From the NCBI GenBank assembly GCA_032358165.1, contig JAALGY010000020.1:558001-622000 (forward strand): a stretch of DNA of 64,000 nucleotides, given 5' to 3'. The translations under genes and the position numbers were made by a program. The notes beneath the pieces were generated by a model that made no database searches, was not told the origin of the DNA, and saw only the letters and a program-made list of their open reading frames with translations. Positions 1-64,000 of this stretch are shown here, in pieces. This DNA comes from Diplosphaera chodatii (taxonomy: Eukaryota; Chlorophyta; Trebouxiophyceae; Prasiolales; Stichococcaceae). Each line of letters begins with the position of its first letter. Positions within the stretch are counted from its first letter, which is position 1.

Positions 1-3000
1 ATGTCGTGGGCTTCCACGGCAGCGGCAACGTGCCATACAAGACTGCTCTGGCCTGCATCTTCATCGAGGGTGTGCCCCCTTGCATGCTGTTGTGCAGACT
101 CGCTGTTGCACATCATGACATGACGGCAAAGTGTGTTCTTGTGAAATGTGCACCATAGGGGCCTCCACAGCACCACTCTGCCTTACACATGAGTACTTTC
201 GTACTGCAGGCTGGATATTCATCATCCTGGCCGTCACCGGTGTCCGGGGCAAGCTCATCCAGCTGGCACCCCGGTGCGCCTTTTGCCACCCTGCAGCGCC
301 ATACTGATGTGACATCTTGCATGCGGCCTGCTGCTTGTTTTGCTACCTGCACGTCAGTCGTGCGAGCGACTGGAGTCAAACCGTGCTGGTACGTTGTGGT
401 CATGCAGGTCGCTCATGCTTGCCACCTCAGCGGGCATCGGCATGTTCCTGGCTTTCATCGGCCTGCAGACGTCCAACGGTCTCGGCGTCGTCACCTTCGA
501 GTCCGCCACCCTCGTCACCCTGGGCGCCTGCCCCATCGAAGACCGTGAGTGCCTCGTGCCTCATAGAGTGTGTGTCACCAAGTCTACTGCCAGTTGACCT
601 ACTTCGGCCAGGTTGCAAGCGCTTCAACACCAGTACTGCGATGCTGCTGGTTTCCCTGTAGTGTCGAAACAGTGCGCTTTGCATGCCATGCCAATAGGGC
701 CAACGTGCTGAAGCTTCTTTGGTGGCCCGCATGCAGGTGCACCTATGTACACGCTGACCCAGGAGGCTGCAGCCCAGGTCTGCAATGCAACTGCTGCCGC
801 TGCCGCCGGCGGCTCCATCCCCAACCTGGGCAATGCATCGTCAAACACACAGTGCCGTGAGTCCTTACTTATGCCTCACGCACATGCCCTATCATGATAG
901 CAGTGCAACCACTGTCTGAGCACGCTTCCAAGGACGTACAGCCTGCATCTCATGCTGCTCTCTGCCGCGCTGTGCAGTGCGCAACCGCATGGAGTCCGCC
1001 ACCGTCTGGCTGGGCATCAGCGGGTGCGACACGATTTCGGCAGCCATGTGCTGACTGATCTGCAAGTTGCCAGACGTGGAGTGTGCTGCATGTGGTATGG
1101 TGCTCATGCGTTCCTCCGTCCTCTGTGCAGGCTGGTGCTCATCGTGATGTGCATGCGCCAGCGCGTCCGCGGCGCTTTCCTTGTCGGCATCCTGTGGGTG
1201 ACTTTCATCTCGTGGATCCCCGGCCATGCCGCCTCGTACCTCGGCTCGGGCTCGCCAATCCCAGGTGAGACAGCTGGGCTCGGTGGGCGCTGCCACCTGC
1301 TGCCGAATCTGTGCCAAATAGCTGAAGAGCTGGGTTGCTACACGGGTGTACATCACCTGAGCGTACACCTTGGCATGCTTTGCTCATTTCGCTGCAGGCG
1401 GTGAGGAGCGTAAGTCATTCCTGAAGGAGGTGGTCACCACGCCAGATGCGTCCATGGTCATTGGTGAGCTCCCTGCGACAACCTTGACAGCAACAACCTG
1501 GCTGCAAACCATCCCGCTGCTCAGCCGCAGCAATGCCACACTGTGTGTGCCTGTTCTCCCACGACACATGGAAACAGGCCTTGACGACCCTGGCTTGCGA
1601 GTCATGGCTTGTGAGTCATGCAGGCAAGCTCGACTTTGGCGGTCTCAACAGTGGGGATGCCTGGCTGGTGCGCCCCCACTGTCCCCTGATGAGATGTGCA
1701 TACGGCTAGATCTTTTGAAGACCTGCTCGGGTTGCCGCGAAGGATGTATCGCACAGAGGTCAGAGCCACCTGAACCAATCAATTGTTTTGTGCAGGCGCT
1801 GATCACATTCCTCTACGTGGACTTCCTTGACGCCACCGGCACCCTGTTCTCCATGGTGCGCGTCTTCACAAATGCCACCATCCACAATTGCGAGCCAATG
1901 CAATGCCGTCAGACCGCAAGGTGGTGCCCAACCAAGGGCAGCGGGCGCTGAGTGCAGCGCTGGAAGGTGCCGGCACTGATGCAAGCGTTGAATGCCGGCA
2001 ACTTCTGCCTCGCAGGCGTCCTTCATCGACCTGCAGATGGGCGGCGGCTTTGTCCAAGCAGACAAGTCGTGGGACCGCAGCCTGTACGCTTTCTGCTCTG
2101 ACGGTTTTGCCGTCGTCATTTCAGGTTCGTGTTGTCATAAAGAGGCAGTTGGTGTTTTGGCGCCCATTTTCCTGCATCTTCGTCATTGGTCAGCCCACAC
2201 AGCAGTTCAGCCGGAGATCTTTCAAATGCTGCTTGTGCTGCTTCGCACCAACCATTGTCATGCAAGGCCACCAATGATTTCGCAGGATGTCACGTAGTCT
2301 GATGCCAATCCTTATGACTTCTACTGCAGGCCTGTTCGGCTCCTCCTCTGCAACTGCATACATCGAGTCAGCCTCCGGCATTCGTGAGGGCGGACGTACA
2401 GGCATCACCGGCCTCACCATCTGCGGTTTCTTCGTGATCTCGCTCTTCTTCAACCCCATCTTCGGTGGGTTCCCAGGGCTAAGCCAAACTGGCTGAGAGC
2501 AGCATTATGACCCTGCCCATCGCAGTGCATGCCTTCTGGGGACCCGTCAATAGGACGCTCTGCGCTGTACAACCCACCAGATGTTTTCGTTGGCACCGCC
2601 AAACACTGATGTCCGGCTGTTGTTATTATGCAGCCTCCATCCCTCCATATGCCGTCGGCCCAGCCCTCATCACCGTCGGCAGCATGATGATTGCCAACAT
2701 CGTGAAGGTGTGCCTGTCGTTTTCCACAGCATTCATGCATGGCTGCATACTATGATGCTTGAGAGATCCTGTTGCCTGTATGCTGTGTTGCCCATCACCT
2801 GAAACCGCCCTACCACTAACAACTGGCATGGAAATGTATACAATGCAGAGCAGGCAAAGGGTTGGAAGTGAAAATGCTTGCTTGTGCACTGCAGATTCGG
2901 TGGGACATGGTCACCGAGTCTGTCCCAGCATTCCTGACCATCGCAGTCATGCCGCTCACATACTCCATTGCATACGGTGAACCCTCTCAAACCCCCAAGT

Positions 3001-3727
3001 ATCTGCGTCCATATGCAAAGTATACCAGCTGCTCAGTCCGCATGTGATGTTCAGCTCCTGCAGTATACCAAACAGCTTCTTCGGACACATCTGCAGGTTT
3101 CCTGGCTGGCGCTGTGTCCTACATCATCTTCGCCGCCCTGGGCTGGTGCATTGACTGGCTCACCACCCATGGCATGCCGTTCCTGGGTCCCTCTGAGGTC
3201 ATGCTCGCCAAGGCGGTGAGTCATCTGCACTCAAAAGCAAAAGCAAGCAGCCGCATCATAGTTTGCTTGTGCATGACATGTGAGCGTGGTGAGTCCTGCA
3301 AATGCCTGGCTGGTGTGCCAATGGCAGTCAGCTTGCCGGTAGTGACGATCAGGCTGACCATCTGCTGCTGGTGCGATGCTGCAGGAGATGCTGGAGGTGG
3401 ACAACCTGCACGATGCCAGCGTCGGCGGCCACCGTGCCCAGGCCATCATCCAGGTGCGCCCCTTGCCAGGACCATCATTCGGCTGCCACCAGGGTGACAT
3501 GCCCCAAAGCAGTCCACAGACGTCGGCCTCATCCTAGCATGCAAGCACTTGGGCAGGCTGTGCTCGTACAGGTGCAGCGTACCCACGAGCCAGCGCTGAT
3601 GACAGCAGGTTTTCCCTATGTGCAGAAAATTGAGAAGACCGAGGGTAAGGAGATGGATTCGGACTCGTCCTCTGGTGCCGATGATACGGCCCATGCCGGC
3701 CATCCCGGCGGTGCCAACAAGGTGTAA
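1..3727 (+). CDS. AZG-type adenine/guanine (purine) permease, 5' partial
   Basis: Multi-exon membrane transporter of the NCS2/AzgA-AZG family, which imports purine bases across the plasma membrane by proton symport. The window opens inside an exon reading VVGFHGSGNVPYKTA. Later exons give IFIILAVTGVRGKLI, ATSAGIGMFLAFIGLQTSNG (about 421-480), FISWIPGHAASYLG (1205-1250), ITFLYVDFLDATGTLFSM (about 1801-1857), GLFGSSSATAYIESASGI followed by REGGRTG (about 2330-2405), SIPPYAVGPALITVGSMMIAN (about 2635-2700) and SYIIFAALGWCIDWL (about 3118-3162). The order and the S-x-T-A-x-x-E-S-x-x-G-I-x-E-G-G-R-T-G segment are diagnostic of AZG1/AZG2. The C-terminal exon is acidic and Ser-rich, ending GGANKV before TAA at 3725-3727. 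Two or more N-terminal exons lie left of the window. Family assignment is firm; the transported purine is inferred from the family. It converges on the hydrolase gene to its right. Confidence 0.9.
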
Positions 3728-4568
3728 ACTCCCACCAAGGCCCCAGGTGGCGCCATCAGCACCTTGGCATGCCATAGAGCATCTTGAAGGCATCATCCGA
3801 TGAGATAAGCACTGGTATTGGGAGCATGTGAAGCGGCCACAAGGGGGCCAGATCGCTTCCGAAAATAACTTGCATCTGGCATGCGGAAGCATGTGCATTG
3901 TATCTGCGACGTATCGTATCAAGTTGTCTAGACTGCATCGAGACCGCAATGTCCTACGCGGGAACACTGCCTGGGGCTGAGCATCAACTGCCGCTGCTGC
4001 GTTTTGGGCAGCCGCAGGTCGACGGCAATGTGCGTGATTGCCAGGATTTGCCAGGAAGTCCCGAGGCAGACCTGGCGCCAGTGTCGACCCACCAGCTTTG
4101 CTTCGTTACATGCATGCATTTCGTTGGTTGTAACTCGTGGGAAACATCTCTGTACCTGAGTTGGCCGACCCGACTCTCCTGCATGCTTCTGCTACTGAAC
4201 ACTCGACCATCTCAAGCCGGCATGACTCAGGGAAGCCCTGCTCAGGTGCCGCAGGCACCATGACACCACTGGCAAGATTTGAAGCATATTTGCCGGACGT
4301 ACAGCGAGCACAATATTTACAGTGATGGGCATTGTCCAGGTATACACTGAAGCGACACTACCAATACAGCACAACCATTCCGAAATGCACATGCATCTCA
4401 AGCACCACACAAGGAAATGTGGTGCCATCATGCTCTGATGCTGCAACAAATATGCACAGGAGGGTAAGGCGGCGCTGACATGCTGATGAGAAGTGCGGAA
4501 CACTCGGATGTGAAGCTGACCCTCAGTATGCTGACATTGTCAAACAATTCCACAGAGCGCCAGGGCTA
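3728..4568. other. Convergent intergenic / 3' UTR interval
   Basis: About 840 bases between the stop of the plus-strand permease and the stop of the minus-strand hydrolase. No exon-like peptide matches a recognised family in any frame. A TGTAA pentamer, the poly(A) signal commonly used in green algae, occurs on the plus strand at 4129-4133 and could end the permease transcript. On the minus strand the same motif (TTACA on plus) is at 4317-4321, which would suit the hydrolase. Both are weak calls based on a five-base motif. Confidence 0.35.
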
Positions 4569-7500
4569 TCACTCTGCCAGCGCAGCAGCAACAGCTGCTG
4601 CTTCGGCAGTCCAGCCCACGATGCCACCCTGCAGCAGCAGATCGCACTCCTGCGTTGCCACGATGCATCACCACAATCTGACTGCCGAGTGCTGACACCA
4701 TCCAAGCAGGTGGTCGGCACAATGCTGAGACGGCAGACGCTGTCCTTGTGCACTAGAGGGAAGCGGTGTGGACGGTGTGGTCTGCTGACTTCACCTGAGA
4801 CACGACCATCTCCAGCGTGGCCTTCTTGAAGGCAGGTGTGTAGGACGCCGTGGCGTCTGACACCAGCAGGCAGTCGAAGCCGCGGTCATTGGCCTCGCGC
4901 ATCGTTGTCTGCACGCACACCTGCGCACAGAGGCAACATGCATGCGTGATTTCAGGCACCCTGGAGTCATGTTTTGCACGATGCAGCCTGCATCAGCTAC
5001 GGGCTGGCCCGTGGCTGGCTTGCAGTGAAATCTTCATGCAGCAGACTCGCACATCCTGCGGCTAGTGCCTCGCGGGATTGAATGGAAGCATCCTGTGCTG
5101 TCCAGCACAGCATCAGGCCGACCGCCATCGATGGCCATGCCTGCAGCCGCAGCCGCACACGGCCTCCTCATGATGTGCTCTTAGGGTCTGGAAAGGGGCC
5201 CGAAAGGGGCCCGTCGTGCTGTACTGTGCTGTCGGGGCGCACCTCGGTGGTGACGCCCGCGATCAGGAGGTGCGTGACGTCCCGGGCGCGCAGCCAGGCG
5301 TCCAGGTCGGTGTCGTAGAAGGCGCCCTTGGCGCGCTTGAACAGCGTGCGCTCCCCCTGCGATGTAAAGGCACAAGGGGCTTGCAACAACGTGCGGACGC
5401 ACTGTGAACAGCGCGCGCTCTCCCTGCAGGGGGTTAGGTCACTTCACCCCTGACTCACAGCGTCCGATGGTCACACTGCAGCCCGGGCGCGACTGCAGAA
5501 GCGGCTGAACTGCAGCACACGGCCTCGGCAATGGGGCAGGACATCCAGCCATCTTTGGCAGGCATCAACCCGCACACAGCATTGGCGCGCGACTTGCTGA
5601 ACTGCCAGCCTCCCGAGAGGAACGACACCCGCCGTTGCAGAGCCCTCGAAGGCGTCACAGCACGGGCAGCACCTGCGCGGGCGCCAGCTCGTCGATGATG
5701 CCGTTGCCGGGCTCGTTGCGAACGAGGATGCGGCCCATGTCGCCCGCGTCGTCGCCGATGCGGCTGCCGGGGGGCGGGTTGCCGCGCCGTGCCTTGGCGG
5801 GGTGCAGGTCCGACAGGTCCGGCTGCACAGCGGAGGCAGGGAGTGGCCCACATCGTCGTAATGACCACAGCCAATGACATCAACCTACACGTAGGCCACC
5901 TGGTTGCTATGCGGCCCTTCCGCGGTGTGCTGGTCTGACCGGGGACTGCAGGCCGGATGCCTCACAGATCCAGCTGCCATGTGAGCAACAGTCTGTGAAT
6001 CAGCCTCCACTGCTTGAGCATGTTGCATGGCAGGCGGTGCACATGTGACGAAGCCGCAGCCACGTGTACTGTGCACCACAGCGTCAACAGGATGTGCATC
6101 ATCCATAGCGCTGGTTGCGAAACACACCTTGTGCGCCTCAAGGGTGTGCACGATTGTGATGCCAGCCTCGCGGCACGCCGCCAACAGCTTCTTTGCGCCT
6201 GGCACACACTCCTGCATGCAATACTAACATAAGTCTGATGGTGGGTTTGTCTGTCCAAGTTGGCCACAACGTGAAAGCCTATGGAGTCAATGCACAAATA
6301 GCCTCAGTCATCCAAAGCGGGATCCGGGCGCAAAAGGGTTGTCGTGAACATATTGGCAGCAGCAGGAGTAGAATGCAGTGCAAGATAGAGACAAGTTGCT
6401 GGAAGGTTGTCGAGTGTGAAAGAGGAGAATGGCAGCAGGTGCCAGCAGAACTTCCCACCTTGAGCAGGGCGATGTCGTTGCCCAGCGCATCGCCAAAACC
6501 GCCCGGCAGGAAGAAGTCGCGCTGGAAGTCGATCATGACCAGCGCCGCCTTGCCGATGCGCAGCTCGTAGGCGTAGGGTTCAGCGGCCTTGAGGGTGACT
6601 GTGCGGGCTGGTCGCGGTGCTGCCACACCATTTACCACACCATTGGTGGCGGGCTTCGCTTCAGGGTCCAGTGATGCCAGCACCGCTGCGGAATCGGCCA
6701 CTGAGCCGAAGACCCCGCCCTGCAGGAGTTCGCAGGCATCAGGCACAAGGTTGGGGACATGTACTTGCACAGCATGTCAAGCTGGCTGGTGCAAACCCCT
6801 CTACAAGGGCCTGGAGCGTCAGGGGTAACATCCGACTGTGCGACCAACGCTAGTGTACAGGTGTGTTGCTACCTGCATGGGCTCACCTGCATCTTCACCA
6901 TTTTGAGGGCGGCCGCGTGGTTGCCCGGGTCTGTCGCCGCAGTGCAGTCCGACAGCAGCAGGCACTCGTACCCGCGGTCATTGGCGTCCTGCCGCACAGC
7001 ACAGCACCGACTGGGATGCTCCAGACGCCAAGGGGAGGAGGATCTCGATGATTCAGGTGATCGCCGGTTTCTACACACTGTGCAGCACGGCATGCAGCCG
7101 CTGCGCCTGGCCCGCTCGTGACCTTCCTGCCATACAAGATCAGGGTGGCATGAGCGGGGTGGCAGCACTGCAGAGCGCACCCGCATGGTGGTGTGCACAC
7201 ACACATCGGTGGTCACGCCGGCGAGCAGGATATTGCGCACGCCCGCCGTCGCCAGCAGCAGCTGCAGGTCTGCAGCAGCCGGGAACACGCTCAGTTACAG
7301 CGCGATGCAGGAGGAAGCAGCACATGAACCGGCTGGCACATGGTGACTGAACGGTGGCGGCATCATGTCATGGGAGCTGTAGTGCGAACACACCTGTTGC
7401 ATAGAAGGAGCCCTTCCCCGGCTTGTCCACGACAGGCTCGCCCTCAATGGGCGCAAGCTCCGGAATGATCTCCCAGCCCTTCTCGCCGACTGTCAGCACG

Positions 7501-8242
7501 CGCCCGCAGGGGCCATCCTCGCCGATGCATGCGCCTATTGAGTGCAGCACCTTGTTGCTCAGACGATCACATGCCACATATCCTCAGTACTGTGCACTCA
7601 CGAGATACTTTTCTCAGGGCCAGCGGGAGCTCGTTTGCAGCGTAAAGCCAGCCGCGCAACCAGAGCGTACCAATCTGCTTGGAGCGCCACTTTTTGTTGG
7701 GGGGCAGATCCGCCAGGTCCGGCCGGTGCCCCTCGCGGGTGTGAATGACGTGCATGCCAGCCTTGCGCGCCGCCGCAAGCACGCGGCTGCGTGCCAGGAA
7801 AGCGGTGCTCAGCTTGTCACGACGCAGCAGGTCAGTGGGTCGAGTGCGCACGGTTGCAGCACAGTGTGCGGCTCAGTCTGCATCTTCGTCGTGGGGCTGC
7901 ATGCTGAAGGTTGCAAAGTCGCTGCAGCACCTGATGGGTATGATGGGCTCCCGAACCAGCGTTAGATCGTATCCCATCCGGTCGACATAGCCGCCTGGTG
8001 CGCAGAAGTCCACCTGCGGAGGGGCTCAGGGATCGATGCTGCTCATAGCCACAGGGACTCAACCTAGCCAAGCCTTGCAGAATGCAGCACCAGCACAGTG
8101 AACGCAATGCACATGTCGTCGCCTCATCCAGGCGCCATTTGACCTGCATGTCGATGATGATGAGGGCTGTGTTCTGCGGTGTCCAGTTGCCATCCCAGGG
8201 CCACTTGTATGGATCCGCCTGCACTGGCGGCAGTATCGCCAT
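4569..8242 (-). CDS. Tandem two-domain isochorismatase-like cysteine hydrolase
   Basis: One gene with two complete cysteine-hydrolase (isochorismatase/RutB-like) domains in series. Such enzymes hydrolyse amide or ureido C-N bonds using a Cys-Asp-Lys triad. Domain 1: start [18 protein letters not shown] (ATG at 8242, in the usual N-terminal position), ALIIIDMQ then [14 protein letters not shown] (Asp), [29 protein letters not shown] (Lys, near 7420) and [16 protein letters not shown] (Cys, near 7210), with a closing [18 protein letters not shown] linker [13 protein letters not shown] leads to domain 2: [46 protein letters not shown], and IAGVTTE joined across an intron to [16 protein letters not shown] last exon at 4569-4628 reads [19 protein letters not shown] then TGA, mirroring the end of domain 1. 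Both heads keep all three catalytic residues. Exact substrate is unknown; ureidoacrylate- or biuret-like compounds are family-level guesses. Confidence 0.85.
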
Positions 8243-9370
8243 GCTGCTTTCCGATCAGCACCTGCAGGCGCGAATCGTCGCAGGTCATCTGCCGTTGCAT
8301 CGGACACCAGGTAGGTCTACAAGTCCATCAACTTTGCCTCAGCTTCAGCAAGGTGCAACGGCGCACTGCACATGGATATTGTACATGGGTATGCGAGAAT
8401 ACATCAGGGCTGACGTACAGGCATGCAGCTTTGTACGCTCCAGTTTATGAGCCAGCCTGGAGGAGGGATGGGCTTGTTGGGATCACACCTCAAAGCCGCT
8501 TTGCGTGATCGACCATGCGCATTTGGTTATATAGGATCACCAGACACTAATGTAGCTCACAACGTTGCGCACATGCCCCGATGCGGTGGCGCAGGCGGGT
8601 ACTGTTGCTGTTAGTCATCCGCGTGACGACCTGTCGTCGCTGACATGCCCTCGGTGTCAGATTCACTGCAGGCTTGCAGACATGCAGAGGTCCCCAGTTT
8701 TGCTCATCTTCACCTCGTACTGGCCGTCACAGCCCTTCGAACCTTGAAACGTCTGGACGGGCTTGCTGCCCAAGCACACACGTTACAGACAACTGAGGCA
8801 GTAGCACTGCCGCTGCCATCATTAGTGCCTGGCTGCAGTGCCTGCTGCATCCACCCCTCTCCTATGTCCTGCAGCAATAGCCAACAGGTCTCAGAGGTTG
8901 ACGGCCCACACAATCACTTGCAGGCGTATTGAAGCCATACCATCAAGCGATTACATCGAGCTTTCCTGCACTCCATGATGTGGTGACTGTTCTCAGGAGT
9001 GCAGGTTGGCTATGGTTGGTGTGCGCTGACTGCGGCATTTGCAAAATGGATGTACTGCACCCAAACATGGAGTCACGATCTACGTTTAACGTAGGCACTC
9101 AAAGTCATCCTAGACCTGTCCACACTGCTGACTTGGAGACCAGCAAGCATATCAGCAGTCAAGCTTCATAAAATGCTGCCAGCTCTTGCAGCGGGTTGTT
9201 AGTTGACAAAAAAGAAAGCGAGATCACAGCACACCCCAGCATGCTGACACGCAAGCCGCCAGAAGTGTCTGACTATCGGAAACGACAGTCGAGGATCTAG
9301 GCTAGATTCTCAGCTAAAAACTAGAGAAAGGCAACGTGCGGACGCAGGGCTCGCAGTGGCGTCTGATGCC
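8243..9370. other. Intergenic region upstream of the two-domain hydrolase
   Basis: About 1.1 kb between the start of the hydrolase and the stop of the next minus-strand gene. No convincing coding exon was seen. It contains a minus-strand TATA-like motif at 8525-8535 and probably the hydrolase promoter plus the 3' UTR of the SnoaL-like gene. Confidence 0.35.
8525..8535 (-). promoter_or_regulatory. TATA-box-like motif upstream of the hydrolase gene
   Basis: The minus strand reads CCTATATAACC, a good TATA-box match in otherwise GC-rich intergenic DNA. It lies about 285 nt upstream of the proposed ATG at 8242, which would leave a 5' UTR of about 250 nt. This is motif-only evidence; transcription start data are not available from sequence. 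Confidence 0.3.
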
Positions 9371-10385
9371 TCAGGCCTCACTCTCCTCGATTAGCCGCAC
9401 GACTGCTGCCGAGTCGGCAATGTATGAGCGCACGGTCTGCCAGACAAACACGAGCACTGTTTGCTCGCGTGATGACTCATTCCAGGCAAACCGTGCACCA
9501 GTGAGCAAGACCACATCACGCTGCCCAAAAGTGCATGTGCACCCTGATCATGCTGCAGGAACGAGACGGATGTACCTGCACCAGCCCATGTCGGAATTCC
9601 AGGAGCCAGCAATACTGGTTGTCAAACGCCCAGCCGCCCTTGGCAGTCGCCTCCGCATGCAGCTCCACTGTCGCCCAGTTGCCCGATATCAGAACCGACT
9701 GCAATGTCAGGCAGGTCACATCTGATTGAGAGCTTTGCTGATATTAATATTTCGCCACACGATGGGAAGCGGAGGTTGGTGGTAGAGTCTGTGGCATGAA
9801 GGATCAGGAGCACCTGCACATGGAGCCGCAGCGCACCACGTAGTGCCCTGCGTATACGTGCAATTGGTCCGTCTGCCGCCTGTTTAGCATAAGCAGTCCT
9901 TGAGTATCCGGGCTGGCATCGCATCTGCAATGAAAGTCTAACAATGCCAATGTCACATGTCGTATGGCATCCAACATTCAAGGGGTGCACAGTAGCTTGC
10001 CTCAAAGTAAGCATGCTTCGACCGGTAGCGCTGTGCCAGAGGGTGTGCCCCCATCTGTGTCCAGTCGCAATCGTCAGCAACTGCCTCTGCAAACAATGCT
10101 GGCTGCCCTGCAGAAGGTACACCACAAAAAGATGCCGTCAGATCCTCTTGTAGGAACTTGCATGGCAGTGCTGAAGGTTGCCCACTCCGGATCAATCCAA
10201 CAGCAGCATGGTGAGTGGGTGTGAGGTAAAACAGGCATGTTTCACACAGCACAGGGTGATCTTCACGCACCTGCTTCCCAGTGGCTGAAGATATCACGGA
10301 CATGCGCTTCAGTAAGTGCAGGCTCGCTGAGGCCGTCGTCCTCCTCGATGCATTCAGCATCAAGTGCTGTGCTCGATGACGCCAT
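9371..10385 (-). CDS. SnoaL-like / NTF2-fold polyketide-cyclase-type protein
   Basis: Small four- to five-exon gene for a protein of roughly 150-170 residues in the SnoaL/ketosteroid-isomerase-like superfamily. The first exon begins MASSSTALDAECIEEDDG (ATG at 10385). Next comes ALFAEAVADDCDWTQMGAHP followed by LAQRYRSKHAYFEASY (about 10000-10110), then LRGALRLHVQ (about 9818-9850), SVLISGNWATVELHAEATAK and GGWAFDNQYCWLLEF (about 9590-9710), and finally VRSYIADSAAVVRLIEESEA before TGA at 9371-9373. The D-W-x-x-M-G-x-H-P-L-A-x-x-Y-x-S-K and F-D-N-x-Y-C-W motifs are typical of stand-alone SnoaL-like proteins of unknown ligand. No transit peptide is evident. It is transcribed in the same direction as the hydrolase downstream and divergently from GARS. 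Confidence 0.75.
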
Positions 10386-14406
<4,021 letters not shown>

Positions 14407-15423
14407 CAGATCAATTTGCAGTCCAGGGATTATCCAGCAGCAGCAGCGTCCTGCCACTGCTGGCAGCTGTAGCAATAGCGTCAGCAGCATGCTTCAGAGG
14501 GATGGTGTGCCTTGAACCAGCTCAGACATTCACACCTGGCTTTCCTCAAGTGTAACACGAACCGCCTGGCCAACACTGTATGCAGAGAATATCGTCGGGA
14601 AATGATATACAATTAATATCATTACTGCTGGAACCAATCTGTGTAAGCAGGATAGCTTCCAAGTTGGGTGCTGTTCGCGTGTTGTTACAATGTCATCACG
14701 TGGCAAGACTACTCGGCCATTTGAGCACCTGAACAGAAGGAGCGGCATAAGCATGCCGCGAACAGCAGGGTAACACCTGAACATGTGCGCCCTGCTGATC
14801 AATAAATGTAATCTTTGCACTAACAGTGAATGCAGGGCGAATGCGGCTGAATGCAGCAAGCAACCCATTATCCGCAAAAACCACAACGACAGCATACCCA
14901 AGTGCGCCAAGTGCAACCCATTGCTATTTTGTGGTGAAGACGCATACCCTGCAATCTACTTGGTTTCATCCCCACTTGCATGCAATGTAGTTCGAGTGAT
15001 GATGTGGTACATCTCAAGCTTTCTGCCTTCACAGTTCTTCCGATTTAAGAAGTTTTGAACGGCACTGTGCCGTAGAGACATCTCGGATGATGTGATGCAT
15101 GCCATCATAGTGTGGGCCTCCTGCAGCTGTATCGCCCACTGAAGACACGATCTCGGCCACATGAAGTGACGACTGGCCACGCTGCAGTGACAGCAGTGTC
15201 AGCGTTGCCAGGCTTTGGCGCTGCCGGTGCTGCTGCTGGTACTGCTGGCATTGGTAGCCGCAAACCAGCAAGAGCGGCAAGGGCCATTCGTCTGCTGGCA
15301 TGCCTCCAGCAGTGCACTGGCAGCTGGCAAATTCCACTGATTGATCGCCTCGCTAGCGAGACACAGGCGCAGATACAGCTGGCATGTGCCGGCAGGGCGC
15401 AATGAGCTGCGATGACGCTGACG
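14407..15423. other. Convergent intergenic interval with possible poly(A) signal
   Basis: About 1 kb between the GARS stop and the stop of the minus-strand coiled-coil gene. It is less GC-rich than its flanks, and no exon-like peptide was recognised. A plus-strand TGTAA at 14551-14555, about 145 nt past the GARS stop, is a plausible poly(A) signal. Confidence 0.35.
14551..14555 (+). terminator. Candidate TGTAA poly(A) signal of GARS
   Basis: TGTAA pentamer about 145 nt after the GARS stop codon, in an A/T-richer 3' flank. This pentamer is the usual polyadenylation signal in chlorophyte algae. Only the motif and its position support the call. Confidence 0.3.
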
Positions 15424-17221
15424 TCATAACTCAACGGCGGCGGCATTCTGGCACCGGCGCTCTAGCTCCCTCATGCGCCGCGCCAGGTGCCTGTTGGTGG
15501 CCGCCAGCTCGAGGTTCTCACGCTCCAGGGTGGCCACCTCCCGCCGCGCCTCCGCTGCCTCGCCTTCCGCCTGCAGCACCATTGCGACCATGAGATGGGC
15601 AACACTCCCACCTGCAAACAACTCCCGCATGCTGAAGACCTGACACAGACAGGGCATGCAGGATCATGAACAGATGAGGGTCGTCGGGAGCTTGCAGATG
15701 CCGGGGGCGCCTGAAGCCCCACCACCTCCTCGTCGCACGTGCTCAGCTATGTGCATGACACCGGGATGGAACAAGGGGCTGACAAGCCACACCTCCAGGC
15801 GAGCGGTAGTGGCAGCCTCAGCTGCGGCTCGAGAATCGGCCTGACCCCTCCTGGCGAGGTCGGCCACCCGGCCCAGCCGCGACACATCGTCCAGCAACGC
15901 CATGCACCTGCGACACAAGGAGCTGCAGCTCACTTGAGCACACCTCCTCGGCAGAGGCTTGTCCCCCCCTGCAGCAGTCCAGCCAGATAGCAGTCGTGGT
16001 CAACGCGAGCCTCACGAGATCTGACACAGCAGGGCGCACGGCGAAGCCCACCTCTGCTGCAGCAGAGAGCGGCCAACCGCCGCCTTGGCACGGCCTGCCG
16101 TCAGCTCCTGCACAACCCCTGTCAGCGACTCGCACTCCTGCGTCTGCAACAGGCCAGCAGCCGTGTTTAGAACGCCCAAAGCCACAACGTCTGTGCACTG
16201 TTCGCAGATCCAGCCTCTTGCTGCACCTGAAACGCTGCTGGATATCTGCATCGTATCATGGAACGCCCTCAAGTGCAGCGCAGCTGCAAGGCGGGAGCGT
16301 CCAACCGGCCCACCTTGCGATGCAGCGCGCGAAGGATCGTCTGATACGACGCCTGGCTGTAGGCCAGCTCCGCCTGAAGGCGCTGCAGGGGGGCCTCCGC
16401 CTCGGGGGGCAGCCCAGCGCGCGTGACTACTGCAGGCGCTGCGGCAAGCCCTGCAGCATTATGCAGGCCCAACCTCATACATCCCAACTTCTGAGCCCGC
16501 GCTATACTGAGCGTGACCACTCTGCACCATGCAATGCAGCACCCTTCCAGGCTATGCTCACCAGAAGGCATCAGGCGGCTGAGTTCTGGCGGCACCGGCG
16601 GCAGCGGCGATGTGTCCTGGTCTGCAGCAGCTGCGATGGTGCTGGTGCTGCACTCTGCAAGCTCCACCTGCTGCAGCTTCGGCGTGGCTTCAGATTTCTG
16701 CAATGCACAACCGCATAGAGGCTCGGCAGGGAAGTGAACAAGCAGCTTGATTGCCCAACAGCAGATTGACACGGTGAAACGGTTGAGGGTTGCCCCACTT
16801 GTATTGCATACTCCCTGGCCGGGGTGGGAGCCTGTGGCCTTGCTCCAGTGACACTCACCTGCCAGTGGCAGGTGCAACCCATCCACAGCAGGGGCTGCCG
16901 CAGCGTGAGCCGCTCGCGCCCATTGTGCTTCACCCCGCTCTGCACACCGCCTGCTGCCGCTGCTGTGCCATCCGCTTGGATGCCAGCAGCGCCGCGGCCG
17001 CCGTGCGACCGCGTGGCGGGCGGCCCCTCGTCGCTGCTGTCACTGCTGTCGCTGCAGGAGTCGGAGTCCAGGTCGGGCAGGCTGTTCATGCGCGCCAGGG
17101 GCTCTGAGAGGCGCCGCGGCGTGCCAGGCGCAGCCTCCCTTGAGGCGCCCGCCGCCGCCTTGGGGCTCGTCGCGTCAGCTGCGTTGCGTGCAAGCGCAAG
17201 CACGATGCTGTGGCCCGGCAT
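15424..17221 (-). CDS. Unrecognised coiled-coil protein
   Basis: Not assigned to a family. A minus-strand multi-exon gene is supported by long exon-like stretches flanked by splice sites. The start MPGHSIVLALARNAADATSP is at 17221. An acidic Ser/Asp block follows (LARMNSLPDLDSDSC then SDSSDSSDEG), then Gly/Ala-rich sequence, an exon [18 protein letters not shown], and helices such as PLQRLQAELAYSQASYQTIL. Further helical exons read MALLDDVSRLGRVADLARRG and a final exon with LQAEGEAAEARREVATLERE and NRHLARRMRELERRCQN before the stop at 15424-15426. The last exons have heptad-like leucine spacing, so a coiled-coil oligomer is likely. No catalytic motif, signal peptide or membrane segment is visible. 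Internal splice choices are uncertain. It diverges from the ankyrin gene to its right. Confidence 0.5.
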
Positions 17222-18918
17222 CGCGCCCGATGCGCCTCGCAATGGTGGTCCAGCTAAAGCTGGGAAGCCACGGATGTTGTCACCCGGGCTCCCGCTGCAT
17301 GCCGCTCGGGCGATGGCCCCGTACCAGGATGTCAGGCTACATCTGGCGGCCTACGTTCATTGCGCGCACGGGTTACCGTCGCTTTTCGCCGCCGCAGCAA
17401 CCCGACGTTTCAGTTGCCGACAGCACCCCGATGGTACCCTGCGAGCGGCAGAAGTCCGCACTTGCACGTCTCAACAGGCTTGAAACTGCCACCACTGTGC
17501 TCAGTAACCTACCAAGGCAGGCTGCAGGCAGCAATTTGGCAGGGCACGTCCGACTGGGATGCAGACGAAACTCAAAATCCACACCAACCTGGTGGTGACC
17601 TGCTGGCAGGAGGGACAACGAGCGGCTGCAATCCAATGTACCACTGCCTGTCATGCAGTTGCAGCAAATGCTGAGCAGTCAAAGATTGATCCGCTGGTGC
17701 GGCGGCCGACGATGCAGTCGTGGCACTTCTTTTGGCTCGGCAACGGGCTGATGCCACAGGTTAAGCTGCGCTTAGGGAGGACGAAAGACAATTGAGTGTC
17801 AGGTTGGATGCTTGGTAGACTGAACACCAAGGTTCACAACATATTTCCTTTCTATTTTTTCTCTCGTCTTTCTCCTCCTACAGCTTCGCAGCGACTCCCC
17901 GGTGATCAAAATAACCTACGAGTCATTCCACGTTGCCACCCAAGGGTTCAGAGGGTGTATATCAAATGGGGGAGGTTCAGCTCGGCCATGCGACTGCCAG
18001 CACACTTAGGCGGACTGCCATCGATCAGTGGCTTGCAGGCAGCGGCGGAGGCCGCAGGCTACGAATAAAGCTCAGTAGGTCCAAGACCGGCTGCCGCGAC
18101 GCCCGGGGGGCGGTGATCGAGTGATAAAGTGTTGGCCTAGTTGGCAGGCTCCCGACGCTGGGTAGGCAGCGGGCCGTCAGGGGCGGCCAGGGACATCACA
18201 AGGCGTTGAGGTGTGTACCTGTAAGCTATGACAGCGCTCCTGCGATGTGCCTTGTCCGCTGGAGAACACTTCCAGCGTGCGGTGCACTTCCTTGCTTCAG
18301 CCGCGGGGCCGCCGTCTAAGGCTGCGCTGATGACACCAGACTTGAACAGCGACACACGGTATCCACTCCTCAAGTCCTAAATGTACCATTCATGCAATGC
18401 CGCTGAGCAATGCTGGGCCGCTGCGCACGTGGTGTGTCCGCGGGTCCCTCTTCATTTAACGAATCGCCAGCCTTGCGCCAGCTCCGCACGCGCCTGACAT
18501 GCTGGCAGCTTTGCCTGCACATGTTCAGATCGTCTGCTGATGCTGCGCATCCGGCTTGTGCTTGGATCATGCGCGTCTGCCAGACACTGCATGGATGCAG
18601 ACTGGGCACACGCCTCCAGGATCCGCGCACACTATGAAGGGTGGACGATTACGGCGGTGCATGATGCACAATGTCCAGTTTGCGCGTTCGTACGGGTGCT
18701 GGAAAGCCTGCCGAAGCTTGCTCATCGACATGCATGACTGCAGTAACAGCTTGAGGCCCTTCCTTCGATCGCAGCACGTTGCACACATGTAGGCATGGCA
18801 GTGGCTTGATGTGGGTGCTCGGTGTGGTCACAGGTGAGACGGGAGGACGTCGTAGGCGCGTGGATCGCAGGAGCCGGGATCATTCTCTGCAGCTGGGGAG
18901 GCGGCAGGGCAACGCAGC
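17222..18918. other. Divergent intergenic region with unassigned open stretches
   Basis: About 1.7 kb between two divergently transcribed genes. Several open stretches exist but none matches a known family. The most protein-like are a minus-strand segment at about 18140-18370 ending APDGPLPTQRREPAN before a stop, and a minus-strand stretch at about 18420-18560 containing CAASADDLNMC (a C-x9-C spacing). They could be exons of a small gene, but no start and no consistent splice chain could be fixed. Confidence 0.25.
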
Positions 18919-21900
18919 ATGGCGCAGCGGTTCCTGCGGGATGTGCGCGACGGGAACCTGGCCGCCGTGCAGCGGGCGCTCAACAACCCAGCCGCCATCC
19001 GCTTCAAGGAGCCGGGGGTGAGTGCAGGCTGAGCACACATGTGCACTGCGCACCCCTGCCGGCCGGCGTGAGTTGTACAGCCCAAACCGCCGGGGGTCGC
19101 CCGTCGTGCAGCAGGCAAACGCACCAAAACGCAATGTGTACAGCCCGAGACGCAGCGAGCACACTCCCTGGCTTGGCACGCATGTGAGCGGTGCCTCAGG
19201 CTGGCGCTGATGCACACCGCAACTGCATGCAGACGGAGCGCACGCCGCTGCACATCGCAGCGCACCACCGGCAGCCGGACATCATCGCGGAGCTGCTGCA
19301 GCACAACGCGCCGGCGGACGCGAGGGACGCGCAGGGCGCGGTGCCGCTGCACGTCGCGGTGCAGAGCGGCGACGTCGACACCGTGGCGTCGCTCCTCGGG
19401 AGGGGCAACAAGGCGCGGACAGGCTGCCGGTCGGGAGCTGTGCGGGGATGCCCCACCTGCACAGATGTGACAGCGCGTGCCGCACAACCACATGCATGCA
19501 CATGAACACGTGCGTTTGAAGTCTGCAGCGTCATGGCATTTGCCAGTACAGCAGGTAGAGTCCACCGTCTGATGCAGGTGGCGGTGAAGTGCAAGAACAA
19601 CATGGGGTACACGCCGCTGCACCTGGCCGCCAAGCTGGGGAGCCTGCCCGTGTGCGAGGTGCTGCTGGGCGCGGGCGCCCGGGCAGACCTCAAAGACCAG
19701 GTGTGCGCCTGCTCCTGCATGCTGCTAACCTGCATGCAACCGTTTGCATGCGCGTGCTGCTCCCTGGCACGGCAGCGCAGGCCACGCCAGGCTGAACGGA
19801 GCAATGGCATCATGGCTGGGGCCCCGCGCAATCCCAATTCTGAGGGATGTGCCCTAACCCTAAACCCTAAACCCTGCAGCGCGGCAAGCTGCCGGCGGAC
19901 CTGGTGCCCCGCATCGGCAACCAGAACGAGCTGCTGGAGCTGCTGTCCGCGTCGGCGGGGGAGAAGGGCGGCGCGGGCGCCGGCGCCGCGGGCGGCGCGT
20001 CGCCGTCGGCGCCCACCCCGCAGCGCCCGGCGCCCGCCTCGCCCGCGCCCTGGCCCGCGCTCAGCCCAGGTCCGAGCCGCCCCCACGCAGACAGCGTCCT
20101 CTGCGCACCTGCTCACATCTGTGCAAGTGGCTCGGATGCCCCCTTCGAGGTCTCGCGCAGTGCAGTGTGTGTGTGCGCAATGTTGTCAGCAACACTGATG
20201 TGTGTGGCTGCACTCGTTCTGAAGGGTCTGTACTGCAATGGCGAGTGCGCAGCTTGCATGCAGTTGGCCACCAGCTAGAGCGCATCGCTGGTGCAGGCAC
20301 GCCAGCGCGGCGCACGCCGCTGTCCTCGCGGCCGATGTCGGCGTCCTCAGCGCGCAGCGGCCCCACCCCGCGCACCCTCGGCTACCAGTCCAGCCTGCAG
20401 GTGCCCAGCGAAGCACTCAGCCGTCGGTCGCCATCATGCTGCTCATGCATGCAAGCTGCTGCTCTGCATCCTTTACCCTGTCAGGATGCATCGTGACTGC
20501 CAAATCGGGTCGCTGATGTAGCGAACTTGACACACCTGCAGACGGAGGGCATGCAAGACCAGATCGAGCAGGTGGTGACGATACAGACTGCTGCGGACGA
20601 GCAGCTGCGACAGCTGCACTCCAAGGTCCGTGCGTTGGGCGCCCAGGGCGACACCACTTGTGTTGGCAGCAACGAGTGTGGCGCGAGGAACATCCTGCTT
20701 GTCGTTGCTTTGTCGCCTCTGACTGTAAGCACATCGCTTGATCTGTCATGAAATGCCAGGTTGGCGAGATTGAGCCTCGGGTGGAGCAGTTTGAGGAGGC
20801 TGCCGCCGCACAGCGCGCATCAGAGCGCAACCTCCGCCAGCTGCACAGCAAGGTGGGGCACGGTTCCTCATCACTGCCCATCGGACACAGCAGCGAGCGC
20901 CGGACCTATGACATGGGCGTGCCGCACCAGCTCCACTCAGGCAATGTGTTCGGCGCAGGTGGACCAGATTCAGCCGCGCGTCTTCGAGCTCGACACGGTG
21001 TCGGCTGCCATCCGCCAGCTGCACGGCAAGGTGTGCAGCAGTATGGGCGCGTGACTGCATGTGTCCAGAAAGCATCAGCGCTCTCACTTGACCAACTTAG
21101 TCGTGCAGCACCTACCTGGCTGTCCAATTTCATGCCATGCGGCTCTGCAGGTTGACCGGCTGGAGCCACGTGTTGAGGACCTTGACATGGTGGTTGACGC
21201 ACAGCGGCAATCAGACAAAGCCCTGCGCCAGCTGACCTCCAAGGTGTGCACAGCACGTATGACTGACCGCCGGCTGCTTTCATGCGAGCCGTCGGACGGC
21301 AGGAGAACCTTCCTGTGCAAACGTGTTCCACAGCCTGTTACCAGGATGCAAGCTTCGATCAGTCTGGGTCGGTCGCTAGCAGCGGAGCTCTTCGGGGTCG
21401 CACATAGGAAGCATGACGTCAACTGCACGGCGCAGATGGAGGAGGTTGAGGCGGTGGTGGAGGCGCAGCGGCGGGCGGTGGATGCCGCAGCCCGCGTCGC
21501 CCATGACGCCCGCGACTCGCAGGGCGCCGCGGCGCAGGAGCTGCAGCTGACGCTCCAGAAGTGAGGCGCCCGTTGGGGCGAGCCCTGCCTGCTGTCGTGT
21601 TGGGTTCTCTCTTTTCGATTAGAGAGTGTGCTTCTGCAACGCTGTGGTTCCTGCTCCACCTGCCAGGCGGGCAGCAGAGTCACAGGTAGCATCGCTCACC
21701 ATCTTCAAGCATATGCCAGTGTTGCTCTTGAGCTGTGGGTCAACTGGCTGCATGACCTGCAGCGCCGAGGTCAGCGGGGTGCTTGCGCATCTGCAGGCGG
21801 CAGGAGCAGCTGACTGGGGAGATGCGCATGAAGCTGAGCACCGTGGAGGGCCACCTGGACTCCTACATGCGCACGCACAACGAGATGCAGCTGAAGGTGC

Positions 21901-24513
21901 CCAGAGCATGCAGATGCACCTCACCCCCAGCGCACATCCACAGGAGCTGCCGCTGGCTGTTTGCTGCTCTGGTCCAAATTCCTGTTGTTGCAGCGGCGTG
22001 ATAGCCAGCTGCCATGGCAGGTATCCGCGACCTGCTCGCTGACTCGTAGTGGCATCTGATCTGGACAGATGAGGGATGTGGAGTCACGGCTGCAATTAGC
22101 AGAGCTGGGCAGCAAGGCCAACGAGAACGGCGTTGTGTCAGATGTGGCCAGCCCCGAGATCGCACACAAGGTGCACATGAAGCCACTCAAAGCGGCAGTT
22201 TCCTGTGCCCTTGCTTTGGCTCTGATCTTCAAACATCTGTGGCACCTAGACATATGCATTCTGCGTGCCACTCCACTTTCAGAACATGGCTCCTGTCTTG
22301 CTGTCATGCTAGAGGGCTTAGTGCATCTGCTGAAGCGATGGTCACGGTGAGTAAGCTGGCATCCTGGGCCGCCTGATTGCAGCTGATGATGCTGGAGCGG
22401 CGCCTGGCAGCAGCAGAGCGCACCCGGCAGCGCGACATGCAGCAGCTGGCGGAGCGCTCGACATCGCTGTCTTCGCCGTTGGGCGGCGTCAGCGGCGGCG
22501 GCGGCCCTGGCTCCTCAGACGAGATGGGAGACGACAGCTTCACGCCCCGCACAGTGAGGGCCGTCTACCTCTTCGTAATGTCACCATTGCACCAGCCGAT
22601 GTCGGCTTGACCCCCCCCATTCGGATCTGAGCATCACAAGTCCGCCCTGTGTGGCAGATGCTGTCACAAGTGAGGTGACACTCTCGCTTCGTTGTCACAC
22701 ATGAAGGTGCTGGGAGATGGAGTTGACTCAGGAGCCTCCCACTGCAGCCACAAGTGAGCAGCATCGTCCGTGCTGACTTTTGGCTTTGATGCCTGCAGCC
22801 GGGGTCGAACGGGGTGCCTGGCACGGATGGCGCGAGCGCGCGCCAGATGCGGAAGCAGGGCGAGACGTTGGACAAGCTGCAGCGGCAGTTTGCCACGCTG
22901 GAGTCCCGCTTTGTGGACTACCAGGAGGCGCAGGCCGCCATGGCGCAGGTGCGTCAGCACTAACGAACAACACTAGCAGCGCTGCTCTTCACTGACAGCC
23001 GGATCCATACTCGGTTTTATTGACGGTGCAGAGCCTGCGCCAACGATATTTGATGGCGGATCAACCATCAACCAGTCAGTTATCCACTTATTGATCAATC
23101 AGATATGCAATCATTTTGCAGGCTGAGATGGAGACGCCGGACTTCATGGTGCAGCTGCGCGCGCAGCTGGAGACCTCCGTCTCCGAGTCGGTCTCGGGCT
23201 CCAACAGCACCTCCCAGGGCGCCACCTCCTCCGACATCAGGTGCGCCTGTCGTCAGTGTCAGCAACTCGTTGCTCAGCTGCGGTGCATTGGTTTGAAATA
23301 CGGGGCATGACAGGTGCAAGCTGCTCAGTGCACTTCTGGTGGCCTGGCGGTCATGCATGCCCGGCATCTACAGAGTTCTCCCGCGTACCGTCCCTGGGCA
23401 ATGACGCCCGTCAGCCCACAGAGAACTCTTGAATCGAAGCTGTGTGGCGCCGTGCAAGCTCGTGCTGATACGCTGCTGCACCGACAGGAGCTCGGAGAAC
23501 GGGGTGGGCGGCGGCAGCGGCGCCGCGAGCGGCACCCCGCCCAGCGGCACCTCGGCAGCGGCGATGGGCGCCATCGTGGCCGCGCTGGAGGGCCTCACGA
23601 AGGAGGTCGGCAAGGTGGGTCGCTAAGAATTTAGGGTTTGGGTTTCGTCTGGCTGCTCGCGCCAGTGTGAATGACCAAACCATATCCCTGCCGTGCCCTG
23701 CGAAGGACACCAAGCCAGTGCGGGCGACTGCCTCATCTCGCGGGCGCTCGTTGCTGGAAAGCTATACTCACCCAAGCGAAACAAAGGGGCACCTGAGTCA
23801 GTCACTCACAACACACGGCAGGTGCGCGTGCGGACGGCGCAGCTGGCGGAGCGCAGCCACTCGACAGAGGGGCGGCTCACGTACCTGGAGGACCACGTCA
23901 CCAAGATCCGCTCGAAGATGAAGCAGATCCGGGTGCGCGCCTGCAGATGGTGCTCCCGCTCCCGAGTGCAGGACACAGCATCCCACAGCAGACCGCTCTC
24001 CCGCACTCTGCATGATGTTCTGGCCAGATCGCTGCAAAACCTAGGGCTACCCCTTAAACCCAGTTCAAACCCAAAGCGTGTTGTGCTGCCGCAGCAATGG
24101 TTCACGTTGACGGACCAGGGGGAGCCGAAGGGGCTGCGTCGGCCGCGCAGCGGGCTGCTGACCGAGGCCTCCACGCAGCGCCTGCCTGAGCGCCAGGTGC
24201 GCGTCCCGAACCGAGACAAACTTGCTGGGACGATCACGTCCGCATGGCCTCTCGTGGCAGCAGGGCAGGGCATTGTGGCCTGCACAAGCTGGGCACCTGA
24301 CTTGTATCCTTCCCGAGGTTAAGGCCCGACAGGCGCCGTCGTGAGGTCCGCCCTGCACAGATTCGCGGACACATACCAGATGCTGCATGGCATGAAGTAG
24401 GTGTGCCTGACTGACTCCTTCTGCTGCTGCAGAACATGCGCCCTGGGCCGGGTAGCCTGCGGTCGCAGCGGTCGCTGGGAAGTGCAAGTGCAGCGAACCT
24501 GCACTTCGAGTGA
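18919..24513 (+). CDS. Ankyrin-repeat protein with long exon-duplicated coiled-coil rod
   Basis: Large gene of about twenty short exons. It starts MAQRFLRDVRDGNLAAVQRA (ATG at 18919). Exons 2-3 encode ankyrin repeats: RTPLHIAAHHRQPDIIAELL, AVPLHVAVQSGDVDTVASLL and GYTPLHLAAKLGSLPVCEVL. Exon 4 (from 19880) closes the ankyrin block with RGKLPADLVPRIGNQNELLE and then becomes an Ala/Pro-rich linker. From 20542 on, the protein is almost all coiled coil, with four similar phase-0 exons whose peptides end LRQLHSK, LRQLHSK, IRQLHGK and LRQLTSK. More helical exons follow (MEEVEAVVEAQRRAV, GEMRMKLSTVEGHLDSYM, QMRKQGETLDKLQRQFATLE, STEGRLTYLEDHVTKIRSKM). The final exon is Ser/Arg-rich and ends SASAANLHFE with TGA at 24511-24513. 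A scaffold or cytoskeletal role is plausible from architecture only; the protein is not recognised by name. Confidence 0.75.
19852..19875 (+). repeat. Telomere-like CCCTAAA repeat at a 3' splice site
   Basis: Three and a half units of CCCTAAA (first unit short by one A) lie immediately before the GCAG acceptor of the exon starting at 19880. CCCTAAA/TTTAGGG is the plant and trebouxiophyte telomere repeat. Here it doubles as the pyrimidine-rich tract of an intron. Confidence 0.85.
20542..21560 (+). repeat. Tandem duplicated phase-0 exons encoding coiled-coil repeats
   Basis: Exons at 20542-20625 (28 codons), 20760-20852 (31), 20959-21030 (24) and 21151-21243 (31) each start at a codon boundary, end AAG|GT, and encode variants of V-[DG]-x-[IL]-[EQ]-P-R-V-x-x-[FL]-[DE]...L-R-Q-L-[HT]-[SG]-K. 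The exon at 21436-21560 (MEEVEAVVEAQRRAVDAAAR) is a more diverged relative ending in phase 2. Introns between them are 100-190 nt. Confidence 0.85.
23630..23645 (+). repeat. Second telomere-like TTTAGGG motif in an intron
   Basis: TTTAGGGTTTGGGTTT occurs near the 5' end of an intron in the same ankyrin/coiled-coil gene, in opposite orientation to the motif at 19852. A more degenerate version lies at about 24035-24070. Confidence 0.6.
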
Positions 24514-26264
24514 GATATGCCCGTGGGCGGGCATTGGCAGCAGGACAGCGGCAGCGTTGGGTTGCTGCGGCCTGCGGGCAGCCTGTGCAGGCTGCACCGT
24601 GACAGCTGATTGGGGGCGCTTTCGTCAAACATCTGGCAGCTGCTGTGGCTGTGCGACCCGTGGGGGTTGTGCATCTGCTGTGGGGCCAGACCGTTGGCCA
24701 AAGCGAGCGAGGGACATGATCTGCTGGGCGCAGCACCTCTGCAAATGGAGAGCGGGATTAGCATGGCGGAGCAGCAGCAGCGTGGGGTTGCTGCCGCCCT
24801 GTGACGGGTGGGGCGGGTTGACGAATTGCACGCAACAGCTGCACATTCGGCGCTGATAGGGTAGCAGCCTGGGTGGAGGCGATGGCGGCACAAGCAACAG
24901 CATTGGCTGGAGACGCATGTTTCAGGTATTGTTCCATCGTGACGGCAGCACTTTCAATGGTCGATCACCGTGACGGCAAGCAGTTTCAGGGGTGGCGACA
25001 GTGTGGTTGGGCGGCAACGTCGGTCAGATGACCATCTTGCTTTGTGAGGCGCTGCATTGGGCAGCTCAAACCGCTTTTTATTTGATGTGTTGACCTTGAT
25101 TTTTTGATGACCGAATTTGTAGCCGATCGCAATTGGCCAATGGAGCACTTAGGAATGTAAGCTGGCCGGTGTGATCGGGTGCGCCCTTGGGGCCCGCCAC
25201 GCTGCTGACACAGGTGTCTTTCCAGCTGACGAATCTGAGATCATCAGCACTGACCTTGCTATCGTGGCAACGCGCACATGCAGCACAAGGCAGGCCCACC
25301 ACTGACGGCGGACGCCGCGCATTCCCACATGCATGGTCTGTGCGCTATCCTCTTGTACGGTGCAGCACTCCAATCAAACATGCCAGAACGGTCTGCTGCA
25401 CCTACATGTAGCTAGTCCAGCGGCCAGACGCCGCCTGCGAAGGCGCGCTCCGCAGGGTGCAGCACCTACGCGTGGGCCCAAGAGACAGCACACGTACAGG
25501 TCTCAGGTGAATGTGTCACACCCTGTGGCACCTTGCGTATGCTTCCGGCTGCGCGTGTGCAGCGGCCCGTCGACTGGCCCCCCTTGTACAAGGGACTTTC
25601 CGAGACGTCACCTGGCCTTTTGGGCATGTCGTCGGGCGTACACAGTGCTATGCTGCGGGCCTGAGGCCCTCCATGAGCTGCCTCCGCGCAGTCGTCTGCC
25701 AAGATACACACGCTGAGCAAAACTCAGGCTCGTACAGTTGCAAACCTGCGAAGTTCATTCCTGCTCACGCGGCTTCCGGGCTCTGCTGATAGGCGTGCGA
25801 GCACCATGCATGAGTCCTCACTACTAGTGTCTGGCCACCGTTGCAACGATCGCATGGTTTGTCCGGCCATTTGAACTGCCTGGGCCCTCTCAGGTTGTGG
25901 ATGCAATACATCGAGCATCGTGGAGATGCAGAGTGCGCAGCAACACCTCTGCAGCGGATTGCTCAGCAGTCCAGCTGCTGCTCAGTGTACCTGCTGCGAA
26001 TGAGCCGCACAGCCAGGCTGCAGGGCGCTGTGGTGGCCTGCGCTTGCGTAATCCTGGCATGCAGGTGCTGACGCGCTGCTGTGGTGACAACTGTAGGCAG
26101 GCGCCGCCGCAGCGTGGACACCAGCACATCGCAGCCGCCGGTGATACACCAAACAGCTGGTACGGGCTGAGCTGCCGTCGTCCCCGGAAACGCTAGCACC
26201 AACCAGCCCCGGTTGCGTGCCGCCGAAGCACGGCAACAGCGGGAGCAGCGGCGGCGCAGCCGGC
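24514..26264. other. Intergenic region upstream of the GRDP-like gene
   Basis: About 1.75 kb with no recognised gene. A short open start at about 24882 (MAAQATALAGDACFR before a possible GT donor) could be a non-conserved first exon of the downstream gene, but no matching acceptor phase was found. The rest is probably 3' UTR of the ankyrin gene and promoter of the GRDP-like gene. Confidence 0.3.
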
Positions 26265-29200
26265 ATGTGGGCGCAGGCGCTGGGCCGGGCGCCGGCCGGC
26301 AGCGTGCCGGCGAAGGCCGCCAAGGGCGAGGCGGCGGCCGCAGCGGCCCAGATCCAGCTGGGCTGCAACATCCAGACGTCCGCCGCGCAGCTCCTGCAGC
26401 TGCTGTTCGAGGTGTGCTGCTGCCAGCGAAGCACATGCAGCTTTGCACTCGCACTCGCAAATAGCGGAACAGGACCTCGTGAAGTAGCTTCCAAGCGTGT
26501 TGGCAGCATGCTGACTCTATTGTCGATGAGCGAGCACACAGCCGAGTAAAAGCCCGCAGGTAGGGTGGCATCTGAGTTACCCGCGGACAACCAGCAAATC
26601 ACGCGGTCGGAGCGTCACCGTGCAGGTGCACAGCTGCAAGCTGCTGCTGGACCCCATGGTGGTGGCGAACGCGGTGCGGCGCTACGAGACGTGCTGGCTG
26701 CCGCTGGTCGCGGCCCACGCCGCCACGCGGGCCCGCTCCGTCCTCGCGCCGCCGCTGGACGTGGCGTGGGTGTGGCTGCTGCACGCGCTGGACCCCGTCC
26801 ACTACGCCGAGGTGCAGCCCCGTAGTGCATGGATTCCGCCTGCCAACCCCGCAGCGGCCTCCGCTTCACGGCAGCGGCCTCTGTGGCCCGCCGCAAATGG
26901 GAGGGCGTCAGCCAAAATGGCCCCTGGGCTGGCCGCCGACAGAGGGCGCCTGTGCAGCCAGACGTCCTGCGGGAGCCTCTTGGACGCCTTCACGAGCTCC
27001 GTGCCACCTGCAGCATGCGGAGCCAGCGCCACTGTTGCAGGCATTTCCAGACGGAGAGCAGTGCAAAACGGACCATCAAGCTGGGCTGTCCGCCCTTCAC
27101 CTGCTGCTGGTCTCCGCCCTGCAGGACATGGCCCGGGTGCTGAGCAAGGCGGTGATGCGGTGGTGGCCGGACGAGATGGTGCCTCAGTACCGGCCGGCGG
27201 CGGCGGTGGGGGAGGCGCGCCGCCTGTGGGAGGCCGCCCAGCTGTACGAGCCCTTCGACATCACCGGCCAGGTCGCCGCCAAGTACGGTGAGCGTCCCAG
27301 GCACACTGAGCACCATAGGCACGCTGAGACGTCGTCACACAGGAGCCTGTGCTCCACAACGCGAGACCTCGGAAGCCATGTGTTCCTGGCCCCTGGACAT
27401 GATGGGCCAGAGGGCAACCACTGTCACTGGCACACACCCTGGCACGCTCTGGCATCAGTTGCTGAGCGAGGTTCATCTCAGGTGTTCATCATGCTGCCTG
27501 CTCGTTGGCATCAGGCGGCTAACAGAGTTGGTGAGTCAAGCCGTGAAAGCATCCTTGCTGTCCCTCAGGCGCTATGAAGGCGTTCACGGAGAAGTTTCCA
27601 CACAGCAGCCAGCTGGGCACTGACTTCCAGGCGGCGTCGGCAGCCCTGGCAGACTTCATGTATCAGGTGGACACCTGTCGTCTCGGCCTTGATGCACTCC
27701 TGAGTGCACCTAGCATGTGTACCGTAACTGTTGTAAGGCCAGGCGACATCAGGTGTTGCCTCAATGGTACGTCGGGTCAGCTGAGGCTTTACTGGTACAG
27801 CCTCGTCAGCATCATAGCAGGGCTTGTCTCCGCTTTGTCTGGCGCAGCAGCCAACAGCCAGCGCTCTGCTTCGTCAGCTTCCGTCGCAACAGCCCGTCGG
27901 CTGCGCCCGCAGGTGGCGCTGCCCCACTACAGGGAGGCCTGGTTCCTGGCGCGGGCGGCCCGGCGGTACCGCCGCTTCCTGCACCTGCACCGCCTCCACG
28001 GCCGCACCACCCTCATCCCGCCCCCAGACATCGACCTGTGCTGGCGTGCCCACCAGGTGACTGCAGCTTTCTTGAAGGGAGCTGACCACACTATGATGAC
28101 ACAAGATTCCACCCTCAAAACACCTGCCCATAGCACAGCAAGAGGCCACCCTCCGAAACCACCTGCTCATGGGGACATCCGCCCGTCCCCCTGCTGTTGC
28201 TGGGGTCACACCTGTCCCAGATGTCGCGGTGACACCAGGCTGGCGGGAATCGCTGCAGAGTCAGGTGCTCGGGTATGGTGCCAAGAGCTGATCGCCAGTG
28301 GGCTGGCTGCAGGTCTACCATGTGGCGTACAGCGCAGACAGCATGGCCTTGTTTGGCGACATCTACCTGCGGGATGACGAGCAGCTCAACTGGAAGCCCG
28401 GCATGCTGGAGTTCAACTACCACCTCACAGAGGTGCGGCGCCAAGAATTATTGCTATACAGCTATACAGCTACACGCCTTCTTGTTCTGCAAGGGCGAGG
28501 TGTGCCGGTGGTGTTGCATGCTATGCACCTTGCAGCTGCAGGTGCTTGACAACAGCATCCTTCCTGTCAACTGGGTACGTTGTTTTAAATGGAAAATGTC
28601 TGTATCAATTGCAGGAGCTGTATCGTGCAGCGTATGGACAGCCACTGGCGGCAGACGGGTGCATGTTCCGTGGAACGCCGCCCCCCCTGTGGCGCATTGA
28701 CCCCAACCCTGGTGGGTCTTCACGCCCCTTCTTCACCCACTAGAGATTAGTTGTGTCATTGCCTGCGGGGTCGTCCTGATCAGCTGGTCTCAGAGACAGC
28801 TGCAGAGCAGGTGGCGGGGTGTTGCTGATCATCCCTAACGTCACAGCCCCGGCGGCTGATGAGGCACTCAGTTATGCGCCACAACTGCTGCGTTGCCTTG
28901 GCAGGGGAGGTGCAGTGGGAGGGCGCACCCTGCAACGCTAAGCACGGGGCTATCATGACGGCGTCTGGTGCGGCAGCCTGGGCCTTCCGACTATCAGAGG
29001 GCGGTCCCGTGCTGGACACCTGGCCGCCCCTTCCAGGTGCGGCTTGATACCTCCAAAAATGCCAACATTCGTTGGATTTGACTACGCTTCAGTCCGACTG
29101 CGCTTTCTGGAATGCTGATGTGCTGGTGTGACCGTGCTCAACCTCGCCTACTCGGGGCCTGTAAGGCTCGAACGTCTCGACATTGCTCAGCACCTGCTCA

Positions 29201-32200
29201 TTGTCGCAGCAGATTCACGCTGCCATGGTGTGCTGCAGAGGATGGCGTGCTCATTGTGCTGCGTGCCAGCCGCGGCGGCCCCTTCAATCGTGCGATGAGC
29301 CTGGTGATGCACTACAGCGGCAGCTCCTTTGACACTGCCTCCGTCATGGTACGCAGCGCTCGAAGCAGACTCGATCTTGGCCATACTTGTGCCTTCTGAG
29401 TCTGCACGGCGCAGTCCAACCTCACAGGAACGAGGCGGATTGCCAGTGGAATAACAGCTGCTGTCAGCTGGCTGCCTCAGCTGGTGTCAGCACTGCCAGC
29501 TTTAGCAGCTGTCTTGACTATGCAGGTGCTGGACGCAGAAGGCACCGTGTTTGCTATGGGGCAACTGGTCGGCAGCGAACAGCTGCCAATGCATGCCCTG
29601 CAGGTGGGAAGGCACCCTGAGGTTATGCACATGTTTCTGACATGTCACATTGCAGTGTCCAATCTATGAATGCACTCCAAGCTACACTTTCAATAAGGGT
29701 GGCACGATGACGGTGACACAGGTGACATAAGACATTGCGCATCATTTAGTGTTTTGCTGCAGGGGGGCCGATGCGCAGGAGGTGGCCCGGCACTTGCAGG
29801 CATCTCCGGGGAGCGCGCATTCAGCATCGCCGGCTGCGAGCGTGACTGGGGCATTGCAGTCGCCACCTCTCGGCCAGGCGACCCGTCTAGGTAGGACATT
29901 TGCACATCACGCAGCAGCACTAGCAACACTGCCCGCGGCCTGTCGAACACACCTGTGTCGTGTCTCTTGTGGTTTCCTTTCGACTCGTGCCCTGCAGCTG
30001 CCAGTTCCTGGAGTCTTACAGTTGTGGTGGCATATGGCAGGGATGTGACTGGCGACGAGAAGAAGGATGCCAAGGCGGGCGGCATGCACCTGCGGCTGTT
30101 TCGGCGGGGTGCCTCGGACGGCAGCCTGACGCCCTTCCGCTGGACGCGCCACTCCCTGCCTAACAATGTGAGTTGATTGTCGAGGGATCTCAGGCAGCCG
30201 GCTCTGTCCAGCTGCTGCAAGCTTGTTGTTAGAGGGCGTGCTGCTCTGTTGCTCCACCACATGTGGTGTGAAGACGCGACCTGCAGAGGCCTACCTGCTG
30301 AGGCCGGCTTCCTGCCCGTCGCACTATTTCTACACGGCGCACTGAAGCTTGCAGCATGGTCATGCCTGCTGTGCTTGGTACAGGGCGGGGTGCTGTGGCA
30401 GCTGCTGCATGGCGTGGCCAAGACCAAGGGGCTGCTGGGCAAGGCCAAGCCCGCCCCACCCCACCCCTGCGATGTCTCAATTACCATCGGGCCCCAGGTG
30501 CAGCGCCTGCCTCACTGGTGATGCCCGCCCCGTGTTGATGCCTTGCAGCTCTAGAAGGCAGCTACCCAAAGTATCATTGCACTGCTGTGGAACAGATGTC
30601 GCAGCAGGCTGCTGTGCCACTTGTCCTGGGGGCCTCTACCCAGGCCAGCAGGCCGATTGCCGGGAGCTACATTCGGGTTTTGCAGCCAGGCACCTGACTT
30701 GATGCACCTGTTGCTGCCGCAGGGCATCCCGACACAGGTGGTGTGCGGCCCCGCGGAGGACTGCGGCGTGGCGCTGGCGCTGGCTGGGGCGCTGGCTCTG
30801 CAGCGCACCATCCTCACACTGTCGGGCGTCGGCGGCCTGCTGCGCAGCGCCTCCCACTCGGACTCCAGCACACAGGTGTGTGTGCCGACCATCAAATTCG
30901 AGTAACAGGCTGAACCAGACAGACAGTGCCGCGGCACAGTCGTGTGCCCACCCATGTGCATCCCCCCAACCCGGGGCACCCTGCCCAACCCCGTCACACT
31001 CACACTCGATCATGCACGAGCAGCAGTGCGCCAGGTGACCCATGCAGCTGAAGTCTGCTTTGAGCTGCTGAGCACCTGTGCACGCAGTCTCACCATGCAG
31101 TGCAATACCGTGGAGCCACACGGCCCTAGAAACACTTGTTTTGATACAATTACTATAACATAATTAATTTATATGTTTTTATTACAATTGTTTATATCTA
31201 ATTTACAATTATCAAAAATTAGCTGCTGCTGCAGAGGGCGCCGGAGGGCTTCAAGCTGCTGTCGGAGGACCAGCTGTTCAGCCTGGCGCGCGCGCGCATG
31301 CAGTTCCCCCGCGGCCGCCGGTCCACCCCGCAGCGGCCCTCCCGGGACGCCGGCAGCCTCGCCCCGTCCTCAGCCGCGTCCTCCCCCGTGCGGGCGCCCA
31401 ACCCCCTGGCGCAGCCCGTGGAGTCGCCACAATCAGACCGGTGCGAAATGACTGGCCCCATACTTTGCATGTGGATGCTTTATGTGTGAAGACACTGATG
31501 TAGCGCCATCAAAGTTGTGGTCACGTGTGAGGGCTACATGTAGATCATGCTGCAATAAGTGTAGGTACGATGCACATCACCGGGAGCCGCCGCTGACCAG
31601 CCGCAGCGTTGCCAGCAGCTTTGGCTTCTCATCAGCCGTGGCCCCATCAGGTGCACATAGTAACATCTGCCTTGTCCAGCAGCCGTCTGTCGGGGTGCTG
31701 CCACTGCTCGTGCTCGCGGCCAGCAGCAGACTGGTTCCGCAAGCCTCATACGCACTTGTTGAGGTTGCAGGTCCTGAGCTCTGATGCTCCGGTGCAGCAT
31801 GTGCAGGCTGCTCTTGTCAACACACATGTGGTTGTCCGCAGCATGGTGGGAGCTCTGCTGCTTTAGTGCAGCCACACTGTAGGCTGCTCTTGTCGACTTC
31901 ACACGTGGTCATCCATGCCACGCTGGCATGGCTGCTGCGAAGCTTGTGGCATGATGACCTGACCTGTTGGCAAATTGGATGGCGTGGTGGCCTGTCTAGC
32001 GTTGTGATGTCCGCGCCCCGCAGTCGCGATGCCGCCGGCGACGCCGGGGCGCCGGAGCGAGGCGCGCCCGCCCGCATCTGCATCCTCGCTGGTCGCGGGC
32101 ATCCGCGCGCAGGAGTGGGGCGCGATGGGCGTGCCCCTGGCGGCGGTGGAGGTGCTGGGCAGCGAGGACGGAGCGGTGCTTTCGGTGCGTGTCGCGGGCT

Positions 32201-35200
32201 TGGTACCTTGGTATAACAGCTGGGGACGCAGCATGCAGTTGGCGGCACTGGTCGTGCTAGACAGCGCAACAACCTGCTGGTACAACATGGCTGCTATGCT
32301 TTAAAACAATGTGCAAGCACACTGCATACTTATTTGCCAAGCAACACTGCCCCCCCTGCCGAGCAAACTAACCTGGGATTTTGACTACCGACCTGCATTG
32401 TAAATTGGTGCATCTGTCCCTTAATCAGTGTCCCGTGCCTCTGCTTCTCCAGTTCCTGGACGCGCTTCGACTCGGTGCTGATGACAACGAGCTATCCGCA
32501 CGCCGGCATGCGCTGCTGACCAAGGCCGCGCCTGAGCTCAATCCTGGTGAGCAATGTTGGTGACTCGTTGACATGCGTGTCACTCATATCATGTCGACCT
32601 GATTGCAGCAGCTTGGCCTTATTGGCCTGTACTTAGAATGCGTCAGCAACAACAGGCCTCTCTTCTGTAAGTGATGCCGTTTGAAGAGACACAACTGAGC
32701 TTGTGCTTCTATCAATCTAGGGTTGAACCCTGGACTGGATCCGACGTGCGACCTGCCATCGCCACGGAGCCGCAAGAGCTTTGCGCTCGCCCATGGCGTG
32801 CCGTCCACAGCAGCCAGCTCTAGCCTGCTGGCCGAGCACCGGGACCAGCGTCCTGTGCTGCAGACGCCCCCGCTGCAGCAGCCGCAGCAGCCGCAGGCCC
32901 AGCAGTCCAGGCCGCACAATGCAGCGAGGCATCTGCCGGCAGGCAGCCTGACAGCCCGTGCGATGCAGCACCTGCCGGAGCGGGGCACGCGCACGAGGCG
33001 GTCGCTCAGCTTCGACACCGGCAGCCAGTGCGAGACCCTCTGCAACAAGCTCGTAGTCAAACAACTATAGCCCCCAGCCCTTGCTGCCATGGTGCCCAGA
33101 TATGTGACGACATACAAGATGCCTCACTCGCTTCCTTTCCGCATGTCATCCGGTGTCAGTCGGGCAGCACTGTGAAAGGCAGCAGGGTCATGCTGTGATT
33201 GGATGCAGCAAACGCCCGCTTAGTGCGCTTGTACATAACATGTTCGTAGGAGCGCGGAGGTGCCGCCGCTCCAGCCGCTGACAGAACAGCCGGGCTACGA
33301 CCGTGCGCGCCTCAGTGAGGAGTATGCCATTCAGCGTGGCGGCGATGGCCACCGGTGTGAACACCATGCTGTCCCAGAAAGTCTGTCCCATCAGTTGTTG
33401 ACTGCTGTGCCCTGTACCAGCATGCTGGCAAGTGTGTGATGCACTGTGAGCACTCCTGCTGTGCTGGCAATGTGCACTGAACCATGACACGCACATCTCT
33501 CCAGGCTGTCACCGCGGGAGCGGCACTGGCCCCGCAGCCACCCGCTTGCATCCGACCCTCAGCTCGGCAGCCACGCAGTGCCGAGGTCCCCGCGTGCAGC
33601 CATGCTGGCGGCGGAGACTGCGGTGGCCATAGAGCGAGCAAGGCGCTCCGAGGCAGCCTTTGTCAGGTGCCAACTGCTGTGCTCTGTTTCTGCCGCGCTG
33701 CAACCCTGGCTTGAGTTCCTTCCAGATCTGACTAAATGCTACCCGCTTGCACGCAAATATTGCATGTTGTTGGTGCCTCTCATCCTCGACGAGGTGCATG
33801 GCTCGTGTCAATGCATGCATTGTATTGCATGGTCCAGGGCTGAGCCGTCGGCACGGCACCACAGCAGCCGCTCGCCCCGCCACAACACAGTATATGCGCA
33901 CAGCAGCCTGTTTTCCTCGTCTGCTGCTGATGCACCCGGCAAGGCTTCCTCGGAAGCGGCCGCGGCCGGGAAAGCAGCAGCTGCCGCAGCATCGGCAGCA
34001 GAGGCGGCGCCACCGAAGGAGGCGGGAAGGAGCGGCAAGTCAGCCAGGGTCCGGCACTCACGGTCAGCAGAGTCCGTCAAGAAGAGCGGCGCCGACGCCG
34101 CTCTCGCCGCCGCCGCCGCCGCCGCCGGCTCGGGCAAGTCAGCGCCTGTGATGGAGCCCAACGGCGCCGCTGCAGCCGTGGACGGCCAGCCGACGTGGCG
34201 CAGCGGCGACAGTGAGACGTCCACCGCCAAGGGTGGCAGCGGCAGCAGCGGGTCCTCGCCCGAGCGCAGGCGCCAAGCGGGCCACCACGCATCCAGCGGC
34301 GCCCTCATCAGCCCCGGCAGCCTCAAGGGAGAAGCCAACAGCTCCGCTGCCTCGTCTCAGGTGGGATGCAGGCTCCACGCTTGCAGGTTGCTCTTTCCTC
34401 AGCTACAGCACAGCCTTCTGGCAGTGCTGCTTGTCAGATGATGCTGCCGGACGATGTTGGCGCTTTGCGCTGGCTGGAACAGGCGGCGGCCCTGGGTCGA
34501 TGAACTGTGCCAGGACCCGAGATCGTGCAGTGTCTGCTGGGCCTGGCAAGACAAAATAGCAACAGATGGTGGCTGCTTCTGCAGGTTGGCGCGGATTCGG
34601 TTGCGCCGACGGAGATCACGCTGTCCCCGCGGCCCGAGGACCTGCACACCGGCGTCGCGAGTGCCGCCAAGCCGCGGCGGCTGCGGCCTGGCTCTGCGTC
34701 CGGCGAGGCGGTGGCGTCCCTTGCGGGCGGCCTGCCGTCGACCGTGCCGGAGGAGCGCTCCGAGGCCTCTGTCCAGACAGGCGAGTGTGTTTAGATGGGT
34801 GACTTCAAATTGCTTGTTTTATAATTTAGTTCACAAATCGTTGGGAAGTGGTGATGAGAGTTGTGAGGCCTCTGTACAGACGGGTGCGTGCGCGTACTGC
34901 AGCCTGCGCTGCATATTGCCGTCAGGGATGTGGTGGTGATAGTGCCAATGTTGCAAGTGGTGGTACAGGTGGACCCTGCATCCACGAGTTGAGGCTTGCA
35001 CTGACATTGGTGCAGCATGCTTGCCGCCCTGCCAACCGCACCAGCATGGCACTCCTCTGCCTGGCATCATGCGCTTGCACTACTGACCGGCAGTTGTGAC
35101 GCCCCCTCACCATGTGCCTTGCAGGACCCGTGGCAGATCCTCGGGCTGCGGCCAGGGCGCCGAAGGCGGAGTCGTCGGTCTCGCTGACGCCCCATCGGCG

Positions 35201-38200
35201 GGACTCCACATCTGCAAACGACAAGGAGGACTACAAGCACCCGGCAGTGAGTGAAGGCTGCTCCTTTGCATCGGCTGGGGCAGAGGTTGACATCAGTGCT
35301 GTAGCCATGTAGGGTTCTAGGTGGTGCGGATATATACCTGAAATTCAAGACTGCGCAACAGCTTTGCAGGCCAGCGGAATCACTTTCGTTTCGAGCAAGT
35401 CACATGCTGCCGTGTAATGGTGGAGAAATGTTTCGTTGCATGCCATCGATGACATGTCGTGAACCTGCAATGTCAGCACCGTGTCACTTGGTAACATTCA
35501 CTTGCTACTGTCAAGTGCCACCTGCACAGCATGTTGGCTTAAGGCCCTCCTTTTGAGCCATGTTGGCTCCCGCTGAGTTGGAGTGCTCGCTGGACGCCAT
35601 GGGTCGGTGTGAGGCTCTGAGAACCACATGTTGTGGCTCGCCCAATTGTGGCATGTGGCACCCTACTGTTGAGGTGTTTGCGAGGGTTGCAGAAGTCTAA
35701 TCATCACCTGTGTGTTGCACAGGGACAAACGTCTATGCTCCTGGGCGACATCATGAGTAGCTGATTTTTGAGTTCGATATGTTCCCATGCTGCGATCTGC
35801 ACACCGCAGGTAGTGGTGGAGCAGTATGCACCGGTGTCACTGGCACGCGACCGCTTCAACAAGCCAGATGACAAACCACTGACGCCGCGCAACAGCTGGG
35901 GCGGGTGTGCACTGCATGTTGTATCATAACAGCACCTGCTTTAGGAGATAGGGCATGCAGCCGTGCGCCGCACAGACACCCCTTTGCGCCGTCTGCTGAC
36001 GAGGAGGTCCAGTCCAGCACGATGGGGGCATCTGCCAGCTGACTGCTCCTGGCAGCTCTGCCCAGCATGCCTGTCAGTTGTTTCAAGGTGCAGAGCGGTG
36101 GCCTGCCGCACCAGGCTGACTGCTGGATGTTGTGGGTGCAGAGGGAGCGGGGACAGAGAGGCGCGAAGCAGCGCCTCCCGCGGCGGCAGCGGGCAGCTGT
36201 CCAACGGCCCAACGCCCCAGTCCCCGGGAACAGCGCCCAGCCCCCGGGACGGCAGCCCCTCCACCGGGCGCTCGCCCCGCCACCCTGCAGCAGTGGGTTG
36301 TTCCATGACCCAACCTTCTGTGGTCGGGCCCTTCCATCTGCGTCGGTGGTGGCAAATGATAACAAAAAAGGGGCCAGATATCGCTGAAGGATACATACTT
36401 GCTGGATGTACATTGCTGCCCATGAGTGTCCACCACAGTCTTCTTGCAATGCACCGATGTGGGGCTGCTGAGTCTGCCTGCCCTGTCTCACACATGCTGG
36501 AAACCTTATTGCACAGAGCAGCAGCACCGTTGCACACCAGCTTGTGCCAGGCACATCCCGATGAGATGCTGGGCGTTTGAGCATGCAGATAGCCGCGGAC
36601 TCGCTGCTCGCGGAGGCGTCGGCTACGCTCCTGAGCGTGCACGACATGGCCAGCCGAACACCCCGCAGCCCAAGTGAGCCATTCCAGCACGGGCAAGGAG
36701 CAAGCAAAGGCTCGTGCCACTTGAAATAGTACAGGGATTGTCTCCTCCTGTCTACGGGATTTTGTACGCGAGCCTGGGCGTGCCTGAAATCAGTGTGCAG
36801 CCAGGCGCTCTCCTATACTACTGCCAGAGAGGAAAACCGGTGTCCTAATTCGGTTTCAGCTCTATACTCAGTGTAGCAGTGCTTCCAGAGTGCAGTCTGC
36901 CTTGTGGTACCTCATGTGCTGCCCATTGCTGTGCCTTGTCCGGCGGCTGTGCAGCAGGAGCCATATGCTGATGTCTGTTGAATGTGTTGATCCTGTACTC
37001 CGTTGTGACACCGTGTCAACAATGCAGGCGGGCGGCTGAGCAGCAGGGGCTCACTGGGCCGGTCCATCGAGGCTGAGCGGCCGCCTTCACCGCACCTGCC
37101 TGCCTCCACAGCTCCTGCTGAAGAAGCGCTGCCGCACCGGCCAGCAGCCCTGCGAGGTGCAGATCTGCGACAGCAGAATTTGCTGCACACCCGGCTGCCA
37201 TGTCCGCAGCTTGTGCAAGATCAGGCACCTACTAGATATACAGTGCTTTCTGTTAGCGGGTCAACTTTGCAGATCTGACGTGATGCCATCTCGATTGACA
37301 TGCAGGCGCATCATCTGGCGGTGCTCTGCGGCCAATGCTGTCCGACCCTGCTGCCGTCACCGCTGTCCTGCAAGGTGTGCATCCATGTGGCTCTCTGTGG
37401 TAGCATACTCTAAGTAGGTCCGTATGAAGCGTCTAGTGACCACACAGGAAAGGCCTTGTGTGATTGATTGTGGGTTGTCATCATTGCTTTGCGTACGGGA
37501 AGACCACGACGATATGCACTGCAATATCCCGCCAAATGGCAAGGGGTGTGCTCGTCAACCTATGCAGAGCCGATGCCGCCACGGCCACCATCATCTGCAG
37601 GCGGCTCTCCGGCAGGGGGCAGCTCGCCCCTGGGTGGCCGTGCATCTCCCGCAGCCGTGGGCAGCCCCGTCAAGCAGGCCGCGGCCCCAACAGCAACATT
37701 TGGCACCGCCATCTCAGCAGAATTGCTGCTGGATGGCATTCGCTGGTGCGTGGTAGGATGAGGAGGAACGCCTCTGGCTACGCACGGTCATAGGCTGGGA
37801 TGGCATGCCTGTCATATGTGCTGATGATCTGCAACATGCGCTCCATAGCAGAGGCATGCGCAAAGCCGCATTGAACTGCTCAGATGATGCAGTGCATAAA
37901 GCCCTATTCTGCAGCACCAGCCCCAGGTTGTGATCATCATCGGTGCATAGTGAAGCCCCTGCTCATTGTTTTTCAACCTGACATGCAGTCTGGCAGCAGA
38001 CGTGGAGGCATCTGACATGGCGGACGGTGCGGGCGGCAGCCCTGCACCACCCAAGGTTGACAGCCCCAAGACAGGCCAGAAGCACAAGTCTCATGGCCAG
38101 AGCAGCCGTATTGGGGTGACACACCACACATCCCCTGCGCAACGGCCCCCTGCTCCTTTGCGACTCCTCTGCCGAAGTGTAGCACTGTCAGGCCCCTGCC

Positions 38201-38513
38201 GCACTGACGTGAGGTGGCACGGTGGCAACAACTCAAACGAGCCTTCACGAGTCTTCTGTTCGGGTGGTCATGGGCTGGTGACATGCTAAAGCTCGGTTCT
38301 CATCCATGGCATGCTGGTACTTAACTAACATCATCCCTTGCGCAGGACTGGGAAGCACGCACCAGCCAGCGCCCTGAGGTCGTTCCGCCTCTGGGGCTTG
38401 GGGGAAAGCGCCGCGGCGGCAACCCCGGTATGACGGCGGATGATGCAGCAGCTGGCCAGCAGTTCGAGACCCTCGAGTCGCTTCGCACCAAGTTCGCTGG
38501 GCCCAAGGCCTGA
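26265..38513 (+). CDS. GRDP-like (DUF1399) protein with very long disordered C-terminal tail
   Basis: One 12-kb gene with about 25-30 exons; splice phases agree through most of its length. N-terminal part: two DUF1399-type blocks. The first has VANAVRRYETCWLPLVAAHA and PPLDVAWVWLLHALDPVHY (about 26650-26805). The second has YREAWFLARAARRYRRFLHL and LIPPPDIDLCWRAHQVYHVA (about 27925-28330), then MLEFNYHLTE, ELYRAAYGQPLAADG and an FSIAGCERDWGIAVATS exon (about 29815-29875). This is the plant glycine-rich-domain-protein layout. An exon TQVVCGPAEDCGVALALAGA joins in phase at 30721. Exons from about 31236 to 38513 encode Ser/Pro/Ala/Gln-rich, largely disordered sequence with polyalanine (about 33960-34125) and a basic stretch RRRQAGHHAS, ending LRTKFAGPKA with TGA at 38511-38513. 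The start (MWAQALGRAPAG) may be preceded by a short exon. Function unknown; plant GRDPs are implicated in development and stress. If the tail were a separate gene, the break would be near 30555. Confidence 0.65.
31131..31222. repeat. AT-rich island in an intron
   Basis: About 90 bases of strongly A/T-rich sequence (for example ATAATTAATTTATATG) within an intron of the GRDP-like gene, ending at a CTGCTGCTGCAG acceptor. The surrounding introns and exons are GC-rich, so this composition stands out. It has no coding potential and no recognised terminal repeats. Confidence 0.6.
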
Positions 38514-39425
38514 AGCTACACAACATCCGGAGAACAGGAAGACCTTGACGACCCCATCAGCCATAAGGACGCTGCAGAGGACTGCAACCAAGATTTCGAG
38601 CACAGCGCAGGGTGTAGGCAGCCCTTGGCCCAGGCCATGGCAGTCTCCAGGGCAGAAGACAGTCCTCCGGGAGTCAGAGCCTGCAGTGTTGGTGCTGCGG
38701 TCAGCTCCGCCCGGGGTATGGCACACGCAGCGGGAGATTGCACCGGCAGTACCGGCGGGAGGAAGCTGGCAGTGGATGGCCCGCGTGCGTCCGTAACAGA
38801 TCTCAGCAGCGGTTGCGTGCCGTGTTGAGGTCGACGTTCACGGACAGTATCAGCCCGAGTTTTGGTGGGAGACTCAGTGAAGTATCGTTCGTCGCATGCA
38901 CATTGGTTGATGGGCCGCATTGCTCGCAGACTGCAGCGTGTTTGGATGCTTGAGGACCATGGTGAACTGCGGCACCAAATATCGTGTCAGCATACTCAGC
39001 GAGACACATAAGGAAGTCCATCTTCGTTTGCTTGCGCCCTCTGCGCAGCATCTGCAGGATTCTATTAGGTGTTTTTGCGGTGCCAGCCATTTGCCAAGAG
39101 CTGAGCATGTTCTACGAGCATGTTTTCTAGCTGGTAGAAGTTGTCGAATGTCACTTGATAATCAGGTGACTAACTCTTATCACTCTCATCAAATGCTAAA
39201 GTTGTTCGCTGCAAGAGTTTGCTGATTTGGCGCAACCCAGCATGATGTGGTTTCTGTGCGAGACCAACTGGCAATGCCATTTCACAGTTTCCTGGCCAAA
39301 TATGCTCGGGTTGTTCGACGGGTCTTTTACAAGGTCCCAAAGCCAGACCTGCTGAAGATCACGGCAACACGAGCTGCCTGAGTCACTTTGTTGAATCACA
39401 CTTTGGGGATTGCCTGTGCCACATC
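38514..39425. other. Intergenic region between GRDP-like and Cnx1G genes
   Basis: About 0.9 kb with no recognised exon. Sequence from about 38900 onward becomes less GC-rich, as expected for a promoter ahead of the molybdopterin gene. No TATA box was identified with confidence. Confidence 0.35.
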
Positions 39426-40898
39426 ATGGCAACCGAGGCGATGCCGCATCAGCAGGGTGGTAGTTCAGACTCCGTAGGCGACGCAACAACTTTTGGAGTG
39501 GTCACAGTCAGTGACAGGGCCAGTGGGGGCGTATACCAGGATCAAAGTGGACCCGCCATCCTGCAATTCCTTGCCGAGGCGGTGCACTCAGAGTGGGTCG
39601 CACGCTGCCTCTACTGGACAGGAGTGCACGACAGTACTCCTCTGCACTCGATTTTGACGTGTCACACACGAAGCCACCAGCCTGGTGAAGGCCAGCGTGC
39701 ATGCATGCATGCCGCTTGGCACGGCTGATGCAGAGAACTGACTGGCACACAATCTGGCAATTGGTGCACGGAGCCCACGCACGCTATGCTTGATCGTGTT
39801 GCGGCACTGGTGGACAGGTGGAAGGCGGAGTACAGGCTTGTGCCAGATGAGCAGGACCAGATTGAGGCCGTCCTCAGGGACCTGGTGAGCGGCAGTTGCA
39901 AAGAATGATGTCGTGACAGCCTCGTCCCCCTGCTGAAGCATCACTTGGGATGGAAGCTGCTGCGCTCATGTTGACTGCTGTGTGTGCACCCGCCGCTGCC
40001 TGCCACCCACTGACATGCACCTTTCTGCCGTGAGGCGCGCTCCTGACATGTTGATCAGGCAATCCTCAGGCGCGTGTGCATCTGCAGGTGGATACAGTGG
40101 GCTGCAGCATGGTGATCACCACAGGGGGCACTGGTCCAGCGCCGCGGGACGTCACACCAGAGGCCACAGAAGCGGTACTGTGGCGCCAAGTGTCCCAACT
40201 CTGTATGTTGATGGCCAGCACAGTGAGATCATTACTGCATACCCAGGATAGCAGTATGTCATGTGCATCAGTGCACGCTTACATGATGCAGTGTGGGATG
40301 TGGCGCAGGTGTGCAGCCGCATGATGCCGGGCTTTGGCGAGCAGATGCGTGCCATCAGCCTTAGGTGCATTGCTGCGCACCTGGCAATCTGCAGCGTCGT
40401 GCAGCGCAGCGGACAGACCCACACCATCAGCTGACATGCAGACTCCTCAAGCAGATGATAACTTGCACTTGATGTGGCATTTGACATTACTTTGGGTGTG
40501 CCGACGGCAGGCATGTGCCGACAGCCATACTCTCACGACAGACGGCAGGCATCCGTGGGAAAGCGCTCATCCTGAACCTGCCTGGCAAACCCAAGGCCAT
40601 CCGAGAAACGATAGACGAGGTACCCGCCAGGCTCCTGCGTTGAGTCTGTGCATCGACATGTGACAGCTGTGGGCATTGCTCGACGATCTGGTGCCAGGCA
40701 TGTACCAGCATACTATTTATTGCTGGCAACAATGACAAGAAAAAAGAAATGAGTCTCGCTTGGTGTATGCTGCTGCAGATCTTCAAAGCAGTGCCATACT
40801 GCGTGGACCTGATTGGTGGGCCGTACATTGAAACCAATGAGGCGGTTGTCACGGCCTTCAGACCACCTGCAGAGCTCCGCAAGGAACGGCTGCAATAG
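39426..40898 (+). CDS. Molybdopterin adenylyltransferase (MogA/Cnx1 G-domain)
   Basis: Activates molybdopterin by adenylylation before molybdate insertion, in molybdenum cofactor synthesis. The first exon begins MATEAMPHQQGGSSDSVGD and contains FGVVTVSDRASGGVYQDQSG, the hallmark N-terminus. Then come KAEYRLVPDEQDQIEAVLRD (about 39820-39885), VGCSMVITTGGTGPAPRDVT followed by PEATEAV (about 40100-40170; the GGTG loop binds molybdopterin), MMPGFGEQMRAISL (about 40323), PTAILSRQTAGIRGKALILN with LPGKPKAIRE (40500-40605), and a last exon IFKAVPYCVDLIGGPYIETN ending ELRKERLQ with TAG at 40896-40898. It is a stand-alone G-type domain; no fused MoeA-like E domain is present between the neighbours, unlike land-plant Cnx1. 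No clear transit peptide. Confidence 0.88.
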
Positions 40899-41178
40899 TT
40901 CAACTGGAAGCTTGGCTATCGTCGGAATGTGCAGCGGAGCAGGCGTGTGTTGGGGTGGTTTGAATGGTGCAACGGTAGCCTGCTGAAAGCGTGTGGCCCT
41001 TGTGCTGGATTGATTTGCTGTGTTTTATTGCGCATCATGTTGACGGTGTATACAGGAGTGGCATCTCCAGTGCTTACTTACAATCATGGGCACGCTGTAT
41101 GGTATTGATCAACAGAAGTAGTGGCGAGCCATGCGTGCAGCACTGCTGCTCATCTGTGCTACAGTCCTGTGGTACACC

Positions 41179-42863
41179 TCATGCGTCTGGTTTGATGTCT
41201 GGCGGGTCAGTTTTGCCTTCCTCGTCCTCTCCAGGCGGCTTGCTGAACTGCTGCGCAAGGTGCTCCTTGGGCTGGTACTTCCCATCAACAAACGCCTCAA
41301 AATTGTGCTCTATAAGCTGGTTCTGCACCTGGCTGGCCTCCTGCGAATCATGGGCCGACCATGTGACACCTGTACAATGCCGCTGCGCAGCGTGGGCCTG
41401 GAAACTGTACAGCCGCAAGTTGGAACGAGTCGGGTGAGACTTCTTCAGCTCACCTCTGCTGACAATACTTCAATGTTCTCCTGCGCTACGTACCTGCATG
41501 TTGACGAGGGCATTTGTCAGCAGGTGTCACATATTAGCGGCTGAGGCACCTTGTGGGCTCTCGAGCATCAATGCGCACAGCATCTCGCACCATCGTACAT
41601 GCATCATCAGCGGTGTGCAGCATGCTTGCATGCGTGACGCCAGCAGCACGCTGCTGTACAGGTGCACCGAGGCTGGCTAGCTGCCTGCCAAGGCTGACCC
41701 TTCAATAGCGCTGCGAAGGGCACTTCATATGAGCTGACAGTGAAATTGGAGAAGATCTCACGTGCTGGATGCGGCCTGGCCGCGCTGCGGCCGGTCGTTC
41801 TCGTCAACCAGCACATGGTAGAACGGCTGCTGGCGGCCCTGTGACAGGCTGTCCACACCCATGTGCTGCGCACAGAAGCAGTACAGTCGCTCAGTGGCTG
41901 GCACGCTGGCAAGGTCAATGCAGAATGCTGCCCACAGCATATAGATGAAGCGATGCCACCAAGACCGAGGCAGTTGCAACTGCAGGCAACCCACCTTTAT
42001 CCATGCCTCGGGCGCATTGCAGTGGTCATCATGCCCCACAATGACGCCCCTGTACGAATACCGCCGATGCCGGATCACCATGCCTGCGGTGGCATGGGCC
42101 ACGGCTGGTCAGCATGTTTTATTGCCTACTAATGCCAATGACAACCAAAGCATTGCAGTCGTCTCTGTACTAGCTCACAACGCCCGCATCGATTCTCATC
42201 AGCGCCTTGGGGCCTATTCTAGATGAAAATGGCCCCGGGCCACTACTCAAGCATCTATACTTAGCAACATTCTCAGGACCATTTAGACACGTTTCAATTG
42301 GCGCATCCTACCTATCTCGTAGCGGACGATGCGGGCTTCCTTGTCTAGCTCCAGCTCGACACGCCGCTGCTGTAGCTTCAGCATGTTGAGCGCATCCCGC
42401 TCTGTCGCAGCTGCTTTGTAGTCCTCTGCTGACGCCGCCTGCTGCATGGCTGCCTCCCGCTCGCGCACCTTGCCTTGCACCTGGAGCCACACAACCGCAC
42501 CTGGTGTGACCAGGGTGCCCACTGGCTGCATGCTGCAGCATACCGCTCCCCCAGGTACGCCAGCTCGACCTGACAATGACGTCGTTCAGACGCAGCTGAT
42601 TTCAGTATAACCAGTGAAAGCCACATGCCTCAGCTAGGTCATCCTTCAGGGACGCCCGACAGCTGCGCTGCCGATGCCGCTGCGGCCGCTGCTGCCGGAA
42701 CGCACGCAGCGTTGTGGAGAGCGAGGGCCTTTGTAGTAGCTGTAACCCATCTATGTTCGCCTGATTGGTGACCCGCATGCTGAGTGCCTGCCTGCTTGTA
42801 TTGAATGGGACTGCCGCGCTACGGTCCCAATTGGCAGCAAACCCAGCGATGCCAGACAGCACA
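41179..42863 (-). CDS. UVR-motif + YccV-domain protein, ClpF-like
   Basis: Minus-strand gene of about seven exons. The first supported exon (about 42640-42863) reads LSAGVVLSGIAGFAANWDRS and is Arg/Ser-rich further on (RQQRPQRHRQRSCRASLKDD), consistent with a plastid-targeted N-terminus. LAYLGERY is followed by REREAAMQQAASAEDYKAAA (UVR motif, about 42400-42470). Then MVIRHRRYSYRGVIVGHDDH (about 42000-42080), MGVDSLSQGRQQPFYHVLVD and ENDRP (about 41770-41860), YVAQENIEVL (about 41490) and IEHNFEAFVDGKYQPKEHL (about 41290) form a YccV-like domain. The stop is at 41179-41181. This UVR-then-YccV order matches plant ClpF, an adaptor for the chloroplast Clp protease. The core exon has no upstream ATG in frame, so a first exon is missing; ATGs on the minus strand at 43033 and 43037 are candidates. 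Confidence 0.75.
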
Positions 42864-42982
42864 ACACCCGCAGACAGGATGCACTCTAGACGTGGTCACC
42901 AGGCGCTCAAGGCTGCTTCACTATATCTATGGCCCTGTGCCAGGTTGCCACATCCTCTCGCTGCTGTTGCTGCCCAGAGAGC

Positions 42983-43015
42983 CAGACGGAAGCCTGGGAC
43001 GCATTCTGCGGCTGC
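42983..43015 (+). repeat. Inverted copy A of a 33-bp element upstream of CbbY copy 1
   Basis: This 33-bp stretch is the reverse complement of 45906-45938 with one mismatch. It lies about 120 nt upstream of the first CbbY ATG and may overlap the 5' end of the minus-strand ClpF-like gene. Confidence 0.8.
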
Positions 43016-43134
43016 TTCCCAGTCCCAGGCCATGCATGGCCCCAGGGACTTTGCTGATCATTGTCCATTGCATACCGTGATTTGTAGGTGTGTAAATACA
43101 CTACATCGTAAGCTGCCTATTGAAGGTATCAGGC

Positions 43135-45547
43135 ATGGCGGCAGTGGGCTTGGGTGGTCTGCTGAGCCGGCCAGACCTCAAAGCAGCCCCACTTGCAGTG
43201 CAGTGGTGAGGCTTGCATCCTTCAAAAGCTGCCCTGCACAGAAGCATAGGCAGGAAGAAGGTTTCTGACTGTTAAAATGTGAAGGTGGCTACGAATAGTA
43301 TACCTCAGAGTTAAAATGTACCCAGGCAGCCTCAGATCACGCGAATGACACACAGCTCGACAGTTGCAGGTGCTTCACATCAAGGCACAGGCCACAGCAT
43401 GCTGGGATCCACCAGCAAGGCCTCAGGTTTGTGCGCAGCGGTCGGCGCCAGGCGGTGTGCGTGCACGCCGCTGATCTGAAGGCTCTCGTCTTCGACTGTG
43501 ACGGTCAGGCATTAGCCAGCAGCTGGTGCACAACAACATCTCCTTGGCGCATGTCTCACTTGACCCTCAGCTCACGCAGAGAACCAGCTATCAAGTGTTG
43601 CAAGACCTGCTTGTGTCGGCATGCTCACGGCACGGCGGTGGATCACAGGCGTCATTTTGGAGTCTGAGGACGCGCACCGGGAGGCGTACAACGCCGCCTT
43701 CCAGCAGTTCGACATCCAGTGCCCGGAGACCGACGGCATCGTGACATGGTCCCCGGAGTACTATGACGACCTGCAGAACAAGGTCGGCGGCGGCAAGCCC
43801 AAGATGCGCCATTACTTTGGTGCGTGGAGTAGGGTTGAGGCTTGGGGTCCTACTGTCTCGTCGGATATGTGCGCTGTATAATTCCTTTACGAATGCTCCG
43901 ATGCATAGCAGAAGCGAGAAATGCAGAACGTGCTCAGCAGGACCGCAAAAGCGTGCATGAGGTGGCGGGACTGCTGAAGATGATGCCCAAGCCATGCCGT
44001 CTGGGCTGATCGGGGGTGATAACGCTGTGCCCTGCTAGCAGAGCTCGTGTTTGAAGCAGCCTTGAAACTCCTGTCTGCGTGTGCAGGGATCAATGGTTGG
44101 CCCACGTCGAACATTGCGCCCGTGGCACCGGAAACCGAGGATGAGCAGGCGGCGCTTATCGACGCACTGCAGGACTGGAAGAGTACGCACTTCCAGCAGC
44201 TCATAGGTGAGCTGCACAATCGTAGCATATGGGTTGAGCCGTGCTCCTCTCTTTAGATTGACGAGGCCAGTTCTCCGTCGAAATTGGATGATGGCTGGGA
44301 CTGGCCAAGCCATTCTCCAACTAGCTGTGGGCGCCTGCAGCTGTGTGGTGCAGTTACTTCCAACTGTCCTGTGCTCCACATCGCGAAGTGATCTGCCATG
44401 CAATAAAGGGTCGGATTACGTCATGTCAGCCGGCGGTTGTGGTGCGACACACAGGCAGCGGGAAGGTGAAGCCGCGGCCGAACGTCCTGCGGCTGATGGA
44501 CGAGGCGCGGGATGAGGGGCTGAAGGTGGCGGTGTGCTCGGCGGCCACCAAGTCGTCGTGCATCTTCGTGGTGGAGCAGATGCTGGGCCCCGAGCGCTAC
44601 AGGGTGAGTCCGACAGGCAGGACTGGACCCTGCAGAACGCAGCGCCAAGGGTGCCGAAGCTGTGTATCAGCTCACTTGCAGCTCCCTCAGCTTCGTGCCC
44701 AAGCTTGCCAGGCGCCAAAAGCTACCGAGGCTATGTACTCGAGAAACAGACACACCTCCAGCCCTGTATGCCGTGCCGTGCCGTGCCGACCCCTGAACCT
44801 GCGTATGTCGAACCATGCTTCCAACGAGCAGAGGCAGGGTCGCGGTCAGCTGCAGCATCCCCTGTGACAGCCACATGGATCACAGGTATGTCATGCCACC
44901 AGGACATCTGCATCTGTGTCCCTCTGCCGTGCAGGGGCTGGACGTCTTCATGGCAGGTGATGATGTGCCGAAGAAGAAACCGGACCCGTCCATCTACCGC
45001 ATTGGTGCCGAGCGGCTGCAGCTGGCGCCTGAGGAGTGCCTCGTCATCGAGGACAGCACAATTGGACTAAGGGTGCGAATCTGTGCATCCAGCAGACCAG
45101 CGAGACCGTCAACCGCCCCTTGTGCTTGCTCGCTAACTGTACAGCTGTCCCCACTCGCTGGACATTGGCTCCCAATACTTCGATGCTGCTACCAGTGCAT
45201 GCCAGTGCTGTACACCCTGCTGCACAGCACATGTTTTGAAGGTCGCAAACACCACTTGACGCAGGCAGCTAAAGGCGCGGGCATGCGGTGCATGATCACA
45301 TGCACCTCGTCCACGGCGAGAGAAGCTTTTGAGGGCGCTGAGCGCATATTTGGTGAGCACCCTGCATCGGGAGTAGAGGAGGGCGACACGCCCAGCACCT
45401 GCTCGCTTCGTCGTGATACGCTTTGCCAAGCACACGCCGTTCGTGGCTCACAGCTTGCATGCTGTCTGTGCAGTTGACCTTCCCGACGACCTCAGCATTG
45501 CACAGCTGCGGGAGACGCCTACCGAGGTGCAGGACGCAAGGCCATGA
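43135..45547 (+). CDS. CbbY-like HAD phosphatase, plastid type (copy 1)
   Basis: Eight-exon HAD-superfamily hydrolase matching the plant chloroplast CbbY family, which dephosphorylates the Rubisco inhibitor xylulose-1,5-bisphosphate. Start MAAVGLGGLLSRPDLKAAPL, then an Arg/Gln/His-rich transit-like exon (43372-43501) that runs into ALVFDCDG (motif I, DxD). Next: VILESEDAHREAYNAAFQQF and YDDLQNKVGGGKPKMRHYFG (43650-43820), GWPTSNIAP...DEQAALIDALQDW (44095-44205), KVKPRPNVLRLMDEARDEGL and KVAVCSAATKSS (motif II, 44462-44605), DVFMAGDDVPKKKPDPSIY and EECLVIEDSTIGL (motifs III/IV, 44936-45075), GMRCMITCTSSTAREAFEG (45280-45340), and LPDDLSIAQLRETPTEVQDA ending with TGA at 45545-45547. All HAD catalytic residues are present. 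It has the same intron positions as the next gene. Confidence 0.9.
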
Positions 45548-46043
45548 CGGCTACCTGAATGGTTTACAACGTATTTTTTGCGCTCATGGCGCCACATGAC
45601 TGTGTTGTCGTTATCAGCGAGCTACCCTCAGTACATACTGCACACTTCTGTTGTTTTCCTTCAGTGCTGCATGCTCAGGAGTTGTGATGGCGGTGGCATT
45701 TTGCCTTGCAACATGATGATATGTGTGTCTGCTGCTATCATAACGTTCTCTGCTGCACCGTATGTGGTCAATGCATCCCAGTCCCACTCTGCCAGCGCAT
45801 CACGACCTTCTTGCTGGGTGTATTCATAGATACATACACTACCCTCGCGAGCTGGAAGTGAAACGTGCCCCTTTTCGCCGGCGGACCATGACATTGGACG
45901 GGGATGCAGCCGCAGAATGCGTCCCGGGCTTCCGTCTGACTGTCAGACTCACGCATGGCCCAAAAGCTCCAGCTACCTTTGTCCGAATATTGCGTTGGTC
46001 TGCACCGATCGATGCGTCATATTTTACACTGACGATCGAGAGC
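45548..46043. other. Spacer between the two CbbY-like genes
   Basis: About 500 bases. It holds the promoter of copy 2 and, at 45906-45938, the second (inverted) copy of the 33-bp element. An open frame crosses it (TLDGDAAAECVPGFRL...), but it is probably 5' UTR or duplicated flank rather than a gene. Confidence 0.4.
45906..45938 (-). repeat. Inverted copy B of the 33-bp element upstream of CbbY copy 2
   Basis: Reverse complement of 42983-43015 with one mismatch, about 105 nt upstream of the copy 2 ATG. In one frame both copies can encode AAAECVPGFRL, copy A on the minus strand and copy B on the plus strand, and the mismatch there is synonymous. Confidence 0.8.
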
Positions 46044-48463
46044 ATGAGCGTGGCGATGACGGGCCTGGGTGGCCTGCTGAGTTGGCCGGACCTCAGAGCA
46101 GCCCCGCTTGCAAAGCAGTGGTAAGGCATGCATGCTTCATATGATCTCCTGCAAGCTGTCTTGCACGCAATCGAAGAACACAAGCAGCAGATTTTGACTT
46201 GTCAAGCCCAGATGCCCAGTTCATATGCTTAACGGTATGAGCAGCTCAAAACTTCGAGGTGTAGCCGGTCAGGCTCAGAATGATCGATCATGCTTTGGTG
46301 ACGGCCACTTCAATATTGACAGGTGCTTCACATCGAGTCACACGCCACCGCATGCCGCGGGTCGCAGGCAAGCTCCCAGGGTGGTGCGCAGCAGCCGGCG
46401 CTGTGCGGTGTGTGTGCACGCCGCCGCAGATCTGAAGGCCCTCGTCTTCGATTGCGATGGTCAGTCACTGCGTTGCACCTTTACGCATGCCCTGTTGACC
46501 TCTTTCAGCCTGACGCATCACCTTTCTTGCAGTCCCTTAGTCTACTATGCGACCGCTTGTCAGTGCATGCTGATGCCGGGCCAATCGACCGCAGGGGTCA
46601 TCCTGGAGTCGGAGGACCTGCACCAGGAAGCGTTCAATGCCGCCTTCCAGCACTTTGACGTCAGATGCCCAGACGCGGATGGCGGCGGTGTCGTCACCTG
46701 GGGCCGCCAGCTGTATGACGACCTGCAGAACCGTGTCGGCGGCGGCAAGTTTAAGATGCGCGACTACTTTGGTGAGTTTCCGATCATGTCACGGGCCGTT
46801 GAAGTGCATGACCCTCTATGATATCCACAACAACTTCCAGACGTACATGAGGACAGCATGCGCAAGCTGTCAGGATAAACATTGCAAAGTGCGGGGTTGT
46901 GGTACTTCCGTATTTTTATAGCTGAGGAAGGCCACACAAGGCTTGATGTTACTGACGAGGGTCCCATAGGCACATCTGGACGCCAGCACATTATTAAAGG
47001 TGCTGATGTCTGCAGGTAAGAATGGGTGGCCCACATCGAAGATCGCGCCCGATGCGCCGAAGACAGAGGACGAGCAGGCGGCACTGATTGACACGATCGA
47101 GGACTGGAAGACGCAACGCTACCAGGAGCTCATAGGTAGGCAGGCCTGTGGCATGCACACTACATCGCATTCTGTGCATTTGTTCTGGTGCGGCATCCAA
47201 GCAGACCCAGATGAGGAATGCCTCCATGAATACTTCGGTCATCAATGGCGGGCTTTGGCCCCATTCTGGTGCATCAAAATGGACGAACCCTGCAACCTTA
47301 GTAGCGGCATGGTGCAGTTGCTTGCACCACATTCCATACTGCCAGTCATATGCAGTGTCTGCGTCATGGTGACAGGTCTCAACATCTCGTCCACGCAGCA
47401 TATCACTCCCTTTGCACAGGCAGCGGCAAGGTCAAGCCTCGGCCAAATGTCGTCCGCCTTATGGACGAGGCGAAGGATGAGGGCCTGAAGCTCGCAGTGT
47501 GCTCAGCGGCCACCAAGTCGTCTGTCATCTTGGTGGTGGAACAACTGCTGGGCACGGACCGCTGCAAGGTGCATGGTGCAATTACTGGATACTGCAGTAC
47601 TCCCCGACTTCGGGCCAGCACAAGCTTGTGTTTTGTGAGTCAGTGGTGTATCAGCTGTAATGGCGCTGGCACGCTGCAGTGAGCTCAGCATGCAAGCGCC
47701 AAGGCATGTCGAAGACAGTGCATTGAGAGCACTGCCATCGGCCATGGCACAAGCACAACTGCCAATGACGAGTGCAGTGGTAGGGCAGACCTAGACCCGG
47801 AAGTACATGCAGCAGGTGCTGATCAGTTGCAAATCGAGCCCTTGATGGTCGGTCTGCAGCCTGTGCACTTGTGCCGTGCAGGGGCTGGACGTCTTCATGG
47901 CAGGTGACGATGTGCCAGAGAAGAAACCGGACCCGTCCATCTACGCCATTGCTGCCGAGCGGCTGCAGCTGGCGCCGGCGGAGTGCCTCGTTATCGAGGA
48001 CAGCGCCATGGGTCTGAAGGTGCGTCGCATGTCCAGCAACCTTAGAGCTGTCTGCATGCACGTGTTCCGACAACATGGCGGTACACCCTTGCTGCCATGC
48101 AATACCAAATTTTTCATGCTCCGACACTATTGATAGTGGTACATGCTGCTTGCCTCAAGCATGATGATGCATGCAAATATTGCTTATCGCAGGCAGCACT
48201 CGGGGCGGACATGCGGTGCATCATCACGTATACCTCGTCCACAGCAACAGACGCCTTCGAGGGCGCCGAGCGCATCTTTGGTATGAGCCCTGAGCTGCAG
48301 TTGCGAACACGACTGAGTGCACTACCACCACGCCCCTGGCCAGGCATGGCATTCTACTATGAAATAATGTGTGGACGCTGATTCTGCAGGTGATCTTCCA
48401 GACGACCTCAGCATTGCACAGCTGCGGGAGAAGCCTGCCGAGGTGCAGGACACAAGGGAATGA
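46044..48463 (+). CDS. CbbY-like HAD phosphatase, plastid type (copy 2)
   Basis: Tandem paralogue of the preceding gene, with matching exon order. Start MSVAMTGLGGLLSWPDLRAA; a second ATG at 46056 is equally possible. A transit-like exon leads to ALVFDCDG (about 46440). Then GVILESEDLHQEAFNAAFQH and YDDLQNRVGGGKFKMRDYFG (46598-46770), NGWPTSKIAPDAPKTEDEQA (47020-47135), KVKPRPNVVRLMDEAKDEGL and KLAVCSAATKSSVILVVEQL (47428-47550), DVFMAGDDVPEKKPDPSIYA and AECLVIEDSAMGL (47881-48020), ADMRCIITYTSSTATDAFEG (48205-48265) and LPDDLSIAQLREKPAEVQDT ending with TGA at 48461-48463. Differences from copy 1 are mostly conservative and catalytic residues are intact, so both are probably active. Copy 2 is closer to the plant consensus in the TYTSSTA segment. 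Confidence 0.9.
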
Positions 48464-49071
48464 GACCAGCTGCTTACTGCACCACAGTAACACATTTTCG
48501 GGGTCTGCTTCACCAAAGAAGCATCAGCATCGGTGAACCCTGGTGCTTCACATAGCACTTTGGCCTGTGGAACAGCAGTAGTATGGTCGTGGCTGCACAT
48601 GCTGATGGCGTCGGACAGGCATATTGCTTCCCCGGTGTGGTTACAGTGGCCGTGCATGTCCAAACGGTGTCTACTTCCATTGTTAATGCGGTACACGTCT
48701 GGGTCGCCTGTTTCACCAACACATTGGTAGCTGTGATGACTCCGGAGGTAGGGGCACAACCCTGAAATCTGAACTCTGCACAGAGTTTCGTCCCACCCTG
48801 GACTGGGCCAGAGGTTTCCATCGGGACCAGTTGCCCCTTTGCGCACACAAGTTGCTTGCGACGACTGTGACGCAGTCGGCCCCAGCGAACTTGAGACTTC
48901 TGTGCTGCAGCCAGGGCAGGCTACAGCGGTTGCCATTGCTCGGCATCGTGCTCACCTACTGCCTCACCCTTTACACCAAGACTGCTGAGCAAGGTACAGC
49001 GTCAGCCGCTCGACGCACGCTTGGCATTGAACAGGGCGTGTCACATCGGGGGAACAGGTGCTGGGGCCAGC
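48464..49071. other. Intergenic region upstream of proteasome beta-1
   Basis: About 600 bases between the CbbY copy 2 stop and the proteasome start. No exon or recognised promoter motif was seen. Confidence 0.35.
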
Positions 49072-50629
49072 ATGGCTCGCAGATTGTCCCAGCAGGAAAC
49101 CTTCGACCCCGCGACCAACTCGCAAGAGGCGGTGCAGTTGGGGGTGCGCACCCCGCCTCTTTGCCCTTACCACATGCAGCTGTCTACAAGGATGACGTGC
49201 AGGCTGAGAGTCGTTCAAGCGGCTGGCTGTATGTCATCCAGCGCATGACGTGCTGCTGGCAGCGCGCTCCCAGAGTAACGGGAGGTGCAGCAGAGCTGCA
49301 TGCCAAACCCAAGAAACGTGGACAGATGCTTACGTTGCATGCGTGTACATGATGCTGCAGACGACCATCATGGCAGCCAGCTTCCCTGGCGGCGTGGTGC
49401 TGGGTGCTGACACTCGGACGTCCACGGGGTCGTATGTTGCCAACCGCGTCACAAACAAGCTGACACAGCTGGCAGACAAGGTGCTTGGCTTGCTGCCACA
49501 TGCCTCGCTGTGCCAACCTCGGGTCACAGTGGAACACTGTGCGTGCTGCCACTTTCTTCTGGCACTATCCAAGCTGCTTGCCCTGGTATTGTCGGACTAC
49601 ATGCAGACTGGTCGACACCCTGCTGCCGCAGGTGTTCGTCTGTCGGTCAGGCTCAGCGGCAGACACGCAGGCGATCAGCGCCTACGTGGAGCACTACATA
49701 GAGCAGCATGAGATGGAGCTGGGGAGGGAAGTGGCTGTCAAGACGGCCGCCAACCTGGCGATGCAGCTTGTGTACAACAACAAGGTGGCTGGCAGCATTG
49801 CACGTTCCTTTGGTGTTGCGAGAGCCCTGCTATGCGAGAACTGCAATCAGGATGTGTGAGCCCGATTTGCAATCTGGCGAGCTTGGCAGTTGACAAGTGA
49901 GACGATTCAAAGCAAGGCTGCAGCACTGAGATATTCGTCTGCTGTTGGTGCGCAGAACATGCTGCAAGCGGGCATGATCATCGCGGGGTGGGACCCCAAC
50001 GAGGGTGGCGCCGTGTACGCGCTGCCGCTGGGCGGAACACTGCTCAAAGTGCCGTTCTCAATAGGTCGGCAGGGCTGGAGAGTCACCTGCAGCAATGCGT
50101 CACCTTGTTGCAACCTTCCAGCTGCCAGACTGTAGGCTTCTGGCAGCTGCGCAGCCATACAAATGCACTTTACTGGCAGATCGTGTGTGCCATATTGATG
50201 TTGCCTTAATTGACACAGGCGGCAGTGGCTCAGCATACATCTACGGCTTTTGCGACCGCAACTGGCGGCCAGACTTCAGCGAGCAGGTGCGGCTGCTTGG
50301 ACTTTGCTGGCCTGACAACTATACTTGCTGCCTCACTGGGCACCACTGGGCACTACCGCCCAGCTTTCACGTTCTGTGCTCTCTAGCGAGCAAAACACCC
50401 AGTTTACGGGTTTACGTCAGTTTTTCCCACGTATCGCCTGCAGGAGTGCCGGGACTATGTCGTCAAGGCAGTCACGCTGGCGATCGGGCGCGACGGCTCG
50501 TCAGGCGGTTGCGTGCGCACAGTGGTGGTGACACAGGATGGCATCAAGCGTGACTTCGTGCCCAACACGCAGCTGCAGCTGCCTGGGGAGGCGGCCAGGC
50601 CGCCGCAGCCAGTCGCCGTCACAGCCTGA
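49072..50629 (+). CDS. PBA1: 20S proteasome subunit beta-1 (caspase-like active site)
   Basis: N-terminal-nucleophile peptidase of the 20S core, cleaving after acidic residues. The propeptide exon begins [20 protein letters not shown] (ATG at 49072) and ends QLG. After the intron the mature enzyme begins [20 protein letters not shown] and [20 protein letters not shown], giving catalytic Thr1, Asp17 and Lys33 by family numbering. Then [20 protein letters not shown] and [20 protein letters not shown] (49632-49745), [20 protein letters not shown] and [17 protein letters not shown] (49955-50065), [20 protein letters not shown] (50222-50282), and [20 protein letters not shown] with [12 protein letters not shown] (50443-50550). 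TGA is at 50627-50629 after a short Pro/Ala tail. Full length, with every active-site feature visible; identification is very secure. Confidence 0.95.
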
Positions 50630-52409
50630 AATGGGAGATGACCCTCAGTTCGCGCCTCCTAGAGGGAGCCGGGCGTGTGTCACAAGGGCCGCGCGAAGAA
50701 TCGGAGCAGTCCACAGCTTGTTTGGCGCAAACCGCTTCAGGAGCCACATACATCTGCGATCTTGTGCTCCAGGCTGCTCCACTGGCAACTGGCATCTCGG
50801 ACAAGTCTTGCAACCTATTCACCACGTTGAGACAGGATGGTGCTGTCAGTGCGATTGCTAGTCATCGATCTGACTGTTGGGCTTCATTGCTCAACCCCCT
50901 CACGTGGCTGCCAGGAGCAAATGCCCAACAGATCGAGATCATTTGTCGTGGCTGTGACTGTGAAAGTACTAATGTTGACCCAGCCTGGTGGCTAACGCCA
51001 CTGCACGAGTGCACGCAGCAGTCGGGCGCAGGGGTGCCAGATGGCGGATCTTACCCTCGAAAGCTACTATACAGACGATCGTCACTGCACGAGTTGAGGA
51101 GCAACGACGTGACAGCTTGCAGGCTATGGGCAATGTAGCTGCAACGCAAGTGGGGCACGCGTCACCAGTCCACCAAGCAATGTGCATCCGCCCGGCAAAG
51201 ACCCAGGATCTGGGCGGAGGACACAGGCACTCCTGCATGATGAGGTGGCAGCGCCGTAAGAATCGATGCACACAAATGCAGAGTGGAGAAGGAAACGGCT
51301 GAGCGGCCACGGCCGTTGCATCCCACACGCTCATGGTGCAGCAGATGCCGTGCAGCCGTCGGAAGACAGCAGCCGGGAGCTGTTCCTGCAGCCCCGCCGC
51401 CACGGCAGCAGCGAGATCGTGCCACATGACCCCCCTGCCGACCTTCGTGTAGCTGCTCGCAGCTCCAGCTTATGACGCTGCGGGTGTGAGTGCCGCACCA
51501 GTTCCACAGCAGCGGCGGCAAGCAGGCAGCGCATCAGTGCCCAGCTGCCTGTGTGGTGTGTGGGCGGCGGTGGCAGTTGCAGTTTGCTTGCTCTCTGTTG
51601 CGGCTGGTGTATGTGCATTGCAGACCTTGCCCACGACGACCACTTGGTATACATCCCGGTGTGACGGATACTGCACTTAGTGAATATGACTCATGTTGAA
51701 GCTGCTCGTCGTCCTTCGATTGTGTGACAATCTTCGATCAGTGCGGGGTGGCACAGCACATGGGCCCACGTCACGCGCCAGCCTGGTACATGGAGACTCG
51801 TGATGAGGCAGCACTCCGTACACCAGTCCGTCTCGCATATATAGCTTCGCCGCAGTATTGAACGGCACGTTTCGTGGCGCTGAAGAACGTCTCCGCAGCC
51901 ACTGCAACAGAGCTTCGCAGCATGCTGCCGAGGCGCTAAGCCGGGTTTGCCTGGCAGCAAGATATCTCCAGCACAATTCAGGCAAGTGGGCCGCCCGTGC
52001 GGCGCGCATTGCTTCGGGCTACACGTTGGCCATGCAGGTTGCGGAGCAGCCTGATGCGGCGGCTACAGCGGCGCTAGCCTCTGCGCTGTCCGCCTCGTTG
52101 CCATGCACGCGCAGGGTCCAAGTAGCAAATCCATAGCTGTGTGAGCTCCAGATGCAGGAAAGACCGGCATAGAGTCCAGTTGACATGTGATGTCGCACTC
52201 GGCAGGCCTGATCGGCTTGCCTCTGACGGTACCAGCCAGCTGAGTGTGTAGTGCCAGAAGTGACTCCGTGCTGATGGAAAGCCCTTCGGCGCAGGTGGAC
52301 ACAATACCGTCTGCTGCTTTGCTAATCTCACGGGTGTACCTCCTGCTGGAGCAGCGTGCGGTGGGCGGAGGGCTTTTTGCTTCGCTGGGCGGTGCCGCAG
52401 GTGTGCACA
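50630..52409. other. Unassigned region upstream of the first iGluR-like gene
   Basis: About 1.8 kb without a recognised gene. Several stretches look exon-like on the plus strand: a possible start MADLTLESYYTDDRHC at 51042; SEDSSRELFLQPRRHGSSEI and VPHDPPADLRVAARSSSL before a stop at about 51475; ASQHAAEALSRVCLAARYLQ at about 51913-51972; and RVYLLLEQRAVGGGLFASLG at about 52333-52390. The last two could be N-terminal exons of the receptor gene or a separate small gene. No consistent splice chain could be fixed and the opposite strand is also open. Confidence 0.25.
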
Positions 52410-55400
52410 ATGGCGGCGCAAGTTCTCAGGGTCGCCGCGACGCAGCGCCCGCCTTTCGGTAGGATTCTAGACGGACACAATCCAGAAATGTCGATGAGAC
52501 GGCTTTGATAGCCGTACGAGGTCCTGGTTGGGCAGCATTAGTGTTGATAGATCAGCCACCCAGCTCCGCATCTGACATGGGTTGAAGGATCATGTGTTGA
52601 TTACAGTGTTTGTGGACCCCGCCCGCACGGGGAACGCCCGCTTCTACGGCCTGCTGGTGGACCTGCTGCCGACGCTGTTGTCATACGGGTGAATTGCGCT
52701 GCCTCGTGCCGCAATATCATCGCTCCCACATGTGGCGCACTACTCTTGATACCCTCTGCCCCCTCACACTGCGACAATGTCGTCCTGCCACTGCAGATTT
52801 GGGGGCGGAGACAACACTTCGCTTGTATACTACGACATCCCGGCCAGCGGCGGCGTGCTACGCCCCGATGGCACCTGGACCGGTGCGGAATCTGGCAGTC
52901 TGCCCTGTGCTGGTGCCCGTCGAGCACCTGTTTCGTCTTGTCTGCCAGCACGCCCACCGCAGCATCAACCACGCCAACCAGCAAACAAAGCGATGCCATA
53001 CGTGCGCCTGCACTTCCGGCAACATCCGGCGTTCGTCCGGCATGATTATTAAATGGGCGGCACTCGGTTGCAGGCATGATGGGGGAGCTGGTCGAGGACC
53101 GTGCAGACATAGCCGCCTTCCCGCTGACGCTGACGCTGGACCGCGCCCGCGCCGTGGACATGTCGTACAGCTTCATGAACGGGGGCCTGGGCATCCTGGT
53201 GACCGCTGCGGCTGACCTGTTGATGCCTGGCCAAGGGCTGCAACCGCATGCAACCCTGTCACCGCGCACAGTCGCGGGCATTCGCTGGTTTCCTCCGGCT
53301 GATGGACACCGCAAGCCAGGCAGAGCCGCGTGGACGTGCTGCAGGTGTCTGCTGAGAAGCAGGGCACGGATGCGCTGGCCTTTCTGAAGCCCTTCACCTG
53401 GCAGCTGTGGCTGGCGATTGTGGCGTCCATGCTCGGCGTCGCCTTCATCGGCTGGCTGCTGGCCCGCCTGTCGCCACTGGGCCGCTATGAGGTGGACATT
53501 CGAGGCAGTCAACTTATGTATCTACCTTTTGAACCGTTTTGAATCGTTTTGAAAGCATTGCACTTATCGAGGCAGGCAATGGTCATGTTTGTTTTCATGC
53601 CAGTCGGACTCACCGGCTGCCAACCTTCACGCAACCCTGAATCTGCAGATCAAGCGGTTGCGGAGGCTCGATGTTGAGCACCATGACACCAGCGAGTATG
53701 TTGTGGAGGCAGGTGAGGATCTGCAAGTGGATCCTCCTGGTGCGCACATGCTGGCTTCCCCCTTGCCTTTCATCTGATGTACTGCTTCCTGCTGACTGGG
53801 TGTGGGGCCCCTGCAGCAAACGACAGCTCCATCATGGAGGCAGCTTCTACCCAGCTGGGGCAGGTACCTCCCTGACCTTGGTTTCGGCCCCACCTGTCCA
53901 CCATGCTGCCTCGCACCGCACGTTGATGACATTGCCGCAGCGTGAAGTCATTCAAGGCTGACATCCCTGCGCTGTCCCCCTGCATCACAGATGCCCCAGC
54001 CCCGCAGCCGCAGCTGGGCAGTCCGCATCGTGGCTTTATCGTATGGCATCTTCTCCATCATTGTGCTCTCGTCGTACACCGCCAACCTGGCAGCGTTCCT
54101 GACGGTGGGGACTCATTTTTCTGCCTGTGAAAGTTGCACATGTGCCACTTGAACGGTCTGGCCTGTCTTCACTGCATCCACTCGCTGGTGCCTTTGTCAC
54201 TTGCGAGGTGCACTTGTCATCTGGCAGTTTTAGATGTGCTGGGCAGCTCATCATGACACTCTGCACAACCTCAGCCCTTGATTTTACACCTTGGGCAGTG
54301 CTGTGCTGCTGCTCACTGCTGCTGTCCCTCAACATTGTGCAGGTCAAGCAGCTGGTGACGACGGTGGACAGCACCATCAGCCTGCTGCGAAATGGCGGCA
54401 GCTTTGCCGTCAGCAGCGGCGGCTCCACCGTTACCTACTTTCAGAATGCGCTCGACCCGGTGGCTGCTGCGCTGTCATCTAGGTATGTCGAAAGTTCTTA
54501 GGATAGAAATCATCCCTGTTGGTGGGAGACTTCGGTTATATCGCGCATGCAGCATCAACTTGTGCTGCGCTCTTGATCCTGTGCGTGACTGTGGACGCAG
54601 ACGCCCACATCGGCAGTCACTGTTCCAGTGGAGGGTCTGAACTGCTCTGGTGTGCTTCCACAGGATGCGGATCTATGCTGGAACAGCTGACGCAGTGGCT
54701 GCAGTGCGGGCTCTCGACGTGGTGGCGTACATAACAGACTACACCACGCTGAAGTACTTTGCATCGGTGCGCAGCCTGTTCCCTGTTGACTGTGGGTGAC
54801 GATGACAACCCATGTTCAGCAATGGGCACATGACCTAGGGGCTTCCTGCATACTCAAGTTGGGTGCTCTTTGCAGTCACTGCCGTGCGATGTGGACATCA
54901 ATGGCCAGGCGTTTGGCCCCGGCAGCCTGACATTTGGACTCCAGAAGAACTCCATGCTGCTTCAGGGATTGAATCAGGCGGTGCTGAAGGTGGGTGCAAC
55001 GGACATGTGGGCAAGATGTAAGATATATCCCAGCCCTGAAAGAAGGCGCTGCTGTACACCTAGAACATTGTCATGGCGCTCAACATTGGCTATCATGACG
55101 GTGAAGGTACAAAGCAATGGTGTGCTAGACCAGCTGATCAGGAAGTGGACCACAGACATCGACCAGTGTAAGGCCGACCAGGTGTGACCTTACTGCACGT
55201 GTTCTATACTGCCAGTGTTTCGGCAGGCAGTCAGAGAAGCCAAGACATGCTTTAGCCCTTCAACCGGAGCAGGCAGTCCTTGGGTCGCATGTTGCAAGGC
55301 GCCTATGGTGCAACAGCTTTGTCCAGGGCCCTGACGCTTGTGTTCTGCCGCAACAGACTGACACCAACCGGCTGAACGTGAACTCGCTGGTGGGGCTGTT

Positions 55401-56562
55401 CTACATGCTGCTGCTGGCGGTGGCGCTCGGGCTGTGCATCGCGGCGGCCGAGCGCATCCTGTCAGCCTGCCCTTCCATCAGCCACCGATGTGACCAGCTG
55501 TGGCGGACAGGTGCACAGCATTTGCACGATACATCATATGACGTTTCCCTTGCCTCCCAAACCATGTCTTACCAAGTGGTTACCAGTTGCTGAACTGCCA
55601 AGGTGAACTGCCCCTGGCGGTCAGCCGGAGGCACTCTGCTGCAGGTTGGCAATAATCGTCTACACCATCGCCCGCAGTCCAGCATGTGCTGCAGTCAGTC
55701 TGCCCATCAACACGAGGTCCCATTGACCATGCAGGCCACGACCTGGTGACGAGGTGCCTGCCAGAGCAGCACCGGCCAGATGTGCCATCGCCCACCGGGT
55801 TCTCAAAGTCCGCGCTGGACATCAGCCGCTCCTTCGCGCCACAGCGGACGAGCGCTCAGAGTCAAAGCAGGTTGCCACCATGCTATCCTTGCAATGGTCA
55901 CAAGACGCATGCAATGCCACCATGCTATCCTTACAGTTGTCACAAGACGCATGCAATGCCAAGCACGCTGCGACGGCCGTGTGCTCACTGAGGTCGCCCA
56001 TCGTGATGCATCAGCAATTGCTTCTCTGCTGCTGCTGCTGCTGCTGCGATGCTGCTGCTGCGATGCGAGGAAAAAGCACTTGACATAGACAGTGATTCCT
56101 GTGTGCTATTGCTGCAGGAGCTCTGGCATCAGCAAGCCCGGCAACTATGGGCTTGCAACACACAAGTCGACAGCGCAGGCAGCCGCAGACGCAGTCGCCG
56201 CTTTCGATGCGACGGAAGCAGAGGAGTTGGAAGTAGCAGTCAAGGTCGCTGTTCAGCACTGCCCCTTGTTGCTTGCTGTCCATTAGCATATGGGCGGCGG
56301 CTTGCAGTGAGTGTATGTACACATGGGGCTGAACAGGCTGTGTGAAGACACATGTATGGCATGCCAGCAGCACAGCGAAGCGTGGTATGTTTGGTGTAGC
56401 CTGCTGAGGAACCGAGCTGCATCGCTGCAGGCTGGCGACTACAGCACAGATGGCTCCGTCGCCACGAATGGTGAGGACGACAGAAGAGCCGACTACCGGC
56501 GTACGACCAGCGCCATCAGCGGTGGTGGCACTGCAAGGATCATATGTGCCGCGACGAAATAA
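52410..56562 (+). CDS. Ionotropic glutamate receptor-like channel (copy 1)
   Basis: Ligand-gated ion channel of the iGluR superfamily. Order: S1 lobe MAAQVLRVAATQRPPF joined across an intron to VFVDPARTGNARFYGLLVDL; TSLVYYDIPASGGVL; GELVEDRADIAAFPLTLTLD and RARAVDMSYSFMNGG (the conserved ligand-binding Arg, about 53078-53200); M1 WQLWLAIVASMLGVAFIGWL (about 53400-53460); IKRLRRLDVEH; pore region NDSSIMEAASTQLGQ then MPQPRSRSW; M3 IVALSYGIFSIIVLSSYTAN and LAAFLTV (54030-54105); S2 lobe SLLRNGGSFAVSSGGSTVTY, VVAYITDYTTLKYF (Asp), SLPCDVDINGQAFGPG to KWTTDIDQC (disulphide pair); M4 LVGLFYMLLLAVALGLCIAA (55390-55448); cytosolic tail PSPTGFSKSALDISRSF and a last exon ending ISGGGTARIICAATK with TAA at 56560-56562. 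No amino-terminal domain or signal peptide was found before S1. An intron after LLSYG (52690-52797) is absent in copy 2. Confidence 0.85.
55874..55957 (+). repeat. Two-copy 42-bp tandem duplication
   Basis: Units at 55874-55915 and 55916-55957 are near-identical, both beginning GCCACCATGCTATCCTT and ending CACAAGACGCATGCAAT. The array lies in an intron or late exon of iGluR-like copy 1, just after the DISRSF-coding exon. Confidence 0.85.
56026..56064 (+). repeat. CTG trinucleotide microsatellite
   Basis: Seven CTG units followed, after a CGATG-type interruption, by three more and a second CGATG. The array lies in the 3' part of iGluR-like copy 1, most likely in an intron. Confidence 0.85.
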
Positions 56563-57923
56563 AGCGGCGCCTGACACTCACCTCTAAACTACATAACTAG
56601 CTTGGTGCCTGGGCGAATATTGGCGCTGTATACTGGCAGCCCGTGACACCAGACCCGCAAGAGTGTGTGGCAGTTTCATGCTGAGATATTCGCCTGTGGT
56701 GATGAGTTGCCTAGGGAGGGCGCACACGAGGTCGCTGCGGATGTGCTGCAGGGGCGGTGGTGGGGTATAGGACTGTCTCTTGGCATCTGCTTGCTTTGAT
56801 TCGAAGTGTCATCCAGTGTGGTGGTCTTAGTGCCATTGCGAATCGTGCTTCGAAGTGTCTAAGTGGTTTGTGCAACAACTATTTGCAGCGTTGCTGGGAT
56901 GGAAGCTGCTGGGCACATCTCTTTTCGCGCTCTCGTTGGTGTAAGTCTGCATGCAATGGCGCATTCTGCGCTGCAGCGCTTGTGGCACGTAGCGGCAATT
57001 GTTGCCCTGATTCGTTGCTGAACGTGCAGAGAGTTGGACTATTGGGGTTGTATTGAAGTGATGGTAAAGAAGTCTTTTCGCAAGCAAATGAGCAATCGCA
57101 ACAGCTGTTACGTGAGACTTGCACCGGCAGGCAGCGGAAGGCCAACATACTGTCACTCATGTCCTGGTCGAATTGCTGTGTCAACCAAGTCCGCAGCACA
57201 CAGCTCTACAGCACTGTAGTCGACAACCCCCACCACCGCCCATTGAACCTAGGGATACTATCGCAGCTTCGCAGGTTTGTTGTGCGGCATGGCCGCCCAG
57301 GAGCGTAGTCTCGGACGGCCCAAGTGACCAGATGTCATGGTTGACTTCACAGCTGACACTATCAAGGGTTCAGCTGCATGCGTCACAGGCAGTGCTGGTC
57401 TGGTATGAGCTCTCGACGATCTGGTGCGCGCCAGCGAGAATTCAGCACTTCTCATGTACACCACCTGCACTTGGGCAGAAGCCAGCAGTAGTGGCGCAAT
57501 GCAGCAGCCGTCCAGTTCACAAAACGTGCACACATTGCTGGTCTCAAACACAATATTTTGCTGATTTTGTATGCCTATCGACTACACGTCTTGGCGCGTA
57601 GTCAGGCCTGTGAGCCTGGCTGTCTGCACGCACGCCACGCATAGCAGGTGCACTATCCGACCCGCCAAGAGGACGAGAGCAGCACCAAGTCTCAGGACAC
57701 CAGATACGGACTGCCAGTCGTATGCCGCAAGGTGCTTGCTGCCTCAAAGCGTCGTGGCTGCTGGCGTGCGTGCGCTGCATGCCGCAAATAGGTAGCTGCG
57801 GCATGAGCCCTCAGGCCAGGGCTTTGTACTTTCCAAATACTGGAGTGGCCAGCCGCCTCACCCTGCTGGCAGCGTGGTGTAAAATGCGTCGAGTTCTCTT
57901 GCCCGTCCTGGCTGCAGGCGGTG
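56563..57923. other. Spacer between the two iGluR-like genes
   Basis: About 1.36 kb. No recognised gene. A plus-strand open stretch at about 57660-57795 (SYAARCLLPQSVVAAGVRAL) ending near a GT donor could be an N-terminal exon of copy 2, but it matches no family and has no clear counterpart in front of copy 1. Confidence 0.3.
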
Positions 57924-60900
57924 ATGGCGTCGCTGCGGGTGGTTGCAGCAGACAGACCGCCTTTTGTGTTCATCGACTCCGCACGCAGCGGCAACGCTCG
58001 CTTCTACGGCCTGCTTGTGGACCTGCTGCCGGTGCTGCTGTCATACGGGGCCGCCGCTGGTGACAGAACGGCCCTGGAGTACTACGCAGTGCCTCCCAGC
58101 GGCGGTGAACTTAAGAATGGCAGCTGGACAGGTCCGGAGGACAACGCACCATTTTCTACTGTGGCCCACTGTTGTGACCAAGTGCCGAGATCACATAATG
58201 CTGCGTGAGAGCTGCGGTTCGGATCAGCTCTCGCGCACATTGAAGTCATTCTTGTGCAGTGCTGCTCAACAGGGATTATGGGGGAGCTGACAAATGGCAA
58301 TGCAGATATTGCGGCGTTCCCGCTGTCACTGACACTGCCTCGGCCGACGTACGTCGGCCTATCGTACAGCTATCTCAACGGCGGCATCGGTATCCTGGTG
58401 AGTAGCACTTCCGCGCAAAACTAGAAACTTGAGCTGCATTTGCTCCATGCAGTGTCGTGGCACATACTTAGCAGCACCGTGGCTTTTTTGGCAGGTGTCT
58501 GCCAGGAGGCAAAGCGCAGATGCACTGGCGTTCCTGCAGCCCTTTGCCTGGCAGCTTTGGCTAGCAATCGTGGCGTCCATGCTGAGCGTGGCGGTCATGT
58601 TCTGGGTCCTGGCGCGACTGTCCCCCCTGGGCCGATTTGAGGTGAGGCCCCGCCCACACAACCCTGGCAGCAGAGTGTGACAGCCTGCAGCTGCTGCCTG
58701 AGCACCGCCAAACACGACTTGCATCCGTCCACATGGCGCCTTGCGTCACATGCCATGCTGGCTGCGGGCATAGCAGCAGGCAGTTGCGGCTGACGGCTCG
58801 TTCGGCCTGATGCACTGCATGCAGTGTGCAACATTTTGTGCTGCTACCATTGCAGGTGAGGCGGCTGCGGAGGCTGGATGTTGAGCACTTGTCTGTGGCA
58901 GAGTATGTAGTGGAGTCAGGTGCGTGGCTTCGACTGTCGCCTTATGTTGCAGGTGCAGGCTGTGCATGAATGCGAAGATCAATTGGCATACAAGCTTGGC
59001 AGATTGGTCAAGATGGTGACAAAACTTTGTCCCTTGTGCTGCAGCAAATGATAGTGTGTTCATGGAGGCAGCCTCTACACAGCTGGGCCAGGTCAGTCAA
59101 TGACATTGACAATATGTGCCCCTACTGACGCCACTACAGGCACACGAGGCATGCACCTGAGAGTCCTGGTCTGGGTTTGTTTGCTGTTGGGTGTCACCCG
59201 CTGCTGGCACAACTGCTGCAGATGCCACAACCGCGCAGCCGAAGCTGGGCAGTCAGGCTGCTGGGCCTGTCCTACGGGATCTTCTGTGTCATTGTGCTCT
59301 CGAGTTACACCGCCAACCTGGCAGCTTTCCTGACGGTGCCCATTGACCTTGAAATTACTACGCCCTTGTTGCTGTTCGAGTATGTTGGCCCGTGCTTGCA
59401 TGTTCCCAAATGCTCCCAGTCTTGCATGACACAATATGCATGTACAGAGGCGCTTACTGAGCCAGCCTGTTGAGCGGTGCAACAGGTAAGGCAGCTGGGG
59501 GCAACTATAGACAGCCCGCTGAGCCTGCTGCGGAACGGCGGCAACTTTGCGGTCAGCTCGGGCGGCAGCACTCTGAGCTATTTTCGCTCAGCGCTGGACC
59601 CTGTAGCAGCAGCGTTGGCCCCCAGGTGCTTGCCTGCCGCTCTACCCCAACGTGTAGCATTCAACACCACGGCACCAAATGCAGTCCCACCCTGCATCAG
59701 CAACGTGTGACTCAGCACTTTGGCACTGAGGTTGTGCATCAGGGTGGCCAGCGGGGGCAACAGGAATATACTTGTGAGGGCGCAGCGAAGCATCACCCCT
59801 TCAGGTGTTTGAGGAGTTTCAGTATGCTGTTGATCGCAGGATGCGGGTGTACTCCAGCACGAATGCTGCGGTGGACGCTGTGCGCCGCGGCAGGGTGGTG
59901 GCCTTTCTGACCGACGCAGCCACCCTGCAGTACTTTGCGCAGGTACTTACTGAGCACTGCTGATGTCCATGTGCTTGCTCGGAGTACACCTCCTGCGTGT
60001 TCTGTGGTCGACTTGCAGCACCAGGGTCCTCATCGTTTGTCATGTGCCGCAGAGCTCAGAACCCAGCTTGTGTGGTGCATGCAGTCGCTGCCGTGTGATG
60101 TGACGATCAGCGGGCAGCCATTTGGGCCAAACTCCCTGACGTTTGGGACGCCCCGAAACTCGACGCTGCTGGTGACCCTCAACAGGGCACTGCTGGAGGT
60201 GAGGTCGTGGGAAGCTCGGCTGGAGGCGCACTCGCATGCTTGCTGCCCAGTTCTGGCCGGCTGTTCCAGCTGCTTGGCGGCTGCCCCGCTCAGCGATCGA
60301 ACATCACTGCAGGTGGAAAGCAACGGCGTCCTGGACCAGCTGATCAGGAAGTGGACAACAGAGATCGACCAGTGTGCCACCAGCGCTGAGGTGGCCTGCT
60401 ATGTGATTTCAGCCTATGCAGCATGGGTTGCACGGCAGCCTCTGTATGCAGTGGCCTCTGACATCGCTGCTGGATGTGTCATCGAGTTTCAGGTCACCAT
60501 GTTCGGCCTGTCAGCCGAAATCTTATGTCTTCACTACTATTGCAGGTGGACACCAACCGGCTGGACGTGCGCTCGCTGGTGGGGCTGTTCTACATGCTGC
60601 TGCTGGCGATGACGCTGGCGCTGTGCATCGCCGGCACAGAGCGCTTCCTGGCAGCGTACCCGAAGCTGCTGCAGGGGCTGCGCAGGCCGCTGGCGCCCGT
60701 CGCAGTGGCAGGTGCGTGGCAGAGCGCCTTACACGCGCATGCAGCAACACGCGTCGGCTAAGATGCTACTCTGACAGCTAGCACAGGCAGCTGCACAGTC
60801 GTTCGCAGTACTGTGCACTTCTGGCCAGAGGACGCCAGTACAACATCCTGGCCTGGACCCAACCTGGCACAGGTCAGCGTCTGGCGAGCAACATCATACC

Positions 60901-61372
60901 GGAGGAAAAGCGGTGGGTGCCGGACCACGGCTTTTCAAGGTCCGCTCTGGAGATCAGCCGCTCCTTTCGGCCCCGAGGTCGCAGGTGACTGAGTTCTGCA
61001 ACTGACGCCGTGACAGAACTGCCCCTGGCACACTGAGACGACCACATTTATCACGGGCGTGGGTTCTGGAGGTGCATTCCATACCTAGTTGAATGTGGGC
61101 CTCAGACGACGAGGCCTTGCCATTGCAGCCTTGGCGGCCCAGCGTTCGCCGCACGCGCCGCCGCTGCAGCCAACGCAGTGGCGGCGGCGGATGCTGCGGG
61201 ATGCAGTAATGGGCGCAACACCAGCAGCTCTGACGTCAACAGCTCATTCGGCACTGCGTCAAGCGTCGTCACCCCAGATGACACTGTGCACGACAGCAAC
61301 GCCGCGCCCAGGACAGCGTCTGAGGAGAACCGTGCAGCCGCCACGCTCTTTGTTGCTGGTAACTGCATGTAG
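57924..61372 (+). CDS. Ionotropic glutamate receptor-like channel (copy 2)
   Basis: Tandem paralogue of the preceding receptor with the same domain order. S1: MASLRVVAADRPPFVFIDSA, FYGLLVDLLPVLLSYG, IMGELTNGNADIAAFPLSLT then LPRPTYVGLSYSYLNGG (ligand Arg kept). M1 WQLWLAIVASMLSVAVMFWV (58550-58610). Pore region NDSVFMEAASTQLGQ and MPQPRSRSW. M3 LSYGIFCVIVLSSYTANLAA (59265-59325). S2: LSLLRNGGNFAVSSGGSTLS, VVAFLTDAATLQYF (Asp), SLPCDVTISGQPFGPN to KWTTEIDQC (60085-60372). M4 LVGLFYMLLLAMTLALCIAG (60576-60635). The tail includes DHGFSRSALEISRSFRPRG and an Ala-rich then Ser/Asn-rich last exon ending ENRAAATLFVAGNCM with TAG at 61370-61372. As in copy 1, the visible coding region starts at S1 without an amino-terminal domain. 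Ion selectivity and ligand cannot be read from sequence. Confidence 0.85.
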
Positions 61373-61752
61373 CTGGGGCGGGGCGGGATGACTGTTGATG
61401 CTGCGCTCGTCTAATTATATGGATGTGCTGTCAGAGCGCTTCCACTGCTGTTTCTTTGGTTTCACTGCACATCTGTATTGGTTGTGGGGCACCAGATTTA
61501 GGAGGGGGGATGGGTTTGACCGCTCCAAGAGCTGTGCGGCAGGGTCTACACAGCAGTAGTGCTTGGCACGCATTTCAACAGCTTTTCGCACTTGGTCCTG
61601 ATTGAGGTGTACTATTGGTCCGGAAAGCCTGCGTGTCTCCTGGCCAGCCCAAATCAACACCAGCCGAACGTCTTTGACATGGCGCCGCTTTGTTGGGGAA
61701 CCTGATGTGCTAGATGTTTTGATTTCTGAGGGAAGTCCGTCTTCTTGCGGAC
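61373..61752. other. Short intergenic interval before the SET-domain gene
   Basis: About 380 bases between the copy 2 stop and the SET-domain start. No gene or distinct motif was recognised. Confidence 0.4.
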
Positions 61753-63876
61753 ATGGCCAAAAAGGCTGGCAATGAGAAGCGTAAGAAGCTGAAGAAGGCT
61801 GGCATCTGCTCAAGCCCAGTGGACGCACACGGTGCCGCTGATTTTGCCTCCAATGGGGCCACTTTTGAGGCGTGGCTCGATGGTGCCGGCGTCGAGTGGC
61901 GAGAGTGCTGCAGGCTAGGGGAGGCGGCCAGCGGAGGACAGGGCGTATTTGCGGTACGGGACATCGCAGCAGGGGAGACTGTCCTGGCGGTGCCAGATGA
62001 CGCAGTGCTGATGCCAGACGACTGCTGTATCGCCAAGGTGACACCAGGCAGTGCAGGAACGTGCCGCACATTCGTGTAATTGCTGCACACAACATGCATG
62101 CGAGACCGACAAACGGGGTATGCGGCGTGGTGTGCTGCGGCTCCAGCGCTGCACAGCCGCATGAGACAGCACGTCTCAGACTGGATCAGACGTTGAATCA
62201 CGTGGAGCTTACGTGACTTCAGGAGCTCCAGGAGGCTGATCTGGGGCACGACGGCCGCGGCGGTGACCGTGGCGAGAGCATCGCTCTGGTGCTGGCATTG
62301 ATGGCCGAGGCTTATGCCGGCGACCAGTCCAGGTGATCCGGCAATGCTGTTACCGGTGCTGAATCACGCTGGGTGCCGGTCGATACTGTCTTGTGTGACG
62401 TTGCAGAGCCTTGCAGGCAGCAGGTTGCACCGCAGTTCACCAGGCCATGACGACCAGGCTTGCGGTGCGCTGCAGTCACGCAGCCTACATCGCGTCGCTG
62501 CCGCGGGCGATGCCGGGCGTGCCCATCTGCTGGGCTGCTGAGGACCGCGCCCTCCTGGCGGGCATCGCCGTGGCAGACAAGCTGGACGGCGCTGGCGGGG
62601 CACCGGGTCCCCTGCCTGATTGGGGACCCTCAATCCAGTTGCCATCACAGGCGAGCTTGATATAGAAGGACATGTACAGCACAGCAGCCTGCACATTCGA
62701 CTGCATTGCCGAATTGCAGATGCAGCCTGCAGATGTCTGCTGGGCGCAGAGCATCGTACCATGGCAAGCGGGCAACGGGATCAGCTGATGGATACACCTG
62801 CAATGCGTGACCGCTGAGACGTGCACTGCGCTTCACCCAGCAGGTCGACTCAGCCTGGGAGGAGGTGGCGCAGCCTTTCGTGGCACAGCACAGCCAGCAT
62901 TTCGGCGCTGCAGAGTCGGATTGGCGGCGGTGCTTCGAGTGGGCAACTGCCATTGTCGCGGCGTACAGCTTCGAGCTGGGCGATGACAAGTACCAGGTGC
63001 GTGTCCAATTCGTCACATCGTAACAGGATGCCGTCTTGCACGTAGTCGCACAGGAGGCCGTCTGCAAGCAGGCAGGCAGCAGCCACACAGTCGGGTGCAG
63101 GCCCCAGCCAGTGCCGGCTGTTTTGCATGGGACAGCCACCTCACGTGAGATTGCCAAACCGCGGTCACCTTGCCCCATTGCTGTGCGACTGTAGGCGATG
63201 GTGCCGCTGTGGGACGCGCTGAACCACATTACAGGACGCTGCAATGTGCGGCTGCACCACGACGAAAAGGGCGAGTGCCTGCAGATGATCGCTACAGGTC
63301 ACATGGTCTGTCCAAATCGCAGAGTCTTGTGCCAAGATGCCCTGGGGCAGGCGTCCCGCATGGCATTCAGTCAAGCTTCTGGTAGAAGTGGCTTGGTGCA
63401 TTGCAACGCTGGCAGCACAATCTTCAATTGCCCGTGTACCTCGCAGAGCCGATCCCGGCAGGCGGCGAGCTCATCAACAACTATGGCGAGCTGGGCAATG
63501 CGGAGCTGCTGCGGCGGTTTGGCTTTGTGGAGCAACGCAACCCACACGACTGTGCGCAGGTGTGCTGTGTGTCAGTCTCGTGCAGCAGGCCACAGAGGTG
63601 TTGCGAAATAATTGTGAACATCTTCGCCCAAGCGCCACCCACACACATGGTCCTCGAAGCAGGCGATTGCTTTGAATCTGATATCATGGCTGTGCTCATC
63701 GCCCTGCCGACTCACAGGTGCCCTGGACAGTGGTGTACGACGCAGCGGCCTCGGTGCTGTTCAGCGACGACGCAGCAGAGGCATTGCAACAGATGTTGTC
63801 GCCGTCGGAGAAGGAGCTCAAGCGCCGCTGGAGGCGCCTCAGGTATCAAAGGGTGCGCCATCTGAAGCTGCTCTGA
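61753..63876 (+). CDS. SET-domain protein lysine methyltransferase (SETD6/Rubisco-LSMT-like)
   Basis: Transfers methyl groups from S-adenosylmethionine to protein lysines. The first exon (ATG 61753) starts MAKKAGNEKRKKLKKAGICS, a lysine-rich stretch that could be a nuclear signal, then TFEAWLDGAGVEWRECCRLG, GGQGVFAVRDIAAGETVLAV (start of SET) and PDDAVLMPDDCC. Later exons: ESIALVLALMAEAYAGD (62277), AYIASLPRAMPGVPICWAAE (62481), VDSAWEEVAQPFVAQHSQHF and FEWATAIVAAYSFELGDDKY (62848-62995), MVPLWDALNHITGRCNVRL (63198; the NH motif binds SAM), and VYLAEPIPAGGELINNYGEL with GNAELLRRFGFVEQRNPHDC (63433-63555; catalytic Tyr in NNYG). A last exon begins VPWTVVYDAAASVLFSDDAA (63718) and reads to TGA at 63874-63876. 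A GT within that exon (about 63842) could be a donor, so the gene may continue beyond the window. The insert between SET halves and the Rubisco-LSMT-type C-terminus are typical; the substrate is unknown. Confidence 0.8.
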
Positions 63877-64000
63877 AGATCGTACCAGCCGCCATCAGCA
63901 GCCGCGCTTGCAACCTCTGCTGCACACCCGGTGTGCAGTGCCAGAACGCCACAGTGCTGGGGTTCGCAACGGCTGCCTATGCATCACCTGCAAGCTTGCT

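What the first reader, a model, noticed from the sequence alone, without database searches (positions are those of the whole stretch)
52410..61372. Tandem pair of iGluR-like channels that begin at the S1 lobe
Both copies encode S1-M1-pore-M3-S2-M4 with the ligand Arg, the S2 Asp, the SYTANLAAFLTV gate and the S2 cysteine pair. In both, the recognisable sequence starts right at the S1 strand ([LV]-R-V-x-A-x-x-x-P-P-F), at equivalent ATGs. No LIVBP-type amino-terminal domain is visible in the 1.8 kb and 1.36 kb upstream. Plant GLRs carry that domain, so these look like a minimal, prokaryote-like layout in an alga. How they enter the membrane without an obvious signal peptide is an open question.
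Basis: partly seen in the sequence, partly recalled or inferred. Interest (0 to 1): 0.75.

Follow-up and report, generated by a model that had tools for sequence, protein, structure and literature searches.

The report
Stripped-down glutamate-receptor channels in alga
Two neighbouring genes, apparently of a green alga, encode glutamate-receptor-type ion channels that seem to begin directly at the amino-acid-binding part, without the large front domain and probably without the usual export signal, and relatives in other algae share this odd start.

Summary
Two intact, intron-rich iGluR genes lie in tandem: A (16 exons, 52410-56562, 564 aa) and B (13 exons, 57924-61372, 553 aa), each with S1-M1-pore-M3-S2-M4, ligand Arg, S2 Asp, SYTANLAAFLTV and S2 Cys pair. 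A second tandem pair lies in a duplicated block on contig C7; all 43 matches of an own-genome protein search fall in these four genes. dN/dS between block copies is 0.10 and 0.05. Upstream, 0 of 1898 windows show codon-type conservation, and two Coccomyxa models are equally short. In 17 of 18 sequences reaching the S1 start, a Met lies 3-8 codons before it; in the 18th, 1. I conclude: ATD-less algal iGluRs, probably without cleavable signal peptide. 'Prokaryote-like' is half right: M4 is present and the gate is eukaryotic. Kinship to plant GLRs is unresolved. Probably an amino-acid-gated cation channel; whether S1 crosses the membrane as an N-tail or the binding domain faces the cytosol is open. 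No transcript covers the 5' end, and genome-wide ATD profile searches were weak.

The parts
52410..52458 (+). iGluR A exon 1: start ATG and first S1 strand (MAAQVLRVAATQRPPF)
   Evidence: A' reads through here without the A-specific intron 1
52607..52688 (+). A exon 2, S1
52797..52882 (+). A exon 3, S1
53074..53198 (+). A exon 4, S1 with ligand Arg (R96)
53345..53491 (+). A exon 5, end of S1 and M1
53649..53712 (+). A exon 6, M1-pore linker (basic)
53817..53863 (+). A exon 7, pore loop
53991..54104 (+). A exon 8, M3 with SYTANLAAFLTV gate
54343..54482 (+). A exon 9, S2 with SGGST
54664..54766 (+). A exon 10, S2 with Asp (D310)
54876..54989 (+). A exon 11, S2 with first Cys (C323)
55107..55181 (+). 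A exon 12, S2 with second Cys (C378)
55357..55510 (+). A exon 13, M4
55735..55870 (+). A exon 14, C-terminal tail
   Evidence: matches the uninterrupted ORF P0005
56118..56244 (+). A exon 15, C-terminal tail
   Evidence: P0005
56431..56562 (+). A exon 16, C-terminal tail and stop
   Evidence: P0005
57924..58131 (+). iGluR B exon 1: start ATG and S1 (MASLRVVAADRPPF...)
58273..58397 (+). B exon 2, S1 with ligand Arg
58495..58641 (+). B exon 3, M1
58856..58919 (+). B exon 4, M1-pore linker
59045..59091 (+). B exon 5, pore loop
59222..59335 (+). B exon 6, M3 gate
59486..59625 (+). B exon 7, S2 with SGGST
59840..59942 (+). B exon 8, S2 with Asp
60085..60198 (+). B exon 9, S2 with first Cys
60313..60390 (+). 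B exon 10, S2 with second Cys
60546..60711 (+). B exon 11, M4
60873..60984 (+). B exon 12, C-terminal tail
   Evidence: matches the uninterrupted ORF P0001
61129..61372 (+). B exon 13, C-terminal tail and stop
   Evidence: P0001
50630..52400 (.). upstream of A: no codon-type conservation with A', no convincing ATD match
   Evidence: 0 of 1114 windows at p<0.01
56563..57917 (.). upstream of B: no codon-type conservation with B', no convincing ATD match
   Evidence: 0 of 784 windows at p<0.01

Best explanation
A and B are functional subunits of an ionotropic-glutamate-receptor-type channel from a green-algal lineage (nearest full-length relatives found: Coccomyxa, Trebouxiophyceae) that lacks the amino-terminal LIVBP domain, and whose reading frame most likely starts a few codons before the first S1 strand, without a cleavable signal peptide. 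Inferred mechanism: S1 and S2 form a clamshell that closes on an alpha-amino acid (held by the conserved Arg, the SGGST segment and the S2 Asp), pulls on the M3 gate and opens a cation pore; subunits assemble through LBD, M1, M3 and M4 alone. The S1 lobe would be translocated as an N-terminal tail with M1 acting as a reverse signal-anchor (N-out). Shown by computation: gene structure, motifs, selection, lack of a detectable upstream domain, recurrence of the start position. Inferred: ligand, ion selectivity, tetramer, membrane insertion, cellular site.
For: Open spliced models, 27 of 27 introns GT-AG; 23 of the 27 were seen kept as GT-AG in the C7 copies. Pfam channel and LBD families in both. 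dN/dS 0.10 for A/A' (472 codons) and 0.05 for B/B' (470 codons). Upstream: 0 of 1114 (A) and 0 of 784 (B) overlapping windows with codon-phase bias at p<0.01, while 7 of 16 and 10 of 13 known exons reach p<0.01 when tested one by one. N-terminal (ATD-side) parts of 7 relatives gave one upstream match at E<=1 (0.63, 14 residues, in B'), while their LBD/TM parts gave 24 matches at E<1e-3 in genes A and B. Two full-length Coccomyxa models, 493 and 508 aa, carry LBD and channel families but no PF01094 and start MS....SVLRVVAAHRPPF. Start census: Met 3-8 codons before the LRV-type strand in 17 of the 18 sequences reaching that point, 1 codon before it in the 18th, P0044. No hydrophobic upstream exon joining in phase for A, A' or B. 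Uninterrupted ORFs of relatives match the splice pattern over the 3' part (P0001 across 7 B introns, P0005 across 6 A introns). Charges flanking M3 and M4 (best-scoring segments) favour the usual topology in 4 of 4 proteins, those flanking M1 in 2 of 4.
Against: No transcript covers the 5' end. Both ATGs lie 6-9 nt after a possible splice acceptor (A ...ccgcag|GTGTGCACAATG, B ...ctgcag|GCGGTGATG), so a short upstream exon is possible. B' and P0016 have a further in-frame ATG 10 codons before LRV. The phase test misses many single short exons: only 4 of 16 and 7 of 13 known exons are touched by a window at p<1e-3. Most sequences of the start census are database ORFs, which are made to begin at a start codon. 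At M1 the two Coccomyxa proteins lack the N-out charge bias. Translocating a ~115-residue N-tail without signal peptide is unusual (recalled, from no call).
Confidence: 0.66

Rival explanations
1. The channels lack the ATD, but a short upstream exon encodes a conventional signal peptide; the conserved ATG is internal or only an alternative start.
For: A plausible acceptor lies 6-9 nt before each ATG in all four copies, in the same phase. A 60-90 bp exon could escape the phase test. In PMC2924276 (passages) most annotated non-drosophilid sequences were judged 5'-incomplete because they lacked signal sequences.
Against: No ATG-to-GT exon (36-180 nt, within 1.8 kb) with a hydrophobic core joins in phase for A, A' or B; B' has 9 overlapping candidates from 3 ATGs, without counterpart in B. 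Only phase-0 joins to that one acceptor were tried. The Met position recurs in relatives, followed by variable, mostly small residues (A, S, P or V in 15 of 17), as at a real start.
Confidence: 0.2
2. Inverted or intracellular channel: without a signal peptide the S1/S2 clamshell stays in the cytosol (or an organelle matrix) and senses internal amino acids.
For: No signal peptide seen. For prokaryotic GluRs lacking a signal peptide the same idea is in print as one of three options (PMC2950845, passages). Coccomyxa M1 flanks carry no N-out charge bias.
Against: Flank charges: basic after M1 in A and B, basic before M3 in 4 of 4 and slightly basic after M4 in 4 of 4 proteins. The S2 Cys pair is kept in all 4 own copies, both Coccomyxa proteins and P0004, which fits an oxidising compartment.
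Confidence: 0.12
3. The models are 5'-truncated and an ATD lies further upstream or in rapidly evolving exons.
For: ATDs evolve fast (plant GLR ATD the most variable domain in PMC4995503, passages), and profile searches of unspliced exons are weak here: the PF00497 genome search found nothing although the spliced proteins match that family.
Against: B's upstream space is closed at 1.36 kb by A's 3' end. There windows of 78% identity or more with B', apart from those overlapping exons, span only 57260-57379, while the 29 known exons are 81-96% alike by mismatch counts. No phase bias in 1898 upstream windows. Both Coccomyxa models are ATD-less too.
Confidence: 0.03
4. Decaying gene fragments without function.
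For: ATD-lacking plant GLRs have been read as redundant copies being eliminated (PMC4995503, passages).
Against: Open frames, 23 of 27 introns seen kept in the block copies (one is absent from A', three not checked there), dN/dS 0.05-0.10; spliced-type ORFs in relatives.
Confidence: 0.01

Closest known systems
Coccomyxa 'Glutamate receptor 2' (Coccomyxa sp. Obi, P0002) and C. subellipsoidea WJX75_005119 (P0003)
   Same: 44% and 40% identity to B over 87% and 89%; S1-M1-pore-M3-S2-M4, no PF01094, start 8 codons before LRV
   Different: Pore and M3 differ (AYTANFASILTV), SGAT instead of SGGST, no N-out charge bias at M1
Animal AMPA/kainate receptors (e.g. GluA2)
   Same: The 60 PDB chains listed for B (of 371 matched) bear AMPA-type names (Glutamate receptor 1-4, GluA1), one only 'Glutamate receptor'; best E 1.5e-42; SYTANLAAFLTV, GST, S2 Cys pair, M4
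   Different: No ATD, no visible signal peptide, Asp instead of Glu in S2, separate clade in the tree
Land-plant GLRs (AtGLR3.4, Corymbia GLR)
   Same: Same channel core and ligand Arg
   Different: They carry the ATD, though 11.03% of surveyed plant GLRs lack it (PMC4995503, passages); SYTASL..ILT gate; not inside the algal clade, but sisterhood is not excluded
Prokaryotic GluR0
   Same: No ATD; only LBD and channel domain (PMC3483616, passages)
   Different: No M4 (PMC8517087) and a K+-channel-like filter (PMC12226733), both from passages; here M4 and no such filter
Insect IRs
   Same: Most lack the ATD (PMC2924276, passages)
   Different: By that paper they still have about 200 residues before S1; here 3-8 before the first strand. 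Not included in my tree

Membership tests
iGluR superfamily | Ligand-gated channel and LBD families (PF00060, PF10613) | tested here: met
   both proteins over the curated cut-offs
iGluR superfamily | S1-M1-pore-M3-S2-M4 order with ligand Arg and SYTANLAA gate | tested here: met
iGluR superfamily | Amino-acid-gated cation current | not testable with these tools
Eukaryotic iGluR with ATD | LIVBP/ANF-type amino-terminal domain (PF01094) | tested here: not met
   genome-wide profile negatives are weak,
Plant GLR | Groups with land-plant GLRs | tested here: inconclusive
   8 algal rows form a 100/100 clade without the 2 plant rows, but the tree was rooted on the plants, has no bacterial outgroup and long branches were flagged, so sisterhood is open
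Prokaryotic GluR0 type | No M4 | tested here: not met
   M4 segment, hydropathy 2.63 (A) and 2.49 (B)
Prokaryotic GluR0 type | K+-channel-type selectivity filter | tested here: not met
   pore reads TQLGQ
Secreted/plasma-membrane iGluR | Cleavable signal peptide | tested here: inconclusive
   none seen; no SignalP, no 5' cDNA

The most novel reading that the evidence does not exclude
A whole green-algal lineage of iGluRs has lost, or never had, both amino-terminal domain and signal peptide, and its ligand-binding clamshell faces the cytosol (or an organelle matrix), making it a gated channel that reads the cell's own amino-acid pool.
Probability: 0.12. Interest if true: 0.85.

Novelty: new variant of a known kind. 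Interest (0 to 1): 0.52.

Why it matters
Text passages seen here say that eukaryotic iGluRs possess an ATD (PMC3483616) and that all iGluRs contain one, with most insect IRs as the exception (PMC2924276); ATD-less plant GLRs are known but were read as loss (PMC4995503). A conserved, selected, ATD-less eukaryotic lineage would be a natural minimal receptor for asking what LBD and pore can do alone, how tetramers assemble without ATDs, and how a large ligand-binding N-tail is put across a membrane without a signal peptide. It would also give trebouxiophyte algae an amino-acid-gated channel class of their own.

Tried and rejected
Genome-wide profile searches for PF01094 and PF13458 gave nothing, but PF00497 also gave nothing although the spliced proteins match it, so these negatives count little; I relied on the comparison of block copies instead. 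Scans of genome contigs and viral contigs confirmed no relatives (0 of 80 and 0 of 41 pattern matches). The Rfam scan of the window had no match at the gathering scores. Literature: ten searches listed no paper whose title or shown abstract start describes ATD-less iGluRs of trebouxiophyte algae; this covers one open library only, several lists were capped (e.g. 25 of 73, 12 of 39), and of ten papers I saw passages, of none the whole text. Pseudogene and 5'-truncation readings were set low. I did not establish the species; the SSU rRNA search did not complete. No structure model was obtained.
Full report
What is there. The window is C18:558001-622000 of an 85.6 Mb, 55-contig genome. That it is a green alga is inferred from the nearest relatives, Coccomyxa (Trebouxiophyceae). 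Two iGluR genes lie on the + strand. Joining exons at GT-AG junctions gives A, 16 exons, 52410-56562, 564 aa, and B, 13 exons, 57924-61372, 553 aa, both open to a stop. Of the 27 introns, 23 are GT-AG at the matching place in the C7 copies (12 of 15 in A, 11 of 12 in B); A's intron 1 (52459-52606) is absent from A', and A introns 14 and 15 and B intron 12 were not checked there. The C-terminal exons were placed with the help of uninterrupted ORFs of relatives, P0005 for A and P0001 for B. Pfam finds Lig_chan, Lig_chan-Glu_bd and SBP_bac_3 in both, and no ATD family.

Copies in the genome. PF00060 finds four places, two here and two on C7. A protein search at E<=10 gave 43 matches, all 43 in these four genes (the tool calls its counts lower bounds). 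The C7 block is collinear: HAD-like hydrolase, proteasome subunit, A', B', SET gene. Between block copies dS is 0.44 and 0.48 and dN/dS 0.10 and 0.05; A against B gives dN/dS 0.34 (last C-terminal exons left out). The tandem duplication is older than the block duplication, as the tree also shows (A with A' 98/99, B with B' and P0001 99/99), and the genes are under purifying selection.

No amino-terminal domain. I aligned each upstream region with its C7 counterpart and asked whether mismatches concentrate on one codon position. Upstream of A 0 of 1114 and upstream of B 0 of 784 overlapping windows (60-150 bp) reach p<0.01 (first passes). Power: tested one by one, 7 of 16 A exons and 10 of 13 B exons reach p<0.01; windows at p<1e-3 touch 4 of 16 and 7 of 13. 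One short exon could be missed, an ATD of some 300 or more codons hardly in both genes. Conserved patches upstream of A (e.g. 51755-51844, 86% identity) show no codon bias. N-terminal parts of 7 relatives (six of them with PF01094) gave a single upstream match, E 0.63 over 14 residues in B'; two LBD/TM parts also gave weak matches upstream of A' (best E 0.018); LBD/TM parts gave 24 matches at E<1e-3 inside genes A and B. Genome-wide searches for PF01094 and PF13458 were empty, but the PF00497 search was empty too although the spliced proteins match that family, so I give these little weight. Two full-length Coccomyxa models are also ATD-less.

Where the protein starts. The frame before the ATG is open for 28 (A), 24 (A'), 39 (B) and 61 (B') codons; only B' has an ATG in it. 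Among proteins found with the N-terminal profile (32 hits; only 7992 candidates were scored), 12 reach the S1 start; with two Coccomyxa models and the four own copies that makes 18. In 17 a Met stands 3-8 codons before the LRV-type strand; the 18th, P0044, has an altered strand and a Met 1 codon before. The residues between are variable, and the second residue is A, S, P or V in 15 of 17. The other 20 hits were not counted: four enter at RPPF behind unrelated letters, probably after an intron, and 16 cover other exons. Bias: database ORFs are made to begin at a start codon. Where I read the DNA or where the ORF runs on upstream, the Met is there in 6 of 6 (A, A', B, B', P0016, P0017), but P0016 has the same first exon as B' (70 of 70 residues). 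Against this reading, a possible splice acceptor lies 6-9 nt before the ATG in all four copies. I searched for an upstream exon from ATG to GT, with an uncharged hydrophobic core, joining in phase 0 to that acceptor: 0 for A, A' and B, 9 overlapping candidates from 3 ATGs for B'. Other acceptors and phases were not tried.

Topology. Hydropathy finds M1, M3 and M4. There is no hydrophobic segment at the very N-terminus of A, B or P0002; P0003 has a weak one at residues 4-22 that is the S1 strand, and B, P0002 and P0003 have a moderately hydrophobic stretch inside S1 (residues 27-49, 1.45-1.58). By best-scoring segments, flanking charges at M3 and M4 favour the usual topology in 4 of 4 proteins, weakly at M4; M1 favours it in A and B but not in the two Coccomyxa proteins. 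The S2 Cys pair is kept throughout, which suits an extracellular or luminal domain. For prokaryotic GluRs without signal peptide, PMC2950845 lists pseudogene, other insertion mechanism or opposite orientation (passages); dN/dS makes the first very unlikely here.

Kinship. The 60 PDB chains listed for B (of 371) bear AMPA-receptor-type names, one only 'Glutamate receptor'. In a 20-row tree over 403 columns the 8 algal rows are one clade (100/100), beside 2 plant GLRs and 10 other rows (8 of named animals, 2 without organism name). The tree was rooted on the plants for drawing, treekit warns of long branches, and there is no bacterial outgroup. I therefore do not claim that the algal proteins are closer to animals or to plants, nor whether the ATD was lost or never gained. 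PMC12226733 reports Chloroplastida sequences in a lambda clade with sponge receptors (passages); whether these proteins belong there I could not test. Chlamydomonas GLR1 is described as not yet characterised (PMC8318260, passages).

Mechanism. Best reading: a tetrameric amino-acid-gated cation channel without ATD, N-tail translocated by M1. Gene structure, motifs and selection are shown; ligand, ions, assembly and insertion are inferred. Gln residues lie within a few columns of the AMPA-receptor Q/R/N site, but the alignment there is uncertain; ion selectivity is not predicted with confidence.

Noticed in passing
window 46001-64000 and C7:542476-560300: Collinear duplicated block (HAD-like hydrolase, proteasome subunit, two iGluRs, SET gene), 72-77% DNA identity over window 46001-52300; dS about 0.45 in the iGluRs. 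Window 20001-40000 showed no match on C7, window 1-3000 did (C7:490339-493269). Part of an old segmental or whole-genome duplication, or hybrid origin.
   Followed up: partly
C18:551757-554611 against window 1-2979: Inverted second copy of the sequence at the window's left end, just outside the window.
   Followed up: no
C18:601367-603547 and window 46320-48463: The HAD-like hydrolase gene has a tandem relative just upstream, in both the C18 and the C7 block.
   Followed up: no
window 55873-55961: 42-bp unit repeated 2.1 times inside an intron of A, followed by a CTG microsatellite at 56026-56066.
   Followed up: no
window 51755-51844, 51905-52009, 52205-52294: Patches upstream of A that are about 81-86% identical to the A' region without codon bias, with much less similar sequence between them; possible promoter or 5' leader.
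   Followed up: partly
P0016 (JGI contig of 2568 bases) against C7 copy B': The first-exon protein of a metagenome contig equals that of B' over 70 of 70 residues, so a close relative or the same species is in JGI data.
   Followed up: partly
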